Shown here: positions 1 through 64,000 of the stretch, piece by piece
How the letters are laid out: every line of letters begins with the position of its first letter
Position numbering within the stretch: the stretch's first letter is position 1
Source: Talaromyces rugulosus
Lineage: Eukaryota > Ascomycota > Eurotiomycetes > Eurotiales > Trichocomaceae
Direction: 5' to 3'
Assembly (NCBI RefSeq): GCF_013368755.1
Contig: NC_049565.1
Location: 3,348,001 to 3,412,000 of the forward strand
DNA length: 64,000 nt
The notes under the pieces: generated by a model
Told to the model about the DNA's origin: nothing
Seen by the model: the letters and a program-made list of their open reading frames with translations, nothing else
Database searches by the model: none
Program-made: the position numbers and the translations under genes

Positions 1-52
1 GTACGGGAACAGAAAAATTAAGTATTATACTAACTATATACAGCTAGTGTTT

Positions 53-73
53 CTTGGCATTAGGGTTTAGGAA
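53..73. repeat. 21-bp inverted repeat, left copy
   Basis: The 21 bases at 53-73 are the exact reverse complement of 5050-5070. The pair brackets about 5 kb holding a long-TIR element, a Tc1/mariner transposase and the ankyrin-deaminase gene. No target-site duplication is visible next to either copy, so whether these are transposon ends is undecided. Confidence 0.6.
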
Positions 74-381
74 CAAAGATCTCTGTGCAAAACCATAAAG
101 GACATTCCGGGCGCGACAGTACTCTGCAATCGAGAGTTCTAGCTGGCTTGCGTATACAGAGCTTGCCCAAAGATCAGTATCTTGATGTTGAATCGAGGAT
201 ACACCATGCTTCCAACCTGCCAGTTTGACAGGTAGGAGGCACGCCTAGACACGTGTTCAGGTGTGGGAGTAGAATCTTCTAGAAATGGTTTATTGTTTAC
301 CTGTATTATAGAATAAAATGTGTAACAATACCGTCAAGCGTAACTTTCGGATTAACATTATTACTGACCTAAGCCATATAT
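74..381. other. no gene; repeat remnants
   Basis: Apart from the R2 remnant (245-395) nothing codes here. The region lies between the left 21-bp repeat and the long-TIR element. Confidence 0.6.
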
Positions 382-395
382 ATACTAGCGTGTCT
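245..395 (+). repeat. diverged dispersed repeat (family R2), partial
   Basis: This stretch resembles 30770-30895: both start with ACACGTGTTCA, continue with a similar AT-rich block, and share GGATTAA(C/T)(A/G)TTATT. Its right part, with GCCATATATATACTAG, matches the reverse complement near 26780. It looks like an old, mutated copy of a dispersed element, perhaps a solo LTR or MITE. Confidence 0.4.
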
Positions 396-1562
396 CTGAT
401 CCCGTCTATAGTGTAGAGTAATGTTTATTTGATTGCCAAGCTGATTACGCAACTTATTGTACTGTAAAGGTAATCTCTAATATACTGTAGCATACTTGAA
501 ATTACATAGAAGGGACTATCCTAGCACCGAAAATTTCCCCAAGGTCCTATTTGAGCCTCACTTTCGTTGTTTTTGGTTTTTGAATTTTGGTTCTTTGTTT
601 TTTTTCGTGTTGTTTCACTTTGGTAAAAATTGCAGGTATTTTGCTCAGTGATTCCGTCACGGTGACTTCAAACTTATAACCTTGGAGGGTCTTGCCGGTA
701 ATCTCTCCGGCTTCAATCAGGGCATAGATCAGATCTTCTTTACTTGGGCCATCTTTTAGTCTTTTCGACCTGTAGAGAGGCGGATAGCTTTCACCAGACC
801 GAAGCTGCATTATTTGAGACTGTTAATGTATGATATTTGATCACTATGTTAATGAAATTCTTTAGCCTTGAGGATCCTTTATATAAGTGAACATTGAATC
901 AGAATAATTTTATTGATTATAAAAGTAGCCCTACAGTCATAAAACATAGGCCCTGCAGAATTTTATCAATTTTAATTTATGATACAGTCAGTTTTGAAAC
1001 TGCCTTAACTTTTTAACACTTTTTAACACTATCTTTGTCCTATTTTGCCCCATTTCTGTGGTATTGCTGCCTTGGGCTAGTGAATGTATGGTTGGTTTGA
1101 TGTCTATCACCACTATAAATGTATACCTGCTAACTATTTCTGAAATAGTCTAAGGCAGAAACTTCTTTTACTGGGGCACAATTGAACAAAGAGAGTGTAA
1201 AAAGGTGAAACCGGTGTCGAATTTACCTGTCAGAAAGTAAAACTATTGACGGGTCGCGTTTGGGCTATATTATACCTCACAATAACTTAGTGCTTGAACA
1301 TTTGAACAATGACCAATCCCCGCAGCCATACACTAGCCAATCATGTTCAAGAATACCCTCCACATCACACAGCAGGGTGCCACGCCAATGCCGCGTCGTC
1401 GACCATAGGTCTGCTTAGAAATCTTCAAGGAGAATTTGAAGACAACTAAATAAACCGAATCGAAGGTGTAGTACTACAGTACAGTAGGTTGCATAATCAG
1501 CTTGACAATCTAATAAACATTACTCTAAACTATAGACGGGAGCAAGGCTACGCTAGTGTATA
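382..1562. mobile_element. non-autonomous element with long terminal inverted repeats
   Basis: About 85 bases at 382-467 match, inverted and with roughly 85-90 percent identity, the segment 1475-1562; the core CCCGTCTATAGTxTAGAGTA is shared. The 1.2 kb between has no transposase. It holds only one small ORF and, at about 1150-1240, a diverged copy of the dispersed R1 repeat. It is best read as a MITE-like or internally deleted DNA transposon with nested repeats. Confidence 0.6.
547..810 (-). CDS. small hypothetical protein, 87 aa
   Basis: This ATG-initiated ORF lies inside the long-TIR element. The N-terminal half has mixed composition, with an acidic-hydrophobic helix-like stretch (SKEDLIYALIEAGE). 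The C-terminal 25 residues are almost all lysine, arginine, glutamine and threonine. No family is recognised. It could be a small element-encoded basic protein, a remnant of a longer gene, or a chance ORF. Confidence 0.25.
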   Translation of the reverse strand: MQLRSGESYPPLYRSKRLKDGPSKEDLIYALIEAGEITGKTLQGYKFEVTVTESLSKIPAIFTKVKQHEKKQRTKIQKPKTTKVRLK

Positions 1563-1745
1563 AGTAGCTAGTGCCGGAACAATTCTGCATTCTGTAATTT
1601 TGCTTTGTAGTATTAGATGGTTATGGAACAGATACGCTTGTAAATTACCTGTATTACTATCTAGAACTTTATGACTCATCACAATCCGGAGTTCAATCTC
1701 CAAAGCGAGACAACATGAGACCGTTCTAGAGTACATTATCATAAC

Positions 1746-2723
1746 ATGGCACCAAGACTTGCACTATCAGAAATTCAACTCATCTGTGATATGTTGAGTA
1801 GCAATGGGGTCACAATACCAGAGATTGCCAGCGCTGTTAAATGTAGCCGACAATCAGTTTATTACATACAATCAAACCTGGAACAATTTGGTAGCGCCAG
1901 GGCCCCGCTGGTTCGGGCTGGTCGACCACGTATCATCACGCCCGTGGTGTTGGAAGCCCTTTGTGATTACCTCATCGAAAAGCCTACTTTATATTTACAT
2001 GAGATGGCTATCTTCCTATGGGATGAGTTCAACATATGTGTGACAACAAGCAGCATCAGCAAGGCCCTTACCTCGATTGGTTGGTCGAAGAAGACAGCAC
2101 GAAATAAGGCGAAGGAGCGCAATCAGGACTTGCGAGATGAATATAGATATTATATCTCTGATTTTCAACTTGATCAGCTGGTCTTTGTGGATGAATCTGG
2201 ATGTGATAAACGTGTAGGGTTTAGACGAACCGGCTGGTCCCCTCTCGGTTTAACACCCTTGCAGATATGCAAATTCCATCGTGAACAACGTCATCAAATT
2301 TTGCCTGCTTACGCCCAAGATGGTATAGTGTTCTCTAAAATCTTCCAGGGGTCCACGGATGCTGCTATATTCGAAGATTTCATCAAGCAACTACTTCAAC
2401 ATTGTGGAAAATGGCCGGAACCAAAATCAGTTCTCATCATGGATAACGCATCTTTTCATCGCTCGGATCGAATAGAGGATATATGTGCGATCGCAGGTGT
2501 TAAGCTGGTATATTTACCACCATACTCACCAGACTTAAATCCAATTGAAGAGTTCTTCGCTGAACTTAAAGCATTTATCAAGCGGAATTGGAAAGTCTTT
2601 GAAGAGGACCCCGATCAAGATTTCAGTGGCTTCTTAGAATGGTGTGTAGATACAGTCGGTGCGCGAGAAGATAGCGCGAAAGGTCATTTCCGGCACGCTG
2701 GTCTAATACTAGATGAGACGTGA
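1746..2723 (+). CDS. Tc1/mariner (IS630-type) transposase, copy 1
   Basis: This 325-aa protein is full length for the family, intronless and without internal stops. Residues about 8-70 form the helix-turn-helix DNA-binding part. The catalytic DDE domain shows D149 in VFVDESG, D233 in MDNASFH and E268 in NPIEEFF, with 34 residues between the last two (DD34E). It would cut and paste its element at TA dinucleotides in the nucleus. Three other large copies (5297, 9191, 33864) and a fragment (51665) lie in the window; the protein is closest by eye to the copy at 33864. Clear terminal inverted repeats were not found next to the gene, so mobility is uncertain although the ORF is intact. Confidence 0.9.
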   Translation: MAPRLALSEIQLICDMLSSNGVTIPEIASAVKCSRQSVYYIQSNLEQFGSARAPLVRAGRPRIITPVVLEALCDYLIEKPTLYLHEMAIFLWDEFNICVTTSSISKALTSIGWSKKTARNKAKERNQDLRDEYRYYISDFQLDQLVFVDESGCDKRVGFRRTGWSPLGLTPLQICKFHREQRHQILPAYAQDGIVFSKIFQGSTDAAIFEDFIKQLLQHCGKWPEPKSVLIMDNASFHRSDRIEDICAIAGVKLVYLPPYSPDLNPIEEFFAELKAFIKRNWKVFEEDPDQDFSGFLEWCVDTVGAREDSAKGHFRHAGLILDET

Positions 2724-2940
2724 GTTAGGTGTTGGTTCATTAATCATATAATCATGTACCATGAGAGACCTTGCATGCAACTATTATATGTCGTCTCTTT
2801 CATGGCCTGAGCAATTTTTTTACATTATGTCATTATGGAGCACGTTAGTTATGCCTGAAATCGGCTTTATCTTCAGTTATAAAAAGAGTTGAATATGTTA
2901 CGTAGTAGTACTGCATCTGAAACTAGGAACCTACTTTTGA

Positions 2941-4704
2941 TCATTGAGTACACTCATGAAGTTCGATCGAAAGACCGAAGAAATGATTGACCCTGCCTTG
3001 AAATAGCAAGCAGTCCGGACAGATTTTATGATTGGGTGCGCTTATGAAAATGGCTGCCCGACTCAACTTGTGTTTTCGTGTCATTTTTGATATGCGGTTG
3101 AGGCGGCTCTGGACAGTTTTATCATGTTCACATAGTCGTATCTGATGTTCTCGAGCCCTAATCGCCTTCACACCAGACCTGTTTTCGAGGGGAGCACATT
3201 TTTTATTCAGGCTTTTAATTTTTTCCTTTAGCCGTTCAACCAATTCCGCATCGTACTCCTCTCCAAGTAGTCGATCATCTTTATCAAAAAGCTCGTTTTC
3301 CAATTCCCTTTTTTCTTGTTCAAGGCGAAAGAGACGGTTGGGGTCGGGCTGCATTGCCACCATATCTACAATTTCAGATTCTAGACGCGCTATTTCCGTA
3401 TCAAAGCGCGGATCCAGAGTTGTATCTTCTGGTAGAAAAACATGCCGGTCAAGGAAATAAGCGATCAACTGTTTCTCGGCGTGGGATGATTGAAACTTTC
3501 CTGGTATTCCTTGGTCGTTGATAGAATCAGCAGACAAGTTATGGCCAACAATCGCTGCTAGTTCCAACACTCTTCCCGTCCAGTCCCTGCCGCTCACTCT
3601 TGTTGAAGGCCACTCCGAATGACTCCATCCGCTCATTGCCGCTATAGTTGGAAAAGGGCTGCCCCTTTCTAGTACGGCTATTGTTTTTCTGCGAGTCGAT
3701 ATGGGATACTCTCTAATTGGACCACAATGAATGATTGAGTGGCCATCAGGAGATCTACTGAAGGAATGATATGTCCTTTCCAGCAAATGTGGTTGGAGGT
3801 CAGTTCTCATTTGTGAGTTTCCCCCAAGTATCCGTGCAATCTCCCGCCGGTCAGTATCTCGACTAATAACATCTTCCTTGTAAACGGGTTCAGTGGATGG
3901 ATCACCCCACATTCCACCTGCTTTGATATGTCTCTCTTTCTGGTTTCGTCGGGTTGGCTGGGCAAGGTCAAGGGCTCTCTGATTCTTGACGTCATGCAAG
4001 TATCGATTAGCACCTCGAGAGAGGAGTATCTTTACTGTCTCCAATCTACCCCAAAGGGCTGCCTCCATGAGCGCAGTTCTTTCGTCTTTATTCGTGGCGT
4101 TAATTTCAGCGCCATGATCGAGAAGAAGAGAAACCATGGATGAGTTCTTCTCTTGTGAAGCCATGGTCAGACACGTATCTCCGTTGCGATTGTGCCCGCG
4201 AAGAAAGATCAATTTATCAGATGCTTCGTCTAGGTATTTCTTCACTTCGGATATGTGGCCACTGACACAATCTGATATGGCAAAGATAATGCGACGCTCT
4301 TCCCAGGTTTCTTCACCATTGAGTTGAATGGTGATTGTCTCTGTAGAATCGTCAAAAGAACTCTCGTACGTTTGAGACCCGTTTGATGTGTCCGATATGT
4401 TCATATTAGAAAATTCGCCCAGCAAAGACATCTCTTCCTCAGACTCGTCATTTAAATATTGAATAGTGCGGGTATTGACAAAACGCGCTTTGACTTTATC
4501 GATCTCGTACGCAACAGGAAAATTAAGTCGATATGGAGGTCGTGAAAAACCACAGTGTGGTATACGTGTCACGCTTTCGTATGTAAGTGTCGCGTTTTCG
4601 CGTTCCACGAAACCATGACGGTGGAGTTCTTCGCAGTAGGGGCAGCTGATACAAACATCCGTATCAGTCCACCAAACAACGTCGGCCGAAGGGAAGGTTT
4701 CCAT
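2941..4704 (-). CDS. ankyrin-repeat protein with C-terminal DYW-like nucleic-acid deaminase domain
   Basis: The 587-aa single-exon protein has an N-terminal cysteine-rich stretch (C18, C21, C24 with nearby histidines). About two ankyrin repeats follow at residues 170-255, with GDTCLTMA and RTALMEAALWGR. The C-terminal half is a deaminase-fold domain: HAE (H408, E410) supplies a zinc ligand and the proton shuttle, and CPDC (C562, C565) supplies the other zinc ligands. A long charged coiled coil (about 430-530) is inserted between them. The zinc motifs and the ending C-terminal to CxxC resemble the DYW deaminases of plant PPR editing factors. Ankyrin-fused members in ascomycetes were noted in comparative work on the deaminase fold. 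The substrate is unknown; RNA editing, DNA mutation of invaders or an effector role are possibilities. The gene is flanked by transposable DNA and 21-bp inverted repeats. Confidence 0.8.
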   Translation of the reverse strand: METFPSADVVWWTDTDVCISCPYCEELHRHGFVERENATLTYESVTRIPHCGFSRPPYRLNFPVAYEIDKVKARFVNTRTIQYLNDESEEEMSLLGEFSNMNISDTSNGSQTYESSFDDSTETITIQLNGEETWEERRIIFAISDCVSGHISEVKKYLDEASDKLIFLRGHNRNGDTCLTMASQEKNSSMVSLLLDHGAEINATNKDERTALMEAALWGRLETVKILLSRGANRYLHDVKNQRALDLAQPTRRNQKERHIKAGGMWGDPSTEPVYKEDVISRDTDRREIARILGGNSQMRTDLQPHLLERTYHSFSRSPDGHSIIHCGPIREYPISTRRKTIAVLERGSPFPTIAAMSGWSHSEWPSTRVSGRDWTGRVLELAAIVGHNLSADSINDQGIPGKFQSSHAEKQLIAYFLDRHVFLPEDTTLDPRFDTEIARLESEIVDMVAMQPDPNRLFRLEQEKRELENELFDKDDRLLGEEYDAELVERLKEKIKSLNKKCAPLENRSGVKAIRAREHQIRLCEHDKTVQSRLNRISKMTRKHKLSRAAIFISAPNHKICPDCLLFQGRVNHFFGLSIELHECTQ

Positions 4705-5049
4705 GCCGGATATTCCCTTTGCTAGTTTCGGATATTGTTCGTATTTTCTTTCCTGGATACTCTAGTAAATTTTGAATCAACTGAGAATGCGGCAAATCAG
4801 TGACGATCGGGGTGGAGGGAATATTTTCCTTGATAATAGATGATGTCACTTAATGAGGTTAAAGCTATCCGGTGACCTAGTCGCGGCAAGTGAGTTAATC
4901 CGAAACCCGAAAATGGAGCTAGACCATCCGTCTCCAACAACAATACATTCTTAACACTAAGACTGAACGCACTTGAAAACAGAGCACTTAGAAATTGGTG
5001 GTACACTATCTTGCAAAACTGGCGTCCACATCAAAAGCTGTATTTACAA

Positions 5050-5070
5050 TTCCTAAACCCTAATGCCAAG
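5050..5070. repeat. 21-bp inverted repeat, right copy
   Basis: This is the exact reverse complement of 53-73. It lies about 350 bases upstream of the deaminase start codon and 230 bases before transposase copy 2. Confidence 0.6.
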
Positions 5071-5296
5071 ACAAGCTAAACCCCTTTTGATATTTCTCCG
5101 AGATTGTTTGATACGAGGATCGTAAGTTAGCGGTATCATAAATACAATTACCGAAACTTTCGTTGTTAGGTGTTTTAATGATGCGAAAGATTTTAAACAC
5201 GTGGCTTCTGGACACGTGTATCCTGCAATCTACCCCAGATTCTCCGGCAGAGATCCTCCCGGAAGATCTGTGGATCATCCTCGTAAGGCAAGCCTC

Positions 5297-6129
5297 ATGG
5301 GACGTAACCTCGACGCGTCGACCTTACAACTAATCCATGACATGATATTAAGTAATGACCTGACTACCTCCAAGATTGCCGAGGCTGCTGAGTGCAGTGA
5401 GCGTACGATTAGAAGAATACGCTTTAACCTGCGTCTGTTCGGTAACGTGAAAGCACCTCTAAACCCAGGCGGCCGGCCACGAAGTCTTCCGCCAGTTATG
5501 GTGAAAGCAGTATGCGATTATTTAGTCGAAAAGCCTCATTTATATCTTGATGAGGTGGCTCTTCGTTTATATGAAGATTTTGGTAAAGAAGTCACGGAGT
5601 GCAGTATTAGCCGTGCGCTTAAACGCGAAGGTTGGTCAAAGAAGAAATCGAAGCAACAAGCACGAGAGCGTAATTCCGACTTACGTGATGACTACTTTCA
5701 CACAATCTCAAATTATTACTCTTATCAGCTCCTCTTCGTTGATGAAACGGGCTGTGACAAGCGGATAGGAATAAGAAGGACAGCATGGTCTCCACTTGGT
5801 ACTAGCCCAGTTCAGATTACCAAGTTCCATCGTGATAAGCGGTATCATATCCTTCCAGCATACTCCCAGGATGGCATACTTTTCTATCAGATCTTCCAAG
5901 GATCAACCGATGCTTCACTCTTTGAGGATTTTATTGAAAAGCTTCTTCATCACTGCAACCCATACCCTGGCCCCAACTCTGTTATTGTCATGGATAACGC
6001 ATCTTTTCATCACTCTGAGAAAATTAAGCAACTATGCTCACAGGCCAGAGTTCACTTAGTGTACTTACCAGAGAGCAAAGCGCTGAGGGACATTTCCGGA
6101 ATGCTGGTTTGAGAATCGAACGGCGTTGA
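5297..6129 (+). pseudogene. Tc1/mariner transposase, copy 2, internally deleted
   Basis: The ORF starts at ATG 5297 and reads as a normal transposase through the helix-turn-helix and the first two catalytic aspartates (LFVDETG and VMDNASFH). After LVYLP (about 6069) the segment carrying PYSPDLNPIEEFF and the following 55 or so residues is missing. The sequence jumps to the family's C-terminal SAEGHFRNAGL, but out of frame, ending at 6112; the remnant tail frame runs to 6129. The third catalytic residue (E) is therefore lost and the enzyme cannot be active. The upstream GAGATCCTCCCGGA is shared with the flank of copy 4 (33864), placing the two in one subfamily. Confidence 0.85.
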
Positions 6130-6304
6130 CAGACGAAGTATACTTGCATGCCATCCATTTTCGTGACACTGTATTACATTCTTACAGCCACATACGAAAA
6201 CATCATGAGACAATATCTTTTCATATAATCAGACTAGGCAGGATAAATGGAGTTGTCAACATACAAGGGAAAGTGGAGTTCAAAGGTAAAAATGGGTACA
6301 GTAC

Positions 6305-6735
6305 AGAGACATTCGAAACCTCCTTCATGAAAAACACACTCCTTGATTATTTTGCCCCACTGCCAAGACTGCCTACTTGGGTTCAGTATTTTTCAGAGTT
6401 CTACAAGATATGTTTTGTTCTGTTTATAACCTGTTTTAAAACACTAAACTACTATAGGCTAGTCTACCTAATGAATATGGGGTGTAATTTCAAAAATATG
6501 GCAAACAAGTATTTACCAACACGTTTATATTATAAAGAGTATTATACTAACTATTTTGGGTATAGTTTAAAATTCATTTTGTAGAAGTGGGGCAAATTTG
6601 AATAAGGGACTATGTTCAAGCATGAAGCATGTTTTGGGTTTTGCACTTTATTTTGAACGACTTCGAAACCTCCTTCATTTTTCCACAACTTTCTCTTTTA
6701 ATTTTGCCCCACAGCCAATATCATCTAACTGTATT
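6305..6735 (+). repeat. dispersed repeat R1, full unit (about 430 bp)
   Basis: The unit begins CAGAGACATTCGAAACCTCC and carries a second direct copy of the same end at about 6662, each followed 30-40 bases on by TTTTGCCCCAC. The whole unit is repeated, inverted and diverged, at 25650-26078. It has no coding capacity beyond chance ORFs. The 5' edge follows GTA, consistent with a TA target, but this is not proven. Confidence 0.7.
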
Positions 6736-7101
6736 TGGTTAGGTTGCGGTTTTTCATGTTTGTAAGTAGTTTGAAATATTTACCTAATTACGATACCTTA
6801 CACCTCTTGTCCCGGTTATGTCGGAGGGTTTTACTGACCCCACAGTGACGTGAAAACTCGGAATGTAACCAGCCTCGTTATCCCGTCTTATTTCTACTAC
6901 TCCATTCATATGCACATGTCATCTAACAAGTTGTTTAACTATTACCCTTCCTTCTAGTTTCGAGATGAAACAAAAATGATCACGGAACATAGCACTATGG
7001 CCTGCCAGGTGTTTGAACCCTTATCAATCTTTATGCAACAAAAATTTCAACAGCTAACTAAAAGCATAAGGTCAAGAAAACAAAGAAAGATGCAAGAAAC
7101 A
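6736..7101. other. no gene seen
   Basis: AT-rich spacer between an R1 unit and the 457-aa gene's 3' end. No ORF with coding character or RNA gene was recognised. Confidence 0.5.
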
Positions 7102-8475
7102 TCATAATGATTGACTGGTTGCACTTTCGAACTCTCTCCTTCTTGGTCGAACCTTCTCTACATAGAATTTGATGTCTCGCGCATACTGTTCTATCAAGCC
7201 TTTTTTAATATTATGGCCATCATAAACCGCTGGGCCCTTCCTATACAGCAAGTCAAGATCAAGGCCTTGTTCCAAAGCGATAGCGCCGCAACGTTGAAAG
7301 CCGTCTCTCCAAGAGTCACTTCTCGCTTGAGATATCTGCCATTCTGTATAGTCAATGACAGCGTCATCCCTGCATCCCTGCACATTCAAACAATCTGTTG
7401 AGTTGGATCTTGTTGGTGTTGCAGAGGTTGATGCTTCTCCTGCTGCCATTTGATGAGCAGCTGACGAAGATGGTGTGGGTAAAACATTAGTGATACTAAT
7501 CGGGGGATAGGACGCAGCTCGATGGTGAGAATTTTTGGATTGGTTTTGCCGTTGCTCTGCCGCGGCCATTATCTCTTGGCGGATAAAGTCAGGTACGTCT
7601 TCATGACTCGATATTTTGCCACGTTGCTCCACATATCGAACCATGATTTCCAGATGGCGGGGTCCAAGTTTGTAATGCATCTTATCTTTTGGATCACGCC
7701 AGCAATGTGGACCCAAACGACATGGGGGCCCTGGACACCGCATTAGGTCATATACCCTCTCCCAGGCAGAAGGCCGACCCAACGAATTTTCCTCGGCACG
7801 TATGTGCGCGGCACGGTCCGCTTGCAAATGCTGACTTGCCGACGAGCCTCCCCTTTTATTGACTCGCCCTCGATGATTGGTTGATAACTGATTATTACTG
7901 CCATTGTAGTTGACAGTGATCTGGACCCGCAGTTGCATGCCCGCATACAACTCTGCCCATTCGATTAATTGGCTCTCTACAACGTGCCAGTCAATCTTGA
8001 GTTTCGGAAATTGTCTGATCAACTTTATTTTGTTTCTATAACCACGCTCATCCACCAAAACCATGAGATTTGTGTTCACGATTTGCAGCATTTTATCCGG
8101 AAAGTTATCGGCCAAAAGTTTGTCGATCTTTGGTTTGAGATATGACTCCCAGAATTCTCTTGGTTTCATCTCTGAATCCTCTGTTTCGTGTAGCACCGGA
8201 CGCTTGTTCAAGGTGGCTTTCCACTCGACTGCATAATGGACAGCAAAGTTATCCGACTGGAGGAGTGGAGGGACAGAGAATTGCGACTGTGACTCGGCTT
8301 GAAGGGAGCTATGATGATCAGTGAATGAGGTATTCGACGCAGCTGAACTGAGAAAGCCAGGTGTTGGTGCCTGCCACACCGGGGTGCTCGCTTCAGTCTG
8401 CCACTGACTGAAGTTATTCCAGTCCTCTTGGAGATCATACGATGTTTCGCGGGAATCGAAGGCATTCTGGGTCAT
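7102..8475 (-). CDS. uncharacterised fungal protein, 457 aa, with CxGPxCRxGxHC motif
   Basis: This intronless ORF has low-complexity serine/glutamine-rich ends and a conserved-looking core. An N-terminal module around residues 80-125 (YAVEWKATLN, KPREFWESYLKPKI) is followed by a motif near residue 247, CPGPPCRLGPHCW, whose cysteines and histidine could bind zinc, and then a helix-rich stretch (HLEIMVRYVEQRG). A truncated relative of the N-terminal module lies at 40616-40924, so this is a small dispersed gene family in repeat-rich DNA. No enzyme signature is visible. It may be an accessory or element-associated gene; function unknown. Confidence 0.6.
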   Translation of the reverse strand: MTQNAFDSRETSYDLQEDWNNFSQWQTEASTPVWQAPTPGFLSSAASNTSFTDHHSSLQAESQSQFSVPPLLQSDNFAVHYAVEWKATLNKRPVLHETEDSEMKPREFWESYLKPKIDKLLADNFPDKMLQIVNTNLMVLVDERGYRNKIKLIRQFPKLKIDWHVVESQLIEWAELYAGMQLRVQITVNYNGSNNQLSTNHRGRVNKRGGSSASQHLQADRAAHIRAEENSLGRPSAWERVYDLMRCPGPPCRLGPHCWRDPKDKMHYKLGPRHLEIMVRYVEQRGKISSHEDVPDFIRQEIMAAAEQRQNQSKNSHHRAASYPPISITNVLPTPSSSAAHQMAAGEASTSATPTRSNSTDCLNVQGCRDDAVIDYTEWQISQARSDSWRDGFQRCGAIALEQGLDLDLLYRKGPAVYDGHNIKKGLIEQYARDIKFYVEKVRPRRREFESATSQSL

Positions 8476-9190
8476 TTTGGATCATCCTAGTAATCAAAAG
8501 CATCTTGTCAGCTCGAGCCAGTGTAACAAAAAGAAGGGTGGCCGTGGTATCTCTTGATCGAGCCTCGAAAAAACACTTGCCAGATCGAATCACCAGCTGG
8601 AGACTCCCAGGTGCTCTGGACCACACGGCGCTCCAAAAAGACCACTAGATTGCTAGCGATATCTCATGGCCCATCAAACAGAAAGTCAAGCATGCGTATA
8701 GACAGAAGTGCTAGCTGTTACCAGGTCATTTCGGCCTTCTCTGAATCAAGTCTGCCAAGCGAAAGGGTCGACGCTAGTCCAGGTCTGTCAACCTCATTGG
8801 CTAGGAATGTTCTGGCAAAAGCCACCTGATCACGTGATTATGACGTCGTGAGTCAACTCCCGAGCCATCTCTACATTCACGAGCGAAATTTCAGTATACC
8901 GTACCAGGTCATTAATCTATCAATGCCACGGAAACGCGTCTCCAAGCTATGTTAAGAACTGCATGAGACTTTTTAGCCTCAAAGCTAATTCGGCGGGGTA
9001 CGCCATGCGAACTTTATACTTTAGTGTGGTAAACGGGTGCTGCGGGGAAAAACCATCTTCTAGCCTATCTTAGATATGGTTCTATGACTTAACGAGACCA
9101 ACCAAGATAGTCTACCATGTGATTCGCTTCTGATCTGCATAAATAAATTGAAACTTAGACGCTAGGACTGCTTTTTCTTAACAACCTATT
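8476..9190. other. no gene; promoter side of the 457-aa gene
   Basis: Contains only short overlapping ORFs on both strands and a GATCACGTGAT palindrome at about 8828. This palindrome holds CACGTG, a possible E-box-type site; function unproven. Confidence 0.4.
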
Positions 9191-10195
9191 CTACGCCTGA
9201 GATGATGAGCTCTCAACGGCTGGAGTATCTTCAACCTCGATTCCCGCGTGTCTGAAATGGCCCTCTGCGCTCTGCATCTTGGAACCAACCATATGAACAC
9301 ACCAGTCTAGAAAGGTATCGAAACCTTGGCGTGGATCGTTCTCATATATACTCCATTGCTTTTTGATAAAAGCCTTCAGCTCCGCGAACATCTCCTCAAT
9401 CGGATTGAGATCTGGAGAGTAAGGCGGCAAATATTCCAACTTCACCCCTGCTTCTGAACACAGCTGTTGGAGCCGAGCTGTCCGATGGAACGATGCATTA
9501 TCCATTACTAGGACAGACTTTGGATCTGGGTATTTATTGCAGTGTTGCAAAAGCTGCTTCACAAAGTCTTCAAAGGCTGCAGCATCAGTAGACCCTTGAT
9601 ACACACGTGCAAAAATGATTCCATCTTGAGCATACGCGGGTAAAATCTGATACCTTTGCTCTCTTCGAAATTGAGAAATCTGGACTGGCGTCACGCCAAT
9701 CGGAGACCAGGCGGTGCGTCGGAACCCAACTCGTCTATCGCACCCCGATTCGTCAATGTACACGAGATGATATGAACGATACTCCGATAAGCGATGGAGG
9801 TAATAATCTCGCAAATCGGCGTTTCGTTCCTTCGCTACTTGGCGAGATACTTTTCTAGACCAACCAGCTCTAGCCAAAGCCCGTTGAACGCTGGATTCTG
9901 TGACGACAATGCCTAGTACATCGTATAGGTATACCACCATCTCATCAATATATAACCCTGGTTTGTCCAATAACTTGTCGCAGAGCAATTCTAGCATGGC
10001 TGGTGTTATCGAAGGCGGTCGACCTCCACGATTCGCAGGGGCTCTGGTTGTGCCGTAGCGTCGCAGGTTTGACCTGATGTTGAAAACGGATCGCTCGCTA
10101 CATTTAGCTGCTTTTACAATTTCGGGGTTCTTTATCCCACCTTGGATCATGCCATGGATCATGTCGTGCTGCCAATCGGCCAGATGGGGGGCCAT
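9191..10195 (-). CDS. Tc1/mariner (IS630-type) transposase, copy 3
   Basis: The 334-aa intact ORF has the same architecture as the other copies: N-terminal helix-turn-helix, then catalytic DDE residues in VYIDESG, VMDNASFH and NPIEEMF with DD34E spacing. It differs from copies 1 and 4 at many residues and ends in a serine-rich tail, so it belongs to a separate subfamily. No stop or frameshift is seen, so it could encode an active enzyme. Terminal inverted repeats could not be delimited by eye in the 300 bases on either side. Confidence 0.88.
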   Translation of the reverse strand: MAPHLADWQHDMIHGMIQGGIKNPEIVKAAKCSERSVFNIRSNLRRYGTTRAPANRGGRPPSITPAMLELLCDKLLDKPGLYIDEMVVYLYDVLGIVVTESSVQRALARAGWSRKVSRQVAKERNADLRDYYLHRLSEYRSYHLVYIDESGCDRRVGFRRTAWSPIGVTPVQISQFRREQRYQILPAYAQDGIIFARVYQGSTDAAAFEDFVKQLLQHCNKYPDPKSVLVMDNASFHRTARLQQLCSEAGVKLEYLPPYSPDLNPIEEMFAELKAFIKKQWSIYENDPRQGFDTFLDWCVHMVGSKMQSAEGHFRHAGIEVEDTPAVESSSSQA

Positions 10196-10686
10196 GCCTG
10201 CAAGTTGATGATCGTGGGGCTGCGGCGTCCCTTGCAGATAAGTTCATGGGGAATCTCATGTCAGGCGTTATCAGTGTAACTCGCGGGTGGATATCCACGT
10301 GACGAGCCATGCCGTATTAGGAATACTCCAAGGTTCAGGCCACGTTTCCAGTTGACCAAGAAACATGGCTCACCCGTAGATCCACTAAGCCAAATACAGG
10401 AGGGAGCGGATCAGCAATGCTTATCTGTAGATTGAGGTTCCAGAGTTTTCACGTGACGTTCGTCTCTTTGTGAAGGGGGATGTTGACGTGTTTGTATCCT
10501 ACCCAATCAATCCCTACAACCTGTAATGCCCCGCTTTGCCCATTCCGACTTCCATCAAAACGTGAGCTGATGAGTTACCAGATCATTATAACTGCACAGC
10601 TTTTTGCTATGTGAAAAGACAATATTCAGTGATATGTCCATTCCATACTGGTACTCCCAAATCTGAAACGAATAAATCATGCAGTG
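10196..10686. other. no gene; 5' flank of NLR 1 and of transposase copy 3
   Basis: Divergent intergenic region of 490 bases with CACGTGA motifs (about 10299 and 10451). No TATA element could be fixed. Confidence 0.4.
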
Positions 10687-13600
10687 ATGCCTCCACGGTC
10701 CCGCGAGGAATTCGAAATTGCGATAATCTGTGCCCTACCTGTGGAAGCCGATGCGGTGGAAGCGTTATTCGATGAATACTATGATATTCGTACATACGGC
10801 AAGCAAGAAGGGGATGACAACACGTATACCACAGGAAGGATCAACAGCCACCATGTCGTGCTGGCCGTTATGCCAGGGATGGGAAATCGGAGTTCTGCCA
10901 GCGTTGCCCGAAGCTTGCGAATGAGTTTTACACGGATCAAACTTGCTCTAGTGGTTGGAATCTGCGGCGGGGCACCATATTCAACAGATAAGAGGGAGAT
11001 CATCCTAGGTGATGTGATCATCAGCGACAGTGTCATCGAATACGATTTTGGCCGACAATATCCTGATGGATTTGTACGGAAAAGTGGTGTTAAAGAGACA
11101 CTTGGACAGCCTAATCAAGAGATCCGATCTTTCCTAAACGGTTTACGGACTTCCCGGAGACAAGCTCATGTACAACAGCAAATCGCTCGTTATCTCGAAG
11201 ACATCCAAGGACGCGATGATGAGAGACACTGGAGTTATCCCGGTGTCCCGCAAGATATACTGTTTCCCGCCACTTATCGCCATAGGCATTATGAGCCAGG
11301 CCCTGGTGTGGAATGCGCCTGCTTTGACTGCCATTCTAGCCAAGACCCTGTGTGTGAGCTAGCGTTAAAGAGTGACTGTCAACGACTTGGTTGCGCGGGG
11401 CAGTCAATTCGGCGACATCGGCTTGACACAGATATACCAGAGGCCTTTATTCACATAGGTACAATCGCTTCGGCGAACACAGTGATGCGATCAGGCGAGC
11501 ATCGCGAAAGACTGACCAAAGATGAGGGCATCATTGGATTTGAGATGGAAGGCGCTGGAGTATGGGACAATCTACCTTGTATTATCATAAAGGGTGTCTG
11601 CGACTATGCAGACAGCCATAAGAATAAGGCATGGCAGCACTATGCTACAGTAATGGCAGCATGTTGTGCTAAGGCTTGCTTGACGTACTGGGTAGCAGGT
11701 CTTCCGCAACAGCGACGTAAGTTTATCTCTGCTCATTGAAGAACCGTCTATAGTTACTATTTGTAACTTTATTTGCCGACGCTGATTAGTTTTTCATTTT
11801 TCGCAGAAACATCAAGTCATCCTAAGCCATCTTCAACGGTCCCCTTTGAGAGAGATGAAGTGTTTGTTGGTCGAGAAGATACTATTATGAGTGTTAATCA
11901 GGCTGTTGAAGAAAGAATTGGGCGGACCTCAAGGCGTGCCGCGCTCGTTGGCCTAGGAGGGGTAGGGTGAGTAACGTACGAGAGGATGATATACAATAAC
12001 TGATTATGTCTCAGAAAATCTCAAATAGCGATCGAGTATACGTACCGTGTTCGAGAATCGACGCCTAGCACATGGATATTTTGGGTTCACGCTAGTAATA
12101 TGACGAGATTTGAGCAAGGGTACCGAGATATTGCAACCGTAGCAAAGATTCCTAGATGCGATGATCCAAAATCTGACATCCTCCACCTGGTCTATATATG
12201 GCTATGTGATGAGAAGAACGGCCGTTGGTTAATGGTTCTGGACAATGCTGACGATATTGATACCTTTTTCAACATCTCCAATGAGCACGTACCGCTAGTG
12301 GATTATTTGCCTCGTGTTTCACACGGATCGATTTTGATTACATCACGAAACCAGACGGTAGCACGGAATATAGTGGAGCCTTCCGGTCAGGTGATACGAG
12401 TGGAGCCAATGAACACGCATGATGCCACTACCCTATTGCGAACCCGCATCGATGTTAAAAAGCCAGATGAAGAGAAGGCTCGAATGCTAGTACAGACACT
12501 TGAATGTATTCCATTAGCGGTTACACAAGCTGGTGCCTACATTTCAAATCGCTCATCTCGAATGGACGTATCGACTTACTTGGACCTTTTTCAGCGAAGT
12601 GAATCTAACCAAGAGCGTCTTCTAAATTATGACGATGCTCATGATCTCCGACGAGATCGGAGTATCCGACATCCGGTCATCACTACATGGCAGATCTCAT
12701 TTGATCAGATCCGCCATATATCTCCGAAAACTACAGACCTACTGGCATTGATGAGTATGTTTGACCGACAAGGAATTCCAGAAAAATTAATTAGCAAAGG
12801 GATGGATCAATTACAATTCGAGGATGTAATGGCTCCATTGATGAGCTTTTCTCTCGTCCAGGTCGAGATTGGAGGAAGTTTTTTCGAGTTACACCGACTT
12901 ATACAATTATCCACTCGACAGTGGCTAAAAAAACAAGGACTGTTTCATCAATGGGCAAGACGAAGTCTGCGAGTGATGGAGATCGTGTTTCCAAGTGGAG
13001 ATTATGAAACGTCAGCGTCTTGTCATATGCTCCTTCCACATGTGAAAGAGTTGATCCGTTGCACTGAGGAATTACACAATGACAAGGAATTGAATGTGCC
13101 GAGAATATCTAATCGATGTGGCTGGTATTTGTACCTTATGGGAAAATATGAGGAGGCCGAAGCCATGCATCGACGAGCACTTACCGGCAGAGAGACAGTG
13201 CTAGGCACTGAACATCCTGATACACTGACCAGTGTTAATAATCTGGGCTTGGTGCTTGATCACCAGGGGAAATATAAAGAGGCTGAGGCCATGCATCAAC
13301 AAGCACTTATTGGTAGAAAGAAAGTGCTAGGCGCCAAACATCCTGATACACTGACCAGTGTTAATAATCTGGGCTTGGTGCTTGATAGCCAGGGGAAATA
13401 TAAAGAGGCTAAGGCTGTGCATCAACAAGCACTTACTGGTAGAGAGAAAGTGCTAGGCACTGAACATCCTGATACACTGGCCAGTGTTAATAATCTGGGC
13501 TTGGTGCTTGATCACCAGGGGAAATATAAAGAGGCTGAGGCCATGCATCAACAAGCACTTACTGGTAGAGAGAAAGTGTTAGGCGCTGAACATCCTGATA

Positions 13601-14289
13601 CACTGACCTGTGTTAATAATCTGGGCATGGTCCTTGATCACCAGGGGAAATATGAGGAGGCTGAAGCCATGTATCGACGAGCACTTACTGGCAGAGAGAA
13701 AGTGTTAGGCGCTGAACATCCTGATACACTGACCAGTGTTCATAATCTGGGCTTGGTGCTTGATCACCAGGGGAAATATGAGGAGGCTGAAGCCATGTAT
13801 CGACGAGCACTTACTGGCAGTGAGAAAGTGTTAGGCGCTGAACATCCTGATACACTGACCAGTGTTAATAATCTGGGCTTGATACTTGATTACCAGGGGA
13901 AATATAAAGAGGCTGAAGCCATGCATCGACGAGATCTTACTGGCAGTGAGAAAGTGCTAGGCGCCGAACATCCTGATACACTGACCAGTGTTAATAATCT
14001 GGGCGTGGTGCTTCATTACCAGGAGAAATATGAGGAGGCTGAAGCCATGTATCGACGAGCACTTACTGGCAGTGAGAAAGTGTTAGGTGCTGAACATCCT
14101 GATACACTGACTGGTGTCAGTAATCTAGGCTCAGTGCTTGAAATCCAAGGGAAATATAAAGAGGCAGAAGTTCTGTATCGACGAGCATTGGCTGGCAGAG
14201 AGAAAGTGCTAGGCGCTGAACATCCTGATACACTGACCAGTGTTAATAATCTGGGCTCGGTGCTTGAAAATTTGAGGCTTGGGCACTAG
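10687..14289 (+). CDS. NLR 1: PNP-NB-ARC-TPR receptor (3 exons)
   Basis: Inferred exons are 10687-11716, 11807-11966 and 12015-14289, giving 1154 aa. The splice sites (GTAAGT..GCAG, GTGAGT..TCAG) keep frame, and the second intron splits the P-loop codon. Residues 10-330 form a nucleoside-phosphorylase (PNP_UDP_1) domain with the usual GICGGAP, GxIASANTVMRSG and GFEMEGAGV segments. NB-ARC follows, with P-loop GLGGVGKS at about 391, Walker B WLMVLDNADD and GSILITSRN. Nine TPR units of 42 residues (773-1150), nearly identical at DNA level, form the likely sensor. The protein would act in the cytosol as a STAND switch: ligand binding by TPRs triggers oligomerisation and activates the phosphorylase-like effector. 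The related cluster members are at 21644, 27178 and 44644. The last TPR ends abruptly in LRLGH, so the 3' end may have been trimmed. Confidence 0.85.
13141..14275 (+). repeat. nine tandem 126-bp TPR-coding units (NLR 1)
   Basis: Each unit encodes GKYxEAEAMxxxALTGxEKVL followed by GAEHPDTLTSVNNLG. Units differ from each other at few positions, which suggests recent duplication or gene conversion. Variable residues cluster in helix A (H/Y, Q/R), where TPRs contact ligands. Confidence 0.85.
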
Positions 14290-14660
14290 AGTATGTGAAG
14301 GACTGGTCATAAAATAGACATATGGTGTCTACTGCGAGAAACTAAGCTTAGAGAAGAGAATTATAATACAGAGAGTAATTGAAGCTATTTGTTGTGCGTG
14401 CAACCACAGGAGTTACCTGACTTCCAAGCTCAGGCAGTAACCCTAGTCTCCAGCTGAACCGTTCAAATTAGGCTAGTTTTATTGCTGTCCGTACGTGCAA
14501 ATCCTGAAGAGTCATACCAATGTAGTAAACTGGTCATCCTTTTATCATATGTTGAGGAAACTTGTTATCCCACAAGTTTACAAGAGTTTACATTTCACCT
14601 TGTTACTAATTTTTCCACTATTTTTCCCAGCATGTACTTGGATTAATGGGCCAAACTAAT

Positions 14661-14950
14661 AGTACATATTGCTATTTACTTCAACTAATTATTAGACAGA
14701 GGAAAAGAAAGCAAAAATAAAAAGATCTGTCCACGGAGAGATTGTCGAACATTTGCGCACTGCTAATGAACATATCGGGTTAATGTCGGACCGACAACTT
14801 CTGGGATTGTAAAGAGTATGTACCAAACATACACTAGTAAGAAGTAAAATACAAGGACTTCCACTAGCTTATAACTAGTGTATCCACAGTGGAGCAAAAT
14901 TAAACAAAGAGAGTGTAAAACAATGAAGGAGGTTTCGAATGTCTCTGTAC
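14661..14950 (-). repeat. dispersed repeat R1 variant, left member of a 280-bp inverted pair
   Basis: The reverse complement matches 21288-21540 closely over its whole length, including AATGTCGGACCGACAACTTC and the R1 end GAAGGAGGTTTCGAATGTCTCTG. The two copies point toward each other and bracket 6.3 kb containing the LINE and a C2H2 gene. Confidence 0.75.
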
Positions 14951-15135
14951 TGTATATCTAATGTACAGTTACAGTATGTAGCCAGCAGCCAAGACAGATT
15001 CCTCCAAAACTCCAGGTTTGTGGGCCCAAGTCCTACCAGGCCCTTCTTTTAAAAAGATATTTGAAAGTAGTTACACCATGAATGAAGCATCATTAGATCA
15101 ACTTCAGAAAAGTAACTCGACCTGAAGCATGTCCC

Positions 15136-17643
15136 ATGAAAGCTCCAGGAGAAGATGAAATCCCGACGCTAGTGTGGAAACAAATTTGGCCATACCTCAG
15201 CGAGGAGATCTTTCAGATCTTCACGGCATCAATCAACCTTGGACATTACCCTCGACAGTGGAAAAGAGCGAGAATCGTGGTTCTCCGGAAGCCGAACAAA
15301 CCGGACTATGCCATCCCGGAAGCGTACCGTCCAATCTCACTCCTGAACACACTCGGCAAGATCCTGGAAGCAGTTATCGCAAAACGCCTCTCTTACTATG
15401 CAGAGACCTATAATCTGTTACCGAACACTCAATTTGGGGGTAGACCAGGACGAAACACTGAACAGGCACTACTAATACTATCTAACGCAATCGACAAGGC
15501 GTGGCTCCGATCTAAGGTACTAACGCTGGTTGCGTTTGACCTCAAAGGAGCCTTCAACGGGGTCAATGGAGGGGTTCTCGACAACCAACTCATAGCAAAA
15601 GGGATTCCGTCCGTCCTCCAAGCCTGGGTCGTCAGTTTCATGGAAGATAGGACCGCCAGTATTACCTTTGATGACTTTGAATCCACCAGAGTCCCCCTGG
15701 AGAACGCCGGTCTGGCCCAAGGATCTCCGTTGTCGCCGATACTGTTCATCTTTTTCAACGCTGGTTTGGTGAACCAGCCGGTCAACCATAAGGGTGGCTC
15801 ATCGGCGTTTATCGATGACTACTTCCGATGGGTCGTGGGACCGTCCGCTGAGGAGAACCTTCGAAAACTGCAGGAAGACGATATTCCACGGATCGAAAAA
15901 TGGGCCAAACGGACAGGGTCATGCTTCGCAGCAGAGAAAACAGAACTGATCCATCTAACCCGGAGAAAGACCGAGCTGAGCAAAGGACAGCTGATCATAC
16001 AGGGCACCACTGTCAAACCGAGCACCACCGCCAAGCTCCTCGGCGTGGTGTTCGACAGTGAACTCCGATGGAAACAACATGTACAGCAGGTTTTAAAAAG
16101 AGCCACGAGGGTCAACACGGCGTTGGGTGGTCTACGATACCTGCGCCCAGGCCAAATGCGACAGCTATATCAAGCCTACGTCACCCCCATCATAGATTAC
16201 GCATCCACGGTCTGGCACAACCCCCCGAAAGACAGAATGCACCTCAGGGCTCTCAACACGATCCAGAGATCGGCACTAATACGAATCCTGTCAGCCTTCA
16301 AATCGGTAGCGACCGCCACCATGGAAGTTGAACTGTTCACACTGCCGACCCGTCTCCGCCTCCGACAGAGAGCACAGATGACTATTGTCAACCTGCTCAC
16401 GCTCCCTTGGGACCACCCGATACAAGAGGTACTATCAAGGGCCAGAAGGCGACGTGACAACGCAGGCAATGGCAGCGGCCCACGGTTTCCCCTTGCAGAA
16501 TCCATGAAAACCATGGGCCTTGAACAATTCAGCGGATTAGAAACCATCAATCCCAAACCGACAGCCCCATGGAAAGTACCGGCATTTATCGAAATCGACA
16601 TCAACCCAGATCGAGAAATAGCGAGAAAGAGCGCTTCGGCCCTCCTCGCGAACCCTCACCAAGTAGTCTACTCAGACGCCTCGGGACATAACAACCATTT
16701 GGGAGCAGCCGCAGTGGTCTTAGACCGCAACCAGAACATAGTTGCGTGTCGCAAAACAGCCATAGGCTCGACGGCACATTGGTCCGTTCACATAGCTGAG
16801 TTAATTGGCATTTATTACGCAATCAGCCTGGCGTTTAGAGTCTCCCACCAAAACCAACAGCCCACCCGAAACGGAATGAGCGAAGTAATAACCATCCTTA
16901 GTGACAGCAAATCGGCACTACAAGCAATCAAAAACCCACGCAACACATCTGGACAAAGAGTGATCCAGGCGATTAACCAGTCAGCGTATGAACTGGACAG
17001 CCGAGGCATCCCTCTCCGCCTCCAATGGATCCCCGGCCACTGCGACAACCCGGGGAACGATGCGGCAGACCACCTGGCCAAGGCAGCGGTCGGCCCCAAC
17101 AAGGCGCACCCCTTCTGTCGACCAGTCTCACGCGAGAAAGCGGCGATTCGAAGACAAATCCTGAAAGAATGGGAAGACGAATGGAAGACATCTCGCAAAG
17201 GGGCCCACCTACGGAGAATCGACACCAAGCTCCCAGCCATCCACACCCGACGACTATACCAGTCGTTACCACGACACCGGGCCTACTTACTAACTCAATT
17301 ACGAACTGGACACTCTTGGTTAGCAACCCATGGGAAGGTCCTCCGATTTCGCGAAGATGAGAAATGCGAATGCGGTGCTAAGGAAACCGTCACCCACATC
17401 CTAATAGATTGCCCGAAATTGACAACAGAAAGGCAGACACTACGGAAAGAGATTAGTGAAACGTTTGGCAACATACCGCTCATGCTTGGGGCAAAGGGTC
17501 AAGGTACTACTAGTAGCTCCGCGAAGGGCAGCATTTTAAGTGCCGTACTTGACTTCGCAGAAGCATCTCAAAGGTTTCGTAGCCGTGGGTCAAAGGGCCC
17601 ACATGAACAGAACCCAAGGCAAAGACCGACTACAGGCCCCTAG
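15136..17643 (+). CDS. LINE reverse transcriptase-RNase H polyprotein fragment
   Basis: The 835-aa fragment begins inside the fingers of the reverse transcriptase. It shows YRPISLLNTLGKILE, the catalytic FDLKGAFN (D135) and FIDDY (D227, D228, a variant of the YxDD box). RNase H follows at about 505-650, with YSDASG (D514), HIAELIG, LSDSKSAL and a final GNDAADHLA. A C-terminal zinc-knuckle-like CECGAKETVTHILIDC is seen near residue 755. The frame is intact without internal stops, so truncation was probably recent. Codon use is GC-richer than in the neighbouring NLRs. It cannot retrotranspose alone because the endonuclease is missing. Confidence 0.9.
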   Translation: MKAPGEDEIPTLVWKQIWPYLSEEIFQIFTASINLGHYPRQWKRARIVVLRKPNKPDYAIPEAYRPISLLNTLGKILEAVIAKRLSYYAETYNLLPNTQFGGRPGRNTEQALLILSNAIDKAWLRSKVLTLVAFDLKGAFNGVNGGVLDNQLIAKGIPSVLQAWVVSFMEDRTASITFDDFESTRVPLENAGLAQGSPLSPILFIFFNAGLVNQPVNHKGGSSAFIDDYFRWVVGPSAEENLRKLQEDDIPRIEKWAKRTGSCFAAEKTELIHLTRRKTELSKGQLIIQGTTVKPSTTAKLLGVVFDSELRWKQHVQQVLKRATRVNTALGGLRYLRPGQMRQLYQAYVTPIIDYASTVWHNPPKDRMHLRALNTIQRSALIRILSAFKSVATATMEVELFTLPTRLRLRQRAQMTIVNLLTLPWDHPIQEVLSRARRRRDNAGNGSGPRFPLAESMKTMGLEQFSGLETINPKPTAPWKVPAFIEIDINPDREIARKSASALLANPHQVVYSDASGHNNHLGAAAVVLDRNQNIVACRKTAIGSTAHWSVHIAELIGIYYAISLAFRVSHQNQQPTRNGMSEVITILSDSKSALQAIKNPRNTSGQRVIQAINQSAYELDSRGIPLRLQWIPGHCDNPGNDAADHLAKAAVGPNKAHPFCRPVSREKAAIRRQILKEWEDEWKTSRKGAHLRRIDTKLPAIHTRRLYQSLPRHRAYLLTQLRTGHSWLATHGKVLRFREDEKCECGAKETVTHILIDCPKLTTERQTLRKEISETFGNIPLMLGAKGQGTTSSSAKGSILSAVLDFAEASQRFRSRGSKGPHEQNPRQRPTTGP

Positions 17644-17761
17644 GCGAGGCATAAAGTTCGCCCGTAAGAAATGTGACGATGACTGTAATTAGAGCTACAA
17701 GGATACTTATAGTGGTAGCAGCCTGCATATCCCCCCAGGGGAGAGGTCGGGGTAAATGAAA

Positions 17762-17788
17762 CCATCCATCCATCCATCCATCCATCCA
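17762..17788 (+). repeat. (CCAT)n microsatellite, LINE tail
   Basis: Almost seven perfect CCAT units form the 3' end of the LINE insertion. The sequence right after it (from about 17791) opens into an unrelated reading frame on the minus strand. Confidence 0.85.
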
Positions 17789-17790
17789 GC

Positions 17791-17987
17791 TGTATCCAAT
17801 ACCATCCGTTCCCATTCCTTGCGGGCAAATGAAACATTCTTTTCGTGATTCTTGAGGTTCTCGATGAGGATAGGGAGATGCTCACGTAACGTGTTGGAAG
17901 AGAGACCACCATCGATACTACAGTATCACTTATTCGCTCAAGTTTGCTCTCAAGTACCGGCAAGGCCTGAATTAGTTCCTCAATCAT
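17791..17987 (-). pseudogene. fragment of a coiled-coil coding region cut by the LINE
   Basis: On the minus strand, MIEELIQALPVLESKLERI reads into a second frame with LREHLPILIENLKNHEK and FARKEWER, with a frameshift near 17900. Amphipathic, heptad-like composition suggests a helical domain. The frame runs directly into the LINE tail at 17790, so the LINE probably landed in this gene or its relic. The family is not recognised. Confidence 0.4.
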
Positions 17988-18374
17988 AGTCTTACTTAAT
18001 ATTAGCTTTCAATATTTCTCAAATTGATAGGACACTTACTAAATCCCTATTCTCCTCTCCCAATATCTCCAATAGAGCTTCTGATCTCACATGGACATAT
18101 GTAGTGGAGTACTCAGAACGTGGATCTAGGGGGAATAAGACTCTGTCGATTATACAGTACCAACACAAATGACCATCACACATGTACAAGAACTGTCCCG
18201 ACTAGTTCAATATCAGCAGTAATTGGCGGACTGAAGACAGGGACAAATTCGGAGCAGTGGCATCGCTAACGAGGGTGGTTTACAGCCTGGGAGCATCAGT
18301 GTAAAACTAGCACTTCGCGCCGGTTCACATCTTCTACCAATACCAAGCCCTTATCGTTTTCATAACCCAGAAGC

Positions 18375-19103
18375 ATGTGAGTCGATTTATGTAGACCTAC
18401 TAAGCCTATACTGAATCTTGTCAGGACCCAAGATTTCTTCGAAATCGTTCATGATGAAACACAATCTAATGAATTCAATGCATACATGTCACCCGGCTTC
18501 GAAATACCCTTCCTCCATCGCCGAGCCCAGATGAATCCATCATTAGACTATCTCGAACAACATGCGCCGATGCAGAAAACACCGGTATTCCCGGCGTCAT
18601 GGACTACAATGGACTCTACAAAGAGTGAATCAACATTGATCGACATGAAGCATCCTAGCTACACGTCATCTGATCCGGGGACGTACACCTGCACGTACCG
18701 TGGCTGCAACCTATGGTTTAAGACGCTATCCGAGCTCCAGAAACACAAGTACGAACATCGGCGGGCTGGCCCTTTCCAGTGCCTGCAGATCCATCCTTCA
18801 AGAGGCAAACCTTGCAAAACTATTTTCTCGCGGCCGTACGACCTGGCTCGGCATGAGGATACGGTTCACAAAAACCACAACGAAAAATGGCGATGCCTTA
18901 TTTGCACTGATGAGAAGACATTCTCGCGCCGCGATTCTCTCACGCGGCACATGCATGTCATGCACCCCAACATTGACTGGCCGGGAAAGCAGCCGCGGAA
19001 GAGCCGAAAATTAACGCTTTTTCCCTCTCTCTCTTTTTCTTTTTTTCTTCCTTCCCTGATTCTTCGAACAAAATGTCGACCATTCTGGGTCAATACGAGT
19101 TAG
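18375..19103 (+). CDS. C2H2 zinc-finger protein, start codon split by an intron
   Basis: Bases 18375-18376 (AT) are followed by an intron 18377-18424 (GTGAGT, branch TACTAAG, TCAG). The next exon starts with G, creating ATG and an open frame MTQDFFEIVHDETQ that runs into the longer ORF; the product is 226 aa. Without splicing the first in-frame ATG is 18486. Three fingers are visible: CTYRGC..H..H (about 87-109), CLQIHPSRGKPC..H..H and CLICTDEKTF..H..H. Spacing is typical of small fungal transcription factors. The last 35 residues (phenylalanine, leucine and serine from a pyrimidine tract) look like read-through into a 3' UTR or an unrecognised intron. Target genes are unknown. Confidence 0.6.
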
Positions 19104-21287
19104 CAAAATATGAGACAGCTGACATGCAAGGCTTCAGGGGAAAATTAAAAAGAAAAACGCACAGTTCAAGGAAAGCCCGACGAATGAAGGGAAGGGCGAG
19201 AGTATTTTACATACATGTTCTCTACAGGAGCTTTGGGGTATGGCTGTGAAGTATCGGGAGCCGACGTGTCAGTGAAGCCTTTAAAATGTTATATTCTGTG
19301 TGTGTTGAATGTTGCCAACGATTCGAGAATCTGTTTTATCTCTATTTCTAGCTTGGATACGTATGCGGGAGTCGACATTTGCACAATATACAGCTTACGC
19401 GTTGATTGCGTTTGAATGGTTCACAATGTCTTTATTTCAAGTAATATACTCCTTGGATCGACCTGTATGGCTCATTTATTGTTTTAACGACCAATATTAT
19501 TGAAGCGGATTACGAGCTAGCTCAGCACAGATACGTACCATTTCCCGTGCCTCTTGGTCATGTTATAATATTGCCGTGATCTGCGTCCAGCATCCGTCCA
19601 TTTTCACTTCATCAAGACTGATATGTTTGGTACAGTAATACAACTAGTGTTGTATCCCTCTGGGGCTTCCCCTATAAAGTCTCTTCCTACACGGGGCAGC
19701 AGCTTGTCGCAAAATATGTATGGTCACCCAGGTACAGTATTATCATAACTAAGAACAGAAAAAAAAAGGTTGTATATCGATAAATTATTTACCCTACATA
19801 CCCCAAATAGGTATTTGGTCAAACAAGGAGCAATAGCAGCATCGGTAGCCATATTTATTGAATATCCAGTTCAACGTTCAAGTGGCTGGTGTCGAATGTG
19901 GCTCATGTTTCCACCCAATCCGAACGCAGGGTCATTGGTGCGAGTGGACGGGGCTGTTGCATTTCCACCTGTGAGAGGTCTTCCACCTCTCTATATTGCT
20001 GAATCAGACTGCATGGGGGACAGCACCATGATATGATACAATCCGCACAACAGTTTTCCTCCATGCCGCGTCTCTCTTTGATCTTGCGTCTTTGGGCACA
20101 CTGTAGACAGGGAAATAGACCACATGGAAGTAAAATACACCATGTACAACACTAAAATGTAAGTATCACGAAATAGTTTCAAAGAAGTACTTACTGAAAG
20201 ATTGCAGTTTGATACATCATGATTTTGACCTTTTAGTCGCTGTTGTATACGACCAAAAGCGATACATGGTAAGAAGTTACCAAGCAAGCCTAAAGTGTTA
20301 GTAACCATATCATTTTATATAGGCTGAACTAACATATTCTGTCGCAATGACAAGCAAAAAGACTGTGTCTCCAACTCATATCGCAAGATACATGTAAGAT
20401 GCTACGGATTCGTACTTAAAAAAGGCAAAACAAAACAACAAAGTCCAAATGCTCAGTATCGACAAATCCTTTAAATCCCCCAGGAAATCGCCTAAGCAAT
20501 CATTTAAATCTTTTAAAGTAATCACAATATCTTAATAAGTAATCATTTAAACATTTTACTGTAAGCAATAAGTTCTTAATGATGTTTAATAATGACTTTT
20601 AAGTGTTACTAGCTTATGTTTAGTTGTATATAACCTTACACGTAAACGATCATCAATACTGGCCTTTCAGCAGCGATAATTGTTGAACCAATTGCAAGCT
20701 AAGGCGGAAAATCCTTGGAAGTGAGGTACAATTGACGAAGAGGATGGCAGGCTACAGTACATCGATATGTACATAAAGCCGACCAGCTAGATTCGAGATG
20801 ATGCAACTTACGTCCCTGGCTATACAGCTGAGCAATGTGCATTGGTAGGAATAAAATAAAACACTTAGAAATAAAGCTAGAACAAGCTCAGCACGACCAA
20901 ATCCTCTCGTTGCAGTCCGTCTTGGCATCCATTACGGCGTCAGCTGGCACTCATCGTCTTTTCGTTTCTGAAAGACGAGTATCCAAGTATTTAGTCAGGT
21001 TTCTCCTTCCGATCGCTATCTAGTATTGTAATACACGGCTTCGACCCATCAACATGAACGTCCTAAGAGGCCGATTGATCATAGGATTCCCCAAGGTTTC
21101 AAGTTGGCGTGTATAGTTATTATCCATGTTGACGTGAGGGACAATGCTTCGATGTAATGCTACAGTATAGATGAGAAATACTGTATGGCCGGACGCTGTG
21201 ACTGTGGCCAAAAAAAAACAAGAAAAAAAAGAAAAAGAAGAAGAAGGAAAAAAAAACCTTTCCGCATGATCAGGAAAAAGATAACTA
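19104..21287. other. 2.2 kb without a supported gene
   Basis: Short ORFs only. An AT-rich stretch with repeated TAATCATTTAAA words occupies 20490-20640, and A/G-runs lie at 21210-21260. Possibly decayed repeat DNA. Confidence 0.5.
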
Positions 21288-21540
21288 CAGAGACATTCGA
21301 AACCTCCTTCAGTGTTTTACACTCTCTTTGTTTAATTTTGCTCCACTGTGGATACACTAGTTATAAGTTAGTAGAAGCCCTTGTATTTTACTTCTTACTA
21401 GTGTATGTTTGGTACATACTCTTTACAATCCCAGAAGTTGTCGGTCCGACATTAACCCGATATGTTATTGGCAGCGGGCAAATGTTCAACGACGAAGAAT
21501 CTGTCTAATACTTAGTTGAAGTAAACATCAATATGGACTA
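21288..21540 (+). repeat. dispersed repeat R1 variant, right member of the inverted pair
   Basis: It begins CAGAGACATTCGAAACCTCC and matches the reverse complement of 14661-14950 through GTTGTCGGTCCGACATTAAC and TTAGTTGAAGTAAACAT. It lies about 100 bases downstream of the NLR 2 stop codon (minus strand). Confidence 0.75.
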
Positions 21541-21643
21541 TTATTTCATTGATCAGTACTAGAGAAAACTTCTGTATAACACACTCTTTATCGCAAGAAC
21601 AGACGTCGTGCTACTTGATATATGCCACAATAAAATAGTATCT

Positions 21644-24600
21644 CTATTTGAAGCCCAGGACGCGTTTCACGGCCTCTCTTCTCTGGCCTTTGACAGGCTT
21701 TGGAATTTCATTATGCTTCGTTTTTTGCCATTCGGTAAGAGCATTATTGGAAGATAAGGTATCGGGGTGACTGGTTCCTATCTTTTTGGCTCGGAGTCCC
21801 GCACATTCTCTCATCAATTGATAGGCTTCGGCCTGTTTGTCCACCGAATTCCACGTATAGGCAAGATTATGCATGCTGGTCAGAGTATCGGGATGCTCAG
21901 CGCCCAGTACTGTCTTGGATGTCTCCATGACTTGCACTTCTAGCTTCTCGGCTTCATCCCATCGGCCTTGGTTCCGGTAGGTTGAGGCAAGATTATGCAT
22001 GCTGGTCAGAGTATCGGGATGCTCAGCGCCCAGTACTGTCTTGGATGTCTCCATGACTTGCACTTCTAGCTTCTCGGCTTCATCCCATCGGCCTTGGTTC
22101 CAGTAGGTTGATGCGAGATTTGCCATACTGGTCAGAGTTTCGGGATGCTCGGCGCCTAGTACTGTCTTGGATGTCTCTATAACTTGCACTTCTAGCTTCT
22201 CGGCTTCATCCCATCGGCCCTGGTTCCAGTAGGTTGATGCGAGATTTGCCATACTGGTCAGAGTATCGGGATGCTTAGCGCCCAGTACTGTCTTTCTTGT
22301 CTCTATGACTTGCATACCTAGCTTTTCAGCTTCAATCCATCGGCCCTGGTTCCAGTAGGTTGATGCGAGATTTGCCATGCTGGTCAGAGTGGAGGGATGC
22401 TCGGCGCCTAGTACTGTCTTCCTTGTCTCGATAACTTGCACACCTAGCTTCTCGGCTTCAATCCATCGGCCTTGGTTCCGGTAGGTTGATGCGAGATTTG
22501 CCATGCTGGTCAGAGTGTCGGGATGCTCGGCGCCTAGTACTGTCTTCCTTGTCTCCATGACTTGCATACCTAGCTTTTCAGCTTCAATCCATCGGCCCTG
22601 GTTCCAGTAGGTTAATGCGAGATTTGCCATGCTGGTCAGAGTATCGGGATGCTCAGCGCCCAGTACTGTCTTGGATGTTTCTATAACTTGCACACCTAGC
22701 TTCTCAGCTTCATCCCATCGACCCTGGTTCCGGAAGGTTGATGCGAGATTTGCCATACTGGTCAGAGTGTCGGGATGCTCAGCGCCCAGTACTGTCTTCC
22801 TTGTCTCCATGACTTGCACACCTAGCTTCTCAGCTTCATCCCATCGACCCTGGTTCCGGAAGGTTAATGCTAGATTATGCATGCTGGCCAGAGTGGAAGG
22901 ATCGTGAGGGCCAAATTTCTCCTGATTGATCTCCATCAGCTTCGTATAAAATGCCTCCGCTTCTTGATATCTTCCATCGCTGGCGAGGCAACCTGCAATC
23001 CTTTTAATTAAATCGAGGTAATTATTTTCTTGTACAACAAATTCATTTTCATGCAACAGCGTTAAAGCATGGGGAAGGTATTCCCGCCAAAGTTCTCGAT
23101 TGGTGTGGTGATCGTCTGGAAATACATCCTGTAGATGCTCAGCTACCCGTTGGATCCAGTGGCTAAACGATGCTTTCTTTCGAAGCCAGTTTCGGGTGGC
23201 AATATACACAAGTCGGTGCATACCTATATGTCTCTCTTGGCCATTCGTAAACGAGTACGCATTTAGAAGTCCTAAAGCATCGACTTTCTGCTTTCTGGAT
23301 GTTGGTTGAGGAAGGAGGGACTGGGGGATGTTTCGCGGGTCAATACAGGCGATGAAAGAGAGATAGTCGGCCGCTAATGGATCTTGATGTTGAATCTGCC
23401 GAAAGGATATCAACCAGCAGGTGATCACAGGATTTTGGATATCGTTATAGCGTCCTGGATCTTTGAAGTCTTCGCTGAGAAGCTCGACAGCATCTTGTTC
23501 CTGCTCTTGAAGAAGTGCAAGATAGGTCGACAAATCAATCCCATTCTGGATTATATATGCTGATGCCTGCGTTATTGCCAAGGGAAGAAAGGCTAGTTGT
23601 TCAAGAAGGGCAGTAATCGTGGTAGTATCTCTTAACAAGTCTTTCTGTGCCAATGTCTTGTCTAGGATTTCTTTTGCAATTTCTTTGTCCACATCTGGAA
23701 TGGAAACAACGTTAAATGATGCCAGCTTCATGGCGAGTTTTCGGTTTCGGGTGGTGAACAAGATACGGCCTTGTTCACTCTCAGGGAGATAGTCCTCAAG
23801 AGATGGAGCTGCATCACTAGCGGCGAACCATATTTCTGCATCATCTGCATTATCAAAAACCAGAAGCCACTTTCCCGCGCGCTCAGAGCTGAGGTATATC
23901 TTAACCTGTTCTTTAACCTCGGCCGGATTCACGTCATGAAGTCCGAGTTTCTGTGCAATGTGCAGGTACATCTGCTCAATCATGGCATGGCTGGTACAAG
24001 GAATCCACATGATTGAGCACTCCTTATCTCGGTCCCGTATGCGGTATGCTAACTCAAGGGCCACTTGAGTTTTGCCGACCCCCCCTAATCCAGTGATTGC
24101 GATCCTTCTGGGCCCATCTTGCATTGTAATTAATTCTTCCAGTTTTGTGATTTCATCCTCACGACCGACAAATTTGGGATTTCTTGCGAGAGAGACCACC
24201 CAATGTCGCTTTTTCTGGGTCTTCATGAGGTCCGTGTCCGTACAGTTTATGGGTATAACTGATAGCAGCAGCTTTGCGTAGGAAGCCGCTGTCAACGCTG
24301 CGTATCCTTGCCACTGTTTCTGTTTATGGGAATCGCAATAGTCGCATATCCCCCGGATTACTAGCGTTGGAAGCTCATCCATGATCCCTGCTGCCTCCAT
24401 CTCAAAGCAGAGGATCCCATGCTGTTGTGCTAGACGGTCTCGTGTTTTGGAGTCCTTCATAACCTGATTTCCCGAAGCAATCAATCCATAATGGATATAA
24501 GGTGTCTTGGTGCCACGAGGTTGCCGTTTGATTAACTGTTCTTTATCGCACTTTTCACATGTATCTTCCCCTGCGGTATGGTGATAAGAAGAATCAAATA

Positions 24601-25180
24601 AGAAGTCCGTATACTCTTCTGGAGGTGAAAATCGTCCTTGCATGTTAGGGTTCTGTGCCAGGGCTTCTTCCACTATTTTAGAAAAAGCGTCATCGCCCTC
24701 ACTCATTCGTTTTGCCTCCATTTGAGCTATATTTGTTAAAAGGGCCTGTGGTGGTTTGTTCAAGGTGCCTGTTGACTCGAATTGGCCATCCTGAATTGCC
24801 TTGCCATAATCATACTGGGTTACTCCACTGTGCTTTCCAACCGGTTTGCTGACCACGACATCTCCCAGTCGAATGTCATTGTTTTTGCCTGGAACCCCTC
24901 CTCCAATTCCGACCATCAGTCCATATTGAAGCCGAGGAAATGTGAAACGCATGCGAGATACCACAGCCGCGGCAGATACTGTTCCGTATACTCCAGTTGG
25001 TAGGCAAGCAATCACAATATAGTGGCCGTTTAATTCACCAAGGTGGTAGGCATTCGAATCAGTGTGGGGTATAGGCAGCGGACTGTGGGTTCTGTCCAGC
25101 ATACTGCGGGCCGCTGCTGCTTCTAGCGGTAGGGCGCATATCCATGCGATTGAGTAGTTGTCGCGCGTCACAGTCGTCAT
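21644..25180 (-). CDS. NLR 2: PNP-NB-ARC-TPR receptor (single exon)
   Basis: The 1178-aa intronless protein has a PNP_UDP_1-like domain at residues 1-315 (IAWICALPLEAAAA, MVGIGGGVPG, ASGNQVMKDS, CFEMEAAGIMD). NB-ARC has its P-loop GLGGVGKTQVAL at about 365, KWLLVFDNADD and GRILFTTRNRK. From residue 738 there are about ten TPR units of 42 residues; the central eight are almost identical (GRWDEAEKLxVQVxET followed by KTVLGAEHPDTLTSM). The proposed role is a cytosolic STAND receptor whose TPRs detect a ligand and whose phosphorylase-like domain is the output. NLRs 1 and 3 have introns at the PNP/NB-ARC border, but this gene has none, which points to an independent lineage or intron loss. Promoter side: about 2 kb of repeat-containing DNA lies between it and divergent NLR 3. 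Confidence 0.92.
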   Translation of the reverse strand: MTTVTRDNYSIAWICALPLEAAAARSMLDRTHSPLPIPHTDSNAYHLGELNGHYIVIACLPTGVYGTVSAAAVVSRMRFTFPRLQYGLMVGIGGGVPGKNNDIRLGDVVVSKPVGKHSGVTQYDYGKAIQDGQFESTGTLNKPPQALLTNIAQMEAKRMSEGDDAFSKIVEEALAQNPNMQGRFSPPEEYTDFLFDSSYHHTAGEDTCEKCDKEQLIKRQPRGTKTPYIHYGLIASGNQVMKDSKTRDRLAQQHGILCFEMEAAGIMDELPTLVIRGICDYCDSHKQKQWQGYAALTAASYAKLLLSVIPINCTDTDLMKTQKKRHWVVSLARNPKFVGREDEITKLEELITMQDGPRRIAITGLGGVGKTQVALELAYRIRDRDKECSIMWIPCTSHAMIEQMYLHIAQKLGLHDVNPAEVKEQVKIYLSSERAGKWLLVFDNADDAEIWFAASDAAPSLEDYLPESEQGRILFTTRNRKLAMKLASFNVVSIPDVDKEIAKEILDKTLAQKDLLRDTTTITALLEQLAFLPLAITQASAYIIQNGIDLSTYLALLQEQEQDAVELLSEDFKDPGRYNDIQNPVITCWLISFRQIQHQDPLAADYLSFIACIDPRNIPQSLLPQPTSRKQKVDALGLLNAYSFTNGQERHIGMHRLVYIATRNWLRKKASFSHWIQRVAEHLQDVFPDDHHTNRELWREYLPHALTLLHENEFVVQENNYLDLIKRIAGCLASDGRYQEAEAFYTKLMEINQEKFGPHDPSTLASMHNLALTFRNQGRWDEAEKLGVQVMETRKTVLGAEHPDTLTSMANLASTFRNQGRWDEAEKLGVQVIETSKTVLGAEHPDTLTSMANLALTYWNQGRWIEAEKLGMQVMETRKTVLGAEHPDTLTSMANLASTYRNQGRWIEAEKLGVQVIETRKTVLGAEHPSTLTSMANLASTYWNQGRWIEAEKLGMQVIETRKTVLGAKHPDTLTSMANLASTYWNQGRWDEAEKLEVQVIETSKTVLGAEHPETLTSMANLASTYWNQGRWDEAEKLEVQVMETSKTVLGAEHPDTLTSMHNLASTYRNQGRWDEAEKLEVQVMETSKTVLGAEHPDTLTSMHNLAYTWNSVDKQAEAYQLMRECAGLRAKKIGTSHPDTLSSNNALTEWQKTKHNEIPKPVKGQRREAVKRVLGFK

Positions 25181-25649
25181 TGTGGGTCATAATAGAGAAA
25201 TAGATCAAACAGACTTAGTATAGATGTATAGATGGCACGATGAAATATGAAGCCTTTCTGCGTGGTGACAAGAGAATGAAAAATACTGTTCATTAGCTGA
25301 GGGAGGGGTAAGAGCTTCCTGCGAATTCCCGCAAGGCTGACAACTCAACGTATGGTCGCATAGCCAATCTGCATGCTGGCGGCAACAGCAATCCATACTG
25401 GGGTACACCAAGATATTCTGTTACTGTCTGCATCTTTATTCTGAACTCGTCATCCTGCTCCCCAAAGCTTTCTGAGTCCGAGTTTAGTCAGTAGTCGGAT
25501 CAGGTGTTACTATTCTCCGATTGCTACCGAGCCTGGCGCGAGTCAGCAAAACTCCCAACATAACCGTGACGACGGGTGTAAGGTATTGTAACGAGGTAAA
25601 TATTTCAAGCTGCTTACAGTCATGAAAGTTGGCTACCTAGCCCAATACA

Positions 25650-26078
25650 GTTAGGTGATCTTGGCAGCGGGGCAAAATTAAAAGAGAGAGGGTATGGAAA
25701 GATGAAGGAGGTTTCGAATTTATTCAAAATAAAGTGCAAAACCCAAAACCTACTTCACCTTGAACACACACTCTTTTCTCAAATTTACCCCACTTCTACA
25801 AAAAGTCGCTTGCATTATACCTCAAATGGTTAGTATAATATTTACTGTAATATAAACATATGGTAAATACCTGTTTGCCATATTATTGACAGGACACACC
25901 ACATTTGATAGATACACTAACCTATAACAGTTTAGTGTTTCAAAACAGGTTATGAACAAAACAAAACATATCCCGCAGGACACTGAAAAATACTGAACCA
26001 AATTAGGCTGCCTTGGCAGTGGGGCAAAATAATTAAAGAGTATGTTTTCTCATGAAGGAGGTTTCGAATGTCTCTGTA
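25650..26078 (-). repeat. dispersed repeat R1, full unit, inverted copy
   Basis: The reverse complement aligns with 6305-6735 throughout, including GCAAAACCCAAAACC / GGTTTTGGGTTTTGC and both internal ends at about 25700 and 26060. Divergence is spread over the unit, so the copies are old. Together with 6305 it forms a large-distance inverted pair around NLRs 1 and 2. Confidence 0.7.
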
Positions 26079-26224
26079 CCAGTTAAGATACAGTAGCTCT
26101 ATGTACCTCAAGACACCAACCACATGGGCAAAGGCTGCAATCGGAGTTCCCATAAATATCCTGAGATATTTAGTGAAAAACTAAAATAATTACATACAAT
26201 GCCGGATGCATGGTCTTAACAGCA

Positions 26225-26360
26225 CCATGATTACACATGATCTGCAATTCTGCATGATTAGCCCACGTGATTTACCTCCACGATTACACACAACCTGCCT
26301 CCACGACTTGCCTCCGTGATTACCCACGTAACTAGACGTGCCTCCATGATGACATAGTGG
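26225..26360. repeat. degenerate CCTCCACGATTAC-like tandem array
   Basis: Several imperfect units of the form CCTCC(A/G)(C/T)GA(T/C)T(A/T)(C/G) follow each other over about 130 bases. No gene is seen here; it lies in the divergent intergenic region of NLR 2 and NLR 3. Confidence 0.4.
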
Positions 26361-26679
26361 GTGATGACATCTCATCCGGTAAAGATGTGGGTATTAGTCA
26401 TCGTCGAAATTGTAATCAATGTAATCAATGTGGCAAGCGGCACCCTAGACTTGGGGTCTCGTTCAAAACATCACACACTTTCCCGCGTACTCTGCTTTGT
26501 AGCTGACAACATGGTGCAATTGGAGTTCCATCAAATTTCCCAGGATATTTACACAAATTCTACTTGCACTCTCAATCCATATGATTGGTCTAAGTGTGGC
26601 GGCTGCGGGGCTAGATTCGGAAATAGGCTAAGTCTCTCGAACACCGTGATCAGTAAGTCAATAGTTCTCTACTTAAACA

Positions 26680-26880
26680 ACCCTGAGCAGTAATACTGCT
26701 TATACAGTGGTTTGCAGGTTCAGAGTTACAACTCAAAGTCTCTTCTCTTTCTTCTGAAACAGCGCCAAGGATGGGACTAGTATATATATGGCTAGATCCG
26801 GAATAACCCTGGCTCGCGTATTTTTCTTCGTTGGTATTCTGCATTCACAAAATTAACACGCCTGTAAATTACATGTATCG
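26680..26880 (-). repeat. dispersed repeat R2, copy on minus strand
   Basis: The reverse complement shares GGGTTATTCCGGATCTAGC, TATATATA and (C/T)GCGCTGTTTCAGA(A/G)(G/C)AAAG(A/T)GAA with 51895-52095, and the last block also with 30900-31065. A TATA-like run followed by a conserved downstream block would fit an LTR promoter, but no internal retroelement genes are next to it. Possibly a solo LTR. Confidence 0.6.
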
Positions 26881-27177
26881 CCGTTTAGCTTCGGTATATT
26901 TCCATTAACTAACTAGCTCTGTTCCTGTAGTAGTACCGACGGTTCTTCGAATAAGATTCTTAAGTTTGCGCTCAGGCCCAGCTCGGACACAGCGAGGGAC
27001 AAGGCTACGCGATGCTCAACAAAGCACAAGGCTCCGCGCAACTTCCAGGCTGAACCGCAACCTCCAACAACGAAATCGTGTTTTCTTGACTGCATATTTC
27101 CGTTTATCACCTTCATATAGATTCTCTACGTAGCATGAGCTGTTGCCTCTACTGGTCGTTGACTATGCAACTCGACG

Positions 27178-30100
27178 ATGAGCCGACCGCGTCTTCTACC
27201 AGCAACTTACACCGTGGCATGGGTGTCTGCCCTGCCTCTCGAGTCGGCAGCGGCCGCAGAGATGCTAGACGAAGAACACTGTGATCCTCGAAGCCGCGGT
27301 AGCAATACGGACCAATATATTTTCGGCCGGATAGGGAACCACAACATCGTGATGACCTGTCTACCGTCGGGCCACATGGGAAACAACTCCGCCGCCGACG
27401 TCGCAGGGCGGTTGACAACTGCATTCCCGTCAATCAAGTTCGCTCTGATGGTGGGAATCGGTGGTGGCGTCCCAACAGCGAGTGCAGATATAAGGCTCGG
27501 GGACGTTGTGATCGGCCACCCGCACTCGCAGTATGGTGGCGTGGTCCAGTATGACTTCGGTAAGACTGGTCCAAACAGACAAGTACACAGAACAGGATTC
27601 ACCAACGCACCGCCGAAGGTGCTCCTCAATGCCATTGCAAAGCTGCGAGAAAACCACTACCGTCGTCTGAACGACATCTCCGCACATCTCTCTGTTTTCG
27701 ATCGGTTGGCACAATTTAGTCGAAACACAACAGGCCCTGATGTTCTCTTTCAAGCGACATACAAGCACAATGGGGGAGACAACTGCGAGTGCTGCAACAA
27801 GCAAATGATCATCGAACGGCCTAAGCGAGAGTCCACAGAGGTGGTAATTCATTATGGCACCATTGCGTCAGGGAACCAGGTAATGAAGGATGGCGTGACC
27901 AGGGACAGGATCAGTGCTGAGCTCGGTGAAGTGTTGTGCTTTGAGATGGAGGGGGCCGGTGTGGCTGGTGCATTTCCATCCGCGGTGATTCGTGGCATCT
28001 GTGACTATGCCGACTCGCACAAGAATAAGAGCTGGCAGCCATATGCTGCCGCGACAGCGGCGGCAGTTGCGAAAGAATTGCTGCGGGTGGTCCCGGCCGA
28101 AGAGATCGTCAAGACTAACATATCTGAGAGAGTAAGCGGTAGGTGTGCTTGTTGTGTGATGACAGGGTTGTATTGCTAATAAATACATGTTAGATGCCGA
28201 AGAGTACCGAGTCTCATTCAGTCTGAAAGGCATTCCACGAGGTAGATTTGTGGATAGGCCGGAAGAAATGAGACGTTTAGAAAAAGTTCTTATACCACAT
28301 AGACAGGCTCAATCAGAAGAATATCGGCAGCAAGTAGTAGTGCTGCATGGCCTAGGCGGAATAGGCAAGACGCAGCTTGCCGCCGAGTGTGCCAGGAAGC
28401 ACCAGGCTGCGTTCACGTCGGTATTTTGGTTGGACGGTAGTAGCGAAGATAGCCTGCAGCAAAGCATTGCTGATTGTGCCGGTCGTATTCCAGAAGGGCA
28501 GATTCCTGAGACAAGTAGGAAATACTCGTCTAGCGCACACGGTGACCTTAATGCTGTTATCGGTGATTTCATGGAGTGGCTGAGCAGAACAGAGAACAAG
28601 CGCTGGCTGATTATATTTGATAATGTGGACCGCGACTACCAGCAAGAGACTGATATCGACGCTTATAATGTCAGCAACTACATACCCGAGGTTGATCAGG
28701 GATCGATTCTGATTACCACGCGGCTTGCGAACCTCCAACAGCTGGGCGAACCTTTGCAGCTGGGGACTGTTGATATGAGCGAAGCACATGCTATCTTTCG
28801 AAAGTGGTATAACCAAGACTTTGGTAAGGCAGTTCTATGTACATATCTATATCTAGTAGTTGCATGGTGTGACTAACCGGGACATACAGATCTGAATGAC
28901 AGCGACGAGCTGCTTCAACTGCTTGATGGGCTACCTCTAGCGCTAGCCCAAGCGGCGGCCTATATGAGCGAGACGGGGACGAGCTTTCGTACGTACACCA
29001 GGCTATACAAAGAGCAATGGAAGGATCTGATGGAGATTGAGAACACGGCACCGCTGAGAAGCTATGGGGCCCGCAGCATAAACACGACGTGGACGGTCTC
29101 CTATAATGCGATACGAGCCCAGAATGAGGGGGCAGCAAATCTTCTTTTGCTATGGGCCCACCTTGACCATAAAACACTGCCGTTCTGGATTCTTCAAGCT
29201 GGAGCACGTGGTTCTAGTGCCTTGGCTAAAGACCTGTCGGCATGGCTGGGAGACGCCGCCGATGACGAAGTGAAATTCTTGCAAGTTGTTCGACTTCTAC
29301 GGAGCTATTGTTTGATTGACAGCCTACATGGGAGTTCGACCAATAGTACTCATCCTGTAGTGCACCAGTGGGCATTTCACATACAAGATGAAGATCAACG
29401 AGCAGAGCTATCACGACTAGCCGTTCTCATAATTGGATATGCTTTTCCAGACGAGTACGCCACCGAATATCACCAGAAGCAGCGGCAGTTATTTCCACAT
29501 GCAGAGTCTTGGATAGAAAGAATGGAGCGAGAAATAGTGAATACCATGGCAGAAGTGAATGTGGAGGTATTATACGCGCTGCATATGATGGGTATGCTAT
29601 TATCGGATCGAGGGAACCTAGGAAAGGCAGAGAAGATGTACCAGCGGGCGCTGGAAGGCTACGAGAAGGCCTGGGGCCTTGACCATACATCGACTCTCGA
29701 AACTGTCAATAATCTGGCTGTTCTATACGCCGACCAGGGGAAGCTGGCAGATGCGGAGAAGATGTACCAGCGGGCGCTGGAAGGCAAGGAGAAGGCCTGG
29801 GGCCCTGACCATACATCGACACTTGACACTGTCAATAACCTGGGAAATCTCTACAAAAACCAGGGGAAGCTGGCAGATGCGGAGAAGATGTACCAGCGGG
29901 CGCTGGAAGGCAAGGAGAAGGCCTGGGGCCTTGACCATATATTGACACTTAACACCGTCAATAATCTGGCTGTTCTATACGCCGGCCAGGGGAAGCTGGC
30001 AGATGCGGAGAAGATGTACCAGCGGGCGCTGGAAGGCTACGAGAAGGCCTGGGGCCCTGACCATACATCGACACTTGATACTGTCAATAACCTGGGCAAT

Positions 30101-30517
30101 CTCTACAAAAACCAGGGGAAGCTGGCAGATGCGGAGAAGATGTACCAGCGGGCGCTGGAAGGATACGAGGATGCCCTCGGGCCCGATTATATTCAATCGT
30201 ACGTTCCTGCGCTTCATAACGCCTATAGCTATGGTATGCTCTTCGAGGATCAAGGCCGCCTAAGTAATGCAAAATTAATGTACACAAAAGCACTTGCAGG
30301 GTATAAGCTTGTCTTTGGAACTGATGATCGCTGGTACCGGGCAGTCCAGGAGCGGCTTAAGAACCTGAAGACCTCTCAATGTTCTCGCTCGACTTCGCCG
30401 ACAAGCCGCGCTAGTCGGCTTACTCGCCATGTAGCAGACATTTTACCTGCGGCAGAATCAGCAGCTTCCAAATCATCAAAACGACTTAGGCTTCTCAGGA
30501 AGCTCAAGTTGACATAG
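27178..30517 (+). CDS. NLR 3: PNP-NB-ARC-TPR receptor (3 exons)
   Basis: Exons 27178-28138, 28194-28823 and 28890-30517 give 1072 aa. The donors GTAGGT and GTAAGG and acceptors TTAG and ACAG keep phase 1 at both junctions, and the first intron carries a CTAAT branch point. The PNP_UDP_1-like domain occupies residues 1-315 (VAWVSALPLESAAA, MVGIGGGVPT, ASGNQVMKDGVTRD, CFEMEGAGVAG). NB-ARC has GLGGIGKTQLA at about 373, RWLIIFDNVDRD and GSILITTR. The TPR array from residue 774 has six units, four of them nearly identical (GKLADAEKMYQRALEG, then DHTSTLDTVNNL). Codon use is GC-richer than in NLR 2. The C-terminus is serine/arginine/lysine-rich. The role is as for the other NLRs: cytosolic sensor with a phosphorylase-like output domain. 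Confidence 0.85.
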
Positions 30518-30769
30518 ATCGCACGCGCACGTACAGTAATATTATATAGTTAAAGGTGTTTAGAATATTGAAACGGGCTTGTGGCGTCGATTAGTTGTAC
30601 AGTATCGGCATGGTGTCTTCATAGTCAGATCTTTCATGCTGCTAGCGTCCACACAGCCATAGGCTTAACAGCCGCAAGCTTGGCTTACTAGATAAGTAAA
30701 TTACATCGATTACTTCGCGATGGTTACGGAACACTGCTAACGACGGATTGCCAGATTTACCACGTAGTT

Positions 30770-31065
30770 TCAGAACACGTGTTCAAACTCGAGAGTCGAA
30801 TATTCCAGAATTGTATTTTATCACCTTACATGTATTGTAAATAAAAAGTTGTTTTAAGTGATACCGTATTATTTCTGGATTAATGTTATTCCTACACTAT
30901 TCCATATTTACAATGGTGTCTTCTTAGCGCTGTTTCAGAGCAAAGTGAAAGAGAGAGTAAGTTGTCACGCTGAATGCGCAAACCACTGTACTGGACTACG
31001 ATGCGATAGAACTGCTCTTAACAATAGATTGTTGACTCTTTATTTCCGCAGTCATGAAGCTTAGC
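30770..31065 (+). repeat. dispersed repeat R2, copy 3
   Basis: The left half matches 245-370 and the right half (TTAGCGCTGTTTCAGAGCAAAG, AACTGCTC, ATTGTTGACTCTTT) matches 51990-52090 and the reverse of 26660-26760. This is the longest copy and links the two partial ones. Confidence 0.5.
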
Positions 31066-31343
31066 TATATAACAGTATTACTTAACCCACCTATTCTGGT
31101 TTTACCAGTCACGGTTCTCACAACTTTTCATTAACTCTTGATATGGTATTCATTACGGCAATTTAGAGGGCCTTGTTTGCCTAGCTATCCCATGTTTGGA
31201 TGGGTCGAATGGAGTTATCCAGATATATGAACCTCATCTATGAGAAGGGTGAACAGAGGAGGAGATAGAACTGTTGACTCTTTGTAAAACAACATGGACT
31301 GATTGTTGAACCAGGACTGGTAGCCTGGATCGGACCTACGGAA

Positions 31344-31792
31344 CTAATTACTGATGATCCCCTTCTGATCCGCTAGACGTTCAAGTTTAGCTCTGGCTAC
31401 AAACGTTTGGATTGACACAAGCCAATGAAGTTGATAAAAACCGACAAAGTGTTCAGCCAGGGGTACCAGGATTCGATGCCGTCCAACAAGATTAGGTGTG
31501 ACATTTGGCTGACTATCAATAGTATTCGGGGAAAAGGAACCGCACATTGGAGGAAGACACCGATGTCCAGGTACACTCTCTTATCATGTTGATTTGAAAG
31601 TATCTTTGGACTTAATCTCATCCCCGCCATGTTGATTTCGCCAGGCTTAGTCAGTTCTTCACCATTGGCGTCATCACAAGGATCGCCTACGGTAAAGCGT
31701 TGGCACATCGGTTGGTCCTTCCCCTGGCGATAAGGCAGGAATTGGCCGGGTCCAGAGGTGAGTTCATATATATCGTCGAACCCTGCAGACAC
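31344..31792 (-). pseudogene. possible decayed gene, two overlapping frames
   Basis: One minus-strand frame starting near 31792 (MSAGFDDIYELTSGPGQFL) reads to 31397. A second frame (CGSFSPNTIDSQPNVTP) continues to 31344, the two switching near 31540. Neither resembles a family I know. A frameshift or a missed intron would join them. This may simply be chance ORFs in repeat DNA. Confidence 0.25.
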
Positions 31793-32283
31793 TGACCACC
31801 GTAGAGTCGCGCCTTAACATGAGGATAGGTTGTACATAAAGTTCCATATGCATGCTTGTACCTATTGACAGTCCGCCTGACAGCACTCAATTTATTATCG
31901 CTGATATAAAGCCGGGCCGGCTATTAATAAATCCAGTTATATACTATAATGAATATACTTAGATGTTTTGACAAAAGCCGCCATAGCTCAACAGTATTGA
32001 TGATAAATTTAATAATTCCAGAAATTCATGATGGCCAAATTAATTTGAGATCGATATAGGTCATATCCATGTACAATATCTGCGTCAATATTCAGCACTC
32101 GAAGGTGTTGGGCTGAGTTAATGGGTGCTAAAAGAGGGTGGTCTCGCAATTTCCGGTAGTATATATCATAAATACAGTCTAGTCAGCCCTATTCTTGTTC
32201 TGAATACTTATACCTTGTATCCAACCTTTGTTCTATATATAGTACAGCTAAAAATAGATCTGGGATTTCCCAGAGTCGGGATA

Positions 32284-32720
32284 TCATGAGATAATCTTCC
32301 CACATCCCATGGTGTGCAACTGTACCGCAAGAGAGAAAGCAAGGATGGACAAACCAATCAATAATACAGTACTTGAAGATGTAATGATTGAGGTGGATAT
32401 TGATGGTCTTACCGAAATTGTTGAAGTCACATTTATTGAGCTGTCGATTCCTAATTCCTCAGCCATATTCATTCCAACACCCACAATGCGGGCGACATCC
32501 ACGCCTAGTGCAAGTCTCCCTGCACATCCACGATTTAGGAATATGACATCTGGCCCTAGCAGTGCATTTCACAGCAACCATATCGCACCAGCCAGTCTAT
32601 CGAATCATCTGGTTAATGTCACACCGGTCCCTTTTCTAAGCTCAGCCAGTTGCTTGTCAACATTTATGGGAATCAAGGGTGTCCTCCTGATAGCGTCGTT
32701 TTACATTGTTTTGGAGTCTT
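32284..32720 (-). pseudogene. decayed membrane-protein-like ORF with two TGA stops
   Basis: One minus-strand frame reads from about 32640 to the stop at 32284. It includes GPDVIFLNRGCAGRLALGVD and a hydrophobic C-terminal segment VLLIGLSILAFSLAVQL. It is interrupted by two TGA codons at positions where tryptophan would suit the context. The overlapping plus-strand ORF (32309-32728) then looks like its antisense shadow. Function unknown. Confidence 0.35.
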
Positions 32721-32928
32721 TTATCTAAATTTTCATAATTGTGTAGTTAATTTTCTATCGCTATAAAGTCATTGGTTGACCAAAGAGGGTTAAATATAGA
32801 TACATACTGGGTTTCTGTTTGATTTCTAACAATAGATAATAGTTGCTATTTCCGGAACATACACATGGCATAAGAATGATCTTCTGCACGGCTTTTACTG
32901 CTCTTTAGAATAATCATAGACGATAAAT

Positions 32929-33370
32929 ATGCGGCGGCCATCAGTCTTTAGTGAAGTTTCCAATATAGGATCCATTTTAGACAGGATCGATATTATACAA
33001 GAAATTGAAGACTCATCACAGGTTGATAAAATAAAAGAAGAAAATATTTTACTCCGGCAAGAAATCAAGCTCGGTCGGAAGAAGTGGAATGCAACAATTC
33101 AACTCCTCCGGGAAACATTTGACGCGATAATGATGCTGAAATACACTCTGGAAGAGTGCTCAGAGTCCCAAGAAACTGTCAGGCTCGACAACTGAACTTC
33201 GAAGCTTCAAAATTTATGAGACGCAACTAAAAACACTTTCATCATTTGCAAGCTGTAGAACCACGAAGCCCGACGATATCGCATTCTTAGCAAATTGGCT
33301 TCGCAGGTCCTTGGGAAACTATATTTACAACCAAATTTTAAACTCACTGGAATGGGATGATTATGAAAAC
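32929..33370 (+). pseudogene. coiled-coil protein gene remnant truncated at an R1 repeat
   Basis: ATG 32929 opens an 88-aa frame rich in charged helix (DKIKEENILLRQEIKLGRKK). Just after its stop, a second frame is open and protein-like (KPDDIAFLANWLRRSLGNYI) up to about 33370, where an R1 repeat begins. A frameshift near 33175 or a missed intron could connect them. The family is not recognised. The abrupt meeting with the repeat suggests the 3' end was displaced by insertion. Confidence 0.4.
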
Positions 33371-33375
33371 CCATA

Positions 33376-33625
33376 CAGACAAACTCGAAACCTTCTTCAG
33401 TGTTTTACACACATCTCTCTTTTTTTTTGCCCCACAGCCCCACAGCCCAGGCCGTTGCCCGACGCTAGTCAAATAAACATTAGCTTAGTATCTTTCCTGT
33501 TACCGTAATACTAGATGTCAAGTTCTAATGAGGTATTGATAACTAAATATAGCAAATATTACGTATAGAAGTTGTACACCTGGTTGCAAAACCAGTGCGC
33601 GCCTTTACTCACTTCAATTGTTTCT
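33376..33625 (+). repeat. dispersed repeat R1 variant
   Basis: It starts ACTCGAAACCTTCTTCAGTG and contains TTTTTTGCCCCACAGCCC and CACCTGGTTGCAAAACCAGTGCGCGC. It matches the reverse complement of 41425-41590 over those blocks. The unit sits between the coiled-coil remnant and transposase copy 4. Confidence 0.7.
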
Positions 33626-33863
33626 CAACCCCTGTAGCCAAGATTGCGCTAGACCATATTTGTGAATTAATCCGAGCCCCTGTCTCAGGTTTTGGTAATG
33701 AAACGGTACGGGAAATTTTATGACTCAGAATAGCAGATTCTGTGTATTCGTAATACAGACGTTATCTCACGTGAGTTAGCTTCCACCTGCGGGAGATCCT
33801 CCCGGAGATCCTTGTAACCTTGATCATCCATCCTACTTGATGGAGAACTATTCCTAAAGCCAA

Positions 33864-34865
33864 ATGGCTCCACCACTAGCACCATCAACCCGAGAGTTTA
33901 TACAAGATATGATTATGAGTAATGAACTCACTACGTCCCAGATTGCTGGAGCTGCCGAATGCGATCCAAGTACAATCAGAAGACATCGCTCCAATTTACG
34001 CCTATATGGTAGCGTGACATCGCCTCCAAATAACGGCGGGCGCCCACGCCGTCTTACACCAGTAATGGTCAAGGCGCTTTGTGACCACCTTCTTGAAAAG
34101 CCTCAGTTATACCTAGATGAGATGGCAATTTTTGTATGGGACGAATTTCGCGTACAAGTGAAGAAAGACATTATTAGTCGTGCTCTAAAACGTGCGGGCT
34201 GGTCCAAAAAGACAACCAAACAGAAAGCTAGCCAAAGAAATCTTGATTTACGGGACACATATATGCACTTCATATCTGATTTTCGATCATATCACCTAGT
34301 ATATGTGGATGAATCGGGATGTGATAAGAGGGTTGGCTTTAGGAGAACAGGGTGGTCACCTCTGGGCATAGCGCCATCTCAGGTAACCAAATTTCGTCGT
34401 GATCAACGTTACCAAATCCTGCCAGCATATGCTCAGGATGGAGTTATCATGTCACGTGTCTTTAAAGGCTCCACTGACGCCTCATTCTTCGAAGACTTTA
34501 TTGAAGAGCTACTTCATCATTGTGGTAAATGGCCAGAGCCAAAGTCTGTTCTTGTTATGGACAATGCTTCTTTTCACCATTCTGAAAAAATTGAAGCGAT
34601 GTGTTCAAAAGCTGGTGTCAAGCTTGTATATTTACCGCCATACTCTCCAGATTTAAATCCAATTGAGGAGTTCTTTGCTGAGTTGAAAGCCTTTATACGA
34701 CGTCACTGGCAATCGTATGAGGATAACCCTGATCAAGGATTTAATAACTTTCTTGGGTGGTGTGTTGAAAAAGTGGGTGCAAGGAAGCAGAGTGCAAAGG
34801 GACATTTTCGAAATGCGGGCATTGACATAGAACAACAGCCAAGTTCTGTGGTTGAGGGCAGATAG
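33864..34865 (+). CDS. Tc1/mariner (IS630-type) transposase, copy 4
   Basis: The 333-aa intact ORF has an N-terminal helix-turn-helix (ELTTSQIAGAAECDPSTIRR) and a complete DD34E catalytic set in VYVDESG, VMDNASFH and NPIEEFF. Protein sequence is close to copy 1, while the upstream flank resembles the deleted copy 2. With no stops, it could supply transposase in trans to related non-autonomous copies. Its upstream flank contains CACGTGAG and GGAGATCCTCCCGGAGATCC, a short palindromic region that may be part of a terminal repeat. Confidence 0.9.
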   Translation: MAPPLAPSTREFIQDMIMSNELTTSQIAGAAECDPSTIRRHRSNLRLYGSVTSPPNNGGRPRRLTPVMVKALCDHLLEKPQLYLDEMAIFVWDEFRVQVKKDIISRALKRAGWSKKTTKQKASQRNLDLRDTYMHFISDFRSYHLVYVDESGCDKRVGFRRTGWSPLGIAPSQVTKFRRDQRYQILPAYAQDGVIMSRVFKGSTDASFFEDFIEELLHHCGKWPEPKSVLVMDNASFHHSEKIEAMCSKAGVKLVYLPPYSPDLNPIEEFFAELKAFIRRHWQSYEDNPDQGFNNFLGWCVEKVGARKQSAKGHFRNAGIDIEQQPSSVVEGR

Positions 34866-35123
34866 ATGCCACAGTATATGCAGCGATAATTTCAGTACGC
34901 TACCAGCTTGTGCTTTTCTAAGCTTTTTTTGTTTCTATTTTTGGTTACAATAGAGTGATTGGAGGGTTTGGTGATTGGGCAGCCTTGCTTTTGCTTTTAT
35001 CCTGGGATACGTATAGTACAAAGCGGGGTAATCCGGACTGAATATTCATTGTGTTAAGACCGATTCCACAGTCCAAAACATTAAGTTAAATATTGTAGGT
35101 CAACTTGATATATAACGACCCAG

Positions 35124-36193
35124 ATGCCGAGGTGTGAGTTCTGTAGCCGGTCGTTCGGCAGCCAGGAAGCTCTCGATCAACATACCCAGAACTCGCCTGC
35201 TCATGCACCATCGTACGACTGCGAGCTCTGCAACCGATCATTCGGCAGCCAGGAAGCTCTCGATCAACATACCCAGAACTCGCCTGCTCATGCACCATCG
35301 TACGACTGCGAGCTCTGCAACCGATCATTCGGCAGCCAGGAAGCTCTCGATCAACATACCCAGAACTCGCCTGCTCATGCACCATCGTACGACTGCGAGC
35401 TCTGCAACCGATCATTCGGCAGCCAGGAAGCTCTCAATCAACATACCCAGAACTCGCCTGCTCATGCACCATCGTACGACTGCGAGCTCTGCAACCGATC
35501 ATTCAGCACCCAGGAAGCTCTCGATCAACATACCCAGAACTCGCCTGCTCATGCACCATCGTACGACTGCGATCTCTGCAACCGATCATTCAGCACCCAG
35601 GAAGCTCTCGATCAACATACCCAGGATTCGCCTGCACATTTCCAACTGCCCGAAACTCCGTTAAACACATTTTTCCAGTCATTTTCGGATTTTACCTTTG
35701 ACCCAGATATTCCACCAAATGAATCGTATTTAGCTTTGCAAAGATTCTATGGCTGGCATAGAGGCGACGAGGAATCTAACCAGGCTTGGAACAATTTCCA
35801 GAGAGCTCTGATTGAAGAGTTCAAGCTCTGGTTCGGGGCAGAGGACGACCTTGGCTCTTGGCATTCCCTTTGCCGCGCACTAAGGATTGAACCGTTACCA
35901 CGAACTTGTCTAGATTGTGAGAAGGTAATTCATGGTGTCTATACTTTGCCACAGCTACGAATATTAACATCATATGATAGGCTGTTAGAGGACTGTATGT
36001 TAATATCGTTGACCTGATTGCTTGGGCTCGCAATGGGGGAGGTGAGGATCAGGTTAGGCTCTTCCATAGTTTGGAGGAGCTGCGTGAATATACAAAAAGG
36101 ACGCGCAAAATCTTCCGCAATAATCTTGATGAAACAGGAAATAGCAATGTAGTCCTGAGGCATTTGCTTCGATTCATCTTTCAGGGAAATTGA
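35124..36193 (+). CDS. six-finger C2H2 protein with near-identical tandem fingers (2 exons)
   Basis: Exons 35124-35934 and 35991-36193 give 337 aa; the 56-nt intron (GTGTCT..TTAGAG) restores a frame VNIVDLIAWAR that would otherwise be lost. Six zinc fingers of 29 residues occupy residues 1-175, each C-x2-C-x12-H-x6-H, with linkers HAPSYD. Only a few positions change between fingers (GS versus ST before QEAL; D versus N). The C-terminal domain (FYGWHRGDEESNQAW, GSWHSLCRALRIEPLP, CLDCEK, VNIVDLIAWAR, RTRKIFRNNLDE) is of a kind seen with such fingers in other fungi, to my recollection. It may bind nucleic acid or protein; no target is evident. The DNA repeats of 87 bp invite unequal exchange, changing finger number. 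Confidence 0.75.
35133..35640 (+). repeat. 87-bp tandem repeats encoding C2H2 fingers
   Basis: About six units, the inner ones nearly identical in DNA (CGATCATTCGGCAGCCAGGA recurs). The last two units share the variant CAGCACC, so the array has a small internal history. Confidence 0.85.
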
Positions 36194-36278
36194 CGTCAGC
36201 GTCTAAATAGGACACTATAGGGCTGAACAAAACTAACGAAAGGGTACAGTAAACAAAAATACAAGAACTCGCACAGCC

Positions 36279-36950
36279 CTATTCTTTCTTTACACTCAAA
36301 ATGCTGAATTGATCTGATAATTCACTGCTCTCCTGAGAATGTAGTATCTTTTCAACCTGGAACTTTAGATTCTCGGGCCTAAGGCCTTGATCCAGCGCCT
36401 TGCGTATCTCTCTTCGCCATATTTCAGCATACGTGTCTTTCCAATCCTCAATGAAAGCTTCCGCCTGAGCTCGCGTTCTAAAAGCCTTATGACAAGATCC
36501 GGGAAAAACGTTTACTTTTGATTCCGCACCAGCTTCTTTGCTAGTCTTTGTCAGTAAAATACAGACACGCCGGAGGATGCGCACGAACTGGTAGTCTTCA
36601 TAAATTCCAGGATTTCTACCATAGGCTACGGCATAGAATGCCTGGTTGCCTGGTAATGGTGCAGTCTCACCTGCTCCCTCCTTGAAAACCTCCTTAGGCC
36701 CTATGATTCCACGTCTTTTCATAGAGTCTCGAGCTTCTTCAAGAGTTGGGAAAGCGCCGTGATCTGCATCGCATTCAGTCACTCGTGGATGTGCGTCGCC
36801 CCTTTACATCGCGTTAATCTCCCAACTGATATGGCATTTAGGCAGAATATACCAAGATGAAAAGATGGTTGGCTCATCAACGCGGCCTTTGTAAACGGCA
36901 TAATATTCGTTCTTCGACTTGTTCTTTTTCTTCTGGGCTTTAGATTTCAT
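36279..36950 (-). CDS. protein with two RNase H1 N-terminal (viroplasmin-like) domains (3 exons)
   Basis: Inferred exons are 36950-36853, 36801-36589 and 36540-36279, giving 190 aa. The second intron is 48 nt, a multiple of three, so retention would also leave the frame open. Domain 1 has EYYAVYKGRV with SSW, a conserved tryptophan, and FPTLEEARDSM. Domain 2 has FYAVAYGRNPGIYEDY and VFPGSCHKAFRTRAQAEAFI. Both match the RNase H1 N-terminal domain (PF01693 type), which binds RNA-DNA hybrids or double-stranded RNA. An N-terminal lysine-rich stretch (residues 2-14) could be a nuclear signal. No RNase H catalytic domain follows, so this looks like a binding-only protein. The role is unknown; the neighbourhood of NLRs and retroelements makes a link to nucleic-acid sensing tempting but unproven. 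Confidence 0.7.
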
Positions 36951-37682
36951 CCTGTGAAGCTAGCAAGAATAAAATCTCTAAGGCACAAATATACTGTAAC
37001 CTTTTAGACCGATTGGCAGCTTTTTGGTGATACGTCTGGGTCACAAGCACGCCGAGGGGTGGGGGAAGTCGAGCGGTCCACAATTTAAAATCGTACCCAC
37101 TGACTAAGATTTACATTCACGAGCCCCGCTGCCGTCCGTGACACTGCGCTCGACAGACCACGTGACCTATTATCATTCATGTCTTTCAATCTGGTTTTTT
37201 AGACGGCTTACATAAGCTACCCAGATGGGAATTAAGTTAACGTAGTTAACTCAACAGATTCTTAATAAATCGGACCTTCAGCCGGCCCAAGGATTATCCA
37301 GAACCCGATACACCAGTTGGGTGTGGGTGTGATCGAAAAGCCTTCATGCATCGCATGCACCGCAAGTCCAACCACGGCAGGCGAGCCCACAATTTGTGTG
37401 ACGTGACCTCTACAGGCTGGATCCCAAGGTCGGATTACGCATTGCCTTTCAGCTGACAGTTAGCCCAGGTTGAGCTCGTTGAGCCTACATTCGCAGCCTC
37501 AGTTACGCACATCTCCATACCTTGCACAAGACTACGCCAAGTCATAATCTACCGTGCGTTAAAAGGTATGATTTTGGTTCTATGCAAATGGTCAGTAGCG
37601 GGGTTCAGCCTCCCTCTATATGGCCGCTTTTGAACCTTTCGCTTGATCCTTACAACCTCGGATTCTCACCGCTGAAATATTT

Positions 37683-38963
37683 TCAATGACGATTCCCCGC
37701 CACGGAAAGGGCCGCGGCAAGATTTGCAGTAGCTCTGCCATCATTCTTTGCAACCTCATCCATGATTACCCCATGAAGCGCAATATTTCGCGCGGCGCTC
37801 CCGTCCTCGCCGACAAAAACCGACCACCTTCTCGCTAGTCGTGCTCGTGCCTCGGGGGAGGAGTCTAGATCAAGAACTTTGAGCAAGTTGACGACTGAAT
37901 TCCTCCAGTCCAGCCGTCGGTTCATACTTTCCACTTTCTCGTCCAGTCGGAGATTCAAGGCTGCACGTGACATTCTTACCCGCGCCTGTGGGATTACGGT
38001 CGGTCTTGGTGCTGCTTTTCAATGTGAGGTCAGATACGATATTCTCTATAATCCGCGGGGAAGGATGGGGTAGCCCACCAGTCTCCGCTCGTAGCGGACT
38101 TAGACACAGTAAGAGTTCTTTGGCATACGCTGCCGCCGTCGCAGCCGCATAAAATTGCCAGTCATCGTTCTTTTCGACATCAGCGAAGTCACTCACTCCC
38201 CGAATAACGGCCACTCGCAAGCGATTCATTATTCCTGCAGCTTCCATCTCGATCGCGATAGGGTTATTTGCTTGCGCCATTTCATCGCGAAGGGCTGCCG
38301 ACTTCACAACGCGGTTTCCGGACAGAATACACCCGTAATGCACAACTGGCTTATCGCCAGATGGCCGTGTGTCATGTGGAGAGAAACTAGTCGGTGGTGG
38401 CGTCGAAGGCCGCTGGAAAGATGTGTTTCCAAGTTTATCGACGTGAGCCCAGAACAAGTCTAGTGGTAGACCCTCGCCAGTTATACCAGTAGCAGAGTTG
38501 AGCGTGCCCTGAGAGCCGAAATGGCAGATCTCAGCGCAGGGTGTGTCGCGTCCTGCCATTGCTTTAATCGTATCCGTTCTGGCTCAATATTAACCAGGTC
38601 ATATCCAATGACCCCAGAGCTGTCACCCGTCGGTACCGCGACAACGACGTCGCCAAGTCTAATGTCATTCGCCGCCGAGGGAATACCCGCCGCGACACCG
38701 ATAAGCATTCCAGTTTCCAGGTGAGGGAAGTCGCGCTTGACTTCTGTGGCTATGCTAGCAGCAACACCAATGCCAATTTCGCCCTGGGGAAACCCAACAA
38801 TTACGACGTTGTGCTGCCCGACCCGACCGAGGTGGTACTGGACTGTCTGGCCAGGAAATCGTCGAGGGACGCCATGGTACTCGTCGAGCATGAACAGGGC
38901 CGCTCCAGCCTCGAAGTAGAGAGGACACAGCCATGCGACGGTGTAATCATTAATGTCTAACAT
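37683..38963 (-). pseudogene. PNP-DUF3597 fusion gene with frameshifts
   Basis: ATG 38963 (MLDINDYTVAWLCPL) opens a PNP_UDP_1-like domain: FPQGEIGIGVAASIAT, GMLIGVAAGIPSAANDIRLG. Near 38510 the frame shifts, and the family's middle region of about 40 residues seems missing. The next frame carries ILSGNRVVKSAALRDEM and IEMEAAGIMNR. A second shift near 37970 leads to a C-terminal domain with LDWRNSVVNLLKVLDLDSS and ARNIALHGVIMDE, which matches DUF3597, a small domain best known from bacteria. Lacking NB-ARC and TPRs, it may once have been a stand-alone effector or enzyme. The two breaks make it a likely pseudogene unless undetected introns fix them. Confidence 0.65.
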
Positions 38964-39638
38964 CGGTGAATTTATATGTGCGACCGCTGATATGCGGTCC
39001 TCTGCCGTCGTAATCGAAACTGCCAATATGATGAACAGAGTATGGGTGGTGAGCGGTTTGTTTATAGCCCGTCAGAACCCAGCTCTTTCTGCTTTTGTGC
39101 CTGGTACCGATTATCGGGGGATTTTTTACTCAGCAGCAAACCGTCTAGTGGTGTGTCTGCCTTGCGCCCAGGTGCCATTTGAGCTGACTCGTGATACTGT
39201 TATGTGATGCACAGCGACTTGTCCCCAACTGGTTGGTCAACGAATACGACGCTTGCAGCCCGACCAAATGTTATCGGGTCATATCATTTGCTGACGCGCT
39301 CCTTCTCTCTCGCATTGTGCAGTTGTGGCTGAATCTGTTCTCGCGGCTACAGCCTCGTCCAAGACACTGACCAATGCCTGAGAGCGGCAAACCACCATAA
39401 TCATTATTAACCGGAAGCTCCCGGATTACGTAGACAGGAAAAAAAGTCATGGGTTTGAGGCTCACTGATCGATTACCCGGCTCGATTCGCCTCTCCGTAG
39501 CCCGTAGTTTTCAATATAAAACGTTATCTTTCCAGCCAGGAAAAACAATATCGAACAGGAATATTAACTCACCACACATAATCGTGGAATCAGGCCGGCC
39601 CTGACACTATCTAACTCTCCAAGGATATACGAAGCATC

Positions 39639-40610
39639 ATGGCATCAAACAACCCGGAAGCCACCTCCAGGACACAAAGATGCCTCCAGTCGATAAAACG
39701 TCACACCGACCCTCCGGCCCTAGCTGTTTTTATGCTTGGAAAGGAGGGGGTAGGAAAGTCATCAATTACGGAGAAAAGTGCAGGAGTTACCGGTCTCTCA
39801 GGTTATGACAGAGGTACTTCTATTCTACTCCACTCCTCAATGACTGTATGATCTAACCACCTGCCATTTTTCTCCCCAGGCACAGAAACATGTCAGATAG
39901 TAGACACAGAGATTAACGGAACCACGTATTTCATCGTCGATACCCCCGGGTTTCACGACGAGGAGAGTCAATGGCGCATCTTCTGCGACATTGCCAACAT
40001 CTTTGACCAAATCCGTGGTCATGCAATCATCGCGGGAATCCTGTTCCTTACCCCAATTAATGCGTTCATGCGACAGCCTGATACCCTCGACCGGCGGCTA
40101 TATACATGGCTCACTGAGCTATGTGGTGAGGCTTTCTTTCCGCACCTGACCTTTGTCACTACCTTCTGGGAAGGTCAGGTGGACAAGTATAACCAGCGAC
40201 TTAGGAGCCGGAAGCAGGCAGAATGGGCCTGGTTTGTGAATCGAGGAGTGAAGACGTATCAGTTTGGAAAGAAGTACGTGGATGGAAACGAAACGGACGA
40301 GCTTCTTCGGTGGGATGTCGATACAGATGAACTGAGCAACCATGCGAGGGAGCTGATCATCCGGCGTTGCTGCAATCGGTCGTCCGCTGTCACCCCCTTA
40401 TTTCTACAGGAGCTGAACGGGGGAGTGCACCGCGATGCCACATCAGCTGCCCAGGTTTTTCCACCAGCCTCTTCTCATTCAACAACCAACTCAGCGAATA
40501 GCTCGTCCACTGGTGCCGACCGTGAATCGCAGCAAGAGAATACAAACACCCGAGGCACCTCAACGGCGACAGCTAATCAGGCTGCCGCCGAGGAAGAATG
40601 GTGGGGGTGA
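39639..40610 (+). CDS. AIG1/TOC-like P-loop GTPase (2 exons)
   Basis: Exons 39639-39813 and 39880-40610 (intron GTACTT..CCAG, CTAAC branch point) give 301 aa. The G domain has the P-loop LGKEGVGKSSI at residues 32-42 and the G3 box DTPGFHD after the intron. LTFVTTFWE follows where G4 would be expected, but a canonical NKxD is not obvious. The C-terminal 70 residues are low complexity (serine, threonine, asparagine, alanine) and end in EEEWWG. Such small GTPases, related to AIG1 or septin-like folds, occur in fungal accessory regions, and some act in immunity in plants and animals. Here the role is unknown. The 3' end overlaps a relic on the other strand. Confidence 0.75.
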
Positions 40611-40615
40611 CGAGC

Positions 40616-40924
40616 CTTTTTCTGGCGCACAACTTGATCGGCCTTCTCTTTTATTTGTTGCCAGTATGAAGAAGGCTTCAAAACCAGATCTTGTTCAGTA
40701 TCTTTGGCTAGAACACGGTTGTTCAGAAGTACCCTCCACTCAATCAGGTAGTTTATACATGTTGGCCCATCGTCATCATATGGGGTACTACCGCTTCTAA
40801 CCGAGTCGTAGAAACCTAAAAAGCCCGGTCGAGGCAATGAGGTTGAACGTTCAGCGTGGCTCGGGGATGGAAAATAAACAGACGGCGTATGACGATCGAA
40901 GTTACCCGGGGTGGGGGCATACAA
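40616..40924 (-). pseudogene. truncated relative of the 457-aa family protein
   Basis: The minus-strand frame has NYLIEWRVLLNNRVLAKDT and KPSSYWQQIKEKADQVV, which align with YAVEWKATLNKRPVLHETE and KPREFWESYLKPKIDKL of the gene at 7102-8475. No ATG starts this frame; it stays open upstream to about 41000. Homology stops near 40620, where the GTPase gene ends, so the C-terminal three quarters including the cysteine motif is gone. Confidence 0.6.
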
Positions 40925-41059
40925 CGAGGTCTGTTCCCAGGGTTCTGCTTGGGGAGCAATCCCATTATCAGAAACAGAGCCACTTTCCTCAAGGCAATAG
41001 ATGCCGCTGAGGAGCCTATTGTTTCATACGTCTGGCATTAGTACAGCTCTCATTGAATT

Positions 41060-41290
41060 ACCAGGATGGGGAAGGTGGCGCCAACAAGCTGAGAAGAATA
41101 ATGAACAGAGTCATCATTATTGGTGCTCCTCGTAGTTGCGTCCTGCACAACCTTAAATTAGAGGCTCTATTGCCAACGTAAGATGGCAGGGCGGGAATAC
41201 GAGCGCAACCAGGATGTTGTTGACAGATTGCCAGATCTGCCACCGCCCCTGGTTAGCATGGAAGGTTCCAGCAAAGAAACCATGGACCGT
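41060..41290 (+). repeat. dispersed repeat R3, copy 1
   Basis: GACAAGCTGAGAAG-like and ATGAACAGAGTCAT blocks and CAGATCTGCCAC with TGGAAGGTTCCA recur in the same order at 42975-43190. Origin unknown. Confidence 0.5.
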
Positions 41291-41424
41291 CCTTCTACAT
41301 TGTATTGAGATTTTCGAGTGATGTCATGTTTTTTCTATGGTAAATTACCGTACCGTGAAAATTTTGGAATATTATTATTCCGGAGCTTTCCCTTATATGG
41401 GTTAGGGTGAAACATGTTTAAGAA

Positions 41425-41590
41425 ACGAACTGAGTAAAAGCGCGCACTGGTTTTGCAACCAGGTGTATTATAAAATACCACTCTATTTGTGTTTGACGTA
41501 GCTTCAGGCAACAGCCTGGGCTGTGGGGCAAAAAAAAAGAGAGATGTGTGTAAAACACTGAAGGAGGTTTCAAACTTCTCTGTACTTGGC
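41425..41590 (-). repeat. dispersed repeat R1 variant, inverted copy of 33376-33625
   Basis: GCGCGCACTGGTTTTGCAAC, the CTGTGGGGCAAAAA block and GAAGGAGGTTTCAAACTTCT are shared with the reverse complement of 33376-33625, with deletions between blocks. Together they bracket about 8 kb holding transposase copy 4, the finger gene, the RNase H1-N protein, the PNP relic and the GTPase. Confidence 0.7.
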
Positions 41591-42419
41591 AACTTTCCCA
41601 TATTCGTTGTGACAAATCGTGGTGACTCGTGGTGTTTTTTTTTATTTTTTTATTTTTTTTTAAATTACTGTAAGAATGAACAATTACTAGTGCATCATAA
41701 TCAAACTGTGCCAAAAATGAAGATGTAGTAATCTTCTATATAATATTGAGGCAATAATCGGTGTCATCTTGTACGATAGTAGCGTGTCATAACGTTTTTA
41801 GAGAGAAATAATCACAGGTTTAGGGACCGCATTTAATCTAATGTTCATGTTCCTCTATTTTCCAACCTAAGACTTACATATCAAAAGCACAGATATATTG
41901 ATATTTTGGAAACAACGCTAGACAGTCATAATACTCTGTTTTGTATAATCATGGTGGCAAATCATGTTGCATCGGTCAATTGAATCATATTATCAAGTTA
42001 CTTATTTTCTCACACATCCTGGCTTTATGATGGGCACCGCCCACTTGAAGTATGATAAATTATCAACTGTATATTTTTCTTTCTGTATACAGTACATTCA
42101 AACTTCAATAGCCTACTGACTATTGTCTCTGTTAGGACGAAGTACTTCATGACCGCGACGCCAAGAGTTCCTAAACGGCCCTGCCGAACGTGCGCGAAGA
42201 TAAAAAAAGTTTATTGTATTACGGCTCAGAGAACAAGGTGGATGAAAGCAAAACGACAAGCCACTTGTGTTAAAAAAAAATACAAGATTGTCCAAAGCTT
42301 TGCAGTCAATAGATTGGATGTCCTCTTCTCTTTACAAAGCCGAAATTGTTGAAATACTGTACGTCGTGAGAAGTGCCAAAATTTTACATAGGTTAAACGT
42401 GTATATTTTAATTGAATCG

Positions 42420-42970
42420 TGATTTACAAATACACTCGGAGGCAAAACCGGTGTCGGGGTCTTACACTCTTTCAATTGTTTCGCAAAGTCTAGGCCAAGA
42501 ACGGCTAAACCACTTGTAGACCAAGTCCGAAACGACTCTGGTTCGCGGTAATACGTACGGTATTGTACCAGACAGATATACACAAAGTTTTATATTTAGG
42601 TTCTGACTGGAAAACTATCTAAACCCTTTGGCAAATGTTCTTTATTAGGCGTTTCTAGATTAACACAAGCCCAAACTTAATAACTCAGGGGGTTGACTAT
42701 CTCCAAGAGCACTAGATTGGCATATTATATAGTATTATCGGCCGCTGATACATTGACATCTAACTTCTCCATTGGCCAACTAGTTAATGTCGTTGAAGAC
42801 GATAAAGTATAGGGATGTTCGGCGCCTAAAATCCTCCTCTGTAGCTGTACACAATACTTCATTAAGTTAAGGACTTCCACGCCGCGACCCTGCTGTTTCC
42901 ACGTGAGGGCGAGGTTGTTCATACTAGTCAGCGTGGAAGGATGGAGATCATTCAGTGTTAGCTTCAACAC
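42420..42970 (-). pseudogene. inverted fragment of an NLR 3' end (TPR tail plus 3' flank)
   Basis: Minus-strand codons from 42970 read STLTSMNNLALTWKQQGRG and TLSSSTTLTSW, matching the last TPR and tail of NLR 4. Similarity continues through the 3' flank to about 42420, mirrored at 47650-48180, including the CAAAACCGGTGTCGGG block. At the C-terminus this fragment reads 11 residues beyond NLR 4, because NLR 4 lacks two bases near 47841 that are present here. No NB-ARC is left, so it is a relic of an inverted duplication. Confidence 0.85.
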
Positions 42971-42974
42971 AAGG

Positions 42975-43190
42975 AGTGGAAGGGGAGAGTTGATGCTGAC
43001 AAGCTGAGAAGGATGATAAACAGGGTCATTTCTTGGTGCTCTATTAAATTGTCATAGCCCACAAATAAGCACCTAAAGTTGGGTTGGACAGAGGAAGGGA
43101 GGGTAACTACTCTGTATTGACACACCAGTCACATCTGCCAGGCATGGAACCTTCCAGGGAACATGATCTCAAATACTGAGGCCGTACAAG
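42975..43190 (+). repeat. dispersed repeat R3, copy 2
   Basis: It matches 41060-41290 in the same orientation (GACAAGCTGAGAAGGATGAT, CACATCTGCCA, GGAACCTTCCA). It lies between the NLR fragment and the HeLo-like pseudogene. Confidence 0.5.
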
Positions 43191-43372
43191 TTGACATCAT
43201 CTCATTTTGCAGTCTTGCACTGTTTCAGTAAATATCTAACTTACATCGGAGACTTGACCCAACATAGTTTGGCTCATCGTGACATTAAGGATTGAGACAG
43301 GATCCAGGGGTTATAGATGCGTGCACTGCATCTGCACCAGGTATAACGAAGATTCACCGTCATAATCACCTT

Positions 43373-44276
43373 TTAGTTGTTTTTTCCATTTGCATTCCAA
43401 CTGATAGTACCCGTGCTGTAACCAACTTGAATGCCACTATTGTTACCTAAAAATTACTACGCTATATGTGTTGCCACTACCTTGACCTAATAATTTAGAG
43501 CGTAATTGCGATGACACTACTCCAGAGGCAGCTTGGTCAGCCTCTAGGAAGCGTGACTGCTCTTCAATCTCTCTCATTGCGAGAGTTCGTTGAGCGCCAC
43601 CATCTTCTTCGCCTCTCCTCCTGAAGCTCTTCCTTGCGCTTCAGGGTTTCAGTTTGCTGTTTCTTTGTAAGATCAATATGCTCCTGGATAGCTTTCCCCA
43701 GGTTTTATAATTGGCTATTCAACTCCCGATCCGTCTTAGAGGCGAATTCTGAGCGAAACTGAATAAGTCTTCAGAGTATTAGTACAGTATATTAGGAAGA
43801 TATTTAGTAATGGTTCCTTACAGCTGGGTGCTTTCGATAGCTAACTGAACGATAATCTGGCACGATTGAATTTGTAGTCTGAATGTACGGATTTTTTCTT
43901 TGTTCCATACGCCGACCGAAAGGCGATCTCTAAGAGAAAGCTTTGTACTGCTGGAATGTTTTGTCCATTACTGAAGTTTCTTGCTAAAATCAGCACACAC
44001 CTGACCACATTTGTTCACAACATCCGCAACACCAGTCTTCTCAAGATCTGATTTGGCCTCGGCACAAGTCCCGCTATCGGAAATTTTAATTTCTTCGAGA
44101 GCAGCTAGCGGACGCTGGATAGCTTCCAGGGTTGAAGCGATATCTTGGACGACTTCTTTAGCTTCTGCGAGGCTACCAATCAAATCACGAAGGTGATTGA
44201 TACTGAAAATAGCGGACTCGGTAATTCTAAGGGCACCGATAGCGATGCTGAACGGATCCATGTGTTCTGGACTCAT
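43373..44276 (-). pseudogene. HeLo-like (HELLP-type) cell-death gene with C-terminal amyloid motif, broken
   Basis: From ATG 44276 the frame gives a HeLo-like N-terminal domain (MDPFSIAIGALRITESAIF, VVQDIASTLEAIQRPL; PF17111 type), a helical membrane-active domain in the HELLP family. After FSKKLQ a TAA stop interrupts (about 43972), yet the same frame continues with the family-like SLRDRLSVGVWNKEKIRTF. A probable intron follows (GTAAGG..CTGAAG), then a second TAA near 43709 and a frameshift near 43610. The last part (43444-43397) encodes NNSGIQVGYSTG, ending a few residues later. This motif resembles the RHIM-like PP amyloid motif and matches the N-terminus of the adjacent, divergently transcribed NLR 4. 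In working systems the NLR's amyloid templates the executor's motif and the HeLo-like domain damages the membrane. Two stops and at least two frame breaks make this copy non-functional. Confidence 0.75.
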
Positions 44277-44643
44277 GTGATCAAATAAAAGATGCTTAAG
44301 ACCTTACCGTAAAGCAGGAGGACGTCGGATTGACGGGTACCAGTAGAAAACAGGTCAGTCTATTGTTTTGGGGGGGGTAGGGCCTGTAAATTTATGCGGC
44401 ACGGAAGTTGGGCACTTCCGCATCAAGAGCAGCCAACGGTAGCCCGGAAGATGCAAGTGCGGCGCTGGGCCATCGTGCCTAACCATCCCGCTGGCCACCA
44501 TATTTCGAAGTGTCATTGGCAGAACTATAAATAGAACACTTGTGTCCATTTCATTTAAGAGGGAGATCATCCCGATCCGAGATGCCGCTGCGTTTGGCTT
44601 GAATTCGAGATAAAACAAGACTTTAAAATGATCACAAGTCGCT
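44277..44643. promoter_or_regulatory. divergent promoter region between HeLo-like pseudogene and NLR 4
   Basis: The 367 bases between the two start codons must carry both promoters. A G-run lies at 44370-44378. No unambiguous TATA box or known operator could be assigned. A minus-strand ORF at 44355-44618 lies entirely inside and has no coding features. Confidence 0.4.
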
Positions 44644-47600
44644 ATGGCTCATCCTGTGTATCATGCTACCTTCTTAGATTCGGATAACCGAGGAGTACAA
44701 GTTGGCTATAACGCTGGGAACGTCGAGACCCATCATCATTTTCACGCAGGCAAGTCACTGGTTTCTCCAGTAGAGGGCCCCTAGAAGAACTTGCTGATAG
44801 CATCCTGGTTGCGCAGAGCGTCCAGAGACTCCTCCCAATCCATTACTATCGATCTGTTTCCCCCGCGACCGGGACTTTGTCGATCGTGGGAGAGTCCTGA
44901 ATCAGCTCCACCAAAGATGTGCTACACCAGGTTCCAAGACTGCGCTGGTCGGCTTCGGTGGTGTTGGGTATGAAAACGGTCCATGCTCTTGACCAGTCGT
45001 GCTAACTTGAGATGAAGAAAATCACAGCTTGCGATTGAATATGCGTACCGAGCCCACGAGCAGTCCCCCGAAACATGGGTTTTTTGGGCCCATGCCAGTA
45101 ATGCCACCCGATTTGAACAGAGCTACCAGGAAATTGCAGATACCGTCAAGCTGTTTGGGCGGCGGGATCCCCAGGCCAACATCTTTAAGCTTGTATATAA
45201 CTGGCTGCGAGATGCCAAGAATGGGAAGTGGGTGATAATACTTGACAACGTCGATGATGCTGAATTTCTTGTCAACGTCCACCATGATAGTCAGGGTCAT
45301 ACAAGTCAACCACTGCGAGAGTATCTCCCACAAAGCCAGAATGGGTCCATTCTAATAACATCACGGAGCAAGGAGGCTGCGTTGAAGCTGGTCGAACAGC
45401 GTGATATCATCGCCATTGAACCAATGGATAAGGCCCAAGCGCTAGAATTATTTGAGAAGAAGCTGGAGAAACAGGATAAGATGCATGGTATTACCGAGCT
45501 TGCAGCCGCGCTAGAGTTTATTCCGCTTGCGATTGTCCAAGCCGCGGCATATATTTCTGACCCAGATCGGGGTTGTTCAGTGCGACAGTACCTTGATGAG
45601 TTCCAGAGAAGCGATTACAAGAAGATGAGTCTCTTGGATCACGACGGAGGACAGCTTCGTCGAGATTGGGAGACTAAGAACTGCGTTCTCATGACTTGGC
45701 AGATCTCATTTGACCGTATCCGTCAAACACGGCGATCCGCTGCTGATTTGCTGTCGCTGATGAGTTTCTTCGACCGCCAAGGGATACCCGAGGCCCTCCT
45801 TCAAAATCGAAGCAGACAGGAAAACGCTGAGCAGAGTGATCGCGACGATGACGAAGGCAGTGAATTACAGTCTAGCGTAACCAATGAGTTCCAAAATGAT
45901 GTTCTAGTGCTGCGAAGGTACATGTTTATCTCGATCAGTGTGGATAGAACAACGTTCGAAATGCACAACCTGGTGCAGCTAGCGACGCGAATGTGGCTTG
46001 AAGCGAATGGGGAGCTGGAAAAGTGGAAACGGCAGTATATTCGGAATCTAAATTTGGAATTTCCCACTGGAAAATATGAGAATTGGGCACAATGCCAAGT
46101 GCTTTTCCCGCATGCAAAGTCTGCAGCCACGCATCAACCGCAGGAACGTGACTCACTGCTAGAGTGGGCCTCGCTGATGTATAAAGCGGCGTGGTATGAC
46201 TGGAGAAAAGGGAATAGAGCTGAGGGAGAGAAGCTGTCAGTTATAGCATTGAAAGCTCGGACAAAGTTACTGGGTCAGGAACATAAAGAAACGCTGAGTA
46301 GTATAGAAATGACAGGGCTAATATACTCGCTTAAGGGCCGGTGGAAAGAGGCCGAAGAGCTGTTTGTGCAGGTGATGGAGACAAGAAAGAGAGTGCTAGG
46401 TGCAGAGCATTCAGACACGCTGTCCAGCATGAACAACCTGGCATCGATATACTGGAGACAAGGACGATGGAAAGAGGCTGAAGAGCTGTTTGTGCAAGTG
46501 ATGGAGACAAGTTTGAAGATGCAGGGTGCAGAGCATCTTTCTACGCTGACCAGCATAAACAACCTAGCATCAACATACCGGAATCAAGGCCGATGGAAAG
46601 AGGCCGAAGAGCTGGAAGTACAAGTGATTGAGACGAGAAAGACAGTGCTGGGTGCAGAGCATCCAGACACGCTAGCCAGCATGGCTAACCTGGCGTCGAC
46701 GTACTGGAGACAAGGACGATGGAAAGAGGCCGAAGAGCTGTTTGTGCAAGTAACAGAGACAAGTTTAAAGGTGCTGGGTGCAGAGCATCCAGACACACTG
46801 GCCAGCATGGCCAACCTGGCATCGACGTACCGGAATCAAGGCCGATGGAAAGAGGCCGAAGAGCTGTTTGTGCAAGTGATTGAGACAAGAAAGAGGGTGC
46901 TAGGTACAGAGCATCCAGACACACTGGCCAGCATGACCAACCTGGCATCAACGTACCAGAATCAAGGCCGATGGAAAGAGGCTAAAGAGCTGTTTGTGCA
47001 AGTGATAGAGACAAGTTTAAAGATGCAGGGTGCAGAACATCCATCTACACTGACCAGCATGGCCAACCTGGCATCGACGTACTGGAGACAAGGACGATGG
47101 AAGGAGGCCGAAGAACTGTTTGTTCAAGTAACAGAGACAAGTTTAAAGGTGCTGGGTGCAGAGCATCCAGACACACTGGCCAGCATGGCCAGCCTGGCAT
47201 CAATATACCAGGAGCAAGGCCAATGGAAAGAGGCCGAAGAGCTATTTGTGCAAGTGATAGAGACAAGTTTAAAGGTGCTGGATGCAGAGCATCCAGACAA
47301 ACTGGCCAGCATGAACAACCTGGCATCAACATACCAGAATCAAGGCCGATGGAAAGAGGCTAAAGAGCTGTTTGTACAAGTGATGGAGACAAGAAAAAGA
47401 GTGCTGGGTGCAGAGCATCCTAACACGTTAACTAGCATGAACAACCTAGCATCAATATACCAGAATCAAGGCCGATGGAAGGAGGCTGAAGAGTTGTTTA
47501 TGCAAGTGATGGAGACAAGAAAGAGAGTGCTGAATGCAGAACATCCAGACACACTGACCAGCATGGCTAACCTGGCATCGATGTACTGGAATCAAGACCG

Positions 47601-47856
47601 ATGGAAAGAGGCCGAAGAGCTGGAGGTGCAAGTGATAGAGATGAGAAAGACAGTGCTAGGTGCAGAGCATCCTGACACACTGACTAGCATGAATAACTTA
47701 TCCTTCACGTGGAAACAGCAGGGCCGCGGCGTGGAAGCCCTTAACTTAATGAAGGATTGTGTACGGCTACAGAGGAAGATTTTGGGCGTTGATCACCCTA
47801 ATACCTTATCATCCTCTGCGACATTGACTAGTTGGTCTGGAGAAGTTGGATGTTAA
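44644..47856 (+). CDS. NLR 4: amyloid-motif NB-ARC-TPR receptor (PNT1-like; 3 exons)
   Basis: Exons 44644-44749, 44817-44967 and 45018-47856 give 1031 aa. Intron 1 is a GC..AG intron (GCAAGT..GCAG), and intron 2 splits the P-loop codon exactly as in NLR 1. Residues 12-33 hold DNRGVQVGYNAGNVETHHHF, containing the RHIM core VQVG inside an N-x-G-x-Q-x-G-x-N pattern, the layout of the PP amyloid motif. NB-ARC follows: RDFVDRG entry, P-loop GFGGVGKS at about 80, KWVIILDNVDD at about 158 and GSILITSRS. Eleven near-identical TPR units of 42 residues plus two diverged ones fill residues 480-1025. The proposed role is a sensor that, on ligand binding, exposes an amyloid seed for a partner executor. 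The neighbouring HeLo-like pseudogene carries the matching motif. The tail is shortened by a two-base indel relative to the fragment at 42420. Confidence 0.8.
46318..47717 (+). repeat. eleven tandem 126-bp TPR-coding units (NLR 4)
   Basis: Units encode GRWKEAEELFVQVxET plus (R/S)(K/L)KxLGAEHPDTLxSMxNLAS. Two alternating types are visible (ETRKRVLG and ETSLKxxG), suggesting higher-order duplication of unit pairs. Confidence 0.85.
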
Positions 47857-49840
47857 TATATCAGTGGCTGATAATACTATATAACGTACGAATCTAAAGC
47901 TCTTGGAGATAGTCAACCCTCTGAGCTATTAAGTTTGGGATTGTGTTAATCTGGAAAGCCTAATGAAGAGCATTTGCCAAAGAAATTTAGATACAGTAGT
48001 TTCCCAGTCTGTTGGAATCTAAATACAAAACTTGTGTATATCTGTCTGGTACAGTACCATACGTCATACCGCGGACCAGGCTATGTGGGACTTAGTCTAA
48101 AAATAGTTTAGCCCTTCTTGGCGTAAAGTTTGGGAAACATGTAAAAACCCGACACTGGTTTTGCCTCCGAGTGTATGCTACAGTAATATTTTGCTCAATT
48201 TCATCTCATAAATTTTAGAAATTTGTAATCGCTTATTTTAGTTCTCCTTGGTCTAAAATTGCTTACTGCCGTAATCACGGAATGGTTTTCATCGGTGATG
48301 CACCAATTGATGACAGAAAAAATCCAACTTTCCCACTAAGTTAACTAGCATTACATACATATTAACTACCCGAATTATTTAAATATATGGCAGAGGGAAA
48401 GCTTACGGTACGGTAATAGTTATTCACCTGGCAAATACATGCTTCCTTTCTGATGACGTCGAACAGTATGTCTAGCAACAATGCAGACACCAGTCCGTCT
48501 CGGTCTCTCAGCGAATACCAAAAATCCCTTGACAAGTCATGGTACACGCTTCTCTATCAGATTAAACATGCTAAAGGTTGAAACTCGTGGTCTAAAAACT
48601 GGTTCTCGTCTAATACATTACAGAGATGGATAAACAGCTTAAAGATAAAGCAACTCAAACATATACTTCGACCGAAAAGCCTACAAGCATTCATGGTCCC
48701 TCATGAGGGAGAGTTGCGACCGTCAAAATTTTCCACGGGCAGCAAGCACTGTGTTTCATTTACAGGGCAGTCATGGGCATGTACACACACACACACAATT
48801 TATTAACGCCCGGCGGCTAAACCGAAAGGGCAACTATCACTGATCTACTACGTAAAATTACTCACCTAATCCTGACTAGATCTTGCCTAGGATTTAATTA
48901 CGGTTAACTTCCTACAGTATACTATCATTTAATCCTAATTTTATTAAAATCTAATCTTCTCTGTGATTCTATTGTGGGGTAAACTTGCCATCTGTTTTGA
49001 GTTTTGTCACACTTGTACACTATTACTTGTAAGTACAATACTGAAATATATACTGAACATTATTGTTCCGCTTCCAGACTAGATGTAGTTTAGCTCAGTT
49101 TCACATTAGGGTTCCGGAAATAAAAAGAGAGCAATCGCGGTGACACCAGTTTCCGGAAACACTGTATGAGGCTACTTTTTATCACGTCTGCCAACCAGTC
49201 AACGGAAAAAGTAACGCAGCATAGTTGGTGTCAAAAAAGAAACGACTTGTCGAGAGCAAAAAAAGCTGAAAAGTGTGGCGTTCTGAGAGTCGTTGCGCTT
49301 TGAGTCTGTGCGGTCAATAGTATTCAAGTGATGAAACTATTACGCGGGGCTGTCTGTCTAGTAATCACATCGGCCACTATTCTGTTTCCAGACTTGTTTT
49401 ATCAAGGATTGATTGATCTATTCAAAGTGAATGTATTACATGTCTGCGTCACAACAAATGTATAATTATACACATCGAGGCTATGTAGATCTATTCTATT
49501 CATGGGGTTGCTTTGAAGCATTAACGCTTTGATGAATCGAAAAAAGGCAATGAATAGCCTCAAACTTTTTACAGGTAAAAACAGCTACGGTATAGGAAAT
49601 CATTGTATTAAAACTATATGTTTCTGTCAGCAATGTAAGTGAGTTTTATTAGATGAATATATACTTATGACAAGTTCAACCATACGAAGCGGCCGGGGAA
49701 TGATGACATGAGATAAGCAGGCTATCAGTAGTGCACAGGTCACAACCCTGTACTATTGAACAGTTACTTAAGCCGTCAAGTCCCCGCTGGGGTTTGCAAT
49801 TCAGATACATGTATATGAAATCTCATAACTCATACGAACC
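47857..49840. other. 2 kb without a supported gene
   Basis: The first 320 bases mirror 42420-42740 (3' flank duplicated with the NLR tail). A short (AC)n run is at 48783-48797. The rest is AT-rich with no coding signal. Confidence 0.5.
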
Positions 49841-50133
49841 ATGCCTTTACTGAAAACTGTTGTAAAAATCGCCAACAAACTTGGAATTCGTCTATCGCTT
49901 GCTAGATATCACGTCCGTTACGACAATGATCGTGGGTTTATCGTGAAAATGCTGGTATTTGACGACATATCATCTGTGAGTCTCCTATCCCCTCCCATGT
50001 TTCGAATCCAGTTAACTAGTTCTTTGATATGTAGTATGAAGCCGCTGAAGAAATTTCCGACCTCGAATGTCTCCAGAAAAATGGTAGTGATTTCAAACAA
50101 TTTTCTCCAAATCTGAAAATCATCAAGGAATAA
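49841..50133 (+). CDS. small hypothetical protein, 77 aa (2 exons)
   Basis: Exon 1 is 49841-49975 and exon 2 is 50035-50133, joined in phase 0 across a 59-nt intron (GTGAGT, GTTAAC branch, GTAG). The product starts MPLLKTVVKIANKLGIRL, followed by basic and acidic stretches (YEAAEEISDLECLQKNG) and ends FSPNLKIIKE. Without splicing the frame degenerates into low-complexity codons, which favours the intron. No signal peptide or cysteine pattern suggests secretion, and no family is recognised. It stands alone in a 2.8 kb gene-poor stretch. Confidence 0.5.
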
Positions 50134-50679
50134 GTGTTTTGGCGAAATATGTTCTGGAGGCCAATTGTGAATAACCGCAGATAAAGTTTATGCATTCTTC
50201 TCATTCCATAATTTACAATTGAATGAACAAATCTCCAGACAGAACACTCCAGAAATGGGACAGTCCCTTTTTGCATCATTATTATAATTTATGATTTCCA
50301 ATTCATTAATTCTCCCTCTATCCCACCGCCGGAAGGCTGTGTCCGAATATTCTGTATTTTGTTTGACATGAATATGGGATTGTCAGTTTTAATATCGCAC
50401 CAAGCTGAGACCTAAGGAAGCATAACTATTCTTGCATGTATCCACTAGCACCACGTATCACACTGTAGCCATGAGTTACAGGTCCTGCCAAGACAATACT
50501 ATATCGCCTTAGCCTTACAATTCATGGGATAATGACCTTCCATATCCCCCCACCCAATATCCCGCCTTGCCGCCAGGGACCGGCGGGCCTAAGCTTTTTT
50601 CGGCTTGGATCCTACGGGTCTGCCTGGTTGCCTGAGCCTCACCTCAGGCCAACTATCACGGTACACCCTGACTTGAACT

Positions 50680-51567
50680 ATGTGCGAGATCGATGACCAC
50701 CAGACGCAAAGTCTTTCCTTCCAAGAACACAATCCCGATGCCTCAAACTCCATCGTATTCCTGCATGGAATTCTAGCCTCCGCTCACGAATGGAATAGCG
50801 TCGTTCCTCATCTGACGCAGTATCATTTGCTTGTCGCAGATCTGCCCCAACACGGCGCAGAGGGCAGCGAATCGTCAAAAATCCCGTACTCTCACGCGAC
50901 GGCTGTCGAGTATATTGCTCAATTGATCCGCGAGCATGCCAAGGAAGGCACCGCACATATCGTCGGCATATCGCTCGGCGGATGCTTAGCTCTCTCGCTG
51001 GCAGCAAAATATCCAGAACTATGTCTCTCCCTTTTCGCCACGGGATGTGCACATCGTTTCGACCAGGGAGAGGGGGGCACCAATCTGCCCGCCTGGTTGA
51101 TATGTGCTTTCCTCTCCGCCGCAAATGCGCTCGGAGCTGCTTTTTCCCGTGCGATCCCGCTCTCCTGGTCGCTGAAATTATGTGGATGGCAAGACACGTC
51201 GGCAGTGACAGAGGAGCTCCTGCAAGACATACAAGCAGCTACGGCGCGGGGCATCTCAGGTATAATTATCAGGGGATTGATGAGCTGTTCGGGTCCAGAG
51301 GTGTGGAAGAAGGTGAGCGAGTCGGGAGTGCGCACATGCGTGCTAGCAGGCGGCAAGCTGGATCCGATAGAGATGACGAGAGAGCAGGGGATGACACTGG
51401 AAAAGGCAAGCCCTGGAAATAATCACAAAGGAAATAATCACAACAAGGCGTACGTCGTCCGTGATACGATGCGTATGTGGAATTTGTCGCATCCTGCTTT
51501 ATTTGCGGAGGGTGTCGAGGCTTGGGTTGCCGAGAAGGACATGCCTGTTGGCTATGAAGAAATCTAG
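50680..51567 (+). CDS. alpha/beta hydrolase
   Basis: The 295-aa single-exon protein has the alpha/beta-hydrolase layout: oxyanion-hole region VFLHGILASAHEWN (about 26-39), nucleophile elbow GISLGG with S98, an acid in AGGKLDP and a catalytic histidine candidate in NLSHPALF near the C-terminus. A lid or cap region lies between about 130 and 215. It lacks a signal peptide, so a cytosolic esterase, lipase or secondary-metabolism hydrolase is likely; the substrate cannot be told. A short low-complexity insert (NNHKGNNHNK) is unusual. It carries no C-terminal amyloid motif, so it is not the lipase-type partner of NLR 4. Its GC content is higher than that of the flanks. Confidence 0.85.
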   Translation: MCEIDDHQTQSLSFQEHNPDASNSIVFLHGILASAHEWNSVVPHLTQYHLLVADLPQHGAEGSESSKIPYSHATAVEYIAQLIREHAKEGTAHIVGISLGGCLALSLAAKYPELCLSLFATGCAHRFDQGEGGTNLPAWLICAFLSAANALGAAFSRAIPLSWSLKLCGWQDTSAVTEELLQDIQAATARGISGIIIRGLMSCSGPEVWKKVSESGVRTCVLAGGKLDPIEMTREQGMTLEKASPGNNHKGNNHNKAYVVRDTMRMWNLSHPALFAEGVEAWVAEKDMPVGYEEI

Positions 51568-51664
51568 GGAATTATTCAATAAGCCATTAGTCTTACGTAG
51601 ATATACTACTATCAGAGCTCTGTGGTGGTTGTGCTGATCATTCACTTACTAATATATAACGTTA

Positions 51665-51790
51665 AATATGATAGACTGCTCTGCGGCTATACTCAGCAGT
51701 ACACGCAATTTCAGATACAGTTAGCTGCTTATCACTTCTTAGCATATCACATAGGAGCTTAACTGTTGATCGTGCAAGGGGCAGTGCCAT
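51665..51790 (-). pseudogene. Tc1/mariner transposase N-terminal fragment
   Basis: The minus strand encodes MALPLARSTVKLLCDMLRSD and then a helix-turn-helix remainder (VSEIACTAEYSRRAVYHI), matching the first 42 residues of the transposases elsewhere in the window. The rest of the gene is absent. Confidence 0.75.
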
Positions 51791-51894
51791 CCTATAGTAC
51801 AAGGCTACATTATGTTCTAGTGACTGGTGTACAGAAGAAGAAAGGAATGAAAAGGACTTGAAAATGGCAAGATACCAAACTCTAGGCAGCAATA

Positions 51895-52095
51895 CATGTA
51901 ATTTACGTGCATATTAAATCTGCGAATGCGCAATATCCCAGGGAGAAAATTACACGAGCGAGGGTTATTCCGGATCTAGCTATATATACATTAGGCAATC
52001 CTTAGCGCTGTTTCAGAGGAAAGAGAAGAGAGTGTTAGTTGTTACTCTGAGGGTGCAAAGCACTGTACTCTGAAGGTGCAAACTACTGTATGCCT
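51895..52095 (+). repeat. dispersed repeat R2, copy 4
   Basis: It shares GGGTTATTCCGGATCTAGC, TATATATA and TTAGCGCTGTTTCAGAGGAAAG with 26680-26880 (inverted) and partly with 30770-31065. It sits directly beside the transposase fragment, so the two may have been inserted together or nested. Confidence 0.6.
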
Positions 52096-52150
52096 CTACA
52101 ATGTGAGTTTCACGGAAAACTTCCCGCCACGCCGTGAAATAGAATACCTG

Positions 52151-52951
52151 TTAGGCCATTCTCCCTGCAATCACTCCATCGTAAGTATGAGGAAAATCCC
52201 ACTTTGTAAGAACATTAAGTAGTTCAAGAGCGTCGTTTTCAGACTCTTGAAGACCATCAAAAGCAACTCTCGCAGAGCCTTTAGAATCCCAAAACCTTAA
52301 AAAGCTTTGCTTGCCTGAGTGGAAAATGTGTATTTCCCAGCAAGACTTATAACCATCAGACTCTTTAATCGGCAGCTTGCGCAAAAAAAGAGCCAGGCGA
52401 TACATGAGGAGCTGTGAAGAGATGTGGGGGTGTAAACCTTGGGTGTTGAATCCATATTGTTTCGCATATCTCCTGGTGCAGTGCGTAAACAAAGACTTTT
52501 TGGGAATCCAATAAAGATTATCATCATCCCATCTAGTCACTCTGTGTGGGGTATCACGTCTCAATTCCGATATATTGTTGAACTCTTCCACTTCTTCCTC
52601 AAGTCTCAACTCCCATATATCGTTGAGATATTCCGTTTGCTTGGCGGCTTGCTCCTGCTCTTCCTGACTTAATCGATCATCCCCTTCTTCAAAGATTTTT
52701 CTGTCAATTCGTGGCAATGATTTTGACAAGTTCTCGTATTGTCGAATTGTTTCCTTCATATACTGAAAGTGATTCTCCCGAGCCGACTTTTCAAGGCCAT
52801 CAAACTTCTCTATTGTGAGGTCTGTCCCACAAAGCACAGGAACGGGAAGCCCACCAGAAGTTTTCATTTTCTTGGCCGGCGGGTTAGGGGGGGTAGGAGA
52901 AGATTCGCGCCCTCGTCGAGACGACTTAGCCATAGAAAGTTGGCTCGTCAT
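52151..52951 (-). CDS. uncharacterised protein, 266 aa
   Basis: The ATG-initiated single-exon ORF has a basic, proline-rich N-terminus (SSRRGRESSPTPPNPPAKK) that could serve nuclear import. An acidic coiled-coil stretch follows (about 85-125, EEQEQAAKQTEYL, LRLEEEVEEFNNI), then a compact C-terminal part with LYWIPKKSLFTHCTRRYAKQ and SGKQSFLRFWDSKG. No family is recognised. Length, start and composition are consistent with a real nuclear or DNA-associated accessory protein. Confidence 0.55.
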   Translation of the reverse strand: MTSQLSMAKSSRRGRESSPTPPNPPAKKMKTSGGLPVPVLCGTDLTIEKFDGLEKSARENHFQYMKETIRQYENLSKSLPRIDRKIFEEGDDRLSQEEQEQAAKQTEYLNDIWELRLEEEVEEFNNISELRRDTPHRVTRWDDDNLYWIPKKSLFTHCTRRYAKQYGFNTQGLHPHISSQLLMYRLALFLRKLPIKESDGYKSCWEIHIFHSGKQSFLRFWDSKGSARVAFDGLQESENDALELLNVLTKWDFPHTYDGVIAGRMA

Positions 52952-53774
52952 TATTTCCTTTCGAGTTTCTCCCTTGTAAAGATATTTGTTACAAGGTCAA
53001 CATACACCGATGAAGTCTGCAGTATAAGATGGCTGAGAATGAGAAAAAAAGAAATTCTCCATGTCACTTTACACCTTAGTGTGAAAGGGGGCAGAACATG
53101 TTTAAGTAACCAAATCCGAACTCACGTGAAACTAAGGTTGCGAATAAGCTATACTGATTCTAGCTCTATGTCCGGTGAGGTAAGATTAATTTTGAGTCCT
53201 TGGCCAATGATGCGATGGTTGGGCATGTGTCATAGCCTTGCATAGGTCTTGATACTTGGCTAAGTACGCCACGTACAAGGTTTCGTGTTACAACACAGAT
53301 CTTCTGCAACCAATCCTTCTCTCCCAGAATCATATCTCTCAATTGGAAGTGGGCCAAAAAGCCGAACGTTACATTAACAAACCTGATACACCTTTTTCAT
53401 CCAATGGATGGATCTAAACTATATCAATTCAAGTACTGTCTCCGAAACCATGCTATACATGGACGGTAGCAAGACACGCATCCAGTCTATATTTAGGAAG
53501 AATGTCACATAAACTAATTATCGAATTGGGCGTTATTAATTATTTCTCCTCCTCCTCCCCCTCTTTATCGCTCCCATATCAGCTGGCTACCCTCTGTCTC
53601 GGGACCGCCTCGAATGATCATGATACTTCAATGATGGGTTAAGACAACCATACAACCATAATAGAAAAACATTGACGTCAGACATATATTCTAAAAATAG
53701 AACTAAACTTACGACTTATATTTCTGAGTCGCGTACAGTTCTAATCTGTACATCCACTCGTAAGATTTAGACTC

Positions 53775-54360
53775 ATGATGGTGCCATCCAGAGCTTTCTT
53801 TTTGCAACAGACGGGTCATGGTTCTTATTACTCTGCCATGCTGGTTGAACAAGAAGACATACCATGGATTTATAACTCTCTTGCAAACACTTCGGCTTGG
53901 CTTCTTTTAGCAGCCTCGTTTATGTTTCCCGGGTCTTATCTTTCATCTCCTTACGTGGATGAACTGTCCATGAAGTTGGATTTGAGAAAGAAGAACGCCT
54001 TTATTGTTCTTGCAGCAATTTGTTTCATTGGGGGCTTAATAATCTTAGGATACTTGTGGTGGCGATGGTTTTCTAACTATATTTGGCTTGCCAATAGGAT
54101 ATTTCTGTAAGTTATCGAAGCTTGCTAAGGTCTGGTTATTGACCTTTAAAAGGCCGTCATTCATCAACTCCGCAACTGGCCTCGGAAATGTCCTAACTGT
54201 TTATACCACCAGTAGTGGCATATCTGCTGTGCAAAAGATTGGAATTATATCAGGATCCTTTTGTACTGGTATTACGTTGTGTATATTTTTGACTTATCAT
54301 TTTGTTTTTGTCAGGAATGCACGCAGAGACCATGAGTCCAGCGGACCAGTTCGAGAATAG
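53775..54360 (+). CDS. fungal multi-pass membrane protein, 179 aa (2 exons)
   Basis: Exons 53775-54106 and 54153-54360 join across a 46-nt intron (GTAAGT..AAAG), giving RIFLPSFINSATGLGNVLTV in frame. Four hydrophobic segments are visible: around NTSAWLLLAASFMFPG, AFIVLAAICFIGGLIILGYL, the span after the intron, and IISGSFCTGITLCIFLTYHF. WWRWFSNYIWLANRIFLP resembles a conserved stretch of small fungal integral membrane proteins of unknown role that I recall from other ascomycetes. The C-terminus is short and charged. Location is probably the plasma or an internal membrane; the function is not known. Confidence 0.65.
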
Positions 54361-57009
54361 GTCTTAAAAAAATGAAATCTGAGAGAGATATTCCGTTTCC
54401 ATACGCTTCGCTTTTCCATAAGAGCATTGCATAAATTGTCACTAATTTACAGGGGTGCGTCAGAATTGTTTAGTTGCCTTGTTTTGAGAGTACGGTATCA
54501 GCCCTGGTGAACTTTTGTCCAAATATTTGTCCAAATATTTGAAACCTTCTTGGTAAGCGCTCGGGTACAGTGTACTACCAGAAAATATCCTTCTAGTAAT
54601 ACCTCGACGTGGCGCATCTTTCGAAACATACTCGAAAAAGAGGGGAAGGACATGTTCCAACAGGAAAATCACAGGCGACTTACGCGATCCCTTGGCTTAG
54701 CTCTACCAGGAAAATAAATCACGGCTATGCAACCAATTAACCCGACTCACGGCCACAGCAATAGCTCAGCTGTTCCCAACTAAGGGAATTTCTTTCAGAA
54801 TCCACCGTGCGGAGAAGACAGCCAATGTTAGTGTGGAGAAGAAGTTAAATCCACAAAACAGTTTTTGTTCCGATGGAAATGCTAGGACGAGGCTAGGACG
54901 ACCTGCGACAACCAATGATTGATGGTAACACAGCAACGTCTACTGGCTAGGGGCTAGATGTAGCCAATGGCCGCGAAAAGCCTGGGGAGTCAACTACACT
55001 AAACTAAGAGCGGTGGAGTTGATTCGTCATGGTGGATTTGGATTCACAGGGGAAGAGCGGGGTGAAGCTGTGTCGTCGCTGGATTGGGTAGAAATTATTC
55101 CACACGTTGGTCACAATAGATGACCGTTGAAACTCCGCCGGATGTCCCCGCAGACTCTATGTTTGCATGTCATGGTCATGTGATCCTAGCCCTATTATTA
55201 GAGTGAGCCTGCTGGCTCTACACAATGCATGCCTCTCATTTTCTTCTTCTCAGGAGCGCTCTAAATCAGCCGGCTTATCGATCCTGTCAACCACAAGTGC
55301 AAAGCTTCTGGTGTCTGTTCTTTTACAGTAGGTTCTAGTACCACCACATTAGGAAGGGTATGACGGTTGCACTCCTCTGCGCTGTCTGAAATACATTATT
55401 GGTGGATAAGAGCCATTCCAATTCGTGAACCGCCCAATGGGGACTATCCAAATGGCGTTTCTTTGTTCGCATTTGCGAATGCAGCCTTGCAGTAGCGGCA
55501 CGATCGCTTACAGCAGTGTCATGATTACGCGCCCACTTAATAGCCAATACATTATCAGCCGCGAACACCGTTACATGTCTACCCTCTTGGCGGGGCCCGT
55601 GCGCTGGAGATGTGATAGGCTTGCTTGTGTATACAGATTGCAATCGGAACTGCATGCGTGACCGATTTATTAGTTGTCTGAGTGGGGTTCTCAATGGGAT
55701 ATGTAACCGATGTTTTTCTGTTATAGACTGTTGGGTGGCCGCTACTTCGATCGTCGCAAAATTTGTAATTTGTGTCGAAAATGTCAGCAATAGTCGGTGT
55801 TGTGTCATCATACAACTTTCGGCTTCTTTCGGCGCTAGAGCGGTCTGGATCAACCCCTCCGGACTGAGATCAAACTTTCGTATGCAAGTGGCCCTCTTCG
55901 GTAGCGACTTATGTGGAGCATTGCGCTAGGAGCGGCCCGGGAAATCGGTTCGCCCCTGTTATATAAGGCTTATTTGAGAAGAAACTAGCCAATAGCAAAT
56001 CCAATACAAAGCAAAGTCTGTCTCCACCTTCCCATTTTGGTATAAATTGCTATCGCTACTCTCTGTTACACACTGGCTAACTAGAATGTTACTGCGACCG
56101 AATCTTGATGCTTACTGTAGGCGCTTGCACCCCACCTTATTTTGGTTTTTGGGAAGAGGGGGGTTGTTTTGTTTTTTCAACATTATCTCGCTGCACGGAG
56201 GCTTTATGATGGATTATGGCTTTCTTTGCTACAGAGTTAATGTTGGAGGTTTTTCAGATGGAAGCCAAAGTGAAAGATGCAACGGTGCGCGATCCATCAC
56301 CAGAATTTGGTTGAAACATAACCAATAACTTCCAATGGATTTACAGAGTCAATACCGTAAAAGAGACGGCGAGATTTTTGCCTAACAAAGGAAGAAACAG
56401 CCCTCTGAGTTAAAGCGTTTTACAAGGGGTAAAGCAATTTACAGGGATGCAAGTCAGTGGTGGAATCGCTATTTTTTTCACCACCGAGGTTTTAGCCACA
56501 AACTTAAATATAAACACCGCAGGCCGGATTACCCCATGGGACGCAGTGTGAATAAGAGAGCTTTCATTTACTCTTATACTTTTTTCTCTTTCTCATTAAC
56601 ACAAGAGCATTTTCTGTTATAAAATAAGCACACAACTTCTGATCATTATCTGAGCTGCTGCGGTAATTCGAGCGCGAATCAGTAAAGGACACTTAATATA
56701 ACTCCTCTCGCGTTGGCAACATCCATTATAATTAGTGGAACTCTAAATAATTCCTTGTCTTTGAAAACAGGCCAATCCGTTAGGTTGATTGGTTACTGGC
56801 AATTAATTTAGCGTATGTGACAGGGTGCTCTAGCTACTAAATGGGAAGGAGGTCCGATATACTTGGGGCAATCGAGGAATATCTGTTGGTCTAGAACAGT
56901 CATGTCTCACATTCTTAAGTCGAATTCTCAGATATATAATAAAGCAGTAACACTTTGACCTGTTGAAGGTTTTCTGTAAGCCCCAAACGAACACATCAAA
57001 CGCTCAATT
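54361..57009. other. 2.6 kb gap with one doubtful ORF
   Basis: Only the weak ORF 55335-55853 and short frames are present. No repeat copy of families R1-R3 was recognised. Confidence 0.4.
55335..55853 (-). CDS. hypothetical ORF, 172 aa
   Basis: A long open frame with no recognised domain. The composition (many R, T, H, Q residues) and two overlapping ORFs on the other strand make its reality doubtful. It is listed because it is the only sizeable frame in the 2.6 kb gap between the membrane protein and the bZIP gene. The first codon of the frame is not clearly favoured over internal ATGs. Confidence 0.2.
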   Translation of the reverse strand: MIQTALAPKEAESCMMTQHRLLLTFSTQITNFATIEVAATQQSITEKHRLHIPLRTPLRQLINRSRMQFRLQSVYTSKPITSPAHGPRQEGRHVTVFAADNVLAIKWARNHDTAVSDRAATARLHSQMRTKKRHLDSPHWAVHELEWLLSTNNVFQTAQRSATVIPFLMWWY

Positions 57010-57831
57010 ATGGCCTCAAGTTCAAAAGACGAAGATTACAGACAGGCTAATGACCAAAAGGAGAGAAGAAGAATGCAAAATCGAGTGAACCAACAAAGAT
57101 ACCGCATGCGTAAGTGGATAACACTGGTCATCCCGTTCTAAAGCTTATTGGTTGAAGGCCATGTGAAGCCCAAGGAAAAAGGTCCCAGGACTCGTACCCA
57201 GAGGCGTAAACCATCTCCCAGTCCAAACATGGACAATGTTGGAGAATACCATTCTATGGTCGAGACCACAGCAGAGAATGGCACCGAAGCAACGGGACAG
57301 TCCTCGCAACAGGAAGACCCGATTGTGGAAGTTGACAATTTATCCTCGTGGTTTTCCGAATCTGACCAATTCTCTCCCATTCCCACCTTTGAAACCAAAG
57401 ACAGAGAGCGAGAGGCCGACATCGCGGGACATGAAGACGGCATATTGGAAGGGTTTGATGAAATATCAGCCGACGAACCCCAAGTGAGCACGACTCCACT
57501 GCCATATTCGTCCAACGTTGGACATGTGGCCGGGCCATTCCAAGAGCCAATTGATCTATTGCAGTGGAATACAACCCCGGCGCCAGAATGGATAAGTGCA
57601 TTGAACTTTTATCCCAACCACCAAGAAATGGATACACAAAGTATGGTACCTTTTAACAACGCTTTCTCTCCGTTCGGTACGACTTCGACCATAGTACCTC
57701 GCACCTCGTCATATAAAAAGGAAGTCACAAATTATTCCTTTTCAAGCACGAATGCCAATGAACGATATGAAACCTCTTCCACGGTAGTTGAGAACTGGGG
57801 AGCTCCGACTTGGGACCAATATACCCCGTGA
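57010..57831 (+). CDS. bZIP-type transcription factor (2 exons)
   Basis: Exons 57010-57109 and 57158-57831 (intron GTAAGT..GAAG, 48 nt) give 257 aa. The N-terminus carries a basic region, KERRRMQNRVNQQRYRMR (residues 17-34), with the N-x3-(Q)-x3-R pattern of fungal bZIP proteins of the Yap-like kind. The leucine zipper is weak, since the intron joins directly to a basic KPKEKGPRTRTQRR stretch. The rest is acidic and serine/threonine-rich (possible activation region) and ends in WGAPTWDQYTP. It would act in the nucleus. It is convergent with the DUF7053 gene, whose 3' end is 43 bases away. Confidence 0.65.
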
Positions 57832-57874
57832 ATAAAGAGGTTTACGCGACATTTGTGGCAAATCGATCAAACTT

Positions 57875-58597
57875 TCAGGGTAACTCTGGAACTAGTTCAT
57901 ATCTTCGTCGAAGAGGTAATGGAATTTCAACCGGATCCTGACGTCCCGCATTTCTATTTGCTTCATAATGCCCTGAACTACAAATTATAGTGCCGGGTGA
58001 TAAGCATGTATCATCATCAAGAGATATCGGAGAATTGTCCCGGAACTGTTCGTTCGACGGTGTTTGCATTTCAGATGATCCCCGTAGTATGTCAGCGCGT
58101 ATTAGTAATCGCTCAACCAAAGCTTTGTGGGCATCCTTCAGTTTTTTCTGTACAAATGGCACCACAAATGATTTGCAGCCCATATTCACATCTTCTCGGA
58201 GATAAAGGCCGTTCCTTGGAGCATCTGTCAGTCCAAGTTCGACAATCTGCCGTGGTTCATTGGGCATGTTCCCACCAACGGACCATTTTTCTCTAATGTC
58301 CAAATTTGACGGGGCATACACGTGTGTTTGTAGACCAGATGGAAGATCGTAGAAGCACGCTTTGTATGACACATTTCGTGAGAGCCAGGGCAAGTAGCGA
58401 ATTTTGTCCGTGATACGAAACCACACACAGTGATATTCATCCGCAGGAACCGCCCGAACGGGATCACAGCGCTCATGATCAATAACCAAAGGGTTTAATC
58501 TGATCATTTCCGGGTGGTTGTGTAGACATTCCACGACAGTTTGTCGATCAATGTACCAGGGTAAAGGAGTGATCTGGGTGAAAATATACCTCCGCAT
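57875..58597 (-). CDS. DUF7053 family protein, 240 aa
   Basis: The single exon starts MRRYIFTQITPLPWYIDRQT and continues with MIRLNPLVIDHERC, WFRITDKIRYLP, VSYKACFYDLPSGLQTHVYA and DIREKWSVGGNMPNEPRQ. I recognise this pattern from the widespread fungal DUF7053 family, which has a START/polyketide-cyclase-like sequence character. The C-terminal 75 residues are a diverged, probably disordered tail. The biochemical role is unknown; a lipid- or small-molecule-binding function is a guess from fold resemblance. It sits between two transcription factors and an MFS transporter. Confidence 0.75.
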   Translation of the reverse strand: MRRYIFTQITPLPWYIDRQTVVECLHNHPEMIRLNPLVIDHERCDPVRAVPADEYHCVWFRITDKIRYLPWLSRNVSYKACFYDLPSGLQTHVYAPSNLDIREKWSVGGNMPNEPRQIVELGLTDAPRNGLYLREDVNMGCKSFVVPFVQKKLKDAHKALVERLLIRADILRGSSEMQTPSNEQFRDNSPISLDDDTCLSPGTIICSSGHYEANRNAGRQDPVEIPLPLRRRYELVPELP

Positions 58598-59181
58598 ATT
58601 GAAGTTCCTGAGCGTGAAGCTCCTTAGGGGATGTCGGTGTGCTTCATTGTTATTTTATCGGGTTCGGAGTGCTTCTGATTAACTCTATTCTAAAATTAGA
58701 AAGGTCTATTTAAAATTGATTACATTGACCTGTGCTTACCTTATTGGACTGACCTTTTCCCCCTTGGGTGCGGGCTGACTCAATGGGCTACAACGGTTCA
58801 AGTTCTCGAGCAAGAATTAATGCATACAGTAAGACAAATTGAGACAACGTCGGCCGCACAATGTTCACAGACAATTGAGAGTTTCCTTTAAATTACTGTT
58901 TTATATCTCTGAGCTACTTTTTAAAGCCAATTGAATGATCGCGTCATATTGGTATGCATCACTACTATTGCTAGAACATAAGCAAGAACCATAAGATTTC
59001 TCTCCATCTAAATAGTTTCAAATAGGCAAGGTAAATAGTATCCAGTGATGCAATCTTAATGTCCCGTACATGTCAATTCTAAGATACAAAGCTCTCAAAA
59101 CTGAAAATCTCAATGTTGGTAACTAGGACCGAAAACCCAAAAGCACCCCGTAACCAAGTGAGATATCTAGTGAATGACCGA

Positions 59182-60833
59182 TCACTTTCCAATGCTTGAC
59201 CAGACCGGTGGAGGTATTTCTATTTCAACATTGTTCAACTCAAGTGGTACCGATGGCAGTGAAATATTTGTGCGCAATGCAGGGTGGACTCTGTATGAAG
59301 GCGGCGTCAGGTTCACTGTACGCAACTTTTTCCCCCACCGATAGAAGTAGATCGGCACGGGGACCAGTACAATGCTCAAAAATCCCATGGTAGCCATTGC
59401 CCAAGGGACACCCATAGTACGGAACATTGGTGGGCTTACTAGAGGAGCGACCGCCGCAGCAAGACATCTGAAAGAAAAATTGGCAGCCACGGCACTATTG
59501 ACACAGTTCACATATACGTCAATAATGTAGTTTAGACCGGGAAGGAAGATCATGAAAATACCACATCCCAGGAATATGCCAGCTGTGGCCTGCGGTAACC
59601 ACAGGACACTGGCATTCGACGTCGCTGCAAACCAGAATAAGCCGACTGAAAGAATGATACCTCCAACAATAATTGGCGGAAGTCGTTCCTCCGCCAGCTC
59701 ATTATGTAGCAGAGAATTTGGATGCGAAACACGCCTTTGCTCAGAGTACTGTTTGACGTAACGATTATAACGTTTGCATGTGTCCCATGCTACGAGGGAA
59801 CCACCGATACAGACACCCAGAGCAATGCTGAGAAGTGGAAGGGCGGCTAGAGCCATGTTTTGCCACTTTCGAACGTGAGAAAATGAATATGGGTATGCCT
59901 CAAAAAACACGTAAAGCAAGCTATACACAAACGCAAGGTAAATGGAAACCAGGAGAAGGATGGTTTCTCTCATCAGCAAACCGAGAGGCCGGACCAGATA
60001 GTTTCGGTAAACCTCCTTGAGGGAAAGCTGTTGTTCATCGAGTATAGCGTGAACAGCCCAGTCCCGATCTCTAAAACGTATGCGACGCGCTCGCTTTTGC
60101 AATATCGTAGGTTGATACGTCTCACGAAGAACGGTCAAAGCGAGACATAAACAAATTCCGGAGACAATCATGGTGATCCAAACCACCCAGCGCCACGTGA
60201 TATGAGCAGCGACAACTGATGCTCCAAGTATTGGCCCGTGGACCAGCCCCATAAACGTCGCCATCGTGAACGTCATAACGGCGGCTGCTCTTCTCTCTGG
60301 GTCCCAAATGTCCGTCAATATGCCGCCCGCGACGATAACTGGGGCCGTTCCCAAAACCCCGCGTAGAAAACGAGAGACAAGGAGAGTCGCAAAGTTTGTG
60401 GAGATTGCGCTGGATACATGAAAAAGAAGAAACGTCGAAAAGCCGACAAAGATAGGCAGACGGCGTCCGAATCGTTCAGACAAGGGGCCCCACAGTAGCG
60501 AACCACCGCCTGCGCCCTGTGATATATACGCAGTGAGTAGGTGAAAATGAAAAGATAGACTTTTCTTACTAGGGCAAACAAACTTGTCGCAAGAGATGCT
60601 GCTGTGGTTGAGACACCATACTGCTCTGCAACAGGCGTATTCAGTGTCGAGAACGTTGTGCTAGATAGCGTATAGCAGACATTAAGAGAGCACAAAGACG
60701 CCGTAATTAAGCATCGACGGTGAACGGACCAGTTCTGTGGATTTTCCGTATCTTCTGGTCCATTCCAACCCGAGAGCAGGCCAGGATAGAGCGGCACCCT
60801 GTCGATTGGTGTTCCAACTACTGCGTCTTCCAT
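59182..60833 (-). CDS. MFS drug:H+ antiporter (DHA1-like; 2 exons)
   Basis: Exons 60833-60570 and 60516-59182, joined in phase 0 by a 53-nt intron (GTAAGA..ACAG), give 532 aa. It has the DHA1 hallmarks: the NPQNWS entry motif, GPLSERFGRRLPI after TM2 (motif A) and GGILTDIWDPERRAAA. A GxxxGPxxG-like GLVHGPILGASV (motif C) follows, with 12 predicted membrane segments and a cytoplasmic loop (about 230-260). It likely exports drugs, toxins or polyamine-like compounds at the plasma membrane using the proton gradient. Its proximity to bZIP and Zn-cluster regulators could mean co-regulation, but no biosynthetic enzymes are in view. Confidence 0.88.
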
Positions 60834-61280
60834 GATGCAGACGTGACTTTCGTGATTCTCCGAGGGTCGGCGATTGTGTATTAATGCATATCCACGCTAT
60901 CTTGAGCGGTTACTGATTACAGGTTGGCAAGTGCAAGATTGATTACATTTCGACATTACGACAGCCGTTATACAGCCGTGAGAGTTACTTTGTCAGAAAT
61001 TGGATTATGCTTCCTAAAGCCATGGCCAGGACCTAAACTTGAATAAGTATAGTTATGAACGGCCTCTCACACAAAACATCAAATGCATAACGCATTGAAT
61101 ATGTTGTATCTCAGACGTAATAGTCGATCGCATGTTGTGAAAAACTATTCCAATCGATTATAAGAATCTACGTGTACCAACGGAAGATGCACCAAAATAG
61201 GTATTTCTAAACATAAAGGGGTCCTAGCCTGGACTGCAAAAGTATCAATGGTAACCGTGCCCCTCGCCCAATGGCAATCG

Positions 61281-62045
61281 CTATTGTCGATTTTCCCTCG
61301 TGATTCCCTGTATAACCTCATCGTCGGGACAGGCCTCGACACTCTTGCTAGTCGAAGTCACCGGTGCAATCGTTTGGTAAGGATGGTATGAATGGGCTAG
61401 CTGCGACGAGTAGTTGAACTGACCATACAGATTCCAGTGAGATGGATGTGATAAGAACAGCGGCGGCAAGGTCAATAGTTGCTGAGTCGACTGCTGGCTA
61501 AACATGTTGTAGTCTTCTTGCAAGCCAGCACCATAGGCCAGTTGCATGCTCATCTCGGTCTCGCTCGTACTCAAGTGGTTGAGCGTCTTGGATGGCTGCT
61601 TAGAGCGAGTCGAATTACTGCAGGATAGAGCCAAATACGACTTGTTCGCCGACTTGGGCTGCTCGGGGCTTGCATGCAACTTTTCAGGTGACGCGGAGGA
61701 TGATGCTGCATCTTCCAAGCGACGCTTCAACTTCGCGCCTATAAAAACCAGTTGGTTAATTTTTTTTCTTCTTCGCTCGCAACGAGAAAACAAGAGTTGT
61801 GGGAGGGGGTCATCATACGAAATTTACGCTGAGCGAGGCGGTTCTGGCACTACAAGTTTCAAGCTGTATGCGTGGCGGTCGTATCATCTCCACAGGACGA
61901 GAGCAGGCCCACTCAAGGTCAATAAGACAGCTAATATTCCATACAATATATTGGCATGTTGTTTTTCCGCATGAGAGTAGGTGATCTCGCCTCGGATTAA
62001 AAGACGAGGCTTCCGGACAGCAAGAGAGTTTTGATCCTGAGACAT
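61281..62045 (-). pseudogene. bZIP transcription factor, basic region possibly disrupted
   Basis: The last exon (61738-61281) joins across an 80-nt intron (GTATGA..ATAG) to 61819 and upstream, creating NRLAQRKFRAKLKRRLED, a clear bZIP basic region. SSSASPEKLHASPEQP and a C-terminal part rich in Q, S and Y follow. Upstream, PPRIQ, expected just before NRLAQ, is separated from it by about 20 bases that include an in-frame TAG. Either an exotic splice or a small insertion is involved. A start near 62045 (MSQDQNSL) is possible. The gene may be a recent pseudogene or have an exon I did not resolve. Confidence 0.5.
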
Positions 62046-62058
62046 CTTTATAGATAGA

Positions 62059-62457
62059 ATGACACTGCCAGATCAAACCTACGAAGAAGGAAGGGCGCCG
62101 GATAATAGTTGTTGCTTTCTTTTTCCGTTCAGGGGGCTACTGGAAGATTATTTATCCAGCCCGTGCCATCACGTGAGCCAGCCGCTGCCGACGCAGTGTC
62201 GGGTTGCTAGCGCTGGGAAACATTACCGTCGGAGGGAAACTTTACCAGCACTAGGCAACACTCTTCTACCAACATACCGATCCCAAACTCTTTCGGACAA
62301 TCAATGGCAGAGAAACGCCGTCCCGAAAGTGAAGGAATCTCGCAAAAGATTTAATCATGAAATCAAATCTAAATGGGGACCTTACGATATCAATTTCCCT
62401 ACTTTTAACAAGCAAGACTATTCACATCGACCCCTAAAGCGAACGAAAACAAGATAG
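62059..62457 (+). CDS. doubtful ORF, 132 aa
   Basis: An ATG-initiated frame in the intergenic space between the two transcription-factor genes, ending in a basic tail (HRPLKRTKTR). It has no family resemblance and could be a small lineage-specific protein or chance. Its start lies within the 5' region of the bZIP gene on the other strand. Confidence 0.2.
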   Translation: MTLPDQTYEEGRAPDNSCCFLFPFRGLLEDYLSSPCHHVSQPLPTQCRVASAGKHYRRRETLPALGNTLLPTYRSQTLSDNQWQRNAVPKVKESRKRFNHEIKSKWGPYDINFPTFNKQDYSHRPLKRTKTR

Positions 62458-62496
62458 CCCAAACGCTAGAGATTTTCAATCTATCTCCCCACTAGA

Positions 62497-63723
62497 TTAG
62501 TCCATAACAATTGAATAGAGATCCCCGACATAGGTGAATTCGTGGGCGTTAAATCCATGGTCCCAGAACTGCACTTCCGGTATCGATTCGGGCACTGAAC
62601 CTGGCTCTTGGGCTTGGGCGTTGTCGGGGTCGACTGGTTGTCCGATGTGTGGAGAGGTTCGAAAAGTAATTGAACTATAAGAGAAAGAAATTAGCTTCAA
62701 AAAACAATAATAAGACAAGTCGATTTATACTTTGGGGGAAATGGCCGGGGTTGTGGCAGCTCCAGGTTGTCCGGGAAAGATTTCAATGATTCGGATGGTC
62801 GTGTTTGATATGGATTCTCGGGTGCACGATAAGGCAACTGCATATTGATCATATTTTGATACCAATCCACCATTTCAAGAGAGTTGAGAAGGTTCTTCAT
62901 GCGAATATGCGAGTCTGGACAGAACCTCAACATCGACATTCGTTTTATGACTGTTGGAAGTGATGCTTCGACATGTTTCCCATTAAACGTGGTCTGTATA
63001 CTGACTTTCGTCGAAAACGCGCACAGATGATTAGCCAGAGGGGGGATCGCATCCAGATTCAATCTAACCAAGAATGACGAGATTGGCGAGATTGAGAGAA
63101 ACCATGGTAACCCGTCTCCTTTGATTCCAAGCCCATCTTGAAGTAATAGTTCCAGAAATAGAATCCGAAGACCCTCGGTAATATCCTCGGTCTCAGTTTG
63201 TTGACGGGGCTGTTCAACGTGTAGCACCGAAGCCAAGTAGTTTAGTAAGGATATCTCACTCTCGATGTGAAAACCTTTCTTATGCGCATTTAGACCTTGA
63301 CGCCAAATTTTAATTGTGCATGTGCCCTTCTTGTTTTTTTGCCATTCAGTGAATTGACTAGCTTTGAATCGTTTTTCCAAGCGTCGCTCCGTATCTTTCA
63401 GTACTATTCTCAGCTCGTTTTTGTATCTAAGACGAGGAAGAGATTCCCTGTCGACAACCATTTGCCAGAATAGCGACGTTGGTTTCTCGATCATCATTGT
63501 GACATACTCTTCATTTGAAATGTATGTCTTCAAGGCTGTGTCGCGTGGCAGTCCTTTTCGAACGCAGTTGTCGCAATTGGAAAAACCTTCACTCCTCGGG
63601 CAGTGTTCCTGTTTGTTTTTTTGAAATCTATGTTAGTATTTGTTACTCGTACAGCATTGATTGGACAGCAATAAAAGCACATACTTTGCGTTTCCGGCAG
63701 TTCTTGCACTGCCGTCGGGCCAT
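62497..63723 (-). CDS. Zn2Cys6-like transcription factor with degenerate cluster (3 exons)
   Basis: Exons 63723-63685, 63608-62731 and 62674-62497 give 364 aa; the splice sites GTATGT..ACAG and GTATAA..ATAG keep phase. Residues 6-30 carry C-x2-C-x6-C-x8-C-x2-C (CKNCRKRKEHC, then CDNC) of a fungal Zn2Cys6 cluster. At the place of the sixth cysteine, six residues after the fifth, stands arginine (CVRKGLPR). The remaining 330 residues contain helical segments but no clear fungal_trans motif. It would act as a nuclear regulator of unknown targets. The missing ligand may weaken DNA binding. Upstream of ATG 63723 lies the 5' flank, to the window end. Confidence 0.65.
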
Positions 63724-64000
63724 ATCAAATCGTTGTATGCTTGGATAAAAGGAACAGCGCCTTTGTTATCAAATCTCTGGGATCCCAGATCTAAGCTGAC
63801 CGCATGCGCGGAAGTGAACTTGTCAAAGCTTCAAGCCCATGCAAGACGGAGGAGCTTGCTCTCTTCTATACCCGCGTGAACGAGCGCATAGCTCGCTTAT
63901 CGAATTATTGTGATATGCAAAACATCTGCCGATCATAGACGGTAATTTTCAGCTATTGTTCGATATCGGCGCGTCCAGACCGCGACGGCGGGCTGTATAT

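Follow-up and report, generated by a model that had tools for sequence, protein, structure and literature searches.

The window analyzed here, a stretch of 64,000 nucleotides from Talaromyces rugulosus W13939 to which all positions below refer, contains a divergent pair made up of an NLR gene, NLR4 (44644..47856, plus strand), and a HeLo-like gene (43373..44261, minus strand). The two genes are adjacent, and their start codons, which together with the sequence define the divergent intergenic region (44262..44643), lie 382 bp apart. In what follows NLR4 is treated as the putative sensor and the HeLo-like gene as its executor.

Based on a splice model, Pfam matches, and an alignment with the Talaromyces proteolyticus NLR P0121, NLR4 is predicted to encode 1031 aa in three exons (44644-44749, 44817-44967, and 45018-47856), in the order PP motif, NB-ARC, DUF7779, and TPR array. 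Pfam matches were obtained for NB-ARC (31.8 bits), DUF7779, PF17046, and TPR_10, and hence both the NB-ARC domain and the TPR repeats that a PNT1-type PP NLR requires are present. The second intron in the model (44968..45017) is GT-AG and falls inside the P-loop (GFGGVG/KSQ). The first (44750..44816, 67 nt) would be GC-AG and was placed at the junction that keeps residues common with P0121 on either side: it reads HHHFHA + ERPETPP in NLR4, and its counterpart in P0121 reads HHHYPA-ERPETPP. The splice model, including the short first exon behind a GC-AG intron that the first-pass annotation had proposed, is thus supported by a direct relative that is open and 76.7% identical (about 77%) over its full length (1077 aligned columns). 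The TPR array (46210..47769) consists of similar 126-bp (42-aa) units, with 11 copies in register and a 42-residue spacing between 11 signature positions. The 3.1-kb, repeat-rich frame of NLR4 is open without a break.

The minus-strand gene begins with a HeLo-like domain (PF17111, a family given this name in PMC9815663) that scores 36.6 bits against a cut-off of 27.2, and it ends with a PP motif. No open frame links the two: in-frame stops occur at 43968-43970 and 43705-43707, and the frame changes near 43614 and again between 43444 and 43461, which makes the gene a relic and not a working member of its family, and bears out the earlier claim that the motif lies in a broken frame. An intron was placed by eye at about 43769-43821. 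The gene was delimited by the PF17111 match, frames and stops, and a read-through against the intact protein P0001; with X at the breaks, the read-through is 69% identical to P0001, 74 of the first 97 residues are the same, and all pieces are in order. Intact relatives that end in the same PP motif are found in Aspergillus, Penicillium, and Talaromyces. Among the relatives fetched, those bearing the motif are free-standing proteins of 278–297 aa that end within about 30 residues of it. The direct Eurotiales relatives combining PF17111 with PF17046 (P0001-P0003, P0005, P0007-P0010) are open, unlike the T. rugulosus gene. In the predicted fold of P0001, helices lie between residues 15 and 242 and the C-terminal residues 246–281 have a pLDDT under 50, a pattern that a free prion-forming tail would be expected to show. 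A Foldseek search with the HeLo-like model gave no matches at E 0.001 or better, with MLKL and HET-S absent among the matches listed. Repeat-induced point mutation (RIP) was considered as an explanation for the decay but is not supported, as the pseudogene has a composite index (-0.35) near that of the window (-0.46). Nearby on the minus strand, at 42430..42943, the remains of an NLR 3′ end, comprising the last TPR and the flank beyond it, lie in inverted orientation; they are 81% identical to 47668-48176 and alone have a slightly positive composite RIP index (0.28).

The PP (RHIM-like) motif at the NLR4 N-terminus, NRGVQVGYNAGNV, occupies 44686-44724 on the plus strand, just as first described, and was located by PF17046 and cross-trained matrices. 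Its executor counterpart, NSGIQVGYSTGTI, found by PF17046, the pattern described below, and the matrices, lies on the minus strand at 43403-43441, upstream of a stop codon that ends at 43373; the first-pass annotation had identified this motif but placed its upper end at 43439, two bases short. The pattern it had drawn from the pair, N-x-G-(V/I)-Q-V-G-Y-(N/S)-x-G-x-(V/I), matches both motifs and nothing else in the six frames of the window, nor anything in 100 windows generated by a Markov model; a less strict pattern has two matches in the window compared to a mean of 0.01 in Markov windows. Against PF17046, which represents the PP motif in Pfam (PMC12261475, PMC8086366), both segments score above the gathering cut-off of 23.2 bits (28.5 for NLR4 and 25.4 for the executor, the latter on a segment that is out of frame with the HeLo-like domain). 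The executor motif is absent from the eight genome-wide PF17046 matches at E 0.001. Matrices trained on either side recover the other well above Markov windows, consistent with the claim that the two motifs form one family: trained on 82 NLR motifs, which include a P0121 motif identical to that of NLR4, the matrix gives the executor motif a score of 25.7, the second highest in the window (best of 20 Markov windows, 13.7), and trained on 17 HeLo-like motifs it ranks the NLR4 motif second (28.2; best Markov, 13.9). Training motifs were chosen by a GxQxG pattern, which yielded one in 99 of 240 proteins. The relation to RHIM is taken from the literature, where it is stated along with partial cross-seeding of PP and RHIM amyloids (PMC7885112), because our motif alignment matched no solved structure by sequence (no PDB matches up to E 10). 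Fungal NLRs are the topic of PMC4986451.

Eleven PP motifs were found in the T. rugulosus genome, eight by the PF17046 search and the rest by the motif matrix: four in sensors, six in open executors, and one in the dead executor. The open executors are two hydrolase-like relatives of SBP, two Goodbye-HeLo proteins, and two PNP_UDP proteins. Five of these are among the eight PF17046 matches, and the sixth, a Goodbye-HeLo protein (C4), was reported by the matrix and not by PF17046. Two further clusters in the genome bring NLR genes together with hydrolase-like/PP and Goodbye-HeLo/PP genes. Of the two PNP_UDP-PP genes, that at C5:3255941 lacks any NLR4-like neighbor within 30 kb, judged from 39 matches, and that at C5:873005 adjoins a frame-shifted NLR, so unpartnered executors seem to exist. 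A DNA search for a second copy of the dead executor returned only the locus itself. Only the window’s member of 15 genomic PF17111 matches coincides with a PF17046 match, and the matrix reported no motif within about 1.5 kb on each side of the other 14, a search that an intron-split motif could escape. A GFQVG stretch near another HeLo-like match (L047:4341-4469) was dismissed as chance, having neither a Pfam match nor a matrix report.

Motif classes differ among protein types. All 17 HeLo-like C-terminal motifs detected are of the H/Y class and 107 of 114 Goodbye-HeLo motifs have NN, while the Y/H class is found in only 15 of 82 NLR motifs; that of NLR4 is Y class. These counts favor a strict code in which the Y/H class goes with HeLo-like partners, but in Aspergillus navahoensis an HN NLR (P0124) and an NN Goodbye-HeLo protein (P0291), which appear to lie on one 16-kb contig, speak against it, and we rejected the code. 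In Zopfia, P0176 and P0359, whose contigs are equal in length (1231975), are both HN. Within the T. rugulosus genome, the NLR4 motif scores 46 against that of its dead neighbor and 34–38 against the six other executors, and the sensor-executor matching across four loci is tied for best among 24 permutations, which is only suggestive.

Because both genes carry the PP motif (PF17046), and a PF17111 domain is found on a broken executor beside an open sensor, the locus is very probably a PP-type amyloid signaling locus of the PNT1/HELLP type with its executor pseudogenized and its sensor intact. This confidence refers to the identity of the locus and not to the present role of NLR4. Both genes, their domains, the common motif, the arrangement, and the executor loss are observed directly, and the two-gene system that the first-pass annotation had outlined holds up against the Pfam matches, cross-trained matrices, intact relatives, and broken frame. 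It had also expected automatic annotation to miss both genes. This is not so in general, as P0121 and eight of the ten best executor relatives carry a PF17046 listing; the T. rugulosus locus itself may nonetheless be unannotated, since no entry named for this species occurs among the best 120 of 125 and best 120 of 1101 matches in two relative searches (some entries are nameless).

By analogy with the characterized systems of Podospora anserina and Chaetomium globosum, from which we infer amyloid templating and death, a ligand bound by the TPR array would in the ancestor have led NLR4 to form oligomers via its NB-ARC domain. Clustered in this way, the PP motifs at the N-termini would then fold into an amyloid seed and template the matching motif at the C-terminus of the HeLo-like protein encoded by the divergent gene; the helical domain of that protein would attack the membrane and kill the cell or compartment. 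With a pseudogene beside an intact sensor, this local pathway cannot run in W13939.

If the executor lesions were assembly or sequencing errors, the pair would be intact; half of the four lesions change the frame, a usual kind of assembly error, but the other two are in-frame stops and the 3.1-kb frame of NLR4 is unbroken, which leaves this explanation very unlikely. A still less credible reading takes the minus-strand gene for the former N-terminus of an all-in-one NLR, with the TPR fragment at 42725-43051 as its tail. That fragment does lie just downstream on the same strand, but it resembles the inverted 3′ end of NLR4 itself, no NB-ARC ORF was seen between it and the executor, and the intact motif-bearing relatives are free-standing.

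Since the sensor is intact beside a broken executor with the same motif, NLR4 seems to have persisted after the loss of its neighboring partner, and it has either been orphaned recently or is retained for a different one. If the executor died recently, NLR4 would now be functionless with its decay yet to come, a reading we hold plausible at somewhat short of even chances. The likeness of the pseudogene to P0001, with its pieces all in order, favors it, as do the decay of the partner of a lost module in P. anserina (the nwd2 pseudogene of het-s strains; PMC4344463) and a mention of birth-and-death evolution of the pathway in PMC9815663. The imbalance of lesions, four in the executor against none in a sensor frame 3.7 times longer, argues against it, with p = 0.0098 (about 0.01) for the lesions after the first if neutral decay rates were equal and lesions independent. 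The same imbalance favors selection having kept NLR4, now acting in trans with other PP-motif executors, which is compatible with the preferred identification of the locus as a PNT1/HELLP-type relic. The six open executors, those that seem unpartnered, suspected signaling between non-adjacent genes (PMC9815663), and the partial PP-RHIM cross-seeding point the same way, but the NLR4 motif scores lower against all six than against its dead neighbor and the HeLo-like and Goodbye-HeLo class counts also tell against it, so action in trans is possible but rather unlikely. It is improbable, finally, that NLR4 is a mirror image of [Het-s], in which executor loss makes a prion state of the sensor PP motif safe, and lets it persist, in executor-null strains. 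Were this true, such strains could kill fusion cells formed with strains keeping an intact HeLo-like gene, and the locus would be a heterokaryon incompatibility polymorphism born from pseudogenization of the executor, not the sensor.

The locus is a further case of the already known PNT1/HELLP-type system, and one in a genome where eleven PP motifs of this RHIM-like amyloid pathway can be compared together. The first-pass annotation had likened it to the C. globosum hellp-sbp-pnt1 cluster (PMC5485727, PMC7885112); the motif and the two protein kinds agree, but the three-gene make-up does not, as no SBP was seen beside NLR4, and the SBP-like/PP genes of T. rugulosus (hydrolases by eye) are in two other clusters with Goodbye-HeLo, not HeLo-like, executors. 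With two genes and no adjacent SBP, the locus is closer to P. anserina hellp-pnt1, as described in PMC7885112: two adjacent genes, a HeLo-like/PP executor and a PP/NB-ARC/TPR NLR with a short N-terminal motif. It differs in its pseudogene executor and the predicted GC donor of the first NLR intron, and is known here from sequence. Like P. anserina nwd2/het-S (PMC4344463), it is a divergent NLR/executor pair, there 0.6 kb apart, with one partner a pseudogene in some strains, although the motif there is HET-s and not PP. In that published case (het-s strains) it is the NLR that has become a pseudogene, with the executor persisting as a prion, whereas in T. rugulosus the sensor appears to have outlived the executor, a natural case in which the action of PP sensors on non-adjacent executors, and the seeding of incompatibility by executor loss, become testable.

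The sensor gene NLR4 (44644-47856, plus strand) comprises three exons (44644-44749, 44817-44967, and 45018-47856) encoding 1031 aa without an internal stop; its host, T. rugulosus W13939 (Eurotiales, Trichocomaceae), has a 35.76-Mb genome in six contigs, of which C5 contains the window (C5:3348001-3412000). Intron 1 has a GC donor (context CAG/GCAAGT), and the short first exon and GC-AG intron proposed in the first-pass annotation are supported by the exon 1-2 junction, which reads HHHFHA-ERPETPP in NLR4 and HHHYPA-ERPETPP in its T. proteolyticus relative P0121. By eye, a paralogous NLR at 874 kb of contig C5 apparently has a GT donor at the equivalent position. P0121 and NLR4 are 76.7% identical over 1077 aligned columns, with 32 of 36 N-terminal residues common to both. 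Pfam matches in NLR4 are PF17046, NB-ARC, DUF7779, and TPR_10 in twelve stretches. Across the TPR array, identity to the reference copy, measured in 300-nt windows (step 126 bp), is 77-85% centrally and 67-70% at the ends.

The divergent HeLo-like executor gene (43373-44261, minus strand) opens with MDPFSI at 44261 and scores 36.6 bits against PF17111. It is a pseudogene, because it carries four disabling lesions: each of the two exons is interrupted by an in-frame stop, and the frame changes twice, the later change directly preceding the PP motif (43403-43441), in agreement with the broken-frame motif described previously. The intron appears intact. The first-frame product would end after 97 residues, without the PP motif, and a DNA search found the gene in single copy in the genome. 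Its nearest relatives among the matches listed come from Aspergillus sclerotialis (69% identical to the executor read-through), Penicillium, and T. pinophilus, with open proteins of about 280 aa, and both PF17111 and PF17046 are listed for eight of the ten best matches. More distant relatives lacking a PP motif are common; a C-terminal GxQ/KxG motif occurs in 18 of the 120 proteins among the matches listed, many of which are short fragments. Loss of the motif may be recurrent on both sides, since it is absent from the database models of a HeLo-like relative (P0006, T. stipitatus) and two NLR relatives (P0126, T. stipitatus; P0128, T. pinophilus).

The NLR4 motif (44686-44724) and the executor motif both pass the threshold of PF17046, the PP-motif model (misnamed SesB; PMC12261475) also used in PMC8086366. 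Over the full window, a matrix trained on one side alone ranks the other side's motif second, with a score far exceeding those from Markov windows (training set: 99 motifs out of 240 proteins, picked via the GxQxG pattern). The residue after the motif core is H or Y in 17/17 intact HeLo-like C-termini (GxQxG-detected, among the 120 listed proteins) and Y in both NLR4 and its dead neighbor.

PF17046 matches eight genes genome-wide, five executors and three sensors including NLR4. Clusters at C1 2.12 Mb (2.121-2.129 Mb; L039:3487-6964, L040:1077-2819) and C4 2.66 Mb (2.658-2.663 Mb; L041:1740-6716) each contain a hydrolase-like/PP gene (labeled by eye; Pfam gave only PF17046), a Goodbye-HeLo/PP gene, and a PP NLR; the C1 NLR carries NACHT and WD40, and the C4 NLR has an ankyrin ORF downstream. 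The C4 Goodbye-HeLo motif was detected by matrix, PF17046 reporting no match for that gene. Goodbye, HeLo, and PF17046 recur together in other fungi (e.g., A. nidulans P0241, P0243, and P0250), in contrast to PMC9815663, which describes HeLo and HeLo-like domains, but not Goodbye-like ones, as sharing amyloid motifs. At C5 0.873 Mb (C5a; L042:3988-7473), an open PNP_UDP/PP executor (26.6 bits genome-wide, 22.7 in the ORF search; cut-off 23.2) adjoins a divergent NB-ARC-TPR NLR whose PP motif scores 23.4 bits and which is frame-shifted compared with NLR4, making this pair the window's in reverse. At C5 3.256 Mb (L043:3915-5024), 137 kb from NLR4, a PNP_UDP protein carrying a PP motif at its C-terminus is apparently an unpartnered executor, no NLR4-like match being found within 30 kb. 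The motif matrix found no further PP site across 53 fetched loci.

Each sensor motif scores best with an executor of its own locus, except at C4, where a C1 executor and the lone PNP_UDP score slightly above C4's own executors, and at C5a, where the own-locus score ties with the lone PNP_UDP. Of the 24 permutations of the sensors over the four loci, the actual arrangement shares first place. Within-cluster co-evolution of such extensions has been reported for the sigma motif (PMC3321046).

Elsewhere in the window, NLR-type genes at 10633-14286, 21647-25186, and 27163-30514 have PNP_UDP ORFs and 126-bp repeat arrays; PNP_UDP, NB-ARC, and TPR in one frame are demonstrated only for 21647-25186. 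Three DDE_3 transposase ORFs (1719-2720, 9194-10243, and 33858-34862) lie amid these genes, and a 181-nt inverted repeat (14769-14949 and 21286-21466; 98% complementary) brackets a stretch with a reverse transcriptase/RNase H ORF (15097-17640). A C2H2 zinc-finger ORF (35109-36014) consists of near-identical 87-bp repeats (central copies 94-97%). An inverted NLR 3'-end copy (42430-42943 vs. 47668-48176, 81% identical), possibly what is left of a second NLR, flanks the executor relic and NLR4.

In characterized PP loci (PMC7885112, PMC5485727), the motif on the NLR acts as template for the one on the executor, a HeLo-like protein that kills; this path cannot run at the window locus. If both genes decayed neutrally at one rate, the probability that the three lesions following the first all hit the executor is 0.0098, and that for all four is 0.0021. 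This skew suggests that NLR4 was still under constraint while the executor decayed, although the lesions are few and the rates assumed equal. NLR4 could now act in trans, could be a recently orphaned sensor, or could have a role in incompatibility; pseudogenization has been proposed as an origin of allorecognition (PMC10197012).

The first-pass reading of an intact sensor and a pseudogenized executor with a common motif was right, given the open NLR4, the four executor lesions, and PF17046 on both sides. The locus belongs to an already known kind of PP pair; its notable part, deserving further attention, is the intact orphaned sensor. The het-s strains, as described in PMC4344463, present the opposite case: there the NLR is dead, whereas here the executor is dead and NLR4 intact.
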